Source: a bacterium
Lineage (GTDB): Bacteria; RBG-13-66-14
DNA: 40,650 bases
Direction of reading: 5' to 3'
Assembly (NCBI GenBank): GCA_035528375.1
Contig: DATKYS010000038.1
Location: 1-40,650, forward strand
The position numbers and the translations under genes were made by a program. This document shows, in pieces, positions 1 through 40,650 of the stretch (position 1 is its first letter; every line of letters starts with the position of its first letter). Under the pieces are notes generated by a model. It was not told the origin of the DNA. It saw only the letters and a list, made by a program, of their open reading frames with translations, and searched no databases.

Positions 1-1
1 G

Positions 2-40
2 CCCTCACCCTTAATCCCTCTCCCACGGGGAGAGGGAAAC
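2..40. repeat. Dispersed palindromic repeat, family B
   Basis: The segment starts CCCTCACCC and contains the inverted pair CCCTCTCC / GGAGAGGG with a CACGG loop. Related copies lie at 13144, 13226, 17925 and 39651. It resembles the REP-like intergenic palindromes of many bacterial genomes. No coding frame of its own is visible. Confidence 0.6.
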
Positions 41-111
41 GGGCGCTCCAACTACGGACCAACAATAACCCAGCCACTGAACCTCACGCCGGTTCTGCTA
101 TACCCCAATGC

Positions 112-138
112 AAAGCGGCCCCCGCGGGCCGCCTTTTT
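112..138 (-). terminator. Rho-independent terminator after the CsgG-like gene
   Basis: A 7-bp perfect stem (GCGGCCC at 115-121 with GGGCCGC at 126-132) lies just downstream of the minus-strand stop codon at 152. It has A residues on its left and TTTTT on its right, so it could stop transcription from either side. On the minus strand the trailing run is only CTTTG-like, so efficiency there is uncertain. Confidence 0.65.
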
Positions 139-151
139 GGTATCCGGTGCT

Positions 152-1495
152 TTAGAAGTAGATGCCGATGTCCAGGACGCCGCCCACCGAGTAGATGGAG
201 TCGTTCAAATCGTAGAGGTAGCCCTCGTCATCCTCGACCTCGGTCACGCTGTTGTAGTGGAACAAGCCGCCGACGCCGATGGAAAAATTGTCGGAAACCC
301 AGAAATCCACACCCAACCCGCCGTCCACACCGAAGCCACCGCCGGTCAAGGTATAGCTGTACTCCCCCGCATCCGAGCTCCACAGGGTCGAATCCCCGTT
401 GAACATCGCGTACCCCATGCCGGCCTTGAACCAGGGCCTCGCCATTCCGCGGTCGAGGAAGGTGAGCTTGAACCCGAGGCCGAAGATCATCTCGATGTAG
501 TTGTGGTCGGCGTACATCTCTGAGTCCTCGTAGTAGTCGTTGTAGGCCAATAACGAGAAGTACGGGCCGAAGGAGAAGATGGGGCCGAGGAAGATGTTGA
601 CCAGGAGCGTACCGCCGAACTGGACGCCGCGGTCGAATTCGGAGGTCATATCCTTGTAGAGCTCGTTGATGGAGAATAGGAAGGGCGCGCTCAGGGTGAC
701 GCCGAAGCCGGGCCCTTTGCCCCGCGGTCGGGGCGTCGTGATCGTGGTGACCACCTCATGCTCGCCGGTCTCGATCCTCCCGCCCAGGCGCACCTTGTCG
801 CCCGTCCTGGGGGGAATGTCACCGGAAAAGGCTGCCTCCGAGAGCTCGTCGGCCAGCACCTTGGTGATTTTCGCCTCGCCCAGCTCCTCGATGTCGCGGC
901 CCAGGAAGGCGCCGGTGTCGGGGTGATAGTACTCCTCGCCCAGGCGGTAGAGCTCCACCATGTCACCCACATTCACGCCCTCCTGGCGGCCCAGGTCCAG
1001 CTTGACCGTGTCCCCGGAGACCGAGACCACGGTGCCGACCACGGGGATTTTCGCGGCCAGGCGGGCGGCCATGTCCCGGGTCACGGATAAAAGACCGTCC
1101 AGGCTGTTCGACTCGGCCGACTCGGAGAGCTCGACCTTGCCCAGGAAAACGTCCACCACGCGGACGGTGGCGGTGAAGGTCTCGCCCACCTTGGACACCT
1201 TGCCCACCACGACCTTGCTCGCGCCGGCCAACTGACCGACCTGGACGAAGCACTCCGTGGTGGTGCAGCCGGAAAGCGCCAGACCCTGCTCCTCCATCAG
1301 GGCGTTCAGGCGGTCCCGCTCCACAATCTCGAAGCGCTTCGTATTGATGAGAGCGTCCAGGAGCGTGTCGGCGATCCCGCCGGCGGAGGCCTCGCTCACC
1401 CCGGAGGCCTCCAGGCCGATGAAGGCCACGGTGGTCTTTTCGGCGGCGAGGGAGCCCGCGGCGAGAATCAGAACGAATATAAAGAGTTTGCGCAT
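152..1495 (-). CDS. CsgG/FlgT-like outer-membrane protein with C-terminal beta-barrel
   Basis: The 447-residue product starts with a Sec signal peptide (hydrophobic core within residues 4-18, likely cut after SLAA). Residues 20-160 match the pattern of CsgG/LpoB-type envelope domains: a VAFIGLE strand, then ALINTKRFEIVERDRL, then a GASKVVVGKV strand and a VRVVDVFLGKVE strand. Residues 160-240 form a small beta-rich segment (GRQEGVNVGDMVELY) like the C-terminal part of FlgT. The remainder alternates aromatic and polar residues as in an outer-membrane barrel and ends in Phe (DIGIYF), a usual barrel-assembly signal. The ATG at 1495 was chosen over a TTG at 1498 because AAGGAGG sits five to six bases ahead of it. 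A terminator follows. The exact role is unknown; the partial gene at the right end of the window has a similar layout. Confidence 0.75.
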   Translation of the reverse strand: MRKLFIFVLILAAGSLAAEKTTVAFIGLEASGVSEASAGGIADTLLDALINTKRFEIVERDRLNALMEEQGLALSGCTTTECFVQVGQLAGASKVVVGKVSKVGETFTATVRVVDVFLGKVELSESAESNSLDGLLSVTRDMAARLAAKIPVVGTVVSVSGDTVKLDLGRQEGVNVGDMVELYRLGEEYYHPDTGAFLGRDIEELGEAKITKVLADELSEAAFSGDIPPRTGDKVRLGGRIETGEHEVVTTITTPRPRGKGPGFGVTLSAPFLFSINELYKDMTSEFDRGVQFGGTLLVNIFLGPIFSFGPYFSLLAYNDYYEDSEMYADHNYIEMIFGLGFKLTFLDRGMARPWFKAGMGYAMFNGDSTLWSSDAGEYSYTLTGGGFGVDGGLGVDFWVSDNFSIGVGGLFHYNSVTEVEDDEGYLYDLNDSIYSVGGVLDIGIYF

Positions 1496-1589
1496 CAACC
1501 CCTCCTTAAAAGAATCGGGATAAAAAGACTACAATTGCAGTATCGTAACACATAAACGTGGGAATGTTCCACCACCCGTTCGTGGAAGA

Positions 1590-1614
1590 GTCTCGGCGCC
1601 CCGTCAGCCGAGAC
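1590..1614 (-). terminator. Possible terminator hairpin at the end of the UbiA gene
   Basis: GTCTCGGC (1590-1597) and GCCGAGAC (1607-1614) form an 8-bp perfect stem overlapping the end of the minus-strand UbiA gene (stop at 1604). There is no clear T-run, so it may be an RNA-stabilising hairpin instead of a terminator. Confidence 0.35.
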
Positions 1615-2506
1615 GACCGGACGCCGCGAGCCAGTAAACCGTCCGACCCAGGAGGAGGGTCACGAGGCCGCAGAACATCGAAGCCTTCAACCAGCGCTGC
1701 ACCCTCCCGGCCTCCCCCGTCCGAGAAAGACCGTAGACGCCGATGACGACGAGGGGCAGCGCCATCCCGACGGCGACTGCCAGGGCGTCTACCCAGGCGA
1801 GACGGTCGAAGAAATGGAAGAGCGCCAGGGCCGGCGTCACGGCGAAGGCGACCGAGGCGCCGATGAGCCTCGTGGGACCCTCGCCCAGGCGCACCGCCAG
1901 CGTACGCGCGCCGGCCTCGGCGTCCCCTGGGAGGTCCTCCACGTCCTTGAAAATCTCCCGGGAGAGGTTCACCAGAAAGGCCAGGGCGGCCAGGGGGATG
2001 ACGCGGTCCAACCCGCCCGCCGCCGTGGCGCCGTAGGCCAGGGCCAATGATGTCATCAGCGCCACCGCCAGGTTCCCGGCGAGACCGGTGTGCTTGAGGC
2101 GCATGGCGTAAATGACGGAAAGGAGGATGCAGAAGGGGACGATGATGTACCCCGACGGGGGGCCGAAGAAGGTCAGCCCGATTGCCGCGGCCCAGGCGCA
2201 GACGCAGAAAACGACGGCGGAGCGCGGCGAGAGGTGTCCCGCCGGCAGGGGGCGCTCCGGGCGGTTGATCCGATCAATGGCGAGGTCCATCCGGTCGTTG
2301 AGGGCGTACCCCCCCGCGGCGACGAGGCTCAGGGCGACCGCGGCGGCAAGCAGCGGGCCGAGGGCTTCCCACCAACCGGATGTCGGGCACGCGCCGGGTG
2401 GCAGGGCCAGGGCGGTGCCGAAAACGACGGCGGCGAACACGAGCAGCATGTTGGTCGGCCGCGCCAGTTCCACGAAGGCCCTGAATTTCGTCACCACCAA
2501 AAACAC
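1604..2506 (-). CDS. UbiA-family prenyltransferase (DGGGP-synthase-like)
   Basis: This is a 300-residue polytopic membrane protein of the UbiA superfamily, which moves a prenyl chain from its diphosphate to an acceptor inside the membrane. Both aspartate motifs are intact: NDRMDLAIDRINRPERP (residues 70-86) and DVEDLPGD (188-195), each with its usual surroundings. The pattern is closest to the group containing digeranylgeranylglyceryl phosphate synthase and related (bacterio)chlorophyll or menaquinone enzymes. The GTG start at 2506 lies 3 bases after the stop of the geranylgeranyl-reductase-like gene, so the two are almost certainly cotranslated. No strong ribosome site is visible, and GTG codons just inside (2497, 2494) are alternatives. 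The acceptor cannot be decided from sequence alone. The neighbour suggests a lipid with geranylgeranyl chains. Confidence 0.8.
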   Translation of the reverse strand: MFLVVTKFRAFVELARPTNMLLVFAAVVFGTALALPPGACPTSGWWEALGPLLAAAVALSLVAAGGYALNDRMDLAIDRINRPERPLPAGHLSPRSAVVFCVCAWAAAIGLTFFGPPSGYIIVPFCILLSVIYAMRLKHTGLAGNLAVALMTSLALAYGATAAGGLDRVIPLAALAFLVNLSREIFKDVEDLPGDAEAGARTLAVRLGEGPTRLIGASVAFAVTPALALFHFFDRLAWVDALAVAVGMALPLVVIGVYGLSRTGEAGRVQRWLKASMFCGLVTLLLGRTVYWLAASGRLG

Positions 2507-2509
2507 CGC

Positions 2510-3721
2510 CTAGAGAAGGTGCCTCATTTTCAAAACCAGTCCCGGGGCGTTTTTCAGGGCGTAGCCGATGATTCTCAAGGGGGATATCTCCCCCAGCTCG
2601 CCCTTCGCCGCCCCGGCCGCCAGGGCCGCCACGGCCTGGTCTATCTCGTCGTCGGCGAGGCTCGTGACCAGGGCCTTGATTTTGTAGAGCTGGCGGTGCT
2701 CCCGCCCGTGCCGCTCCCGCCAGCGTTTCTCGTAAATTTTTAGGGTCTTGGTCGTGGGCTCAATGCCGGAGCTGATAACCTCGACCGCCGTCTCCCCGGC
2801 CAGCCGCCCGGCCTCCACGGCCCAGTTGATCCCCGCGCCGGAAAAGGGGTCCACCTGCCGCGCGGCGTCACCGGCCAGCATGCAGCCCTCACCGACGAAG
2901 CCCCGGGGCGGCGGCGACGTGGGAACGCAGCCGTGAACCTCCTCCAGCACGGAAATTCCCGGAAAGTTCTCGGAGAGGAAGTCGCGCAGGTAAGCCTGCG
3001 CCGTCCTCGACTGGTTGCCCGGGATTCCGAGCCCGACGTTCGCCGTCCCCCGGCCCTTGGGGAAGAGCCAGGCGTAACCCCCGGGCGCGACCCGGGAACC
3101 GAGTTGGAAGTAAACGGTGTCGTCCTCCACCCACGCGGGCAGGCCGGCGGCCAGCACCTGGGCCCCGGCGTGGACGTCGGCCGGAGGCAGGTGTCTGGAA
3201 AGACCCGTCCAGCGTCCGACCAGCCCCTCCACCCCGTCGGCGCCGACGAGTACCGGGGCCTCCACCGTCTCCTCCCGATCCGGACGGCGCACCCCGACCC
3301 GCCACAGAGCGCCGTCCCGCTCGGCCCGGAGAGCCTGTGATTTGACCCAAAGCTCGGTCCCGGCCCCGGCGGCCCGCTCGGCGAGATGGAGATCGAAGAG
3401 TTTCCGCTCGAGGACCCAGCCGGCGCCTTTTTTTTGAACCTGGGCCCGGTTCCCCCCGGGTGAGACGGTGATCCCGCCGTGGAGATGGGCGGCGCGGTAA
3501 GGCGGGGCGAGGTCTCCCGTCGGGCCTTCGGGGAAGAGGACCCCGTCGTCGCCCAACTCCTCGACGAACCCGTCGTGTCCGACCGCTTCGGCGCAGCGCA
3601 CCGGGAAACCGACCTGCTGGCGCTTCTCCAGAAGGAGCACGCGCAGACCCCCCCGAGCCGCGTGATAGGCGGCGCTGGAACCAGCGGGCCCGGCCCCCAC
3701 GACTATCACATCGTAGCGCAA
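2510..3721 (-). CDS. Geranylgeranyl-reductase-family FAD oxidoreductase
   Basis: The product (403 residues) is a flavoprotein that should saturate double bonds of geranylgeranyl chains on lipids or quinones. Visible signatures are the N-terminal FAD motif VIVVGAGPAG (glycines at 9, 11 and 14), the GADG segment, the family-specific AWLFPKGRGTANVGLG stretch and the second FAD motif MLAGDAARQVDPFSGAG. The frame stays open upstream to 3793. The TTG at 3721 was preferred because AGGAGAAGG precedes it and the Rossmann strand begins directly after it. A possible -10 (TATACT, minus strand, 3769-3774) would also lie inside the longer version. It is the first gene of a two-gene unit with the UbiA prenyltransferase, a pairing used for archaeal-type ether lipids and for prenylated quinones or chlorophylls. 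Confidence 0.8.
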   Translation of the reverse strand: MRYDVIVVGAGPAGSSAAYHAARGGLRVLLLEKRQQVGFPVRCAEAVGHDGFVEELGDDGVLFPEGPTGDLAPPYRAAHLHGGITVSPGGNRAQVQKKGAGWVLERKLFDLHLAERAAGAGTELWVKSQALRAERDGALWRVGVRRPDREETVEAPVLVGADGVEGLVGRWTGLSRHLPPADVHAGAQVLAAGLPAWVEDDTVYFQLGSRVAPGGYAWLFPKGRGTANVGLGIPGNQSRTAQAYLRDFLSENFPGISVLEEVHGCVPTSPPPRGFVGEGCMLAGDAARQVDPFSGAGINWAVEAGRLAGETAVEVISSGIEPTTKTLKIYEKRWRERHGREHRQLYKIKALVTSLADDEIDQAVAALAAGAAKGELGEISPLRIIGYALKNAPGLVLKMRHLL

Positions 3722-3856
3722 CCTTCTCCTGGATTCGGCTATCCCGACGGGCGCAGTTAATCGGACCAAGTATAACTTAAAGGCGAGGCTCATCGCCCCG
3801 CCCCTTCAGCCCGATCGAGAGGATTATACAGAACTCATCGTCGGCCGGCCTCGATG

Positions 3857-4057
3857 CCCCGACCATTCGGTCCGATCTCGGTGTCGCCCCCAAACATGGT
3901 GGACGATACACTCTACGCCCCGACCATTCGGTCCGATCTCGGTGTCGTCCCCAAACATGGTGGACGATACACTCTACGCCCCGCCCATTCGGTCCGATCT
4001 CGGTGTCGTCCCCAAACATGGTGGACGATACACTCTACGCCCCGCCCATTCGGTCCG
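3857..4057. repeat. 61-bp tandem repeat, about 3.3 copies
   Basis: Units begin at 3857, 3918, 3979 and 4040 (last copy partial), exactly 61 bases apart and nearly identical. Copies differ at a few positions (GACC or GCCC; TCGTCC or TCGCCC). Each full unit holds an imperfect inverted repeat with arms GTGTCGTCC and GGACGATACAC around CCAAACATGGT. The unit length is not a multiple of three and no gene covers it. The array fills the space between the Omp28-like gene's stop and the promoter side of the reductase gene. Confidence 0.9.
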
Positions 4058-4067
4058 GACGGTCGAG

Positions 4068-4814
4068 CTAGTATTCCATCGCCTTGATCTGGCCCCAGGA
4101 CGTCTCCTTGACCGGGGTCTGCCATTCACCGAGGTCCACCCGGGCGGACTGGACGATCTGCTTGGTCATGAAATTCTGGACGATGACGTAGCCGATGACG
4201 TCGTCCACCTTCCACACCTGGTCCACGTCGAACTCCTGGGTCCAGTAGTGGACGCCCTCGTTGTCGGGGATAAGCCAGCCGGGGTAATCGGGCTCGGTGA
4301 TGCGCATGGTGTAGTTGTAGTGCCTACCGCCGGCGGAGAGGTCCTTCTCGACGATGATGAAGTATGCGCGGTAGTAGCCGTCGGGAACGCTGTCGGTCCA
4401 CTCGAACCGGGCGCTAAGGTAGCCTTCGCTGCCGGTGATGTTCCCGTCGAGGACGATGTCCATCGGGCTTGGGACGTTAATCCGGCTGGCCACGTAAGCT
4501 CCGGCGGAGCTCCAGCTGACCTTGGTCCCATCCACGTAGGTGTCGGGGACGGAGTTGACCCCGTATAAGGATCGCCGGTTGTTCTGGTCAACGGGATTGT
4601 AGAGGTAGAAAGGATCGCTGGCTCCGGGCCAGTTCATGTGCCACTCGCAGAGGATCATGTTTTCGTGGTATTGAGCGTCAATGGCCTCCCACGCCGCGTC
4701 CGCCGAGGGGCAACTGGGGCAGGTGTAGTTGGTGAAACCCTCGAGCACCACCATGCGCTGGGTGGCGAAGCTCACCGCGACGAGGACTAACAGCACAAGG
4801 ACAGCCTTCCGCAT
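4068..4814 (-). CDS. Omp28-like secreted thioredoxin-fold protein with SWGxIKA C-terminus
   Basis: The 248-residue product has a signal peptide (MRKAVLVLLVLVAVSFA) followed at once by a VVLEGFTNYTCPSCPSAD segment. That is a thioredoxin-like strand plus a CPSC pair, as in Omp28-related proteins of Bacteroidetes-type bacteria. The later pieces HMNWPG, DPFYLYNPVD and VNSVPDTYVDG fit the same family. Residues from about 115 on are a beta-rich domain without a recognised name. The last residues, VKETSWGQIKAMEY, match the ends of the two secreted proteins at 16088 and 16865 and may be a sorting signal. AAGGAGGAGATT precedes the ATG. A redox role in the envelope is plausible because of CPSC, but Omp28 proteins have no settled function. 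Confidence 0.75.
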   Translation of the reverse strand: MRKAVLVLLVLVAVSFATQRMVVLEGFTNYTCPSCPSADAAWEAIDAQYHENMILCEWHMNWPGASDPFYLYNPVDQNNRRSLYGVNSVPDTYVDGTKVSWSSAGAYVASRINVPSPMDIVLDGNITGSEGYLSARFEWTDSVPDGYYRAYFIIVEKDLSAGGRHYNYTMRITEPDYPGWLIPDNEGVHYWTQEFDVDQVWKVDDVIGYVIVQNFMTKQIVQSARVDLGEWQTPVKETSWGQIKAMEY

Positions 4815-4872
4815 AATCTCCTCCTTCGATCGTACCGATATGTCTCTATTTAACGTGATTAACCCGTAGCGA

Positions 4873-4901
4873 TTTTTAACTTAAAAACCCCCGCGCGTCA
4901 A
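4873..4901 (-). promoter_or_regulatory. Promoter for the Omp28-like gene
   Basis: Read on the minus strand, TTGACG (4896-4901), 17 bases, then TAAAAA (4873-4878). The -35 box overlaps the stop codon of the upstream lipoprotein gene. The spacing equals that of the stronger promoters elsewhere in the window. Confidence 0.5.
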
Positions 4902-5434
4902 GGCTTCTCGTTGACCGACGCCAGGAGTTTCGGCAGAATCTCCTCGGCCGATTGCAGGTCCGTCACGGCGTCTCGGTACGTGTCCAGAATCTCCCTGACG
5001 CGCTCCTGACGGGTGATTCGATCCATGGAACCGCCCTCGTACTCGAGAACCAAGTCCTCGTAAGCCTCCTTGGCGTCGGAGAGGACGTCGGCGGCCGCGA
5101 TGGCGGCTTCGTAGGCCGATGTGCGTTCCTCACCGAGCTCGGCCAGGCTCTCGGGGGCGGTGAGGTTGAAGAGACGCAGATTCTCCACCGGCGCCTCTAT
5201 CGCGCCGAGCAATCCCTCGTCCACCGGGACGGTCATACCCAGCTCGTCGCTCTTCGTGAGCAGCTCTTTTACACTCTCCGAGGACAGTGTGCCCAGCAGG
5301 TCCTTCAGGAGCAGATCGTAGGAGCGGCAGTCGTTCAGGTAGCTGGCTTCCGCCCCCGATTGCTCGATCGCTTCGTGCTCGCAACCCAGGACTAAAAATC
5401 CGAGCACGGCCAACGTCATAATGGTAAATTTCAC
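4898..5434 (-). CDS. Helical lipoprotein, unknown function
   Basis: The product is 178 residues from a GTG start with GAGGAG six bases upstream. Its N-terminus (VKFTIMTLAVLGFLVLGC) is a lipoprotein signal with the lipidated Cys at position 18. The rest is rich in Leu, Glu and Ala and looks almost wholly helical, possibly a coiled coil or helical bundle. No known domain was recognised. It lies 10 bases after the GT4 gene's stop in the same direction, so the two form one unit. The plus-strand lipoproteins at 6697 and 7256 have a similar length and helical character. Confidence 0.65.
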   Translation of the reverse strand: MKFTIMTLAVLGFLVLGCEHEAIEQSGAEASYLNDCRSYDLLLKDLLGTLSSESVKELLTKSDELGMTVPVDEGLLGAIEAPVENLRLFNLTAPESLAELGEERTSAYEAAIAAADVLSDAKEAYEDLVLEYEGGSMDRITRQERVREILDTYRDAVTDLQSAEEILPKLLASVNEKP

Positions 5435-5444
5435 GGTTCGCTCC

Positions 5445-6491
5445 TCAACGGGTAAGGTTTGTGATTTCATCGTACAACTTGAGATGGTCGTCAGCCACAT
5501 CAGCCCAGCTCCTCCGGGTCATCTCCAGACCGAGGCGGCGAAGGCTTTCGGCGAAAGCGGTGTCCTCGAGCACCCGGCGCAGGGCGCGGCGCACGTCCTC
5601 CACGGACTCCGGATCGCAGTAACTTGCGGCTTCGCCGGCGACCTCGGGCAGAGCCCCCGCCCGGGCCAGCACGGCGGGGCAGCCGCAGGCCAGCGCCTCG
5701 ACCGCCGGGAAGCCGTAGCCTTCCTCGAAGGAGGGAAACAGGAGCGCCGCGGCCCCCGTGTACAGGGCGGGGAGATTTTCCGGGTATCCCAAATGGCGAA
5801 TCCTCCCGCCCAGCGGGTCGGTCAGCTCACCCTCGCCGGCCAGCGGTTCCCCGCTCACCGCGAGATCGAGATCGAACTCCTCCAACAGCCCCCGGGGCGC
5901 CCCGAAGATGGCCCGTGGATTTTTGCGGGGAACCCGGGAGCCCAGGTGGAGGATGTACCTCCCCGGTCGGAGCCCGTAGTGCCCACATACCTCCTCCACA
6001 TCTTCGGACGGTCGCGGTTCGAAACCCGAGGGCGGCGCCCAGTGTATCACCCGAACCATCCCGTCGGGAAGACCGAACTGGGCGGAAATCCCGCGGGCGG
6101 AATGAAGGCTGGGCGTGATTACTGCGGCGGCCCGGGCCGTCTCGCGGGCGAGCTGGCGGCGCCTGTCCCTGGCGTAACCCAGCTGGGGGGCCACGTCGTG
6201 CAGCGTCAGGACGGAGGGTAAAGAGCCTCGGTACAGCAGCCGATTGGCCGGACCGTGCCACAGGTCGGCCTCCACCCCGAACCGCCGGCGCCTGAAAAAC
6301 GTCCCGCACCGCGGGGAACCCCAGACGGCGAGCCTCTCGACCACCGGCCGGTGAACGCTCCGGCAGAAGAGGGTCAGCTCTACGCGGGGGTTTTTCGCCA
6401 AGGCGCGGAGAAGCTCGTCGCAGTACCGCCCCATTCCCTGGGGCCGCGGACGGAACGCCTCGGTCGCGTCGAAGGCCAGACGAAGGGACAT
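5445..6491 (-). CDS. Glycosyltransferase family 4 (GT-B fold)
   Basis: The 348-residue product has the GT4 layout. The N-terminal domain starts LRLAFDATEAFRPRPQGMGRY, the classic glycine-containing acceptor loop, and continues with LWHGPANRLL and LTLHDVAP. The C-terminal nucleotide-sugar domain has ILHLGSRVPRKNP, then ALLFPSFEEGYGFPAVEALACG with the EX7E pair (FEEGYGFPAVE). The sugar and acceptor are unknown; glycan or lipopolysaccharide assembly is likely. The ATG at 6491 fits the family's usual N-terminus. The frame is open to 6620, and a start near 6587 would lie almost on the predicted transcription start. The downstream lipoprotein gene is cotranscribed. Confidence 0.8.
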   Translation of the reverse strand: MSLRLAFDATEAFRPRPQGMGRYCDELLRALAKNPRVELTLFCRSVHRPVVERLAVWGSPRCGTFFRRRRFGVEADLWHGPANRLLYRGSLPSVLTLHDVAPQLGYARDRRRQLARETARAAAVITPSLHSARGISAQFGLPDGMVRVIHWAPPSGFEPRPSEDVEEVCGHYGLRPGRYILHLGSRVPRKNPRAIFGAPRGLLEEFDLDLAVSGEPLAGEGELTDPLGGRIRHLGYPENLPALYTGAAALLFPSFEEGYGFPAVEALACGCPAVLARAGALPEVAGEAASYCDPESVEDVRRALRRVLEDTAFAESLRRLGLEMTRRSWADVADDHLKLYDEITNLTR

Positions 6492-6590
6492 AGGGGGCAC
6501 CGGATCCCGACCGATGTGCGCGGACGGATCGAGGCCGCGGTCCCGTGCTCCGCCCGCCAACCCACGCGCCGTCGCCATTTCCTCCATCCA

Positions 6591-6620
6591 AGTATACCAC
6601 GGCGCGGACGGATTGAACAA
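6591..6620 (-). promoter_or_regulatory. Leftward promoter of a divergent pair
   Basis: On the minus strand TTGTTC (6615-6620), 18 bases, TATACT (6591-6596). It would drive the GT4 and lipoprotein genes. It stands back to back with the rightward promoter at 6639-6667, with 18 bases between the two -35 boxes. Confidence 0.5.
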
Positions 6621-6638
6621 CGCAGCCGGGGGCCCGTC

Positions 6639-6667
6639 TTGCCGAGGGGCGGGTCCTCTGGTAAGAT
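6639..6667 (+). promoter_or_regulatory. Rightward promoter of a divergent pair
   Basis: TTGCCG (6639-6644), 17 bases, TAAGAT (6662-6667), about 30 bases ahead of the ATG at 6697. It probably drives the run of closely spaced genes from 6697 onward. Confidence 0.6.
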
Positions 6668-6696
6668 AGACACGCTAATTATCCACCGGAGATACG

Positions 6697-7251
6697 ATGG
6701 TTCAGCACCGCCCGTTGCCGATGGCGCTCCTCCTCTTCTTTCTGCTGATCGCCGGTTGCGGCGAGAGGGAATCCAAGCTCGAAGAGGTGAAGCGCTACCA
6801 CGAGGAGATGGACGGTCCGGATGCGGACGTGCTGCTCCTGACCGAGCAGGTACGCCGCTGGGCCGACGACATCGCCCAATTGGCCCCCGAAATCGTCGGC
6901 CGCGAGGTCCCGGGGCTTTTAAACGAGGCGCTCACCTACCAGGAGAAGGCCTACGAGTTCGGTGAGTTCTTCGCCAGCGCCCACTACAAAACGGAAAACA
7001 TCGCGGAGTTCCTGGAGTTGAAAATCGAGGTGCTAGCCACCCTCCAGGCGGACCTCCAGTCGTTCATTGACGATTTCCTGAAGGTGTACATCTTCTCCCT
7101 GGAGGACGAGGAGGGGCTGCCCGGTTACCACTCCGAGTGGATCGCCCTCTCCTGCAAGAACTTCACCGAAGCCGTGGAAAAGGTCGAGGGCGAGTTCACC
7201 CGTGGCCGCCGGGTGCTCCTGTCCCAGTTCATCCTCATGGGGGAGCGCTAG
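6697..7251 (+). CDS. Helical lipoprotein, unknown function
   Basis: The 184-residue product carries a lipoprotein signal (PLPMALLLFFLLIAGC, Cys at 21). Its mature part is helical and acidic. The ATG is preceded by GGAG at five bases. Just after the Cys the segment KLEEVKRYHEEMDGPDADV resembles YDELTRYKNEATPADAEL in the next gene's product, so the two are probably diverged paralogs. It opens the plus-strand run that continues to RNase J. No enzymatic motif was seen; a structural or binding role at the membrane is possible. Confidence 0.7.
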   Translation: MVQHRPLPMALLLFFLLIAGCGERESKLEEVKRYHEEMDGPDADVLLLTEQVRRWADDIAQLAPEIVGREVPGLLNEALTYQEKAYEFGEFFASAHYKTENIAEFLELKIEVLATLQADLQSFIDDFLKVYIFSLEDEEGLPGYHSEWIALSCKNFTEAVEKVEGEFTRGRRVLLSQFILMGER

Positions 7252-7255
7252 AGGC

Positions 7256-7810
7256 ATGCCGCGGACTTTGATTGGGACGCTCGTGGCGGCGGTCATCTTA
7301 GTCGGCTGCGGCCGGAGCGATTACGACGAGCTGACGCGCTACAAGAACGAGGCCACGCCCGCAGACGCAGAGCTGCAGGCCTGTCTGGACGCCTACACCG
7401 GCAGGCGGCTCCGCATCGGCGAGGGGTACGGGTACCGCCTGCCCTTCGACTCGGAGGAGACCCGGGAGCTGTTGCGCAGGGCGGAGAATGCGACGGAGGA
7501 GCTCGGGAGGGTAGAGACTCCCGAAACCGCCCGGCGCCTCGCCGAGGGGAAGATCGCCGCAGCCGAGGGAATCCGCGGGGCGTTCGAGCTCCTGAACGAG
7601 GTGACGCGGGAGTGGGAGGGTCGCCTCCCGACGGGCCTCCCGGCGGAGGGGGATACCGAGACCGTGGAGCTTGCGGCGGGGGACGTCGAGACGTGGCGCA
7701 ACGACATGGCGCGCGTGGACGGGGCCTTCGGGTCGGCGGAGAGGGCCTTCGACGCCGCCGCCCTGGCGCTGGGGGCGGACATCCTCGCCGCCCATGACGA
7801 GGAGTACTAG
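7256..7810 (+). CDS. Helical lipoprotein, paralog of the preceding gene
   Basis: The product has 184 residues, with a lipoprotein signal (TLIGTLVAAVILVGC, Cys at 18) followed by a charged helical domain. The ATG at 7256 was chosen because it starts a proper lipoprotein signal; the frame is open upstream to 7202 inside the previous gene. The two coding regions are 4 bases apart. The section after the Cys (YDELTRYKNEATPADAEL) parallels the previous product. No family name was recognised. Confidence 0.7.
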   Translation: MPRTLIGTLVAAVILVGCGRSDYDELTRYKNEATPADAELQACLDAYTGRRLRIGEGYGYRLPFDSEETRELLRRAENATEELGRVETPETARRLAEGKIAAAEGIRGAFELLNEVTREWEGRLPTGLPAEGDTETVELAAGDVETWRNDMARVDGAFGSAERAFDAAALALGADILAAHDEEY

Positions 7811-7822
7811 GCGGAGGTGCAC

Positions 7823-8176
7823 ATGCGGTACCGTTTGCTGGGTCTGGAATCCGCCTCCCTTTTCCGTTTCCTCTTCTTCGGATTCTGGATCGTCCTGGGC
7901 GGGCTGGGATTGATCGGTTACGCGGCGTACATCATCGGCTCGATCGAGGCGGGCCTGGTCGAGGACGAGTTCCTGGCGACGCTCTTCGGGTGCGTCCTGG
8001 GACCCCCGTTCTACTCCCTCGTCTTCGCCGGCATCGGTGTTCTGGGCAACGCGGTATATAAAAAACTCCTCCGCAGCCTGCCCCCACTCGTCGCGGAGAT
8101 GGAGGAGGCGGGCGCGACCGTCGCCCAACCGGGCCGGGGGGGAACAACCGCGGACGACTGGAGCCGGCTACCCTAG
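7823..8176 (+). CDS. Small two-TM membrane protein
   Basis: The 117-residue product starts at an ATG with GGAGG six bases upstream. Two hydrophobic stretches are evident (FRFLFFGFWIVLGGLGLIGY and a segment around GCVLGPPFYSLVFAGIGVLG), followed by a short charged tail ending PAGRGG-like residues. The family was not recognised. It sits between lipoprotein genes and a GT2 gene in one probable operon, so a role in the same envelope process is a guess from position only. Confidence 0.65.
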   Translation: MRYRLLGLESASLFRFLFFGFWIVLGGLGLIGYAAYIIGSIEAGLVEDEFLATLFGCVLGPPFYSLVFAGIGVLGNAVYKKLLRSLPPLVAEMEEAGATVAQPGRGGTTADDWSRLP

Positions 8177-8186
8177 GGCGGGTTGG

Positions 8187-9356
8187 ATGACGGCAGCCGT
8201 TTGGTCTCTCTTCGGTCTCATCGCCTTCGTCTACATCGGGTATCCCCTCCTCATCGGTCTGATCGGCCTCGTCCGCCGCAGACGGCCCCAGGCCGATTTC
8301 AGCCACCTGCCATCCCTCGCCCTTCTGATTCCCGCCCACAACGAGGCGACCGTCATCGCCGACAAGCTCGCCAACGTCCTGGAAAGCGATTATCCCCCCG
8401 ACAGGCTGCGGATTTACGTCATTTCGGACGCCTCGGACGACGGCACCGACGGGGTGGTCTCGGGAACGGGCGACCCCCGGGTGCGCCTCATCCGCCAGGA
8501 GAGGCGGGAGGGAAAGGTCAACGCCCTGAAGCGGGGGATAGCCGCCGCCGAAGACGCCGAAGTCATCTGTTTCTCCGACGCCAACTCGCGCTACGAACCG
8601 GACGCCCTGCGGAGGCTGGCCGCCGTTTTCGCCGATCCCCGGGTGGGCGCCGCCTGCGGCCGCCTGCGCCTGCTCGGGACGGAGCGGTCGGGCACCGCCG
8701 CCGGCGAGGGGCTGTACTGGCGCTACGAGGACGCCATCAAGGCCGCCGAATCGCTCTCCGGCACGATGCTGATGGGGGCGGGCACGATTTACGCCGCCCG
8801 GCGGGAGCTGATCCCCGACGTGCCGGCCCACCGGGCCGACGACTCCATCGTCCCGCTCGCGATTGCCGTCGGGGGCCGCCAGGTGGCCTGGGTGCCCAAG
8901 GCGGTGGCCTGGGAGCGCACCGCGGTGGACGCAGGCGAGGAATTCCGACGCAAGGTCCGGATGATCGCCCACGATTTCGGCGGTTACTTCCACCTCCGGG
9001 GCTGCTGGCGGCGGCCGTCGGTGGGGCTGCGACTTTTTTTCCACAAATTCCTGCGCTGGCTTGTGCCCTTTTTCTACCTCGCCGCCCTCGGCCTGGCGAT
9101 TCCGCCGGCACTCTCCGGCGACACGGCGATGCTGGTCGCGGCGCTGGTCCTGGGAGGCGGGCTCCTGTGGGGCGGTGTCGCCTGGGGAGCGATGGCTTTC
9201 GGCTGGCGACCGAAATCCCGCCTCGGCCGCCTCCTGGCCCTTCCCGGCCACTTCGTCATGGTGAACACGGCGTCCGTCCTCGGCATCTGCCGGTCGGTAT
9301 TTCGGGGGAGCCAGGCAGCGTGGGAGGCCGCCTCCAGCTCGCACGGGGGTCTTTAG
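8187..9356 (+). CDS. Membrane glycosyltransferase family 2
   Basis: The 389-residue product has an N-terminal TM helix (VWSLFGLIAFVYIGYPLLIG), then a GT-A catalytic domain. Signatures in order are LALLIPAHNEATVI, the nucleotide-binding VISDASDDGTD, the metal-site region CFSDANSRYEPDAL, the acceptor motif GTMLMGAGTIYAARREL with a following DDS, and EEFRRKVRMI in the place of the QxxRW box. Several TM helices end the protein. This is the processive or polyprenyl-type GT2 layout. Product identity is unknown. Its stop overlaps the GTG start of the next gene (TAGTG), showing translational coupling. Confidence 0.8.
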   Translation: MTAAVWSLFGLIAFVYIGYPLLIGLIGLVRRRRPQADFSHLPSLALLIPAHNEATVIADKLANVLESDYPPDRLRIYVISDASDDGTDGVVSGTGDPRVRLIRQERREGKVNALKRGIAAAEDAEVICFSDANSRYEPDALRRLAAVFADPRVGAACGRLRLLGTERSGTAAGEGLYWRYEDAIKAAESLSGTMLMGAGTIYAARRELIPDVPAHRADDSIVPLAIAVGGRQVAWVPKAVAWERTAVDAGEEFRRKVRMIAHDFGGYFHLRGCWRRPSVGLRLFFHKFLRWLVPFFYLAALGLAIPPALSGDTAMLVAALVLGGGLLWGGVAWGAMAFGWRPKSRLGRLLALPGHFVMVNTASVLGICRSVFRGSQAAWEAASSSHGGL

Positions 9357-10132
9357 TGAAACGGCCTCCCGACCGCGATAAGGCCAAGGAGTTCTACGAC
9401 CGGGAGAGGTTACCAGACGGGGACCTGGAGCGGCTGGCCAAAGGCCGGGGGCTGGGCCTGCGGCGGGCGATCCTGGGGCTGGAGGGGCTCCGGGATGAGA
9501 TGCTGGGCGGAATCGCCGGAAAGAGGCTGCTAGAGATGGGCGCGGGCTACGGCGAAGAGCTGATTGAATTCACACTGAGGGGTGCCCGGGCGGTGGGGGT
9601 GGACTTCGCCTTCACCCGGCTATCCCAGATCCCCCAAAAAGCGGAGGAAGCCGGGATCGCGGTCGCCGTCGTAGCCGGTGATTGCCACTGTATGCCCTTC
9701 CCCGACCGCTCCTTCGATATCGTTTACGGCAACTCCGTCCTGGTCCACATGGACCGCGGGCGGGCCTTCGCCGAGGTTCAGAGGGTCCTCCGGCCCGGGG
9801 GCCGCTTGATTTTGATCGAGCCGCTGGACCGGCACCCGCTCCTGAAGCCCTACCGCCGGAGCCTGAAGAACAGGGAGGACGTAGCGTCTTACCTCGACTA
9901 CGCCGAGCTGGACGCGGATCGGCTGGGTGGCGGGTATGAGCTGCGACCCGCGGGTCTAACCTCGGCGGCGCTTCTGCCCCTGGCCGCCGCGGGGGTGGAC
10001 GGCGCTTTCTGGCGCGGGACGGCCCGACTCCTCAACCGTCTGGACGCTCTGCTCTTCGCCAAAAGCCTCTGGGCGCGGAGACACGCCTGGGTCTGCCTCG
10101 CCGGGTACCGGGGGAAAGACCTTGAGCGCTGA
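9356..10132 (+). CDS. Class I SAM-dependent methyltransferase (first of a pair)
   Basis: The 258-residue product starts with a GTG overlapping the previous stop codon. It shows the SAM fold: RLLEMGAGYGEELIEF (motif I), VGVDFAFTRL (post-I acid), DCHCMPFPDRSFDIVYGNS (motif II) and EVQRVLRPGGRLILIEPL (motif III). The segment VLVHMDRGRAFAEV and the EPLDRHPLLKPYR block also occur in the next protein, so the two are tandem paralogs. The substrate is unknown. Their place after a GT2 suggests methylation of a sugar or lipid-linked intermediate, but this is only positional evidence. Confidence 0.8.
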   Translation: MKRPPDRDKAKEFYDRERLPDGDLERLAKGRGLGLRRAILGLEGLRDEMLGGIAGKRLLEMGAGYGEELIEFTLRGARAVGVDFAFTRLSQIPQKAEEAGIAVAVVAGDCHCMPFPDRSFDIVYGNSVLVHMDRGRAFAEVQRVLRPGGRLILIEPLDRHPLLKPYRRSLKNREDVASYLDYAELDADRLGGGYELRPAGLTSAALLPLAAAGVDGAFWRGTARLLNRLDALLFAKSLWARRHAWVCLAGYRGKDLER

Positions 10133-10871
10133 GGGGAGAATCGGCGAGCTGCGCCGTTTCTTCGGCGCGGAGCGGGACCCGGGACCGCTCACCAGCCTCG
10201 CCCTCGGAGAACCCGCGGGGAGGTCCGTCGCCGTGGTCGGGCTGCGCCACCGGTGGAGGGAGGCGCTGGGGGAAATCCGGGGACGGCGCGCCCTGGAGCT
10301 GGGCTGCGGACACGGTGGGGAGATGGCGTATCTGGCGGGGAAGGGCGCCGCGGTGGTGGGGATAGACCTTTCACTCCGGCGATTGAACACCGCGCGGTCC
10401 GCCGCTCCGGGGGCGGCGGTTCTGCTGGCCGATGCCGAGCGGCTGCCCTTCACCGACGGCGCATTCTCCCTGGTGTACGGGAACTCGATTCTGTTGCACC
10501 TGGACAGGGAGAGAGCCTTCGCCGAGATCGGGCGGGTCCTGGAGCCCCGCGGGACGGCGGTGTTCCTCGAGCCGCTGGACCGGCACCCCCTCCTGCGCGC
10601 GTACCGCTCCCTCTTTACCCGGCGGCGCGGGCTCGCCCGCTACCCCTCCCTGGAGGAGTTGGAGGGGATGAGCCTCGGGGGCGGGACCGACGTCACCCCG
10701 TGGTATCTGACGGCGGCGCTGCCGGTGCTCGCGGAACGCCTGTTCGGATCGAGCGGCCTCACCCGCGGCCTGGCCGAGCTCCTCTCCCGGTTCGACGGTT
10801 GGCTCTTCCGCCGTAGCCGTTGGGCCGCCCGGCGCGCCTGGACGGCTTTTACCATTTATCGCAAGAGGTAA
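10122..10871 (+). CDS. Class I SAM-dependent methyltransferase (second of a pair)
   Basis: The 249-residue product begins at a TTG overlapping the end of the preceding gene by 11 bases. Motifs are ALELGCGHGGEMAYL, VVGIDLSLRRL, DAERLPFTDGAFSLVYGNS and RVLEPRGTAVFLEPLDRHP. It is clearly a diverged copy of its upstream neighbour (shared YGNSxLxHxDRxRAFAE and EPLDRHPLL), with a shorter N-terminus and different C-terminal helices. Two nonidentical copies kept side by side suggest either a heterodimer or two sequential methylations. The gene runs into RNase J with 2 bases between. Confidence 0.8.
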   Translation: MSAEGRIGELRRFFGAERDPGPLTSLALGEPAGRSVAVVGLRHRWREALGEIRGRRALELGCGHGGEMAYLAGKGAAVVGIDLSLRRLNTARSAAPGAAVLLADAERLPFTDGAFSLVYGNSILLHLDRERAFAEIGRVLEPRGTAVFLEPLDRHPLLRAYRSLFTRRRGLARYPSLEELEGMSLGGGTDVTPWYLTAALPVLAERLFGSSGLTRGLAELLSRFDGWLFRRSRWAARRAWTAFTIYRKR

Positions 10872-10873
10872 GC

Positions 10874-12595
10874 TTGGATACGATTCGTACCACCGGCGAG
10901 CTCGAGGAGCGCAGGGAAACCCTCGAGCGCGAGCTTCCCTCGGGCGGCGTGGCGCTCACCTTCCTCGGCGGGGTGGGCGAGTTCGGCAAGAACATGCTCC
11001 TTCTGGAGGACGACTCGGGCATCGTGGTCGTGGACTGCGGTCAGGCCTTCCCCGACGACACACTCCTCGGCGTGGATTCGGTCATCCCGGAGACGAGCTA
11101 CCTGGAGGCTCACACCGACCGGCTGCTGGCCTACGTCTTCACCCACTGTCACGAGGACCACATCGGGGCGCTGCCCTACGTTCTGCCCCGGGTGCCGGCG
11201 CCGCTCTACGGCTCGCGTCTGACCCTGGGCTTCATTGACGGGAAGCTGCGCGAGTTCCCGGATACGCCCGACGTGGAGCGGGTGGAGATAAAGGCCGGGC
11301 GGAAGTTCAGCATCGGCGGCTTCGAATTCGAGCCGATCGCCGTCTCCCATTCCACCGCCGACAGCCTGGCCCTGGCGGTCACGACCCGCGCCGGGGTCAT
11401 CCTCCACACCGGCGATTTCAAGCTCGACCCGACCCCCGTCGGCCGGCGCCACGACCCTCTCCCCCGGCTGCGCTACTACGGCAAACGGGGAGTCAGGCTC
11501 CTGTTGTCCGACTCGACCAACGCCGAGTTCACCGGGCACTCCCAGTCGGAAACCGTGGCCCAGGAGGGGATTCTGGAGGCTTTCCGCGAAACGCGGGGCC
11601 GGATAATCCTCACCACCTTCGCCAGCCACATCCACCGCATCCAGGGGGTGGTGGACGCCTGCGAGGAGACCGGCCGCAGCCTGGTCGTCTCCGGGCGCGC
11701 GGTGGAAAAGAACGTCCGCATCGCCCTGGAGCTCGGATACCTGCGGATTCCCGGCGGGATGCTGGTCCCGACGAAGGATTTGGGCGAGCTGCCGTCCAGC
11801 CGCCTCACCCTGTTGGTCTCCGGCAGCCAGGGGGAGCCGCTTTCGGCCCTGGCGCGCATCGTCGAGGGGGAGCACAAGCACATCAAGCTCGAGGCGGACG
11901 ACCTGGTCATCTTCTCCGCCCGGATGATTCCGGGCAACGAGGTGGCTATCGGCCGCCTGATAGACCGCATTTTCCTCCACGGCGCCCGGGCCCTCTACGA
12001 AGGGGTGGCCCAGGTCCACGTCTCCGGCCACGCCTACGCCGACGAGCTGAACGAGGTGATGCGGGCGGCGAACCCTGAATACTTCATCCCGGTCCACGGC
12101 GAGTACCGCCAGCTCTACGCACACAAGCGCCTGGCCGAAGACCTGGGGCTCGATGAGCGGAAGATACTCATCCCCCACGTCGGGGCGCGGCTTTTAATGG
12201 ACGCCGAGGGGGCCTGGTGGGGGAAACCGGTGCCCGCCGGGCGCATCCTGGTGGACGGCAAGGGGGTGGGCGATGTGGGGCCCATCGTTCTGCGCGACCG
12301 CCGGACGATGGCCGACGACGGCATCCTGGTCATCATCGTCGCCGTCAGCCGCCAGACCGGGGAGGTCCTGCGCGAGGTGGAGCTTGTGACGCGGGGGCTG
12401 GTTTACATTGACGAGAACGAGGAGCTCTTGGCCGAGGTCGCGGCGCGGGTCCACGAGCTCATCGAGGAGGCCGAGCCCGAGGTGCGTGAGGACCGGGAGC
12501 TTTTCGCCGATTGGCTGCGCAGGAAGACGCGGCGGTTCATCCAGAAGAAGCTGGAGCGCCGCCCTCTTGTCGTGCCGGTGATTTACGAGCTGTAA
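10874..12595 (+). CDS. rnj: Ribonuclease J
   Basis: The 573-residue product is a metallo-beta-lactamase/beta-CASP nuclease with both endonuclease and 5'-exonuclease activity in RNA turnover. The zinc-site motif reads HCHEDH (residues 91-96, usually HGHEDH). The family's early motif GGVGEFGKNM, the STAD and HTGDFK parts, TTFASHIHR, the SGSQGEP motif, FSARMIPGNE and the HVSGHA...VHGEYR region are all present in order. The TTG at 10874 was chosen because GAGGT lies four bases ahead; the frame stays open to 10820 inside the methyltransferase gene. It is the last high-GC gene of the plus-strand run. Confidence 0.93.
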   Translation: MDTIRTTGELEERRETLERELPSGGVALTFLGGVGEFGKNMLLLEDDSGIVVVDCGQAFPDDTLLGVDSVIPETSYLEAHTDRLLAYVFTHCHEDHIGALPYVLPRVPAPLYGSRLTLGFIDGKLREFPDTPDVERVEIKAGRKFSIGGFEFEPIAVSHSTADSLALAVTTRAGVILHTGDFKLDPTPVGRRHDPLPRLRYYGKRGVRLLLSDSTNAEFTGHSQSETVAQEGILEAFRETRGRIILTTFASHIHRIQGVVDACEETGRSLVVSGRAVEKNVRIALELGYLRIPGGMLVPTKDLGELPSSRLTLLVSGSQGEPLSALARIVEGEHKHIKLEADDLVIFSARMIPGNEVAIGRLIDRIFLHGARALYEGVAQVHVSGHAYADELNEVMRAANPEYFIPVHGEYRQLYAHKRLAEDLGLDERKILIPHVGARLLMDAEGAWWGKPVPAGRILVDGKGVGDVGPIVLRDRRTMADDGILVIIVAVSRQTGEVLREVELVTRGLVYIDENEELLAEVAARVHELIEEAEPEVREDRELFADWLRRKTRRFIQKKLERRPLVVPVIYEL

Positions 12596-12604
12596 GGAGT
12601 TATT

Positions 12605-13156
12605 ATGGTAGTAGTAATTACTTCAAAGGATGAGTTGAAATCGTATGTTAAACTTGTCCTATCATCAATAGACGAAACAACTAAAAAGCTTCTATCATAT
12701 AGTAATAATGGCTTGAATCTATTTAAAGATATTAAATTCACTACCTTTGGCGTTCATCCTAAAGATGGAAATACTCCACTAAACCTCATTGAACAGGTAA
12801 ATCAGGTCTTCACATACTTGACTACTTTTTGGGGTATTGACGAACTAAAGAGTATCTACACAGAGAAGAAATTCATTGCACATCTCGGCACAACTGGAGG
12901 GTTTGATATTGAATCAAAAGATGATAAACAAATATGCGCAGAAGTATTTGCAACTGTTGATCCAGAAAACAATAAAAAGATACATAATGACTTACAACGA
13001 CTAAGAGAAGGTAACTATATAACTAAATATCTATTCTATTGTTCTCCTATAAGGAGCGGTATAAATGAAACTGGGATTATTATTCACCCAACAACCCCAG
13101 AAAGACTTATTGATTGGGCAAGGAAGTTGATAGCAGAGGATTGCCCCTCACCCTAG
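12605..13156 (+). CDS. AT-rich foreign-looking gene, possible PD-(D/E)XK-like protein
   Basis: The 183-residue product comes from a segment roughly one third G+C, in sharp contrast to its neighbours. It has a strong ribosome site (TAAGGAG five bases before the ATG). No family was identified. The stretch FDIESKDDKQICAEVFATVD resembles the acid, spacer, E-x-(K) core of small PD-(D/E)XK nucleases, and NNKKIHNDLQRL followed by KYLFYCSP fits the later strand and helix. The lysine of the motif is not evident, so this is only a possibility. Its last codons (CCC TCA CCC TAG) lie inside a dispersed repeat. It looks like a recent import placed 9 bases after RNase J. Confidence 0.6.
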   Translation: MVVVITSKDELKSYVKLVLSSIDETTKKLLSYSNNGLNLFKDIKFTTFGVHPKDGNTPLNLIEQVNQVFTYLTTFWGIDELKSIYTEKKFIAHLGTTGGFDIESKDDKQICAEVFATVDPENNKKIHNDLQRLREGNYITKYLFYCSPIRSGINETGIIIHPTTPERLIDWARKLIAEDCPSP

Positions 13157-13191
13157 CCCGTGCCTCGAAGGCCTCCCCAGAGGGGAGAGGG
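13144..13191. repeat. Dispersed palindromic repeat, family B, supplying a stop codon
   Basis: The segment begins CCCCTCACCCTAGCCCGT and ends GGGGAGAGGGGAC. It matches the reverse complement of the copy at 39651-39699. The TAG within it ends the AT-rich gene. Confidence 0.65.
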
Positions 13192-13225
13192 GACAGCTAA
13201 CAGTTCAATTCTAAAAGCGCGAGCA

Positions 13226-13268
13226 ACTATCCCCCTCTCCCTGTGGGAGAGGGGATGGGGGTGAGGGC
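13226..13268. repeat. Dispersed palindromic repeat, family B
   Basis: CCCCTCTCCC, a short loop, GGGAGAGGGG, then ATGGGGGTGAGGGC. This is the opposite orientation to the copies at 2 and 13144, and only 35 bases from the latter. Confidence 0.6.
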
Positions 13269-13304
13269 TTCCCCTAAAAAAGAGAGGGTCACCGACTCTC
13301 CCGC

Positions 13305-13330
13305 GGGCGGGTGTGGACACCCGCCCCTAC
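13305..13330. repeat. Modular palindrome, family A
   Basis: GGGCGGGTGT and ACACCCGCCC form a perfect 10-bp inverted repeat around GG, followed by CTAC. Near-identical or related copies are at 17993, 18083, 39494, 39551, 39575, 39399 and 39703. All end in CTAC. Confidence 0.75.
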
Positions 13331-13343
13331 AGGGGACTCGAAG

Positions 13344-13712
13344 CTATTCTAAAATCTCCTCGTCCTCGGGACGCCAGGCGGGGTCCACGACGCACAGGAA
13401 AACGAACGGCTCCGAGCCGCCGGAGTTGTCAATCCACTGCACCGTCCCCGGCGGAATCTCCACCGCGTCCCCCTGCTCGATCACGGCCGACTCCTCACCC
13501 TGGTGGATGACCGCGTGGCCCTCGACGACGAAGTAGAGCTCGTGGGTCTTCAGGCGGTGCTTCTTCGATTTGTAGCCCGGCAGTAGAATCGCCTCGGCCA
13601 GGCTGTAACGCCCCGTAAAACCCTCGTCGTTGACGGGATTGACCAGCTCGCGCAGGTGGACCCCGTCGCCGGCGACGACCTTCTTCGAATTCATCAAGGA
13701 CTTGATGCGCAT
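13344..13712 (-). CDS. Small cupin-domain protein
   Basis: The 122-residue product is a single-domain cupin beta-barrel. Motif 1 reads KKHRLKTHELYFVVEG and motif 2 reads GDAVEIPPGTVQWIDN. The usual last metal-ligand His of motif 2 is replaced by Gln, while the two His and the Glu of motif 1 remain. Cupins of this kind bind a metal and small ligands or act as isomerases or sensors; no substrate can be named. The ATG at 13712 has GGAGG four bases upstream. It diverges from the HEAT-repeat lipoprotein gene, which starts 25 bases away or even closer. Confidence 0.75.
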   Translation of the reverse strand: MRIKSLMNSKKVVAGDGVHLRELVNPVNDEGFTGRYSLAEAILLPGYKSKKHRLKTHELYFVVEGHAVIHQGEESAVIEQGDAVEIPPGTVQWIDNSGGSEPFVFLCVVDPAWRPEDEEILE

Positions 13713-13737
13713 GAACCCTCCCTTTATCGGCCAAAAG

Positions 13738-14826
13738 ATGAGGTTACCCGCCCGCCGCCGGGCTGTCAAGCTCCTGGCCGCCTGCCTGGCCGCCGCACTC
13801 CTGGCTGGTTGCTCGGCTACGCCGGAGGAGCTCGTCGCCGACTACCTCTCCGACGACCCCGACGTTTCCGGCCGGGCCGAACGGGACCTCCTGGGCCTGG
13901 GCGGAGAGGCCTTGCCCGCGCTGGTAGACGCCTTCGTCGCCGGGGAGAGCCGGGAAAAAACGGGGCGCCTCCTGGCGCGGTTCGAAAAACCGGCCGTGGA
14001 GCCGCTGGCCGGCCTACTCGGTTCCGACGACCCTGCGCTCGCCGCCGACGCCGCCTGGGTGCTGGGTCAGGTAGGCGAGGCCGCCGTGGAGCCGCTCATC
14101 GGGGCGCTCGAGTCCGGGACGGGGAGCCCCGCCGACCTGGCCGCCGCCCTGGGCGCGATCGGCGGACCGGCCTGGGCGCCGATGCTGGCCCTTTTCGATT
14201 CAACGGAAGATGAAAATCTCAAGGGCATCCTGGCCGCCGCCTTCTTCACCTCGGGCGACGCCGACCTGGCGGAGACGCTCCGGCCGCGCGTCGGCGACCC
14301 CCGCTTCGGCGACGCCTTCCTCTCCACCGTCGTCGCCCACACCCCGCCGGAGGCGCTCGCAGGGACGGTGGACGCCGGGACCGCCTGGCGCATCCTCACC
14401 TTCGTGCCACTCGAACCGCTGGTGGGGCCGATTTCCGAGCTCGTCCCGGAGCTCCCTCCGGACGTGCTCGACGAACTGACCCGGACGGCGGCCAAACGGG
14501 ACAGGCCCTCCTTCGAGCGCGACCTGGTCCGGATGCACCTCGCCGGAGTCGCTGGGGAGTGGAACGAGGCCGCGTCCTACGGCGCCGGACCCTTCGAGAC
14601 GCTGGTCGTCTCCTACGACGCAGAACGGGAAAATCCACTGAGCGCCGACCTCCTCCGCGTGGCGCTGCTGCACCACGGGGGGCTGTACTTGAAATATCTG
14701 ATTGACGGCGCCGAGGCCCTGGCGGACTCGGATTTCGAGCAGGCGCAGCGGCTGAGCGCCCTCGCCGGAGAGGTCACCCGGGTCATCGAGGAGCTGACGG
14801 GCGCCGCCCGTCGGTCAGGCCCGTGA
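13738..14826 (+). CDS. HEAT-repeat lipoprotein
   Basis: The 362-residue product has a lipoprotein signal (RRRAVKLLAACLAAALLAGC, Cys at 25). Helical repeats of the HEAT/PBS type follow, for example GGEALPALVDAF, KPAVEPLAGLLGSDDPAL and GEAAVEPLIGAL, spaced 30-40 residues apart. The repeats fade in the C-terminal half, which stays helical. HEAT repeats are protein-binding scaffolds; here the scaffold would be anchored to a membrane leaflet. The start is uncertain. ATG at 13705 has AAGGA four bases ahead but would overlap the divergent cupin gene; ATG at 13738 gives a more ordinary signal peptide. Confidence 0.72.
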   Translation: MRLPARRRAVKLLAACLAAALLAGCSATPEELVADYLSDDPDVSGRAERDLLGLGGEALPALVDAFVAGESREKTGRLLARFEKPAVEPLAGLLGSDDPALAADAAWVLGQVGEAAVEPLIGALESGTGSPADLAAALGAIGGPAWAPMLALFDSTEDENLKGILAAAFFTSGDADLAETLRPRVGDPRFGDAFLSTVVAHTPPEALAGTVDAGTAWRILTFVPLEPLVGPISELVPELPPDVLDELTRTAAKRDRPSFERDLVRMHLAGVAGEWNEAASYGAGPFETLVVSYDAERENPLSADLLRVALLHHGGLYLKYLIDGAEALADSDFEQAQRLSALAGEVTRVIEELTGAARRSGP

Positions 14827-14910
14827 ACGGCCCTTCGATCGCTCCGCCTGGCCTTTGAAAGCCCGTCTGTGCTAACATTCCCCCAAGACACACCCCCGAA
14901 AGGTGCACTG

Positions 14911-15429
14911 ATGAGCCAGGAACTGCTCGCCTACATCCGGGTCATCGAGGATTTTCCGAAGCCGGGCATCAGCTTCAAGGACATCACCACCCTCATCAGC
15001 CACCCCGAGGGGTTCAGTAAAACGCTGGACGAGCTGGAGGCTCTGCACCGGGGCGACCCGCCCGACGTGGTCGCGGGCATAGAGAGCCGGGGGTTCATCT
15101 TCGGCGCCGCGCTGGCGGACCGCTTCGGCTGCGGACTGGCGCTCATCCGCAAGGAGGGCAAGCTCCCCGCCGCCACCTATTCGGCCAGCTACGAGCTGGA
15201 GTACGGCACCGCGACCATCGAGGTGCATCGGGACGCCTTCGAGCCGGGGCAGAGGGTGCTTTTGGTGGACGACCTCCTCGCCACGGGGGGCACGGCGCGG
15301 GCCGCGGCGGGGCTCATCGAGAAGGCCGGCGCCCGGGTTCTGGCCGTGGACTTCGTCATCGAGCTGGATTTCCTGAAAGGGCGGGAGAAGCTGAAAGGGT
15401 ACACGGTCAACACGCTGATCCACACTTAG
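14911..15429 (+). CDS. apt: Adenine phosphoribosyltransferase
   Basis: The 172-residue enzyme salvages adenine to AMP using PRPP in the cytoplasm. The N-terminus IRVIEDFPKPGISFKDITTL is characteristic of Apt, VVAGIESRGFIFG follows, and the PRPP loop reads VLLVDDLLATGGTA (residues 116-129). Length matches the family (170-180). The ATG has AAGGTG five bases ahead. It follows the HEAT-repeat gene after an 84-base gap and ends just before a repeat-filled region and a tRNA gene. Confidence 0.95.
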   Translation: MSQELLAYIRVIEDFPKPGISFKDITTLISHPEGFSKTLDELEALHRGDPPDVVAGIESRGFIFGAALADRFGCGLALIRKEGKLPAATYSASYELEYGTATIEVHRDAFEPGQRVLLVDDLLATGGTARAAAGLIEKAGARVLAVDFVIELDFLKGREKLKGYTVNTLIHT

Positions 15430-15756
15430 ATTATGAGCGGGCCGCGTTTTTATCGAACAAACCAGCACGCGGCGCTAAAGTAACGAATTTCAATAAATTC
15501 ACTCCGCGACTGCGCCCCCCCAAGACTGGGGGGGATGGGGGGCGAAGGGCATTAATTGGAAACCTGGCCCCGCGCGCGGCGAAAGATAAACGAATTTCAA
15601 TAACGTCCCGTCGCGAGATTGCCCCCCTGGAAGGGGGGATGGGGAGTACAACCAGGAGAATTTGAACAAGGTCCCGCACGCGGAGTAGACCGTAAGAATT
15701 TAAAAAAATCCCGTCGCGATACTGCCCCCCCAAGATGGGGGGGTTGGGGGGGTTGA
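15430..15756. repeat. Three degenerate direct repeats with G- and C-tracts
   Basis: No gene is seen here. Three copies, starting near 15466, 15572 and 15677 (105-106 bases apart), share the order CACGCGG-like, ACGAATTTCAATAA-like, a CGTCGCGA-like piece, a C-tract, a short loop and a run of G's (GGGGGGATGGGG). The C-tract and G-tract pair can form a hairpin, and the G runs could form quadruplexes. Copies have diverged, most strongly the third. The array ends at the tRNA gene. Confidence 0.7.
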
Positions 15757-15832
15757 GGGCCTGTAGCTCAGTGGATAGAGCAGCGGTTTCCTAAACCGCG
15801 TGCCGGAGGTTCGATTCCTCTCAGGCCCACCA
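15757..15832 (+). tRNA. tRNA-Arg (anticodon CCT), CCA encoded
   Basis: The full cloverleaf can be drawn: acceptor GGGCCTG/CAGGCCC, D-stem GCTC/GAGC, anticodon stem GCGGT/ACCGC around loop TTCCTAA (anticodon CCT) and T-arm GGAGG-TTCGATT-CCTCT. The discriminator is A (15829) and CCA is encoded at 15830-15832. It would read AGG codons. Confidence 0.95.
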
Positions 15833-15946
15833 GCCAGCTTGAAGCTGGACCCTGCCCCGCGAATAAAGCCTATTTCATTCGATGGGCTACCGCCGCGAGC
15901 GACACCCCTTTAAGTCAAAAAGAGTCATACCAGCTCGAAGCTGGAC
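15833..15946. repeat. Two CCAGCT-GAAGCTGG palindromes after the tRNA
   Basis: CCAGCTTGAAGCTGG directly follows the tRNA, and CCAGCTCGAAGCTGG appears about 100 bases on. Each forms a 6-bp stem. Neither has a T-run. They could be 3' processing or attenuating hairpins of the tRNA transcript or members of a repeat family. The remaining bases to 16030 show nothing else. Confidence 0.5.
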
Positions 15947-16037
15947 GGTACTCGACCGCATGAGCAAGGTCTACAATCTGCGACGCGCGCCGTTCCCCGC
16001 GCCGCGAAACCGACACCGCCCGCCGAGCGTACCTTAC

Positions 16038-16066
16038 TTGCCCCCCGACGGGCTTTGGTCTATATT
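16038..16066 (+). promoter_or_regulatory. Promoter for the paired secreted-protein genes
   Basis: TTGCCC (16038-16043), 17 bases, TATATT (16061-16066). Transcription would start near 16073, about 15 bases before the GTG at 16088, so the leader is very short but still holds GAGGT. Confidence 0.6.
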
Positions 16067-16087
16067 AACCGACGAGGTATCCCCACC

Positions 16088-16849
16088 GTGATTCAAAGAA
16101 CGGCACTTCTGTTTCTTTTCCTCTGCGCCGCAGCGCCGGCCGCCGAGGTGCTCGTCGCCGACTACGACGGGGACATGGAGTTCAGCGATCCCGACGACGG
16201 TCAACTCGTGGGCTCCGAGTACGCCGTCACGGAGGCCCTCGACGCCAACGGCCGGGACTACGACCTGGTCACCGACATCCCCGACGACCTCGCCGGCTAC
16301 GACATCGTCTTCGTCCTTCTGGGGACCTTCCCCGCCTCCCGACCCCTGGACTACTCCGATCAGCAGGTTTTGCTGGATTTCGGCCGGTGGCGGGGGCTGT
16401 ACGTGGAGGGCGGCGACGTGGGCTACGACTACTCCCCGGCGCCGCTCTGGGACCTCTTCGGCGCCCGCTACCTCTACGACGGCGAGTCCACCGAGGACGG
16501 GAACGTCGAAACGGTGAACGGCGTCTCCGGCACGCTCGTCGCCGGGCTCGCCTTCGACTGTCCCGGGTATCAGATCGAGCCCAGCGACAACTACCTGGAC
16601 GAAATCACCAACGACGGCGGCACGGTGGTCTTCACCAGCACACCCATGGGTCACGTCTCCAACGCCAGGACGGTGGCCTACGCGGGCGACGGCCACCACC
16701 GAGCCGTGGTCTCCACGTTCCTCTTCGGCGCCCTGGCCGACGGGTCCTCCACCAAGGAGGAGCTGATGGGTCGCCTGCTGGACTACCTCGGCGAGACGAT
16801 GCCCGTCGAGGAGACGAGCTGGGGCGATATTAAGGCCTGTTACCGTTAA
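16088..16849 (+). CDS. Secreted protein with amidotransferase-like fold and SWGxIKA C-terminus
   Basis: The 253-residue product begins with a signal peptide (VIQRTALLFLFLCAAAPAA). The mature part opens with the strand VLVADYDGD. EALDANGRDYDLVTDIPDDLAGYDIVFVLLG, in two pieces, and a GLYVEGGD strand follow. This order resembles class I glutamine-amidotransferase/ThuA-like Rossmann folds in secreted proteins, but no catalytic Cys is seen at the usual elbow. The end, PVEETSWGDIKACYR, matches the ends of the next gene's product and of the protein at 4068. The GTG was chosen for its signal peptide and the GAGGT nine bases ahead. It is cotranscribed with the next gene, 15 bases downstream. Confidence 0.7.
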   Translation: MIQRTALLFLFLCAAAPAAEVLVADYDGDMEFSDPDDGQLVGSEYAVTEALDANGRDYDLVTDIPDDLAGYDIVFVLLGTFPASRPLDYSDQQVLLDFGRWRGLYVEGGDVGYDYSPAPLWDLFGARYLYDGESTEDGNVETVNGVSGTLVAGLAFDCPGYQIEPSDNYLDEITNDGGTVVFTSTPMGHVSNARTVAYAGDGHHRAVVSTFLFGALADGSSTKEELMGRLLDYLGETMPVEETSWGDIKACYR

Positions 16850-16864
16850 TCTGGAGGGGGGAGG

Positions 16865-17779
16865 ATGCGTAAATCGGTGACGTTATATCTGGCGCTGGCG
16901 GCGGCGGCCTCGGCGCTCTCGCCCGCCCAATCCCCGACCGCCCACGTCGGTCCGGCGCCGACTTCCGCGGGCGTGCTCCTGGTGAGCGACCAGGAGGACG
17001 GCGTCTCGGAACCGCTCTACTTCGACGACTACTACTCGGACGCCATTGACGACATCTTCGGGCACCCTTACTACTACAACATTCTATACCACACCCGGGA
17101 CGTCAGGGTCGAAGACCTTACGGGTCACGGCGCCGTCGTCTGGTACACCGGCATCTCGGGAGGCACCTCCTCCGCCGACGGGCCGGCGGGTCACATCACC
17201 CTCACCGAGGACGAGGAAGACGCCATCATCCAGTACCTGGAGACGACGCCGGACGGCGAGTGCCGGGGGGTCTGGCTCTCCGGGATGTACATCGCCTGGA
17301 ACTGCGTCGCCGCGGTTCTGACGGAAGGTCAGCTCTACTCCGAACTCTTCAACAACTACGTCGGCCTTTCCTACCCGACGAGCAATTTCAGGAATCCGAT
17401 CCACGTGGACAGCTCCTGGATCGGGGGTTCCGGCTCCTCGTCGCCACCGCTGTCAGGCGTCCCCTACTCCATCTGGTGGGCCTCGGGCGATTACAACTAC
17501 CCCGACATGCTGGACACCTCGGGCTCCGCCTGGTCCGCCCTCACCTGGCAGGACTCGGGTGGCGCGACGCACCACTCCAGCGTCATCGCCAATCAGGGCG
17601 CGAGCCCCTACGGCGGCACGTGGTACATCGTCCTCTCCGCCCTACCCCTGGAGAGCATCGGCACCGAATCCTCCGGCGAGGAGCGCAGCTACATGATGTC
17701 GGACATCCTCTCCTGGTTCCAGGTCACCGTGGGCGTCGAGGAATCGAGCTGGGGTTCGATCAAGGCCTCCTTCAACTGA
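16865..17779 (+). CDS. Secreted protein with SWGxIKA C-terminus, sister of the previous gene
   Basis: The 304-residue product has a signal peptide (MRKSVTLYLALAAAASALSPAQS) and a strong ribosome site (GGGGGGAGG next to the ATG). AGVLLVSDQEDG, then DLTGHGAVVWYTGISGG, LTEDEEDAIIQYLE and CRGVWLSGMYIAWN follow the same strand-helix order as the previous product, so a common amidotransferase-like fold is likely. The C-terminus GVEESSWGSIKASFN repeats the shared motif. No catalytic residues can be assigned. Together the two genes form a short operon for exported proteins. Confidence 0.7.
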   Translation: MRKSVTLYLALAAAASALSPAQSPTAHVGPAPTSAGVLLVSDQEDGVSEPLYFDDYYSDAIDDIFGHPYYYNILYHTRDVRVEDLTGHGAVVWYTGISGGTSSADGPAGHITLTEDEEDAIIQYLETTPDGECRGVWLSGMYIAWNCVAAVLTEGQLYSELFNNYVGLSYPTSNFRNPIHVDSSWIGGSGSSSPPLSGVPYSIWWASGDYNYPDMLDTSGSAWSALTWQDSGGATHHSSVIANQGASPYGGTWYIVLSALPLESIGTESSGEERSYMMSDILSWFQVTVGVEESSWGSIKASFN

Positions 17780-18210
17780 CGGTTGACTCCAGCGCTCTCC
17801 GTGGAAGGAGCATCCGTACACGGGATTAAGGGTGAAGGCTGCATTATAAAAAACGGGCCGACCTGAACGGCGCGCCGTCGGTCGGCCTCTACGTCATCGC
17901 AGGCGGGGGGAGGGGTGTAGCGGTCCCCTCTCCCTTTTAGGGAGTGCTCGCCTACGGGCCGGCGTGAGGGTCGGGGTTGGTATGTGTAAAAAGGGCGGGT
18001 GTGGACACCCTCCCCTACAGCCGATTGTGTAGTTGTTGGCGTAGGGCGACAACTCTATGTGCCGCCCAACATAAAGAATCAAGGGCGGGGTACAGAGCCC
18101 CCGCCCTACGTCCATCCCGCGCGAATCCCATCCGCAGGGGCGGCCGTCATCTGTCGCCTGCGGACCGGTGTGAGGGTCGAGGTCGGGGACGGAAACGCGG
18201 CGGGGATTAT
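17780..18210. repeat. Gene-free stretch with several palindromic repeats
   Basis: No gene is seen. A family A relative lies at 17855-17896 (GGGCCGACC, a longer insert, GGTCGGCC, then CTACGTCATCGCA). A family B copy is at 17925-17975, a GGGCGGGTGT/ACACCCTCCC copy with CTAC at 17993-18018, and a GGGCGGGG/CCCCCGCCC copy with CTACG at 18083-18110. The stretch separates converging transcription units. Confidence 0.7.
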
Positions 18211-18238
18211 AAAAAGAAGCCCCAGGCGGGGGCTTTTT
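18211..18238 (-). terminator. Bidirectional terminator of the membrane-cassette operon
   Basis: AAAAAGAAGCCCC, a short loop, GGGGGCTTTTT: a 6-bp GC-rich stem (AGCCCC/GGGGCT) flanked by an A-run on the left and a T-run on the right. It lies 24 bases past the stop of the last cassette gene and can end transcription from both sides. Confidence 0.85.
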
Positions 18239-18261
18239 CGTTTGGGTAAACCGGTCCGCGG

Positions 18262-19155
18262 TCAGAGCGTCTTCCGTTTCCGGTTCCGGGAGACGAAGTA
18301 GGCGAGGTTGCCCAACAGGATGAGCACCACGATGACCACGTGAACCACCATCTGGGCGACCATCCCGCGCATGGCGGCGGCGGGCCGGCCTAACATCTTC
18401 TCGTACTCCGCCGCCCCCTTCAGGCCGCCGAGCATCCCCACGATCTGCCGCGTCTGGAGGTAGGCGTAGTAGTTGGGCGCGTAAACCGCCGTACAGCCGA
18501 CCAACACCGGGATGCCGAAGGGTACGCCCGCGTAGGAAATCCACGCCTCGGGCATCGCCGTCCCGGAAACCGCCGAGACCAGCCCCATGTCGTCGAAGGA
18601 GTGTACACCGGCCATCATCGGGTAGTCGTCCAGGGGGGTGCCGTAGTAGTCGCTGGGGTAGGCCTTGCGTATCTCCTCGCCCAACTGGAGGATGACGGCG
18701 TCGGCGCCGGCGCGGAACCCGAGATATATCCAGTCCTCGCCCATCGTTATCCGGCGTTCCTCGCCCTTGGCCGCCAGCTCGGCGTTGAGCTGGTCCTGGG
18801 TCTCGAGCATTATCCGCTCGCCGATGGACGGCCCCTCGACCAGGAGCGTCATGGCGATGACCCGGATGCCCCGAGTGAGGGCGTGTCGGACCGTAGCGAC
18901 CAGGATGGGCTCCAGCTCGGGCAGCGTACTAGGGCCCAGGTCCATGGAGACCAGGATGGTCGAACCGGGCGGCAGGCGGTCAATGGCGTTGTAGTAGAGG
19001 GCCACCGGCGAGGTGATCGAGACGTCTACGCTGAAGGGACCGACCAGGGAGACTATTACGCCGATGGCGACCAGGAGGAAGATCCAGCGGCGGTCCAGCC
19101 CCAGGAGGAAATCCATGGCCCGGCCCGAGAGGTCCGCGATTTTTCGAAAGACCAC
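18262..19155 (-). CDS. Two-TM cassette protein, paralog 4 of 4
   Basis: The 297-residue product has unknown function. TM1 (about residues 25-42) follows the conserved LDRRWIFLL. A domain of about 220 residues comes next and TM2 spans 266-288, ending in SRNRKRK. Conserved blocks in order: STILVSMDLGPSTLPELEP (65-83), GEDWIYLGFRAG (139-150), GEEIRKAYPSDYYG (159-172), HSFDDMG (185-191), GIPVLVGCTAVYAPNYYAY (214-232) and LGGLKGAAEYEK (242-253). Alternating strands and helices suggest a Rossmann-like domain. Positive residues before TM1 and after TM2 predict that it faces outward. The GTG start lies 3 bases after the previous stop, so translation is coupled. It is the final gene before the terminator. 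Confidence 0.75.
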   Translation of the reverse strand: MVFRKIADLSGRAMDFLLGLDRRWIFLLVAIGVIVSLVGPFSVDVSITSPVALYYNAIDRLPPGSTILVSMDLGPSTLPELEPILVATVRHALTRGIRVIAMTLLVEGPSIGERIMLETQDQLNAELAAKGEERRITMGEDWIYLGFRAGADAVILQLGEEIRKAYPSDYYGTPLDDYPMMAGVHSFDDMGLVSAVSGTAMPEAWISYAGVPFGIPVLVGCTAVYAPNYYAYLQTRQIVGMLGGLKGAAEYEKMLGRPAAAMRGMVAQMVVHVVIVVLILLGNLAYFVSRNRKRKTL

Positions 19156-19158
19156 GGC

Positions 19159-20049
19159 TCAGCCCCCGACCTGTTGCCGGGCCTGGCGCTTCTTGACGAA
19201 CCGGGTACCGTAGTAGGCGAGGTTGCCTAAAAAGATAAGAATCACGATCAGCACGTGAACCACCATCTGGGCCACCATCCCCCGTGTGGCGTCGGCGGGC
19301 CGGGAGATGAGCTTTTCGTACTCGGCGGCCCCCTTGAGACCGCCCAGTATACCCTCCATCTGGCCCGTCTGCATGTAGGCGTAGAACTCGGGCGCGCTCA
19401 CCGCCGTGCAGCCCACGAGAACAGGAATCCCGAAGGGGGTGTGGGCGTAGGAAACCCAATCCACGGGCAGGGAGGTCCCGGAGACCGTGACGAGCAACCC
19501 CATGTCGGTGAAGGAATGTATGTCGCCCATCAGGGGGTAGTTGTCCAGGGGAACTCCGTAGAAGTCGCTGGGGTAGGCCCGCCGGATCTCGTCGCCGAGT
19601 TGGAGGATGACCGCCTCGTAACCCGACCTAAAACCCAGATAAACCCAGTCCACGCCCATCGTTATCCGTCTATCCTCGCCGGTCTTGGCGTATATTCCGT
19701 TCAGATCGTCCTGGGCCTCGAGCATCAACCGCTCGCCGATGGAGGTCCCCTCGGGCAGAAGGGTCATCCCGATGACGTTGACCCCCCGCCTCAGGGCGTG
19801 GCGGATGGTGGCGGCCATGATCGGCTCCAGCTCCGGCAGCGTACTGGGGTCCAGGTCCATCGAGACGAGGATGGTGGAGCCGGGCGGCAGATCGTTGATG
19901 GCCTTGTAGTAACGGGCGACCGGGGCGGTGATGGACACTTCCACGGAGAAGGGGCCCAGAAGGGAAACGATCACCCCCACCGCGATCAGGAGGTAGATCC
20001 AGCGGCGGTCGAGCTTGGTCAGCCCGTCGAACACGCCTCCCCAGGACAT
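19159..20049 (-). CDS. Two-TM cassette protein, paralog 3 of 4
   Basis: The 296-residue product is closest to paralog 4. It shares LDRRWIYLLIAVGVIVSLLG (TM1), STILVSMDLDPSTLPELEP, DWVYLGFRSG, PSDFYG, GIPVLVGCTAVSAPEFYAY and LGGLKGAAEYEKL, then TM2 (HVLIVILIFLGNLAYY) and a basic tail. The central HSFDDMG block is HSFTDMG here. The ATG lies 3 bases after the stop of paralog 2, with GGAG about 12 bases upstream. The family was not recognised. The tight spacing and common architecture mean the four products are made together and may form one hetero-oligomer. Confidence 0.75.
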   Translation of the reverse strand: MSWGGVFDGLTKLDRRWIYLLIAVGVIVSLLGPFSVEVSITAPVARYYKAINDLPPGSTILVSMDLDPSTLPELEPIMAATIRHALRRGVNVIGMTLLPEGTSIGERLMLEAQDDLNGIYAKTGEDRRITMGVDWVYLGFRSGYEAVILQLGDEIRRAYPSDFYGVPLDNYPLMGDIHSFTDMGLLVTVSGTSLPVDWVSYAHTPFGIPVLVGCTAVSAPEFYAYMQTGQMEGILGGLKGAAEYEKLISRPADATRGMVAQMVVHVLIVILIFLGNLAYYGTRFVKKRQARQQVGG

Positions 20050-20052
20050 GTC

Positions 20053-20967
20053 TCAGGCTCCGAGGTTGTCGGTCTCCGTGGGACCGGTTGAAGACGGGGG
20101 ACGGCGAGAGCTCATGAACCGGTCGGCGAAGAAGGCGAGGTTGCCCAGGACGATGGCCAGGACTAGAAGAGCGTGCACCCCGAGCTGGGCCACCATCCCC
20201 CGGCCGGCGGAACCCGGGTTGTTCGTTATCCGCTCGTACTCGGCGGCCCCTTTGAGCCCCCCCAGAAGCCCGGCCATCTGCCCGGTCTGCAGGTAGGCGT
20301 AGTACTGGGGAGCGCTCACCGCGGTGCAACCCACCAGGATCGGGACGCCGTAGGTCACGCCGGCGTACTCGACCCACGCCTCCGGGGTGGACGACCATGA
20401 GATATCAATGGCCGCCGCCATGTCGTCGTAGTTGTGCGTGTCCTGGAAGAGGGGCATCGTTTCCAGGGGCGTCCCGTAGAAATCGTTGGGGAAGACGCTC
20501 CTTATCTCCTCGCCCAGGGAGATGATGACGGAGCTGAACCCCGCCCGGAAACCCAGGAGCGCGTAGTCCACCCCTGACTTGAGCTGCTCTCCGCGCCCGG
20601 TCTGGAGCACCCGGTCGTTTATCTCGCCCGTCACCTGGTTCAACAGGCGCTCGGAGATGGCGACCCCCTCCATCTGGAGGGAGATGAGGATGACCGGCTG
20701 ACCCCGGCTGAAGGCGTGCCGGAGGATGGTGACTATCATGGGCTCCAGCTCGGGCAGTCCGGCCGGAGGGGTGTCCACGGCCACCAGGAGTGGCTTGGAG
20801 GGATCGCTCTGGTGGATGACGCGGTAGAAGTCGTTTACCGGCTTGGTGATCCTCACCCCGATCCCGAAGGGTCCGACCAGGGCGAAAACGACGACGGCCG
20901 CCTCCAGGAGAAACATCCAGCGGCGATCGAGGTTCAGGAAACGCTGGAGGAGGGAGGGCCTGGTCAT
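20053..20967 (-). CDS. Two-TM cassette protein, paralog 2 of 4 (most diverged)
   Basis: The 304-residue product keeps the frame of the family but is the most divergent copy. LDRRWMFLL leads TM1; the first block reads PLLVAVDTPPAGLPELEP instead of ILVSMDLGPSTLPELEP; YALLGFRAG, PNDFYG, HNYDDM, GVPILVGCTAVSAPQYYAY and LGGLKGAAEYER follow. TM2 (HALLVLAIVLGNLAFF) precedes a Ser/Pro-rich tail unlike the basic tails of the others. No good ribosome site precedes the ATG at 20967. It comes after a 321-base gene-free stretch, yet no convincing promoter was found there. It may be a specialised subunit. Confidence 0.72.
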   Translation of the reverse strand: MTRPSLLQRFLNLDRRWMFLLEAAVVVFALVGPFGIGVRITKPVNDFYRVIHQSDPSKPLLVAVDTPPAGLPELEPMIVTILRHAFSRGQPVILISLQMEGVAISERLLNQVTGEINDRVLQTGRGEQLKSGVDYALLGFRAGFSSVIISLGEEIRSVFPNDFYGTPLETMPLFQDTHNYDDMAAAIDISWSSTPEAWVEYAGVTYGVPILVGCTAVSAPQYYAYLQTGQMAGLLGGLKGAAEYERITNNPGSAGRGMVAQLGVHALLVLAIVLGNLAFFADRFMSSRRPPSSTGPTETDNLGA

Positions 20968-21288
20968 CGGGCCGCCGGCAATTGTTAAAAAGGGCCGTCG
21001 GGGGCCGGTAGGTCAAAGCTTCCGGTCTTCCCGACTACCCTTAGGAGAACGGGTTTAGCGATTTTCCCCAACTACACTTCGTCTGAAAATCCCCCGAGGC
21101 ATAAGTCCTGGTCATGTAAGACCGAGAGTCCGGGCAAACCATCGTCATGCCGTCAGCTAATCGGAGTTACGCCCCAGGTAAATCTGTTTTTGAACCCCGA
21201 TGATTCAGCGGTCCGCAGGACCGGATGAACATCATGCGCCCCGTCCGCCCGCGGCGGCCCGCAGGGAACTCGTCCTACGGGACCCACC
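20968..21288. other. Gene-free stretch inside the cassette
   Basis: No gene or good promoter is seen in 321 bases. It holds a small perfect hairpin (CGGTCC GCA GGACCG, near 21211-21225) and a degraded family A palindrome near 21251 (GGCGGCCCGCAGGG followed by CCTACGGG). The minus strand has a TTGACC near 21011-21016 but no -10 at a fitting distance. Confidence 0.5.
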
Positions 21289-22080
21289 CTACTTGGGTAG
21301 GCCGAGCCAGTCGAAGAGGAGGAAGTGGACACGGCCGATCAGGAGCGAGACGCGGGCCATGACGGTGTAGCCGAAGCTGGCGCCGAAGCCGATCATCAGG
21401 AACCAGATACCGACGCGCGCGGCGCCGCCCAGGACCCCCTTGTGCTCCAGCGAGAAGAAGAAGTAGGCAAGTGTGCACAGCGTGCCGACGATGAAGAGCG
21501 GCCCCGAGATGGCGTCGAAGAAGGTGCTTATCCCCGGTGCGGCGAAGAAATCCCGCCAGGAGTCTATGGAGAAAAGCGGCACCACCAGGGCACCGTGATC
21601 CTGGACGAAGGTGCCGCGGAGCTGGGAGATGACGCGGGCCTGAAGGGCGTTCGGGATGGCGATACCGGAGTTGGCGCCCAGGATGAAGGCCAGGGAGTAC
21701 CGGCTGATCCACGAGATTTTCGGGATGAAGCGGGTGAAGAGCAGTAAACCCAGGATGACGGGGATCAGAAGGAGGACGAGGGCCACGACGGGGGTGAAGT
21801 CCTCCAGGATCGGCGGGAGGGAAGTCATGCCCTGGGTATCGGCGTAGGCCTGGAACTCGGCCGGGGTGAGGGAGAGTTTGTTGAGCGTGACGCCGAAGGG
21901 GATGAGGAAGTCCTCGACGATCACGTTGTGGTACAGCACGGCGGTGAAGTACCCCGCGCCGAGCCCCACCATGACGTGCTCCGCGAGCTTGTAAAAGGGG
22001 TTGTCCTTGTAGAGGAATGAGTAGACGAACAGGGTGAAGATTGCCGCCACCCAGATCCAGATATCAAGGGAGATGTTCAA
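21289..22080 (-). CDS. Polytopic membrane protein of the cassette
   Basis: The 263-residue product has about six predicted TM helices (near residues 5-24, 31-52, 96-116, 126-146, 193-215 and 225-250). A conspicuous motif, LYKDNPFYKLAEHVMVGL, joins TM1 and TM2; the Lys, Asp, Glu and His in or near the membrane are unusual and could be functional. A soluble loop of about 40 residues follows TM2. The TTG at 22080 has GGGGTGG just upstream, and no better start exists downstream close by. I recall no characterised relative. It may form the channel or scaffold part of the cassette, which is an inference from topology only. Confidence 0.65.
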   Translation of the reverse strand: MNISLDIWIWVAAIFTLFVYSFLYKDNPFYKLAEHVMVGLGAGYFTAVLYHNVIVEDFLIPFGVTLNKLSLTPAEFQAYADTQGMTSLPPILEDFTPVVALVLLLIPVILGLLLFTRFIPKISWISRYSLAFILGANSGIAIPNALQARVISQLRGTFVQDHGALVVPLFSIDSWRDFFAAPGISTFFDAISGPLFIVGTLCTLAYFFFSLEHKGVLGGAARVGIWFLMIGFGASFGYTVMARVSLLIGRVHFLLFDWLGLPK

Positions 22081-22339
22081 CGTCCACCCCTTTATGTTTC
22101 ATCTTTCGGGCGTACCGTCGCGGACATACCGCCGCGCCGCCGCACATGCCCTACTTCACCGTCTCGGAACGCCGCGCAAATACACTGGTCGTAACTCCGC
22201 TTCGCTCTTTAACCGCTTCCCCGTCGCAGATTCACGGCCTCAACGTCGCGGATGTCCGGTTTCCCCGTCTCTCGCCGCCCTCACAGGTTTACAGCTTCGT
22301 CATCGCAGATTGACGATTCTGCCGCCGCAGTTTTACGGG
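22081..22339. repeat. Gene-free stretch with a short recurring motif
   Basis: On the minus strand the pattern TCYGCGAYG recurs four times (ATCTGCGATGAC, CATCCGCGACGTT, AATCTGCGACGGGG, TGTCCGCGACGGTA) at uneven spacing. No gene, clear promoter or terminator was found. Confidence 0.4.
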
Positions 22340-23224
22340 TTACGACTTCGTCGCGGTTTTATCGCGATCCTTTTTACCGCGGGTGACGAAATAGGCGATG
22401 TTGCCCAAGAGGATGAAGGCCACGATGACGATGTGGATCCACTGCTGGGCGTTCATGCCCTTGGTCGCGGTCCCATCGTAGCTCAGGAGCCTCTCGTACT
22501 CGGCGGCGCCCTTGAGCCCGCCCAAAAGTCCCGCCATCTGTCCGGTCTGCGTGTAGGCGTAGTACTGGGGGGCACTCACGGCGGTGACACCGACGAGAAT
22601 GGGGATACCGTAGGGGGCGCCGGCGTACGAGACCCAGGCCTCGGGTAGCGCCGTCCCGGAAATATCCGCGACCATCCCCATGTCGTCAAAGGAGTGAACG
22701 CCCTCCATCATCGGGTAGTCGTCGAGGGAAACGCCGTAATAGTCGCTGGGGTACGCCTGACGTATCTCCTCGCCGAACTGAAGAATGACCGCGCTGTATC
22801 CGGCACGGAAGCCCAGATAGATCCAGTCCTCGCCCATGACCATCCTGCGTTCGTCCCCCGCCGCCTCGTACTTGGCGTTAAGCTCGTCGGTCACCTGGAG
22901 CATGATCCGCTCGGCGATGGAGGGACCGTCGGGCAGGAGGGTCATGGCGATGACTTTCAAGCCGTGACTGAGGGCGTGATAGACCGTGGCCTTGAGCATC
23001 GGTTCCAGCTCGGGCAGCGTGCTCGGCCCCAGGTCCATCGAGACCAGGATCACCGATCCCTCCGAGGCGCCCTCGATCACGTCGAAAAAGTTCTGCACCG
23101 GGGTGGTGATCCCGATGGAGAGCTTGATGGGTAGGACGAGTGCCGCGATCACCACTATCCCGATGATCAGGAAAATCCACCGTCGGTCTATAACCAGCAG
23201 CTTCTCGAACAGGGTTTTTTTCAT
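22340..23224 (-). CDS. Two-TM cassette protein, paralog 1 of 4
   Basis: The 294-residue product shares every block with the others: IDRRWIFLI before TM1, VILVSMDLGPSTLPELEP, GEDWIYLGFRAG, PSDYYG, HSFDDMG, GIPILVGVTAVSAPQYYAY and LGGLKGAAEYER, then TM2 (IHIVIVAFILLGNIAYF) and a Lys-rich tail. The Cys of the VGCTAV block is Val here, so this Cys is not essential for the family. The ATG at 23224 was chosen over the GTG at 23236 because AGGTGAG lies seven bases before the former. It is the first of the four copies in transcription order. Confidence 0.75.
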   Translation of the reverse strand: MKKTLFEKLLVIDRRWIFLIIGIVVIAALVLPIKLSIGITTPVQNFFDVIEGASEGSVILVSMDLGPSTLPELEPMLKATVYHALSHGLKVIAMTLLPDGPSIAERIMLQVTDELNAKYEAAGDERRMVMGEDWIYLGFRAGYSAVILQFGEEIRQAYPSDYYGVSLDDYPMMEGVHSFDDMGMVADISGTALPEAWVSYAGAPYGIPILVGVTAVSAPQYYAYTQTGQMAGLLGGLKGAAEYERLLSYDGTATKGMNAQQWIHIVIVAFILLGNIAYFVTRGKKDRDKTATKS

Positions 23225-23316
23225 CGTTTGGCTCACCTTTGCCGGTTTGTACCGGGGGGCCGGTATTCCCGGGGGCCCTTTTCTATCCCCGCGGACCCCT
23301 CGACCGGGAAGCCCGC

Positions 23317-23925
23317 TTACTCACCACCGAGATAGCTCCGTTCGATGCCGAGCACGATCTTCAACGCCGTGGCGATGATCCCCAGGCCGACGCCGATGAC
23401 GATACCGCGCTGCGCGGCGCCGTTGGGAATCTCGAGAATCCACTCCGTGATGTTGGACAACCAGTCCACGTCAATGACCCGCCCCAGCATGATGATCACC
23501 GCGGCGCCCAAGAGGAGCGTCGCCTCCTTACTGCGGGCGCGGAATGCCCGGAAGGCGGCCGAGGCGATGAAGAAGGCCAGGAGGCTGAACATCGTCGCCT
23601 CCATCGGCGCCTGGAGATAATCGAAGAGCTGGCGGAAGAGCGTCCCCTCGTCAATGCCCCCGAATAGCCCCACGAGGGCCATGACCAGAAAGCTGGCGAT
23701 GGCTACGGCGTTGAAGGCCCAGCCGGGGACCTGCCGGATCATCTTATTGCCGTGGTTGCGCAAGAAACTGGCGATGCCGAGACCGATGGCGAAGGCGGAG
23801 AGCAGCCGGAGCCAGGCCAGCATCTGCTCGCGCAAGCCCTGAATCACCGGGTCCATGATGACGTAGGAGAGAGCCCCAAAGAGACCGGCGACCAGAGCAA
23901 TCACAAGCGGGATTTGTCTGCGCAC
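23317..23925 (-). CDS. Polytopic membrane protein of the cassette
   Basis: The 202-residue product has five or six hydrophobic helices. A loop before the third or fourth reads GGIDEGTLFRQLFDYLQAPM and carries several acidic residues. FFIASAAFRAFRARSKEA marks a positively charged inner loop. The GTG at 23925 has AAGGAG five bases ahead. It follows the fibronectin-III gene by 34 bases. The family was not recognised. With the 21289 gene it supplies the integral-membrane part of the set. Confidence 0.65.
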   Translation of the reverse strand: MRRQIPLVIALVAGLFGALSYVIMDPVIQGLREQMLAWLRLLSAFAIGLGIASFLRNHGNKMIRQVPGWAFNAVAIASFLVMALVGLFGGIDEGTLFRQLFDYLQAPMEATMFSLLAFFIASAAFRAFRARSKEATLLLGAAVIIMLGRVIDVDWLSNITEWILEIPNGAAQRGIVIGVGLGIIATALKIVLGIERSYLGGE

Positions 23926-23959
23926 TTATCTCCTTTTGCCGTATCGAAAGTAACGGGCT

Positions 23960-25207
23960 CTACCCGACGATGAACAGATCGGAGAACCAGGTGGTGAAGA
24001 AACTGGTTATGACCCCGATGACGATGAGCACGCCGATGATGAACTTGGCCCAGTCCTGCCCCTTCAGCCCGCCCAGAAGAAGCGGCTCGCGGCTCATGTA
24101 AGCGGACGCCGCGTAGAGCTCCTCGCCTATGATGCAGTAGTCGCAGGCGGTGATGAAGAACGGTATCTGCACGACGGCGTCGGTGCCGGCTATCTGAATC
24201 GCCCCGGTGGAAGCGCCGGTCTCGGCCAGAATCAGCGACTCGGCGAAGAACATCCCCATGTAGAAGTTCGTCGCCGGTTTCTCGCGCAGCATGATGCCGT
24301 TGATCGCCGCGGCGTAGGCGAACTGGGACTGGGTGACGAAGTAGATGTCGTTGGGGTTGTAAGCGTCGGGACGGCCCGCGTCGAGATAGGCTTCCTTGAC
24401 CACCTCGCGCTCGACGGCCATGACGATGGGATCGTAGCACGGGACGATGAGCCGGATCTCGTAGATGGCAGACTTGCGGGCGACCTGGCCCAGGATGTTC
24501 ACCGCGGCGATGGTGGCCACATCGGCCATAGTCGAGAGCCCCGAGACGTAGAGGATGGGCTTGCCCATCTCGGTGGCGCGCCCCAGAGCCTCCTCGACGG
24601 CGTCCAGGCCGGCGATGCGCCGGATGAATAGATCCTTCCCCTTTCGGGCGCTGTAGATGAAGTAAACCAAAAGCAACGTGATCACCACGATGCCGATGAG
24701 GGTGTTCCAGCGCTGGGAGTGGAAGAAGTGTGACCGCGCCTCGGCGGGTTCGGATGGACGGGAGTAGCTGACGGCGACGCCGTTGCTGGCTGCCACCATG
24801 TAGACGTAGGTGTGTTCGGGCTCGCAGGAGGAATCGGTATAGGACGACGTACCGGCCTCGACCTCGTCTATCACGGCGAAGTCCGTCTGGTTTCCCTCGC
24901 CCGACTCGGGATCGGGAACCTCCTTGCGCTGAATTATGTAAGAGACGACGTTGTTCTGCCCGCCGCCGTCGTCGAGGGAGCGCGTCCAGCTCAAGGCGAG
25001 GCGTTCACCGGTGTCGTCGGGCACGTCCTCGGCCCGGACCAGGAGCGGCGGTGCCGAGGGGAGGTCCACCAGGGGGTAGAGGTACTCCGTAGACTGCGCC
25101 GACGCGATCAGGGGAGTGAGGAGAAGCACCGGTAGGACGACGTATATGCGCCCGAAGGGAGATTTCAGGCATCCCATCCCTTTAGCGCGGGGTGAACCGC
25201 CGGCCAT
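23960..25207 (-). CDS. Fibronectin-III membrane protein with LGGLKG domain (DUF6754-like)
   Basis: The 415-residue product is the cassette's first gene. An N-terminal signal sequence (hydrophobic about 20-37, ASAQ cleavage site) comes first. A fibronectin-III-like domain (about 50-158: LALSWTRSLDD, VVSYIIQRKEV, HTYVYMVAASNGVAVS) follows, then TM 168-186 with a basic ARKGKDLFIRR end, a Rossmann-like domain (200-388) and a final TM (389-407). The domain holds KPILYVSGLSTMADVATI, IRLIVPCYDP, DIYFVTQSQ, PFFITACDYCIIGEELYAA and LLLGGLKGQDWAK. It recalls what I remember as DUF6754, not checked. The last two blocks parallel the four cassette paralogs. AAAGGAG stands four bases before the ATG. Function unknown. 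Confidence 0.75.
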   Translation of the reverse strand: MAGGSPRAKGMGCLKSPFGRIYVVLPVLLLTPLIASAQSTEYLYPLVDLPSAPPLLVRAEDVPDDTGERLALSWTRSLDDGGGQNNVVSYIIQRKEVPDPESGEGNQTDFAVIDEVEAGTSSYTDSSCEPEHTYVYMVAASNGVAVSYSRPSEPAEARSHFFHSQRWNTLIGIVVITLLLVYFIYSARKGKDLFIRRIAGLDAVEEALGRATEMGKPILYVSGLSTMADVATIAAVNILGQVARKSAIYEIRLIVPCYDPIVMAVEREVVKEAYLDAGRPDAYNPNDIYFVTQSQFAYAAAINGIMLREKPATNFYMGMFFAESLILAETGASTGAIQIAGTDAVVQIPFFITACDYCIIGEELYAASAYMSREPLLLGGLKGQDWAKFIIGVLIVIGVITSFFTTWFSDLFIVG

Positions 25208-25255
25208 AGCGCTCCTTTGGAGATGGTTATCGCAAACGTGCTTGATAACGGTCCG

Positions 25256-25284
25256 AGTTTACCAAAGCCTCTGTGGAGTGTCAA
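25256..25284 (-). promoter_or_regulatory. Near-consensus promoter of the membrane cassette
   Basis: On the minus strand TTGACA (25279-25284), 17 bases, TAAACT (25256-25261). This is the best match to the sigma-70 consensus in the window. Transcription should begin near 25249, giving a leader of about 42 bases. The promoter sits after the stop of the upstream glycosyltransferase gene, so the cassette is separately controlled. Confidence 0.75.
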
Positions 25285-25298
25285 CGCCCGTTCATCGT

Positions 25299-26951
25299 TC
25301 ACATCCCCTTGGGTTTAATGGGGGATACAACCCCGGCCCCGGCGGCGAGACACCGCTCGACCGCCTCCCCTTTGAGGGCGTAAAAAGTGAAGTACAGGTC
25401 CGGCGCAGTCTGAACAAGCATCGGCTGGTACGACTCGGCGAAACGCGGATCGGAGAGCACGGACCGGTTGGGGTAGGAGAGCCGCTCGAAGGTGTACCCC
25501 GGGACGGCGTACCCACCCTCGAGCCACACCGCCACGTCATCGGAGTTGCTGGAGTTGGGATTGATGACGACCACCAGGGGTTTTTCGCGGAAAATCTGGT
25601 CCACGTCGCAGATGAAGTGCCCCATCATCCCCTCCTCGCTCCTGGACCCCTCCAGGGCCGCCCGGGCGTTGCACAGACCGGCGAAATCGAGGTTGGGGAG
25701 CCCCGACGCGTAGGGCAGGGCGCCCGCAGAACCACTCGCGATCAGAGTCCCCGCCGGCAACGCCTCCTTCAGGAATTCACCGGCGATAATCTTCCGGTTG
25801 TTGTGCAAGAGATCGCCGGGCGACGACCAGCGATCCAACGTCGGCTGAATCCCGGCGACGACGCCCCACAGGGCCACCAGACCGGCGAAAAGTCCGGGGA
25901 CGAACCGCCATTTGGAACCCAGCTCCCGTAGCTCCCCCAGGCCCAGCGTCGCCCACAGGGCGAGAATCGCCGCGTAGGGCGCCATGAACCGGAAATGCCC
26001 CATGTAATCCCCGCCGGAGTAGACGATGAATACGGCACACCCGGCCAGCATCAGGGCCAGAAGGCTCGCGTCGGCCCGCTTGAAGCGGCGGACCAGCGCG
26101 AAGATCCCGGCGATTCCGAGCACCAGGGGCGGTCGAAGAACAACCCAGGAGAAGAGGTAACCAAGGCCGCTCTTGAGCTGGTAGAGCGACCCCCCGGCCT
26201 TGACGACGGCGGGTAGAGACCACCACAAACCGTAGTAGAGCCGGCGGAAGACGAGCTGCGCCGCCACCAGGCCCAGGGCGGGGATGAGATCGCGCCAGTC
26301 GGACCCGGTGGGGATTTTCCGCCACCGGCAGTAGACCTGATGAACGGCGAAGATGAGGATGAAGCCGAAGCCCTCGGGGCGCGTCAGCGCGGCCAGGCCG
26401 AGGAAAAAGCCGGTCCACGGGAACCGACCCGGTCTTTCACGGAGGTGGAAAAAGACGGCGCAGGCCAGCAGAAGCCCGAAGAAGACCGTTTCCAGCCCGG
26501 ATCCGGCCCAGTAAACCACGGAGAAGGACGCGGCCACGAAACCCGGCGCCGCCAGGGGAAGCCAGCGCCGGTCCGGGAAGAACCTCTTCGCCAGACGCCA
26601 GACGACGTAGAGGAGCATCGCGCCGGAAAGGATACCCAGCGCAGGGGCGGCATGCTCCGGTGGGATGCCCGCCAGGGCGAAGGGGGCCAGGAGGAGGATC
26701 CAGAGGAGATTGGAGTAGCCCTCGTCGTGGACGCCGGGGTTGTAGACCAGCCCCTGACCTTGGACGAGGTTCTGCACGTAGCGGAAGGAGATGAAGGCGT
26801 CTTCGTTTAAAAAGAAGCAGGATACGGCCCAGGCTGACCACAGGACCACGATGGCGAGGAAGACCAGGTGGGGTACGAGGTCCCGAGTCGGTCCGCGTTC
26901 AAGCTCGGTCATGTCCGGCCCGCCGCGAGGTCGTTTCCGCTTCGCGTCCAT
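25299..26951 (-). CDS. GT-C type membrane glycosyltransferase (arabinofuranosyl/mannosyltransferase-like)
   Basis: The 550-residue polytopic protein has about ten TM helices and a soluble C-terminal domain. The first outer loop reads NEDAFISFRYVQNLVQGQG, the acidic catalytic loop of GT-C enzymes that use polyprenyl-phosphate sugars. VYNPGVHDEGYSNLLW, YWAGSGLETVFFG and ALTRPEGF follow, as in AftB-like proteins. It would transfer a sugar on the outer face of the cytoplasmic membrane. No clear ribosome site precedes the ATG at 26951, and an internal ATG (26912) is an alternative. The downstream cassette has its own promoter. Confidence 0.75.
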   Translation of the reverse strand: MDAKRKRPRGGPDMTELERGPTRDLVPHLVFLAIVVLWSAWAVSCFFLNEDAFISFRYVQNLVQGQGLVYNPGVHDEGYSNLLWILLLAPFALAGIPPEHAAPALGILSGAMLLYVVWRLAKRFFPDRRWLPLAAPGFVAASFSVVYWAGSGLETVFFGLLLACAVFFHLRERPGRFPWTGFFLGLAALTRPEGFGFILIFAVHQVYCRWRKIPTGSDWRDLIPALGLVAAQLVFRRLYYGLWWSLPAVVKAGGSLYQLKSGLGYLFSWVVLRPPLVLGIAGIFALVRRFKRADASLLALMLAGCAVFIVYSGGDYMGHFRFMAPYAAILALWATLGLGELRELGSKWRFVPGLFAGLVALWGVVAGIQPTLDRWSSPGDLLHNNRKIIAGEFLKEALPAGTLIASGSAGALPYASGLPNLDFAGLCNARAALEGSRSEEGMMGHFICDVDQIFREKPLVVVINPNSSNSDDVAVWLEGGYAVPGYTFERLSYPNRSVLSDPRFAESYQPMLVQTAPDLYFTFYALKGEAVERCLAAGAGVVSPIKPKGM

Positions 26952-27018
26952 TTAAAAGAGTTGTGAACCAAATCGGACCCGGGGGACGGGCGCAACCCCC
27001 GCGCCGCAACCGCCGGCC

Positions 27019-27969
27019 TCAGAGCAGGCCCAGCTTCCCGAGCTCCGCCCGTGTGCTCTCCAGACCCGCCGGGTCGCCGACGCCCAGAACCCGGATTCCG
27101 GGGGCGCAGCGTTTCAACAGGCCCGCGAGCACGTTCCCGTTGCCGAACTCCACAGCGAGCTCTACGCCCCGCTCCTCCAGGTATTGCGCGTCGGCCAGCC
27201 AGAGCACCGGCTCACAGACTTGGCGAGCCAGTGTTTGAGGAATTTCGTCCATGTCAGACACCGGCTTGCCGGTGACATTCGTAGCAACGGGAAAATCGGG
27301 GCGATTAAACGTGTATTTCGCCAACTCACCCGTGAGCGCGATAGCGGCGTCTTTCACCAGCGAGGTGTGGAAGGGGCCGCTCACGTTCAGAATGACCGCC
27401 CGCTTGGCCCCCGCCCCCTTGGCCAGCTCGACGAAGCGCTCGAGGCCCCGAACCTCGCCGCCGACGACGATCTGGTTCGGGGCGTTGACCGTGGCCAGCT
27501 CCACCCGGCCCGCCCCCCGAGCCTCGGGGATGATTTTACCGACCTCGTCCTCGTCCAGGCCGATGACGGCGGCCAGGGTGCCCGGGTTTTTGGCCGAGGC
27601 GTCGCGGATGAGCTCGCCGCGTCGGCGGACGAGGCGCAGGCCGTCCTCGAAGGAGACGGCCCCGGCGGCGGCGTAGGCTGAATATTCGCCCAGGGAGTGG
27701 CCGGCGGCCACGGTCCAGTCCAGGTCTCCGGCCACTTCCCGGAAACAGGCCCAGGCCGCGTAACTCACCAGGTAGATGGCCGGCTGCGTGTTCTCGGTGG
27801 CGGTCAGCTCCTCGTCCGGCCCCTCGAAGCAGAGCTTTTTTATCGAATAGCCCAGCGCGTCGTCCGCGCGTTCGAAGAGCTCCCGCGCCAGGGGGAAGGC
27901 GTCGAAGAGAGCCCGGCCCATCCCCACGGTCTGCGAGCCCTGTCCCGGAAACACGGCGGCGAGCCTCAT
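27019..27969 (-). CDS. fabD: Malonyl-CoA:ACP transacylase
   Basis: The 316-residue enzyme loads malonyl groups onto acyl carrier protein for fatty acid synthesis. FPGQGSQ opens the protein. The nucleophile Ser92 lies in GHSLGEYSA, the catalytic His201 in GPFHTSLV, and QVCEPVLW plus the VEFGNGNVLAGLLKR segment close the fold. The ATG at 27969 has AAGGA four bases upstream; an earlier frame start at 27999 lacks this. It follows a small outer-membrane-protein gene by 69 bases and probably shares its promoter at 28682. FabD is separated from fabH, its usual partner, by that gene and a terminator. Confidence 0.95.
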   Translation of the reverse strand: MRLAAVFPGQGSQTVGMGRALFDAFPLARELFERADDALGYSIKKLCFEGPDEELTATENTQPAIYLVSYAAWACFREVAGDLDWTVAAGHSLGEYSAYAAAGAVSFEDGLRLVRRRGELIRDASAKNPGTLAAVIGLDEDEVGKIIPEARGAGRVELATVNAPNQIVVGGEVRGLERFVELAKGAGAKRAVILNVSGPFHTSLVKDAAIALTGELAKYTFNRPDFPVATNVTGKPVSDMDEIPQTLARQVCEPVLWLADAQYLEERGVELAVEFGNGNVLAGLLKRCAPGIRVLGVGDPAGLESTRAELGKLGLL

Positions 27970-28038
27970 CCCGTCCTTTCGTTTTATGAAAGACCTCATC
28001 GCCGGCCGTCGGACCGGGCGGGGGCAAGGTGCGTTTTA

Positions 28039-28638
28039 CTACTTCAGAGAGAACACGACGCCGGCATGGATGTCCAGATAGGAGGCCCCGGCGTTGTCCC
28101 CCCACTCCACCCGCTCGCTCTCTTCGATGTCAATCGTCTGAAACTTCCCGGTGAAGTGGTAGCCCACCGCGAGGTTGACGAACATGATGGAGTTCAGCCT
28201 GTACCCGCAGCCCAGCTCGGCGTGAATACCGTGGGCCGTGAGAAAACCGGTCCCGGTGGTGTCGGTGATGGAGGCGTCGAGGGTGTAACCCACCGCGGGC
28301 CACAGCCGCCACTTCTCGCCCAAATTCACCTCGGTGAAGAGGTCGAGGGAGAAGAGCTGGTGCGACATCGGGACCGTGTTATCCTCGGATACCTGCCACT
28401 CGAAGGGGGAGAACTCCAGCAAGGCCCTGGCCCCGACGATGCCGGCGATGGTCAGCCCGAGGTCCAGCCGGACCAGGAAGCCCGGGTCGTCGAGCCCTCC
28501 GGGCACGTCCCGGACGCTGGGAACCAATAGACCGGTCCCCAGCCCGATGACGAAGCCGAGGACCTGTTCCTCTTCTTGAGCCCCGATGGGTGTCCACAGC
28601 GCGGCGACCAGAAGAGTCATCAGAACGATTCTGAACAC
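28039..28638 (-). CDS. Small outer-membrane beta-barrel protein
   Basis: The 199-residue product has a signal peptide (MFRIVLMTLLVAALWTPIGA) and a mature part of repeated amphipathic strands (GFVIGLGTGLLVPS, FLVRLDLGLTIAG, VNLAVGYHFTG, SYLDIHAGVVFSLK), typical of eight-stranded outer-membrane barrels. The end has no terminal aromatic residue except FSLK, a minor deviation. GTG start with GGGGG upstream. It is the first gene of the unit leading into fabD. The role is unknown. Confidence 0.65.
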   Translation of the reverse strand: MFRIVLMTLLVAALWTPIGAQEEEQVLGFVIGLGTGLLVPSVRDVPGGLDDPGFLVRLDLGLTIAGIVGARALLEFSPFEWQVSEDNTVPMSHQLFSLDLFTEVNLGEKWRLWPAVGYTLDASITDTTGTGFLTAHGIHAELGCGYRLNSIMFVNLAVGYHFTGKFQTIDIEESERVEWGDNAGASYLDIHAGVVFSLK

Positions 28639-28681
28639 GTTAAGGGCCCCCTTCGATGTGATAGCGGGCGGCTAGGAGTCC

Positions 28682-28710
28682 AGCTTACCAGTTACGCCCC
28701 ACCGGGTCAA
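28682..28710 (-). promoter_or_regulatory. Promoter for the barrel gene and fabD
   Basis: On the minus strand TTGACC (28705-28710), 17 bases, TAAGCT (28682-28687), about 44 bases from the GTG at 28638. Confidence 0.65.
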
Positions 28711-28775
28711 TCGGTGTGAGGGCGGACCCAATCGAAGGAGACAAGGGGTTTGAATCCCTTGCCGGTCGGCGGAGG

Positions 28776-28802
28776 TTTTAAAAAGCCCCGGCGGACCGGG
28801 GC
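28776..28802 (-). terminator. Rho-independent terminator after fabH
   Basis: On the minus strand GCCCCGG, loop TCCG, CCGGGGC, then TTTTT. The 7-bp perfect GC stem (28785-28791 with 28796-28802) and T-run lie about 25 bases past the fabH stop. Confidence 0.9.
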
Positions 28803-28827
28803 CGATGGATGGCAAAAACGACGGGAA

Positions 28828-29820
28828 TCAGATGCACCAGCGCAGGAGGTTGGCGGCCCAGGCGAAACCCGCCCCGAAGGTGGTGGTGCAGACCAGGTCC
28901 CCCTTCTTGAGCCGACCCGTGCGGTACGCCTCCTCGAAACAGATGGGGATGGTGGCGGCCGAGGTGTTCGCCTGCCGCTGGATGTTCACGAAGGCGCGCT
29001 CGGGGGGGATGTCGAGCCTTTTGCGTACCGCCTCGATGATCCGCAGGTTGGCCTGATGGGGAACGAGGAGGTCCACGTCCTCCTCGGTGTAGCCGGCCTT
29101 CTGGATCACCGACTGGGCGCCCTCGACCATGGCGCGCACGGCGCCTTTGAACACGTCCTGACCGGACATGTGGACGTAATGCATCCGCTTGTCCACGGTC
29201 TCGTGTGTCGCGGGGTTGCGGGAACCGCCGCCGGGCTGGTAGAGCTGCATGCCGCTGCCGCCGTCGGCCTTGATGAAGTGGGCCAGGATGCCCTCCCCCT
29301 CGGCGACCGGCGAGACGACCACCGCTCCGGCGCCGTCGCCGAAGAGTACGCAGGTGTCGCGGTCCGTCCAGTCCGTGATCCGGGTCAAAGCTTCCACGCC
29401 CACCACCATGACGTTCGTCAGAATCCCCGCGCGGATGTAGGCGTCCGCGACGGAGAGAGCCGAGGCGAAACCGGCGCAACCGGCGCTCAGATCAAAACCG
29501 CCGGCGTTTCTCGCCCCCAGGCGGTCCTGTACGAGGCAGGCGGTGGCGGGGAACGCGTAATCCGGGGTCACCGTCGCCACGATGACGGCGTCCAGGGTCA
29601 GGGGGTCCAGGCCGGACATCTCCAGGGCGGCCTGGGCGGCGGCGAAGGCCATGTCGCTGGAGGCTTCGTCATCGCCGATGATGTGCCGCTCCCACATGCC
29701 GGTCCGCGTCTTTATCCACTCGTCCGAGGTGTCCACCATCTTCTCGAGATCGAAGTTGTTGAGCACCTTCTCGGGGAGGTAGGACCCCACTCCGACGATA
29801 CCCGCGCTACGCTGCATCAT
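28828..29820 (-). CDS. fabH: Beta-ketoacyl-ACP synthase III
   Basis: The 330-residue thiolase-fold enzyme starts fatty acid synthesis by condensing acetyl-CoA with malonyl-ACP. The catalytic triad is complete: Cys115 in DLSAGCAGF, His255 in VPHQANLRII, Asn285 in QRQANTSAAT. The N-terminus GIVGVGSYLPEKVLNN and WIKTRTGMWERH are standard. Two ATGs abut (29820 and 29817); GGAG is 2 bases before the first and 5 before the second, so the second may be the real start. It ends the ackA-rpmF-plsX unit and is followed by a strong terminator. Confidence 0.95.
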   Translation of the reverse strand: MMQRSAGIVGVGSYLPEKVLNNFDLEKMVDTSDEWIKTRTGMWERHIIGDDEASSDMAFAAAQAALEMSGLDPLTLDAVIVATVTPDYAFPATACLVQDRLGARNAGGFDLSAGCAGFASALSVADAYIRAGILTNVMVVGVEALTRITDWTDRDTCVLFGDGAGAVVVSPVAEGEGILAHFIKADGGSGMQLYQPGGGSRNPATHETVDKRMHYVHMSGQDVFKGAVRAMVEGAQSVIQKAGYTEEDVDLLVPHQANLRIIEAVRKRLDIPPERAFVNIQRQANTSAATIPICFEEAYRTGRLKKGDLVCTTTFGAGFAWAANLLRWCI

Positions 29821-29896
29821 GACTCCAATCGTCGCCTGAAAGGCAGGGATTCGGTGGTTGACACGGCGATGCCCGTTCAGAACGTGAACGGGCGGC

Positions 29897-31600
29897 TCAC
29901 CCGTTCTTGGCCAATCTCACGTTACCCAAATATAAAACGTCGAGCCCGCAAGAGTAAAAAGTGCGGATCGCGTCGGTGGGTGTGCAGACGATGGCTTCGC
30001 CGTTCAGGTTGAAGCTGGTGTTGAGGATGATGGGCACGCCGGTCTTTTCTTCGAAATGAGAGATGAGCTTATAGTACAGGGGATTCGTCTCCCGGTCCAC
30101 GGTCTGGAGGCGGCCGGTGCCGTCCACGTGCACGACGGCCGGAACTTCCGCCGTCTTTTCGGGCCGGAAATTGAGCACCCGCTCCATGAAAGGCACCCTG
30201 TCCTTCGGCCTGCACTGGAAATAATCCGCCACCCTCTCGGCGATGATCGAGGGCGCGAAGGGGCGGAAGCTTTCCCGGTACTTGACGGCCAGGTTGACCC
30301 GGTCTTTGGTCCCGGCGTCCCGGGGATCGGCCAGAATCGAACGGTTCCCCAAGGCGCGCTGCCCGAACTCCATCCGTCCCTGGAACCACCCCACGAGCCT
30401 GCCTCGGACTAAATCCTCCGCCGCCATGACCGCCGGATCACCGACCACCTCGTGAGGAAGGTTGTATTTCTTGACCGTGTCCAGGCATTCGGAGTCGGTG
30501 AAGCCGGGCCCCCAGAAATTGTGCTTCATCGCGCCTGCCGGCCTCTTCCCGGTCCGGACGGACTCCAGGTACAAAGCGGCCCCGACGCTGGTGCCGGAAT
30601 CATCCGGACAGCCGGTAATGAAGCTCTCTTTGAAGGGGGACCGATCGTCGAGCTTGCCGTTGATAACACTGTTCATGAAGCAGCCGCCGGAAACCACAAG
30701 GTTGGAGGCGCCGGTGCGGCGGTGCAACGCCCCGAGCATGGAGGACACGCATTCCTCGAACGACGTCTGCAGAGCCGCCGCGATTTTCTCGTGGCGCTCG
30801 GTGAGCTCTTCACCGTAACTGCGCGGTTGGCCCAGGAGCTCGACCAGCTTCGGGGAGTACATCTTCGGTTCGGTGTAGTTATACCAGCCGAAGTAACTCA
30901 GATCGACTTCGAAGCCGCCGTCCTCGTAAAGGGTCAGTAACTTGCGGAGCTCGTCGGTGTACTCGTTCTCAGCCGGGGCGAAGGACGAAAGGGCCATCAC
31001 CTTCCACTCGTCGGAATCGGGCCGAAAGCCGAGGAACTGAGTTATCGCCCCATAAAAAAGGCCCAGCGAGTGCGGGAAACACACCTCATCGAGGAAGGTC
31101 ACGTCCACGCCCTTTACCCGGGCCATGAGCTGGGTCATCCTCTCGCCCCGGCCGTCGAGAATCAGGACGGCGCAGTCATCGAAGGGCGAAAGGAAGACGG
31201 CGTTCCCGATATGGGCCAGGTAGTGGTCCACGAAGGTTACCGGCGGCGCGTCCCGGGTAAGGTTCCTCCAACCCGGCAGAGGGTGCGCCGGCTGTCCGAG
31301 GAGGGCCTTAATCCTCGCCGGCACCGAAACGGCGTGTTCCGATCTCCACCGCCTCGTGTAGAATCCGGCCGGCATCGTCTCCATCTCGATGACCGGATTC
31401 CACGCGACCGCAATCTCGTCGAGCTCTCCGATCCGCAACCCCCCCATCTCGAGGCACTTCTCGACGGCCAGGGTCGGGAATACGTTGCTCCGTTTCCGCC
31501 TGTCCAGCCTCTCCTCAGCCATGGCCGCCACGACTTCACCGTCAACCACCAGGGCGGCGGAGCAAATCCAGACGTCGTGGCAGATGCCGAGAATCTTCAT
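29897..31600 (-). CDS. NodU/TobZ-family carbamoyltransferase
   Basis: The 567-residue product has the two-part architecture of O-carbamoyltransferases, which make carbamoyl adenylate from carbamoyl phosphate and ATP and pass the carbamoyl group to a hydroxyl of a sugar or natural product. The N-terminal Kae1-like domain shows ILGICHDVWICSAALVVDG, metal-binding VDHYLAHIGNAV, LILDGRGE and a VVSGGCFMNSV strand. The C-terminal part has GWFQGRMEFGQRALGNRSIL and IILNTSFNLNGE. It lies between plsX and fabH, which is unusual, with 12 bases to plsX and 76 to fabH. The acceptor is unknown; a lipid or glycan head group would suit its neighbours. Confidence 0.88.
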   Translation of the reverse strand: MKILGICHDVWICSAALVVDGEVVAAMAEERLDRRKRSNVFPTLAVEKCLEMGGLRIGELDEIAVAWNPVIEMETMPAGFYTRRWRSEHAVSVPARIKALLGQPAHPLPGWRNLTRDAPPVTFVDHYLAHIGNAVFLSPFDDCAVLILDGRGERMTQLMARVKGVDVTFLDEVCFPHSLGLFYGAITQFLGFRPDSDEWKVMALSSFAPAENEYTDELRKLLTLYEDGGFEVDLSYFGWYNYTEPKMYSPKLVELLGQPRSYGEELTERHEKIAAALQTSFEECVSSMLGALHRRTGASNLVVSGGCFMNSVINGKLDDRSPFKESFITGCPDDSGTSVGAALYLESVRTGKRPAGAMKHNFWGPGFTDSECLDTVKKYNLPHEVVGDPAVMAAEDLVRGRLVGWFQGRMEFGQRALGNRSILADPRDAGTKDRVNLAVKYRESFRPFAPSIIAERVADYFQCRPKDRVPFMERVLNFRPEKTAEVPAVVHVDGTGRLQTVDRETNPLYYKLISHFEEKTGVPIILNTSFNLNGEAIVCTPTDAIRTFYSCGLDVLYLGNVRLAKNG

Positions 31601-31612
31601 TCGGTTTCCCCC

Positions 31613-32653
31613 CTACTCCGCACCGGCGGCGTTGTCCTGGAGGTTCAGGATTATTCTGCCGTTCACATCCTCGTTAACGAGGCGGCGGGCCATCTTCAGG
31701 GCGTTCATCACCGCCTCGGCGTCGGAGGAACCGTGGGCGATGATGCTCGTACCCCTCACGCCGAGAAGCGGCGCCCCGCCGATGGAGCTGGGATCGGCCA
31801 CGCGGCGGAAGTGGCGGAAGGCCGGCCTCATCAAAAAACCACCCAGGGTGGCCAGCGGCCGCCCGCGCATGCCCTCGCGGAGGTGGTGAATCACCCATCG
31901 CGACGCCGATTCGGAAAACTTCAACAGCACGTTCCCGACGAAACCGTCGCAGACCAGCACGTCGGCCCCGCCCGTGTAAACGCCGCGCCCCTCGACCATG
32001 CCGATGAAGTTGATCCCGGGGGTCTCACTCAGGAGCCGGAAGGCTTCCACCACCAGCTCGTTACCCTTGGCGGCCTCCTCGCCGATGGAAACCAGGCCGA
32101 CGCGGGGGTTCTCGACGCCGAAGATGTGCCGGAGGTAGAGGGTTCCCATGACGGCGAAGCCGACGAGATGGCTGGGCCGGTTCTGGGCGTTGGCGCCGGC
32201 GTCAATCAGAACACCCCAGCCCTGGGTGCCGGGGAAGGCCACGGCGATGGCCGGCCGCTCCACCCCGGGCAGACGGCCCAGGTGGAGAATCGAGCTGGCC
32301 ACCTGGGCTCCCGTCGAGCCGCAGGACACCAGGGCGCAGGCCTTGGCGTCCCGGACGAGGCGGGTGGCCACGGCGATGGAGGCTTCCCGCTTCCTCTTCA
32401 GGGCGTACGTCGGAGTCTCGTCCATGGCCACGGTCTCGGCGGCGTGGACGATGACGAAGGTCTCGGGGGGTATTTTCCGACGCTCGAGCTCCCCCGACAC
32501 CTCGTCCGCGTGCCCGACGAGGATGATGGGACCTATCCCGTTACGCAGGGCCAGCCTGGCGCCCTCGATCTGGGCCCCCGGCGCGTCGTCGCCGCCCATG
32601 ACGTCCAGGGCGATGGGTGGAGCTGCCGCGACGACTTCAGCCTTCTGTGACAA
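31613..32653 (-). CDS. plsX: Phosphate acyltransferase
   Basis: The 346-residue enzyme turns acyl-ACP and phosphate into acyl phosphate, the first substrate of phospholipid synthesis by PlsY. Typical blocks are IALDVMGGDDAP, the NTP-like HAAETVAMDETP, CGSTGAQVASS, LIDAGANAQNRP, LVSIGEEAAKGNE and CDGFVGNVLLKFSE. The TTG at 32653 has GAGGG upstream. Order after rpmF is the classic one. It ends 12 bases before the carbamoyltransferase gene. Confidence 0.95.
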   Translation of the reverse strand: MSQKAEVVAAAPPIALDVMGGDDAPGAQIEGARLALRNGIGPIILVGHADEVSGELERRKIPPETFVIVHAAETVAMDETPTYALKRKREASIAVATRLVRDAKACALVSCGSTGAQVASSILHLGRLPGVERPAIAVAFPGTQGWGVLIDAGANAQNRPSHLVGFAVMGTLYLRHIFGVENPRVGLVSIGEEAAKGNELVVEAFRLLSETPGINFIGMVEGRGVYTGGADVLVCDGFVGNVLLKFSESASRWVIHHLREGMRGRPLATLGGFLMRPAFRHFRRVADPSSIGGAPLLGVRGTSIIAHGSSDAEAVMNALKMARRLVNEDVNGRIILNLQDNAAGAE

Positions 32654-32748
32654 GGATTTCCCTCGGGAGTATATGCAAGCGGCGCGGTTCGCCCCGGCCC
32701 CGCGCCTCCAAGGGTCGAATCAACCCGCGCACCGCCGCGTCGCCGGCT

Positions 32749-32943
32749 TTACCCCTCTTGCTTCTCGGGGATGATGATCTGGCGTCCCTTGTAATGGCCG
32801 CAGGAGGGGCAGATCCGGTGGGGGAGTTTGGCCTCTCCGCAGTTCGGACAGGCGGTGAGGGTGGGAACCCGGAGGCTCGCCACCCAGTGAGCCCGGCGCA
32901 TGTCGCGCTTGGAGCGCGATTTCCTTCTCTTCGGTACGGCCAT
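32749..32943 (-). CDS. rpmF: Ribosomal protein L32
   Basis: The 64-residue protein has the usual N-terminus MAVPKRRKSRSKRDMRRAH and two Cys pairs (CPNC and CPSC) for zinc, so it is the zinc-binding form. GAGGAG lies seven bases before the ATG. It stands directly ahead of plsX as in many bacteria. The DUF177 gene often found before rpmF is missing; only 71 bases separate it from ackA. Confidence 0.96.
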   Translation of the reverse strand: MAVPKRRKSRSKRDMRRAHWVASLRVPTLTACPNCGEAKLPHRICPSCGHYKGRQIIIPEKQEG

Positions 32944-33014
32944 GTCAAGCTCCTCGTATCAACAACGGCTTTCCGCAACGGCGGAGCCGTATATCTGCGA
33001 CGGCGCAGCCAAAA

Positions 33015-34241
33015 TCAACCGGTAACGGAGACCATGACGATGTCTTTAGTATCCCGGGCTATCACGAGCTCCTCGTTGGTGGGGATGACCCAGACGGATA
33101 CCCTGGAATTTTCAACCGTTATCCTGCCCTCTTTCCCCGCGCCCGGCTTGAACGTATCGGTGTTGAGCCGCTCGTCGAGTCGGAGCCCCAGGTACGAGAG
33201 CGGTTCGCAGACCAGGGTGCGGACGATGGAAGAATTCTCGCCGACTCCCGCGGTGAAGACGACGGCGTCCACGCCGTTCATGGCTGCCGTGTAGGCTCCG
33301 ATGTACTTCCGGATGCGGTAGGCGTAGATCTCCATGATTTCACGGCAGACCGGATCGCCCTTGAAGTACTGCTCCTCCACGTCCCGCATATCTATGTACT
33401 TGTCGCCGGAAAGGCCCTTGATGCCCGACCGGCTGTTCAGGAGGTTGTCCACCCTGCCCGGCGAAAAGCCCTCGTTCCTCATCAGAAAGACCGGGATGGC
33501 CGGATCTATATCGCCGCAACGGCTGCCCATCACCAGGCCCTCCAGGGGGGTGAAGCCCATCGAGGTGTCCACACTCTTCCCGCCGCTCACCGCCGCCACG
33601 GAAGCCCCGTTGCCCAGGTGGCAGGTGATTATCTTCAGCTCCTCGGCGGGACGGCCGATGAGCTCGGCGCAGCGATGGCTCACATAGCGATGGCTCGTCC
33701 CGTGGAAACCGTACCGCCGCAGGCGGTATTTCTCGTAGAGCCAGGCCGGTACGGCGTAGAGGTAGGCCGTGCGCGGCATGGTCTGGTGGAAGGCGGTGTC
33801 GAACACACCGACCTGGGGGACGCCGGGGAGGACCTTGGTCGTAGCCTCTATCCCCTTGATGTTGGCCGGGTTATGCAATGGAGCCAGGGGAACACACTCC
33901 TCGAGAACCTTGTACACGCGATCATCTATGAGCATGCTCTCGGTCATCCGTTCCCCGCCGTGGACGACCCGGTGCCCCACGGCGTCTATCTCCTTGACGG
34001 ACCCGAGGACCCCCGCCTCGGCGTCGGTGAGTTGATCCAGGATGACCTGGATGGCTTCGGCGTGGTCGTTCACATCGGGGGGCTCCTTCTCGAGCTTGGC
34101 CCCGGCGGTCTGGTACTTCAACCGGGCCTGCCCCGCGCCGATCCGCTCGACGATTCCCTTCGCCAGCACTCTTTCGGTGTCCATGTCCAGTAGCTGAAAC
34201 TTTACCGAGGAGCTGCCGCAGTTCAGGACCAGGACGTTCAT
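33015..34241 (-). CDS. ackA: Acetate kinase
   Basis: The 408-residue enzyme interconverts acetate plus ATP and acetyl phosphate. Matches are NVLVLNCGSSSVKFQL at the N-terminus, GHRVVHGGE, VGVFDTAFHQTMP, RRYGFHGTSHRYV, ITCHLGNGASVAA, DTSMGFTPLEGL and VFTAGVGENS near the end. Length is normal. No clear ribosome site precedes the ATG. It opens the unit that contains rpmF, plsX, a carbamoyltransferase and fabH. The pta gene that normally pairs with it is not in this window. Confidence 0.96.
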   Translation of the reverse strand: MNVLVLNCGSSSVKFQLLDMDTERVLAKGIVERIGAGQARLKYQTAGAKLEKEPPDVNDHAEAIQVILDQLTDAEAGVLGSVKEIDAVGHRVVHGGERMTESMLIDDRVYKVLEECVPLAPLHNPANIKGIEATTKVLPGVPQVGVFDTAFHQTMPRTAYLYAVPAWLYEKYRLRRYGFHGTSHRYVSHRCAELIGRPAEELKIITCHLGNGASVAAVSGGKSVDTSMGFTPLEGLVMGSRCGDIDPAIPVFLMRNEGFSPGRVDNLLNSRSGIKGLSGDKYIDMRDVEEQYFKGDPVCREIMEIYAYRIRKYIGAYTAAMNGVDAVVFTAGVGENSSIVRTLVCEPLSYLGLRLDERLNTDTFKPGAGKEGRITVENSRVSVWVIPTNEELVIARDTKDIVMVSVTG

Positions 34242-34283
34242 CGGTGGGCCCGCAGTCTTTAGCTGGATTCGACCTTAATCATC

Positions 34284-34302
34284 CCCGCCCCAGGGGGGCG
34301 GG
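34284..34302 (-). promoter_or_regulatory. Leader hairpin upstream of ackA
   Basis: CCCGCCCC (34284-34291) and GGGGCGGG (34295-34302) make an 8-bp perfect stem with a 3-base loop between the promoter and the ackA start. No T-run follows on the minus strand, so it is not a plain terminator. It could stabilise the mRNA or affect translation. Confidence 0.5.
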
Positions 34303-34329
34303 AATCTTTGTAGCGGCTTTTGGAGCGGT

Positions 34330-34358
34330 AGTTTAGCACCCGAGCCCCCGTTAGTCAA
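34330..34358 (-). promoter_or_regulatory. Promoter for ackA-rpmF-plsX-fabH unit
   Basis: On the minus strand TTGACT (34353-34358), 17 bases, TAAACT (34330-34335). Predicted leader about 80 bases, including the hairpin at 34284. Confidence 0.7.
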
Positions 34359-34442
34359 GAACGGGCTGACCCGGATGCACATTCCGTCGGCCGGTCCCCA
34401 AACCCACCGTAGGTCTCCGACGAAGCTGCGACCGAAGGCAAA

Positions 34443-34464
34443 GCGGATGGTCCGGACCATCCGC
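34443..34464 (-). terminator. Terminator after the Por-domain protein gene
   Basis: A perfect 22-bp palindrome with arms GCGGATGGTCC and GGACCATCCGC sits 28 bases past the minus-strand stop at 34493. TTTGCCTT follows on the minus strand. The T-run is short, so the termination role is probable but not sure. Confidence 0.65.
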
Positions 34465-34492
34465 TTCAGGAGGTGCGAAAGGGGGGGGCGGG

Positions 34493-35986
34493 TTACCGGG
34501 TGACCACCAGAGGCGCGCTCGCGCTCACACCATCGCTCGTGGCCCGAACGAAGTACGCCCCGGAACGGAGCCCCGTGGTGTCTACGGCCAGCTCGTGCCG
34601 CCCTGCGGTCAGGGTGCCTGAAAAAACGGTTCCCACGCGGCGCCCGGCCGTATCGTACACGGCGACCTCTACGTTTCCGGTCGCAGGCACATCGAAGCTC
34701 ACCACCGCGCCGTTGTCGGCCGGGTTGGGTGTGATCGAGCTGAGGATGATCCGAGGCGGAGAATAACCGTCGGAGTTGCCTTTCGGCGGTACGGGATTGT
34801 GCCGGTAGTAAATATCCCAGTCCACGCCGCCGTCGATCGAGTAGGCGTAGATGAGGTTCAAATCACCTTTCAGACCGCTGGAAAGCGAAACCGTGCGGGT
34901 GTTGCCTAAGTAGGAGCCGATGAACTCTGGGGTGCTCATGCCATAGAGGCCCACCGTGGCCTGGTACAGGCAGTAGTGCCCCTCCACCCCTTGAGACCAA
35001 ACCAACCGCACGCCCGAGTAAGACACCCCCAGCGCGGCCTGTCTGATAAAGAAATCCCCGGCCGGGCTGACGGATTGGCCCTCCAGGAGCCAGACATCGT
35101 TGGGGTCATAGATGCTTTTCACCGAATACTCGACCTGGGTGGGTATCCCCTCGGGGGGATCGTACATGCCCAGCTCCACGTCTTGGACGCATGTTTGGGA
35201 TAAAAACAGCAGGTCTGTGCAAATGACGACGTCATGGGGCATACCGGGGCCGAGGTTCAGCTCTTCGCTCCAGACACCATTGGGGGAGAGCGTTTTGTAG
35301 TAAACGTGCCAGTCGTTACGGGCCGTGCGGTCGTCGGCCCATAAGAGGTGGAGGGTCCCGGTTTCATCCAGCACCATCAACTGCGCCCAGCGATCGCCCA
35401 CACCGATATCCGTCAACGGCACCTCATCGGACCACTGCCCGTTCTCCCAGTAACAGTAGTGGAGTTCGAACCGCGTCCGCGATTCGCCCGGGCCATCGCA
35501 CCAGACGAGGTGCACCTTCCCGCCCGGCTCGGCCACCACGAGCGGAGCCAGAGAATGCCAACGCGGTTTCACGACCAGCGGCTCGTCGTTGCTCCAGGTC
35601 CCGGCCGAGGCGTCGTAGCGGCACCAGAAAACATCGCCGTACGGGTAATTCAAACGGTAGTCGTACCAAACGACGGTGATGTTCCCTTTGCCATCAATCG
35701 CCATCGAGGGGACGTGGGACATGCCTTCCCCCCAGCTCAGACGCAGCGGCTCCGACCAGGTGCCGCCCTCATTGTTCATGTAGTAGATTTCGCGGTTTCC
35801 CGGTTCCTCGAAGTCGGAGAAGAATACCAGATGCAGGGTTCCGCGGCTGTCCATGACTTGGCAGTACGTGCCCGATCCACCGACCATATCCACCGAATCG
35901 GTCGCGACGATGGCCTGCGGATCGGACCAGGTGTGCGCGAGCACCATCCCGACCAGGAGGGTCAACACCAGCATCACATTCTTCAT
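34493..35986 (-). CDS. Secreted beta-propeller-like protein with Por/type IX C-terminal domain
   Basis: The 497-residue product has a signal peptide (MKNVMLVLTLLVGMVLA). Repeated units follow of the form GTLHLVFFSD, GNITVVWYDY, GKVHLVWCDG and GTLHLLWADD, 50-60 residues apart, with WSEPLRLS or WSDEVPL motifs between, as in sialidase/BNR-type propellers. The last 75 residues (ITPNPADNGAVVSFDVP, VEVAVYDTAGRRVG, LRSGAYFVRA) match the secretion-system C-terminal domain seen in type IX substrates and related lineages. GGAGG precedes the ATG. Enzyme activity cannot be stated. Own promoter at 36018 and terminator at 34443 suggest a single-gene unit. Confidence 0.8.
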   Translation of the reverse strand: MKNVMLVLTLLVGMVLAHTWSDPQAIVATDSVDMVGGSGTYCQVMDSRGTLHLVFFSDFEEPGNREIYYMNNEGGTWSEPLRLSWGEGMSHVPSMAIDGKGNITVVWYDYRLNYPYGDVFWCRYDASAGTWSNDEPLVVKPRWHSLAPLVVAEPGGKVHLVWCDGPGESRTRFELHYCYWENGQWSDEVPLTDIGVGDRWAQLMVLDETGTLHLLWADDRTARNDWHVYYKTLSPNGVWSEELNLGPGMPHDVVICTDLLFLSQTCVQDVELGMYDPPEGIPTQVEYSVKSIYDPNDVWLLEGQSVSPAGDFFIRQAALGVSYSGVRLVWSQGVEGHYCLYQATVGLYGMSTPEFIGSYLGNTRTVSLSSGLKGDLNLIYAYSIDGGVDWDIYYRHNPVPPKGNSDGYSPPRIILSSITPNPADNGAVVSFDVPATGNVEVAVYDTAGRRVGTVFSGTLTAGRHELAVDTTGLRSGAYFVRATSDGVSASAPLVVTR

Positions 35987-36017
35987 CTTCGCACCTCCAT
36001 CTCTTCCACTCCCTTCT

Positions 36018-36046
36018 AAATTAGCCTAAAAAATGCTTTCTGACAA
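36018..36046 (-). promoter_or_regulatory. Promoter for the Por-domain protein gene
   Basis: On the minus strand TTGTCA (36041-36046), 17 bases, TAATTT (36018-36023), about 32 bases ahead of the ATG at 35986. Confidence 0.55.
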
Positions 36047-36279
36047 GACGGATTCTCCGTTTATTACGCGCTTCACCTAAACCTTTTTTAAGCACACGCC
36101 GTGCCACCTTCTTCGGGCCGATGGTCGTTATTTTACATACGCCCATCTTCAATCCGGTGAACAAGTTACGCTCTCTCACCCCGGAACGGTCTGACGGGGC
36201 CGTAACACCCATGGGGTGAATCGGGGGGGTGTTTCAGGAACCGCGTTACATTTCCTCCCCTCATCGTGGTGAAATATTT
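36047..36279. other. Gene-free stretch between two secreted-protein genes
   Basis: The minus strand can be read as a 63-residue basic ORF (36021-36212), but it has no ribosome site and overlaps the promoter at 36018. I take this stretch as non-coding. Nothing else is seen before the terminator at 36280. Confidence 0.5.
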
Positions 36280-36305
36280 AAAAAAAGGAGGGCGAAACGC
36301 CCCCC
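36280..36305 (-). terminator. Rho-independent terminator after the PEGA protein gene
   Basis: On the minus strand GGGGGGCG, loop TTT, CGCCCTCC, then TTTTTTT. One G-U pair is needed in the 8-bp stem. It lies 16 bases past the stop at 36321. Confidence 0.85.
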
Positions 36306-36320
36306 GACGTCGAACCCCGC

Positions 36321-37268
<948 letters not shown>

Positions 37269-37296
37269 GTCAAACCTCCCGCAACGTTATTGAATA

Positions 37297-37305
37297 ATTA
37301 TACCA
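37297..37305 (-). promoter_or_regulatory. Extended -10 promoter for the PEGA protein gene
   Basis: On the minus strand TGGTATAAT, a perfect TATAAT with the TGn extension, about 29 bases ahead of the GTG at 37268. No good -35 is present, as is common for extended -10 promoters. Confidence 0.55.
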
Positions 37306-37390
37306 GTAAATCCGCCCCGCGCCCGGGAAGTCTTTATTTAACCGGGGCTCTGTGGTAGCATCCATCTTTTCCGCTGAAGCGGAGGCGGCG

Positions 37391-38581
37391 ATGCGGCTCT
37401 ACGAGTACGAGGCGAAAGGCCTTTTCGGCGAATTCGGCATCCCGGTGCCGGGGGCGCGGGTGGCGAACGACCTGGCAGAGCTGGGCGGGTTCGCCGGCGA
37501 GCTGACGTATCCCGTGGCGGTCAAGGCCCAGGTGCTCACCGGCGGCCGCGGTAAAGCCGGCGGGGTTAAGGTGGTCGGGAACGCCGAAGAGCTTCTGCGC
37601 GAGGGGAAGCGCATCCTCGGGCTCACCATCCGCGGGTTCCCGGTGCGAAAACTTTTGATTGAAGACGCCCTGGACATTGCGGAGGAGCTCTATCTGGGCG
37701 TCGCCCTGGACCGCGCCGCCTACGCCCTCACCGTCATCGCCTCCCGGGAGGGAGGAGTAGAAATCGAGCGCGTGGCCGAAGAACGGCCCGGGGCCATCCA
37801 CCGGCTCACGGTGGGGATTGACGAGCGCTTCTACCCCCACCAGGGCGTGGCGCTGGGGAAGGGACTCGGCCTGGAGGGGGACCGGCTCTCCGCCTTCGCC
37901 GCGATCGCCGCCCGCCTGCTGAAGCTCTTCCGCGCCCTGGACGCCAAGATGGCCGAGATAAATCCCCTGGTCGTAACCAAAGAGGGGGAGCTCGTCGCGG
38001 CCGACGCCCGCGTCAACGTGGACGACGACGCCCTCTTCCGCCAGCCGCGGCTCGAGGCCCTGGCCGGCGGCGGACGGCACGAGGAGGGGGAGCTCACCCC
38101 CCGCGAAAAAAAGGCCCGGGAGCTCGGCATCCCCTACCTGGACCTGGACGGCGACATCGGGATGTTCCCCGGCGGCGCCGGCTTCGGCATCATGGGCAAC
38201 GACTTCATCCATTACTTCGGCGGCCGACCGGCCAACTTCATGGACTCCGGCGGCGGGCCCACCCCGGAGCGCCTGGCCGCGATGCTCAAGCTCCTGGACG
38301 AGAATCCCAACGTCAAGGTCATCTTCGGCGCCCGCTTCGGCGGCGTATCCCGCTGCGACGACTTCGCCCGGGGCGTGGTCATGTTCCTGAAGGAGCACGG
38401 ACTGTCGAAACCGATGGCGTTGCGCTTCACCGGGAACATGTGGCGGGAGGGTGTGCGTATATTCACCGAGGAGAAGGAGCAAAATCCCGCGCTCTTCGAG
38501 AAGATCGAGTTCTTCGGCATCGAGACGCCCATCGAGACCGTGGCCCGGCGGGCCGTCGAGCTGGCCCGGGCGGCCGTGTAG
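37391..38581 (+). CDS. sucC: SucC-like ADP-forming acyl-CoA synthetase beta subunit
   Basis: The 396-residue product is an ATP-grasp protein of the succinyl-CoA synthetase beta family, which makes ATP or GTP from succinyl-CoA or a related thioester. RLYEYEAKGLFGEFGIPVP and VAVKAQVLTGGRGKAGGVK open the ATP-grasp; MAEINPLVV and ADARVNVDDDALFRQ carry the metal-site residues; GNDFIHYFGGRPANFMDSGGG and SRCDDFARG belong to the C-terminal domain. LDVGGG of the usual enzyme is MDSGGG here. The usual alpha-subunit gene (sucD) does not follow, so the partner lies elsewhere or the enzyme differs. GGAGG precedes the ATG at 37391. Confidence 0.85.
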   Translation: MRLYEYEAKGLFGEFGIPVPGARVANDLAELGGFAGELTYPVAVKAQVLTGGRGKAGGVKVVGNAEELLREGKRILGLTIRGFPVRKLLIEDALDIAEELYLGVALDRAAYALTVIASREGGVEIERVAEERPGAIHRLTVGIDERFYPHQGVALGKGLGLEGDRLSAFAAIAARLLKLFRALDAKMAEINPLVVTKEGELVAADARVNVDDDALFRQPRLEALAGGGRHEEGELTPREKKARELGIPYLDLDGDIGMFPGGAGFGIMGNDFIHYFGGRPANFMDSGGGPTPERLAAMLKLLDENPNVKVIFGARFGGVSRCDDFARGVVMFLKEHGLSKPMALRFTGNMWREGVRIFTEEKEQNPALFEKIEFFGIETPIETVARRAVELARAAV

Positions 38582-38642
38582 GACGGGCACCCCGATCCGT
38601 GCGATTTGTTTACGTGGAACCAGCCATAAGCCTGGAGGAAAA

Positions 38643-39341
38643 ATGCAGCGGATCATCGTTCTGGCGCTAATTCTCAGCCTTACTCCGGCCTTCGCCCTCA
38701 CCGACGACGACATGGTGAGCCTCCTGGTGGACCTCTACACCTCGTCGTACACAGGCCGGACCGAGGGGGAGATATTCGCCTCCTACGGCACCACCGAGGC
38801 TGAGATGAGCGCGTACTACGACTCGCTCCCCGCCGAACGGCAGGACGAAATCGTTGCGCGGATGCAAGCGGGCTACTACGCCTTTATGGACTCCCGCTTC
38901 GAGGACTTCTACGGGAAGGGCCCCGCTCTCTTCACCGCGCCTTCCCTGGGCGGCGAACCCTACATGCTTGCGGAGGACCTCGGCGACAAGGTGCTTTTCA
39001 TCAACGTCTTCGCCACCTGGTGCCCGCCCTGCGAAGATGAAATCCCCAACTTCGTGGCCCTCATCGAGGAGTACGGGGGCGCGTTCGGCGTGGTGGGGGT
39101 CAGCGTGGATGATTATCTCAAGGTGGACGATCTGGACTGGTTCGCCAAAGAACATGGGATAAATTACCCCCTCGTCCTCTACACCCAGACCGACGAGGAG
39201 GCCCAGGGCTACTACTCCGCGGACAGCATCCCCACCACGTGGATAGTGGACCCCGAGGGGCTGGTGCAAAAGGTCATCGTCGGCAGCCGACCTAAAGAGG
39301 AGTTCAAGGAAATCATAGATTCCTACCTCGCCGGCGATTGA
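38643..39341 (+). CDS. TlpA-like secreted thioredoxin protein
   Basis: The 232-residue product has a signal peptide (MQRIIVLALILSLTPAFA). A helical, acidic N-terminal region of about 85 residues of unknown type follows, then a TlpA/ResA-type thioredoxin domain: KVLFINVFATWCPPCEDEIP with the CPPC pair, VVGVSVDDYLKVD, and SIPTTWIVDPEGLVQ with the cis-Pro. It probably reduces disulfides in the envelope. GGAGG lies five bases before the ATG. It is 61 bases downstream of sucC and could be cotranscribed. Confidence 0.85.
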   Translation: MQRIIVLALILSLTPAFALTDDDMVSLLVDLYTSSYTGRTEGEIFASYGTTEAEMSAYYDSLPAERQDEIVARMQAGYYAFMDSRFEDFYGKGPALFTAPSLGGEPYMLAEDLGDKVLFINVFATWCPPCEDEIPNFVALIEEYGGAFGVVGVSVDDYLKVDDLDWFAKEHGINYPLVLYTQTDEEAQGYYSADSIPTTWIVDPEGLVQKVIVGSRPKEEFKEIIDSYLAGD

Positions 39342-39353
39342 CGCGGTGTTACC

Positions 39354-39379
39354 CCCTCCCCCCTCTGCTGGGGGGAGGG
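39354..39379 (+). terminator. Strong hairpin after the TlpA-like gene
   Basis: CCCTCCCCCC (39354-39363) and GGGGGGAGGG (39370-39379) form a 10-bp perfect stem with a 6-base loop just after the stop codon. There is no T-run; a termination or 3'-end protecting role is possible. Confidence 0.45.
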
Positions 39380-39852
39380 CTGGTATGGGGGATAAAGCGG
39401 CGGCCCGCAGAGGGGCCGCCCTACATTCAAGCGTAAAACGGGAATTAAAAAAGGGGGGGTTCACCCGCCAATGTCTATACCCAACCAATCCCCGTAGGGG
39501 CGACCGTGGACGGTCGCCCCTACGCGCCGTTTAATGCGGCGTCGCCGTAGGGGCGGGTGTCCACACCCGCCCGCGGGCCGACCTGAAGGTCGGCCCCTAC
39601 GTCATCGCAATCTGCCAAGCACGAGCAGGAGTGAGGGTTGCCCAATATCCCCTCTCCCTTTTAGGGAGAGGCTCGCCTACGGGCTAGGGTGAGGGTCAGA
39701 ACGGCGGCCCGCAGAGGGACCGCCCTACGGAGTTTTGGAGGTATTTTGAGTACTTCGAGTACAGGAAGAGGACAATTTTACGATTAGTCGAGTGGTTCCG
39801 TTCGGTTTAATCAATGGTAAGTGCTTCCTGAATTTTTAAATGTTGGATTACG
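39380..39852. repeat. Dense block of palindromic repeats
   Basis: No gene is seen. In order: GGCGGCCC/GGGCCGCC with CTAC (39399-39424); GTAGGGGCGACCGT / ACGGTCGCCCCTAC, a 14-bp perfect stem (39494-39523); GGGCGGGTGT/ACACCCGCCC (39551-39572); GGGCCGACCT/AGGTCGGCCC with CCTACGTCATCGCA (39575-39609); a family B copy (39651-39699); and another GGCGGCCC/GGACCGCC with CTACGG (39703-39731). From about 39725 base composition turns AT-rich. Confidence 0.8.
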
Positions 39853-40650
39853 CTAGAAATAGCAACCTACATTGATGCCATACGTAAGCATGGGGGTATC
39901 ATATTCTAGCTCATAGTAGCGATCACCATGGGAACCAGATGCTAAACAATCAGCTGTTAAACCACCAGGAATCACCATATTACAGAAAATGCCCAACTCA
40001 GTTTGTGTATCCAAGGATACGGCAAGGCTAGCTTCTGCTGTATAAACAAAACCTGAGGATCTCAAATGTACAAAATAATCTGATAAACCTATGTCATTAA
40101 CATCAGCCCAGAATTTTAAATACGCCCAAAAATAACCCGCTCCAGCTTCTAAATATAAATTAATAGGATTTAATCTTAAGAAACCTGTTGAAAGAGAAGT
40201 ATAGATAAACCAATTTTGAACATCGCCATTTCCTCCGGTAGGGAAATAGGTACCACCGATATTTAAATTAATCCAATATAAACCTCTATATATAAATCGA
40301 AGATTTACGGGTAGTAATAACTCATTGTATTTAAAATCACCCTCATCTGAATTATCACCCGTGAATGTAATATAATATGATGGAAACTGCGCACCTATAA
40401 ATGTTCCTATACCAAACGGGTATCTAGTCACCTCACGTCTTTGCGCAGCAGCTTTTCTTTCACTTTCTTTAATTGCTTCCGCATATTGTATTTCTTCAAC
40501 CTCTTCAAGAACAGCGCCTTCCAATGTACCAACAGCATTATAGGCCCAGGGTAATATTCCCTTTTCTGTATCAATCATCTCAAGGAGCAATTCGCTTTCA
40601 CCCCCAAAATTAATCGTACCTCGGCCATAAATAAAGCCGTCAATTCCATA
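39853..40650 (-). CDS. AT-rich outer-membrane beta-barrel protein, 5' end beyond the window
   Basis: The frame stays open to the window's right edge (in-frame residues read YGIDGFIYGRGTINFGGESE before the first internal start candidate), so the start lies outside. The visible part contains a CsgG-like tail (GRGTINFGG, LLLEMIDTEKGILPW), a helical Glu/Lys/Arg-rich linker (about 30 residues) and a barrel of strands such as GIGTFIGAQFPSYYITF, NLRFIYRGLYWINLNIG and TEASLAVSL-like pieces, ending GINVGCYF with a terminal Phe. The layout mirrors the first gene of the window. G+C is far below the rest of the window, which suggests a different origin or codon habit. Confidence 0.65.
   Translation of the reverse strand, partial: YGIDGFIYGRGTINFGGESELLLEMIDTEKGILPWAYNAVGTLEGAVLEEVEEIQYAEAIKESERKAAAQRREVTRYPFGIGTFIGAQFPSYYITFTGDNSDEGDFKYNELLLPVNLRFIYRGLYWINLNIGGTYFPTGGNGDVQNWFIYTSLSTGFLRLNPINLYLEAGAGYFWAYLKFWADVNDIGLSDYFVHLRSSGFVYTAEASLAVSLDTQTELGIFCNMVIPGGLTADCLASGSHGDRYYELEYDTPMLTYGINVGCYF

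Follow-up and report, generated by a model that had tools for sequence, protein, structure and literature searches.

The locus at 25207-18262 raises the question of whether a run of membrane protein genes without an annotated function encodes a single envelope complex and, if so, which of the genes contribute to it. It lies in the window, the whole 40,650-nucleotide stretch of DNA that was analysed (contig C38), from a 2.6 Mb genome that is rated 100% complete and has the Coatesbacteria as its nearest named relatives. All seven open reading frames, on the minus strand, were found where the first-pass annotation had placed them, and they belong to four families named A, B, P (four copies) and D. 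The features, in order of transcription, are as follows.

25256-25284, minus strand: sigma-70-type promoter with an extended -10, upstream of A (rarity; footprint conservation)
23960-25207, minus strand: A, 415 aa, full member of DUF6754 (PF20539, E 9e-119, 395.8 bits against a gathering cut-off of 27; AF2 model with pLDDT 85.8; fn3 domain by Foldseek; topology from hydropathy)
23317-23925, minus strand: B, 202 aa, polytopic with about six TM helices (family alignment, hydropathy)
22340-23236, minus strand: P copy 1, the module copy (AF2 model with pLDDT 95.8; alignment; topology)
21289-22080, minus strand: D, 263 aa, polytopic with about six TM helices (alignment, hydropathy)
about 20985-21042, minus strand: terminator- or attenuator-like hairpin between D and the extra P genes (RNA fold)
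20053-20967, minus strand: P copy 2, lineage-specific duplicate, 47% identity with copy 1 (tree)
19159-20049, minus strand: P copy 3, lineage-specific duplicate, 56% identity with copy 1 (tree)
18262-19155, minus strand: P copy 4, lineage-specific duplicate, 63% identity with copy 1 (tree)
18211-18238, minus strand: intrinsic terminator 3' of the last P gene (stem 18235-18217 and T run)

The earlier statement that nothing else of known function lies within the unit holds for the profile libraries searched, as DUF6754 in A is the only domain above the Pfam cut-off in the seven ORFs and no NCBIfam model is matched above its cut-off. A Pfam near-miss of B to DUF2818 (E 0.003) is below the cut-off, and the NCBIfam near-misses of the locus proteins, also under the cut-off, were not accepted. 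The two gaps between genes, given previously as 259 and 321 bases, are present and measure 262 and 324 nt when the stop codon is counted in the gap. For P copy 1, the ATG at 23224 is the more likely start than the GTG at 23236, because the predicted ribosome site AAAGGTGAG overlaps that GTG.

Several other genes in the window were noted. A polytopic GT87-like gene (25299-26951, minus strand) is directly upstream of A, a position that it holds in several genomes from this family (cluster c6). Upstream of the locus, the segment at 27019-34241 (minus strand) includes fatty-acid synthesis genes (acyl transferase, KAS III, PlsX-type) with acetate kinase and carbamoyltransferase genes alongside. Three proteins, encoded at 16055-16849 and 16865-17779 on the plus strand and 4068-4814 on the minus strand, end in the tail V[EK]E[TS]SWG[DSQ]IKA, a candidate C-terminal sorting signal that is kept in a genome of the same genus (L116). 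A secreted protein encoded at 34493-35986 (minus strand) carries a C-terminal sorting domain of Por_Secre_tail/FlgD_ig type, which differs in type from the SWGxIKA tail.

A module was defined here as A, B, P and D adjacent on the same strand and in that order, and the window locus consists of one such module followed by three further P genes. Loci were located through A and then scanned with profiles of all four families, giving 99 complete A-B-P-D modules in 63 loci (three loci that occur twice were entered once), with one to three modules in tandem per locus. Almost no exceptions to the gene order were seen across the scanned loci. Judged by record names, the carriers are Coatesbacteria, Zixibacteria, Cloacimonadota, WOR-3/Stahlbacteria, Poribacteria, Planctomycetota and others, and nearly all of those outside the Coatesbacteria family of the window have a single P in each module. 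The seven genes proposed by the first-pass annotation thus occur together within one Coatesbacteria family only, and beyond it the conserved unit is the first four. Likewise, the four P genes are not equal paralogs. In the tree, the window's additional P genes and their counterparts from the same family group in one clade (17 rows, 100/100 support), and because of this grouping they are a local expansion, with one P being the module copy and three being copies from this family. Co-occurrence and order, the check that had been suggested for the seven genes, are therefore borne out over many phyla for A, B, P and D and not for the extra P genes. The locus had been noticed via its least general feature, the local P expansion.

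The transcription signals point the same way. TTGACA-N(16-18)-TAnnnT occurs 2 times in the window, where shuffled sequence would give 0.07 occurrences, and the near-consensus promoter described at 25256-25284 has a footprint that six related genomes keep, all sharing an invariant TTGACA and an invariant extended TGnTAnAnT. The terminator reported beyond the last P gene is present, as a hairpin with a T run. However, the second gap includes a further hairpin just before the extra P copies (dG -26.4 kcal/mol, z -2.95), which is followed by five T and speaks against a single transcript for the seven genes. Hairpins in the same gap occur in five relatives, followed by four T in three of them (G010, G009, L026) and stable but without a clear T run in G012 and L025, so that a T run is found in 4/6 genomes overall. 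Transcription would be expected to terminate or to be attenuated after D, and the three extra P copies may form a separate or attenuated unit.

One seven-gene transcript, with a hetero-oligomer of the four P paralogs and the fn3 protein as its product, was the version first put forward. It can draw on the second genome of the genus (L116), where the P copies pair 1:1 with those of the window in the same order, but with the extra copies confined to one family, preceded by a terminator-like hairpin, and absent from the modules of nearly all other carriers, this version is improbable. The idea of a co-encoded hetero-oligomeric envelope complex of proteins without a known function survives, though the four copies of P are not its basis. 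Such a complex more probably consists of A, B, P and D, with the MutL and c0 proteins described below as partners, than of four P paralogs.

DUF6754 was found in 98/98 Zixibacteria-group genomes, most of which have four to six copies, and in 74/76 Cloacimonadota-group genomes. In these two groups, where it is usually multicopy, the system probably belongs to the core of the envelope and may be essential. Among 14 Coatesbacteria genomes, P and D are present in all and A in 13, and in the fourteenth P starts right at a contig end. As the other loci were found through A, a set of 118 Planctomycetota-group genomes (the phylum of the genome with locus L049), many of which are without A, was chosen as a less biased test. 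Co-occurrence is strict here also: A was found in 29 of the 118, and the genomes with P are these 29 and one more with a marginal match (E 1e-3), counts that are uncorrected for genome relatedness.

Pairwise distances within modules were also correlated, with values of 0.79 for A-P, 0.76 for A-D and 0.74 for P-D, and of 0.56-0.79 over the six pairs of families. When partners were shuffled within the same locus, the mean correlations fell to 0.19-0.42 over the six pairs (0.32-0.42 for A-P, A-D and P-D), and the observed value was reached in 0/300 shuffles for any pair. The proteins hence co-evolve with their own module partners more than with neighbouring modules of the same locus. If A, B, P and D were unrelated neighbouring membrane genes with no common function, a reading for which the lack of annotation and nothing more can be cited, neither this module-wise co-evolution nor the co-occurrence and kept order would be expected; together these refute it, and it is given next to no weight. 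From the same comparisons, A, B, P and D are likely to form a single hetero-oligomeric inner-membrane complex.

Topologies were predicted from family-averaged hydropathy and the positive-inside rule. A includes a signal peptide or N-terminal hydrophobic helix, an outside fn3 domain, one TM helix, the DUF6754 domain and a C-terminal TM helix. The fibronectin-III domain noticed in the first-pass annotation is upheld by fold (titin Fn3 by Foldseek, E 3.6e-7, target TM 0.71) and by profile (E 1e-24), and Pfam makes no fn3 call. DUF6754 is predicted to be a cytoplasmic, Rossmann-like alpha/beta domain. P is predicted to be N-in and C-in, with a Rossmann-like domain in the periplasm between its two TM helices, the second of which has conserved polar residues (Q264, H268, N279). 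Invariant residues in D are D26, N27, E34, H213, R243 and R250.

The P fold had no match at E 1e-3 among 350,542 PDB chains (best 3.7e-3, with query TM <=0.32 among the matches listed), and Foldseek searches of P against PDB and viral libraries returned weak, generic matches only. A sequence search of PDB gave none for P, B or D, and A matched through fn3 only; the fold search with A used DUF6754 together with fn3, and fn3 matches fill its list. In the models of A and P alike, two TM helices enclose helices and six strands that follow one another in the same order, which may point to a shared fold, though helix/strand alternation is common. Homology between A and P is unproven by sequence (hhalign probability 2-4%), and a LGGLKG motif that MAFFT aligned in both was set aside as it occupies non-equivalent places in the predicted folds.

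The extracytoplasmic parts bear on whether this is a structural or organising complex, such as an adhesion anchor or scaffold, that performs no transport or catalysis and has its extracytoplasmic domains as the working end. The fn3 domain is consistent with this, as are the longer N-terminal part that brings A to some 900-1000 aa in Cloacimonadota and other groups, and the ability of B to carry an additional FG-GAP/VCBS-like repeat domain in its predicted periplasmic TM3-TM4 loop in some relatives. However, conservation of A peaks on the other side of the membrane, with 37/39 invariant residues in the cytoplasmic DUF6754 domain, and its extracytoplasmic part is variable or is missing altogether, as in the 259-264 aa A proteins of L093 and L094. 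A purely structural role is therefore rather unlikely.

A number of unusual forms were seen. L093 and L094 (G002:C4 and G001:C152), both from Coatesbacteria, are a divergent version of the module in which A, at about 260 aa, is too short for a signal peptide and fn3 part, and similar short A frames occur in some Planctomycetota-group genomes. The B proteins with the FG-GAP/VCBS-like insert at L073:10761-12533 and in its L074 counterpart are 580-591 aa, and a 644 aa P (L057:4075-6006) has a HEAT-like repeat array inside the soluble domain; the repeats were judged by eye in each case.

Many loci in many phyla carry further genes directly before A, either c0 alone or the set c4 (about 118 aa), c2/MutL (about 610 aa) and c0 (about 375 aa), in that order. 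In the window genome the three genes are on another contig (C36, L115), apart from the A-B-P-D locus, which is why MutL and c0 escaped the first-pass annotation. The MutL protein is an ASKHA protein and a full-length member of PF13941 (E 1e-129) that exceeds the 450-position model by at least 150 aa. NCBIfam does not place it in the GlmL, Or-4 or glmL families, as the L032 protein scores 238, 220 and 182 bits against cut-offs of 475, 600 and 204, respectively. c0 has a mean column identity of 65% over phyla and a weak RnfC_N barrel-sandwich match, and c4 matches no family. In one genome (G196), MutL and a c0-like sequence occupy one 839-codon open frame that looks like a natural fusion.

In the Planctomycetota-group set, a MutL-family protein is present in 27/29 genomes with A and in 1/89 without (Fisher p 3e-23 over 118 genomes, with genome relatedness not corrected for), plus one further weaker partial match. 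The corresponding counts for c0, also uncorrected for relatedness, are 25/29 and 1/89. Two genomes with A are without MutL and four are without c0; G238, with MutL and c0 but neither A nor P, is the sole clear exception in the other direction. MutL and c0 are thus probably the cytoplasmic arm of the A-B-P-D complex.

The other neighbours of the module vary by phylum (lipoyl ligase, ABC transporter, LspA, TPR protein, M23 peptidase, cytochrome c and others) and have no common theme. Genes for PPDK and a small basic protein (clusters c1 and c3) are downstream mainly in Zixibacteria loci, which looks like shared ancestry.

ASKHA proteins serve as reactivating chaperones of radical and B12 enzymes, and the partner MutL has as its closest named relatives GlmL and ornithine Or-4, which act as accessory proteins to B12 aminomutases. 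A-B-P-D could on this basis be a membrane-bound enzyme or an ion- or electron-transfer complex, with MutL its reactivating chaperone and c0 an accessory; the RnfC_N match of c0, the polar residues in the second TM helix of P and the charged conserved residues in D would fit. Against this, MutL falls below the GlmL and Or-4 cut-offs, the varying neighbours do not make up one metabolic pathway, and neither a cofactor motif nor a mutase gene nor a conserved set of cysteines turned up in the module. An enzymatic role is accordingly doubtful. Among those recurrent neighbours that were annotated, no B12-dependent mutase gene was seen. The strict co-occurrence with A also suggests a job for this MutL group, which has named relatives that act for B12 mutases.

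The preferred reading, held with a probability of roughly 55%, is an undescribed envelope system in which an A-B-P-D core is served by MutL and c0. B and D would form a polytopic core within the membrane, A would have its fn3 domain outside and its conserved DUF6754 domain inside, and P would place its Rossmann-like domain in the periplasm. ASKHA-fold MutL and barrel-sandwich c0 would most likely be a nucleotide-driven assembly or energising arm. In the simplest working model, a conformational signal or substrate would be taken up at DUF6754 on the cytoplasmic face and passed on to P on the periplasmic face. ATP hydrolysis by MutL, the energising or assembly role, and the trans-membrane force or substrate are attributed from knowledge of the families, and any cargo transported or moved is a guess. 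More tentatively, this may be a new class of envelope machine, with like-folded Rossmann domains of A (inside) and P (outside) on either side of a polytopic core and with a MutL-type actin-fold ATPase that drives it by way of the barrel-sandwich/KOW-like c0; if so, nearly every genome of at least the Zixibacteria, Cloacimonadota and Coatesbacteria would have the machine.

The A-B-P-D system itself is real, widespread and conserved and, within the literature searched, undescribed, as nothing relevant was found on DUF6754, on PF20539 or on MutL with Zixibacteria. Its small, defined set of six families makes the function open to direct testing.

Two types of known machine offer analogies. In the type IV pilus platform PilM-PilN-PilO, a cytoplasmic actin-fold protein serves membrane proteins with periplasmic alpha/beta domains, as proposed here for MutL and its partners. 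It differs in that A, B, P and D have no Pfam pilus match and P has two TM helices and no match to a solved structure. The proton-motive-force motors ExbBD, TolQR, MotAB and GldLM are small conserved complexes of polytopic and few-TM subunits, and A-B-P-D is likewise composed; no subunit of either type of machine is matched above cut-off by Pfam or NCBIfam. Two families connect the system directly to what is known. A is a full member of DUF6754/PF20539, for which Pfam gives a domain of unknown function but not the module, its partners or its distribution. The partner MutL is a full-length PF13941 member of the MutL/GlmL family (PF13941, TIGR01319), but, as far as its neighbours are annotated, its link is with A-B-P-D and not with a mutase.
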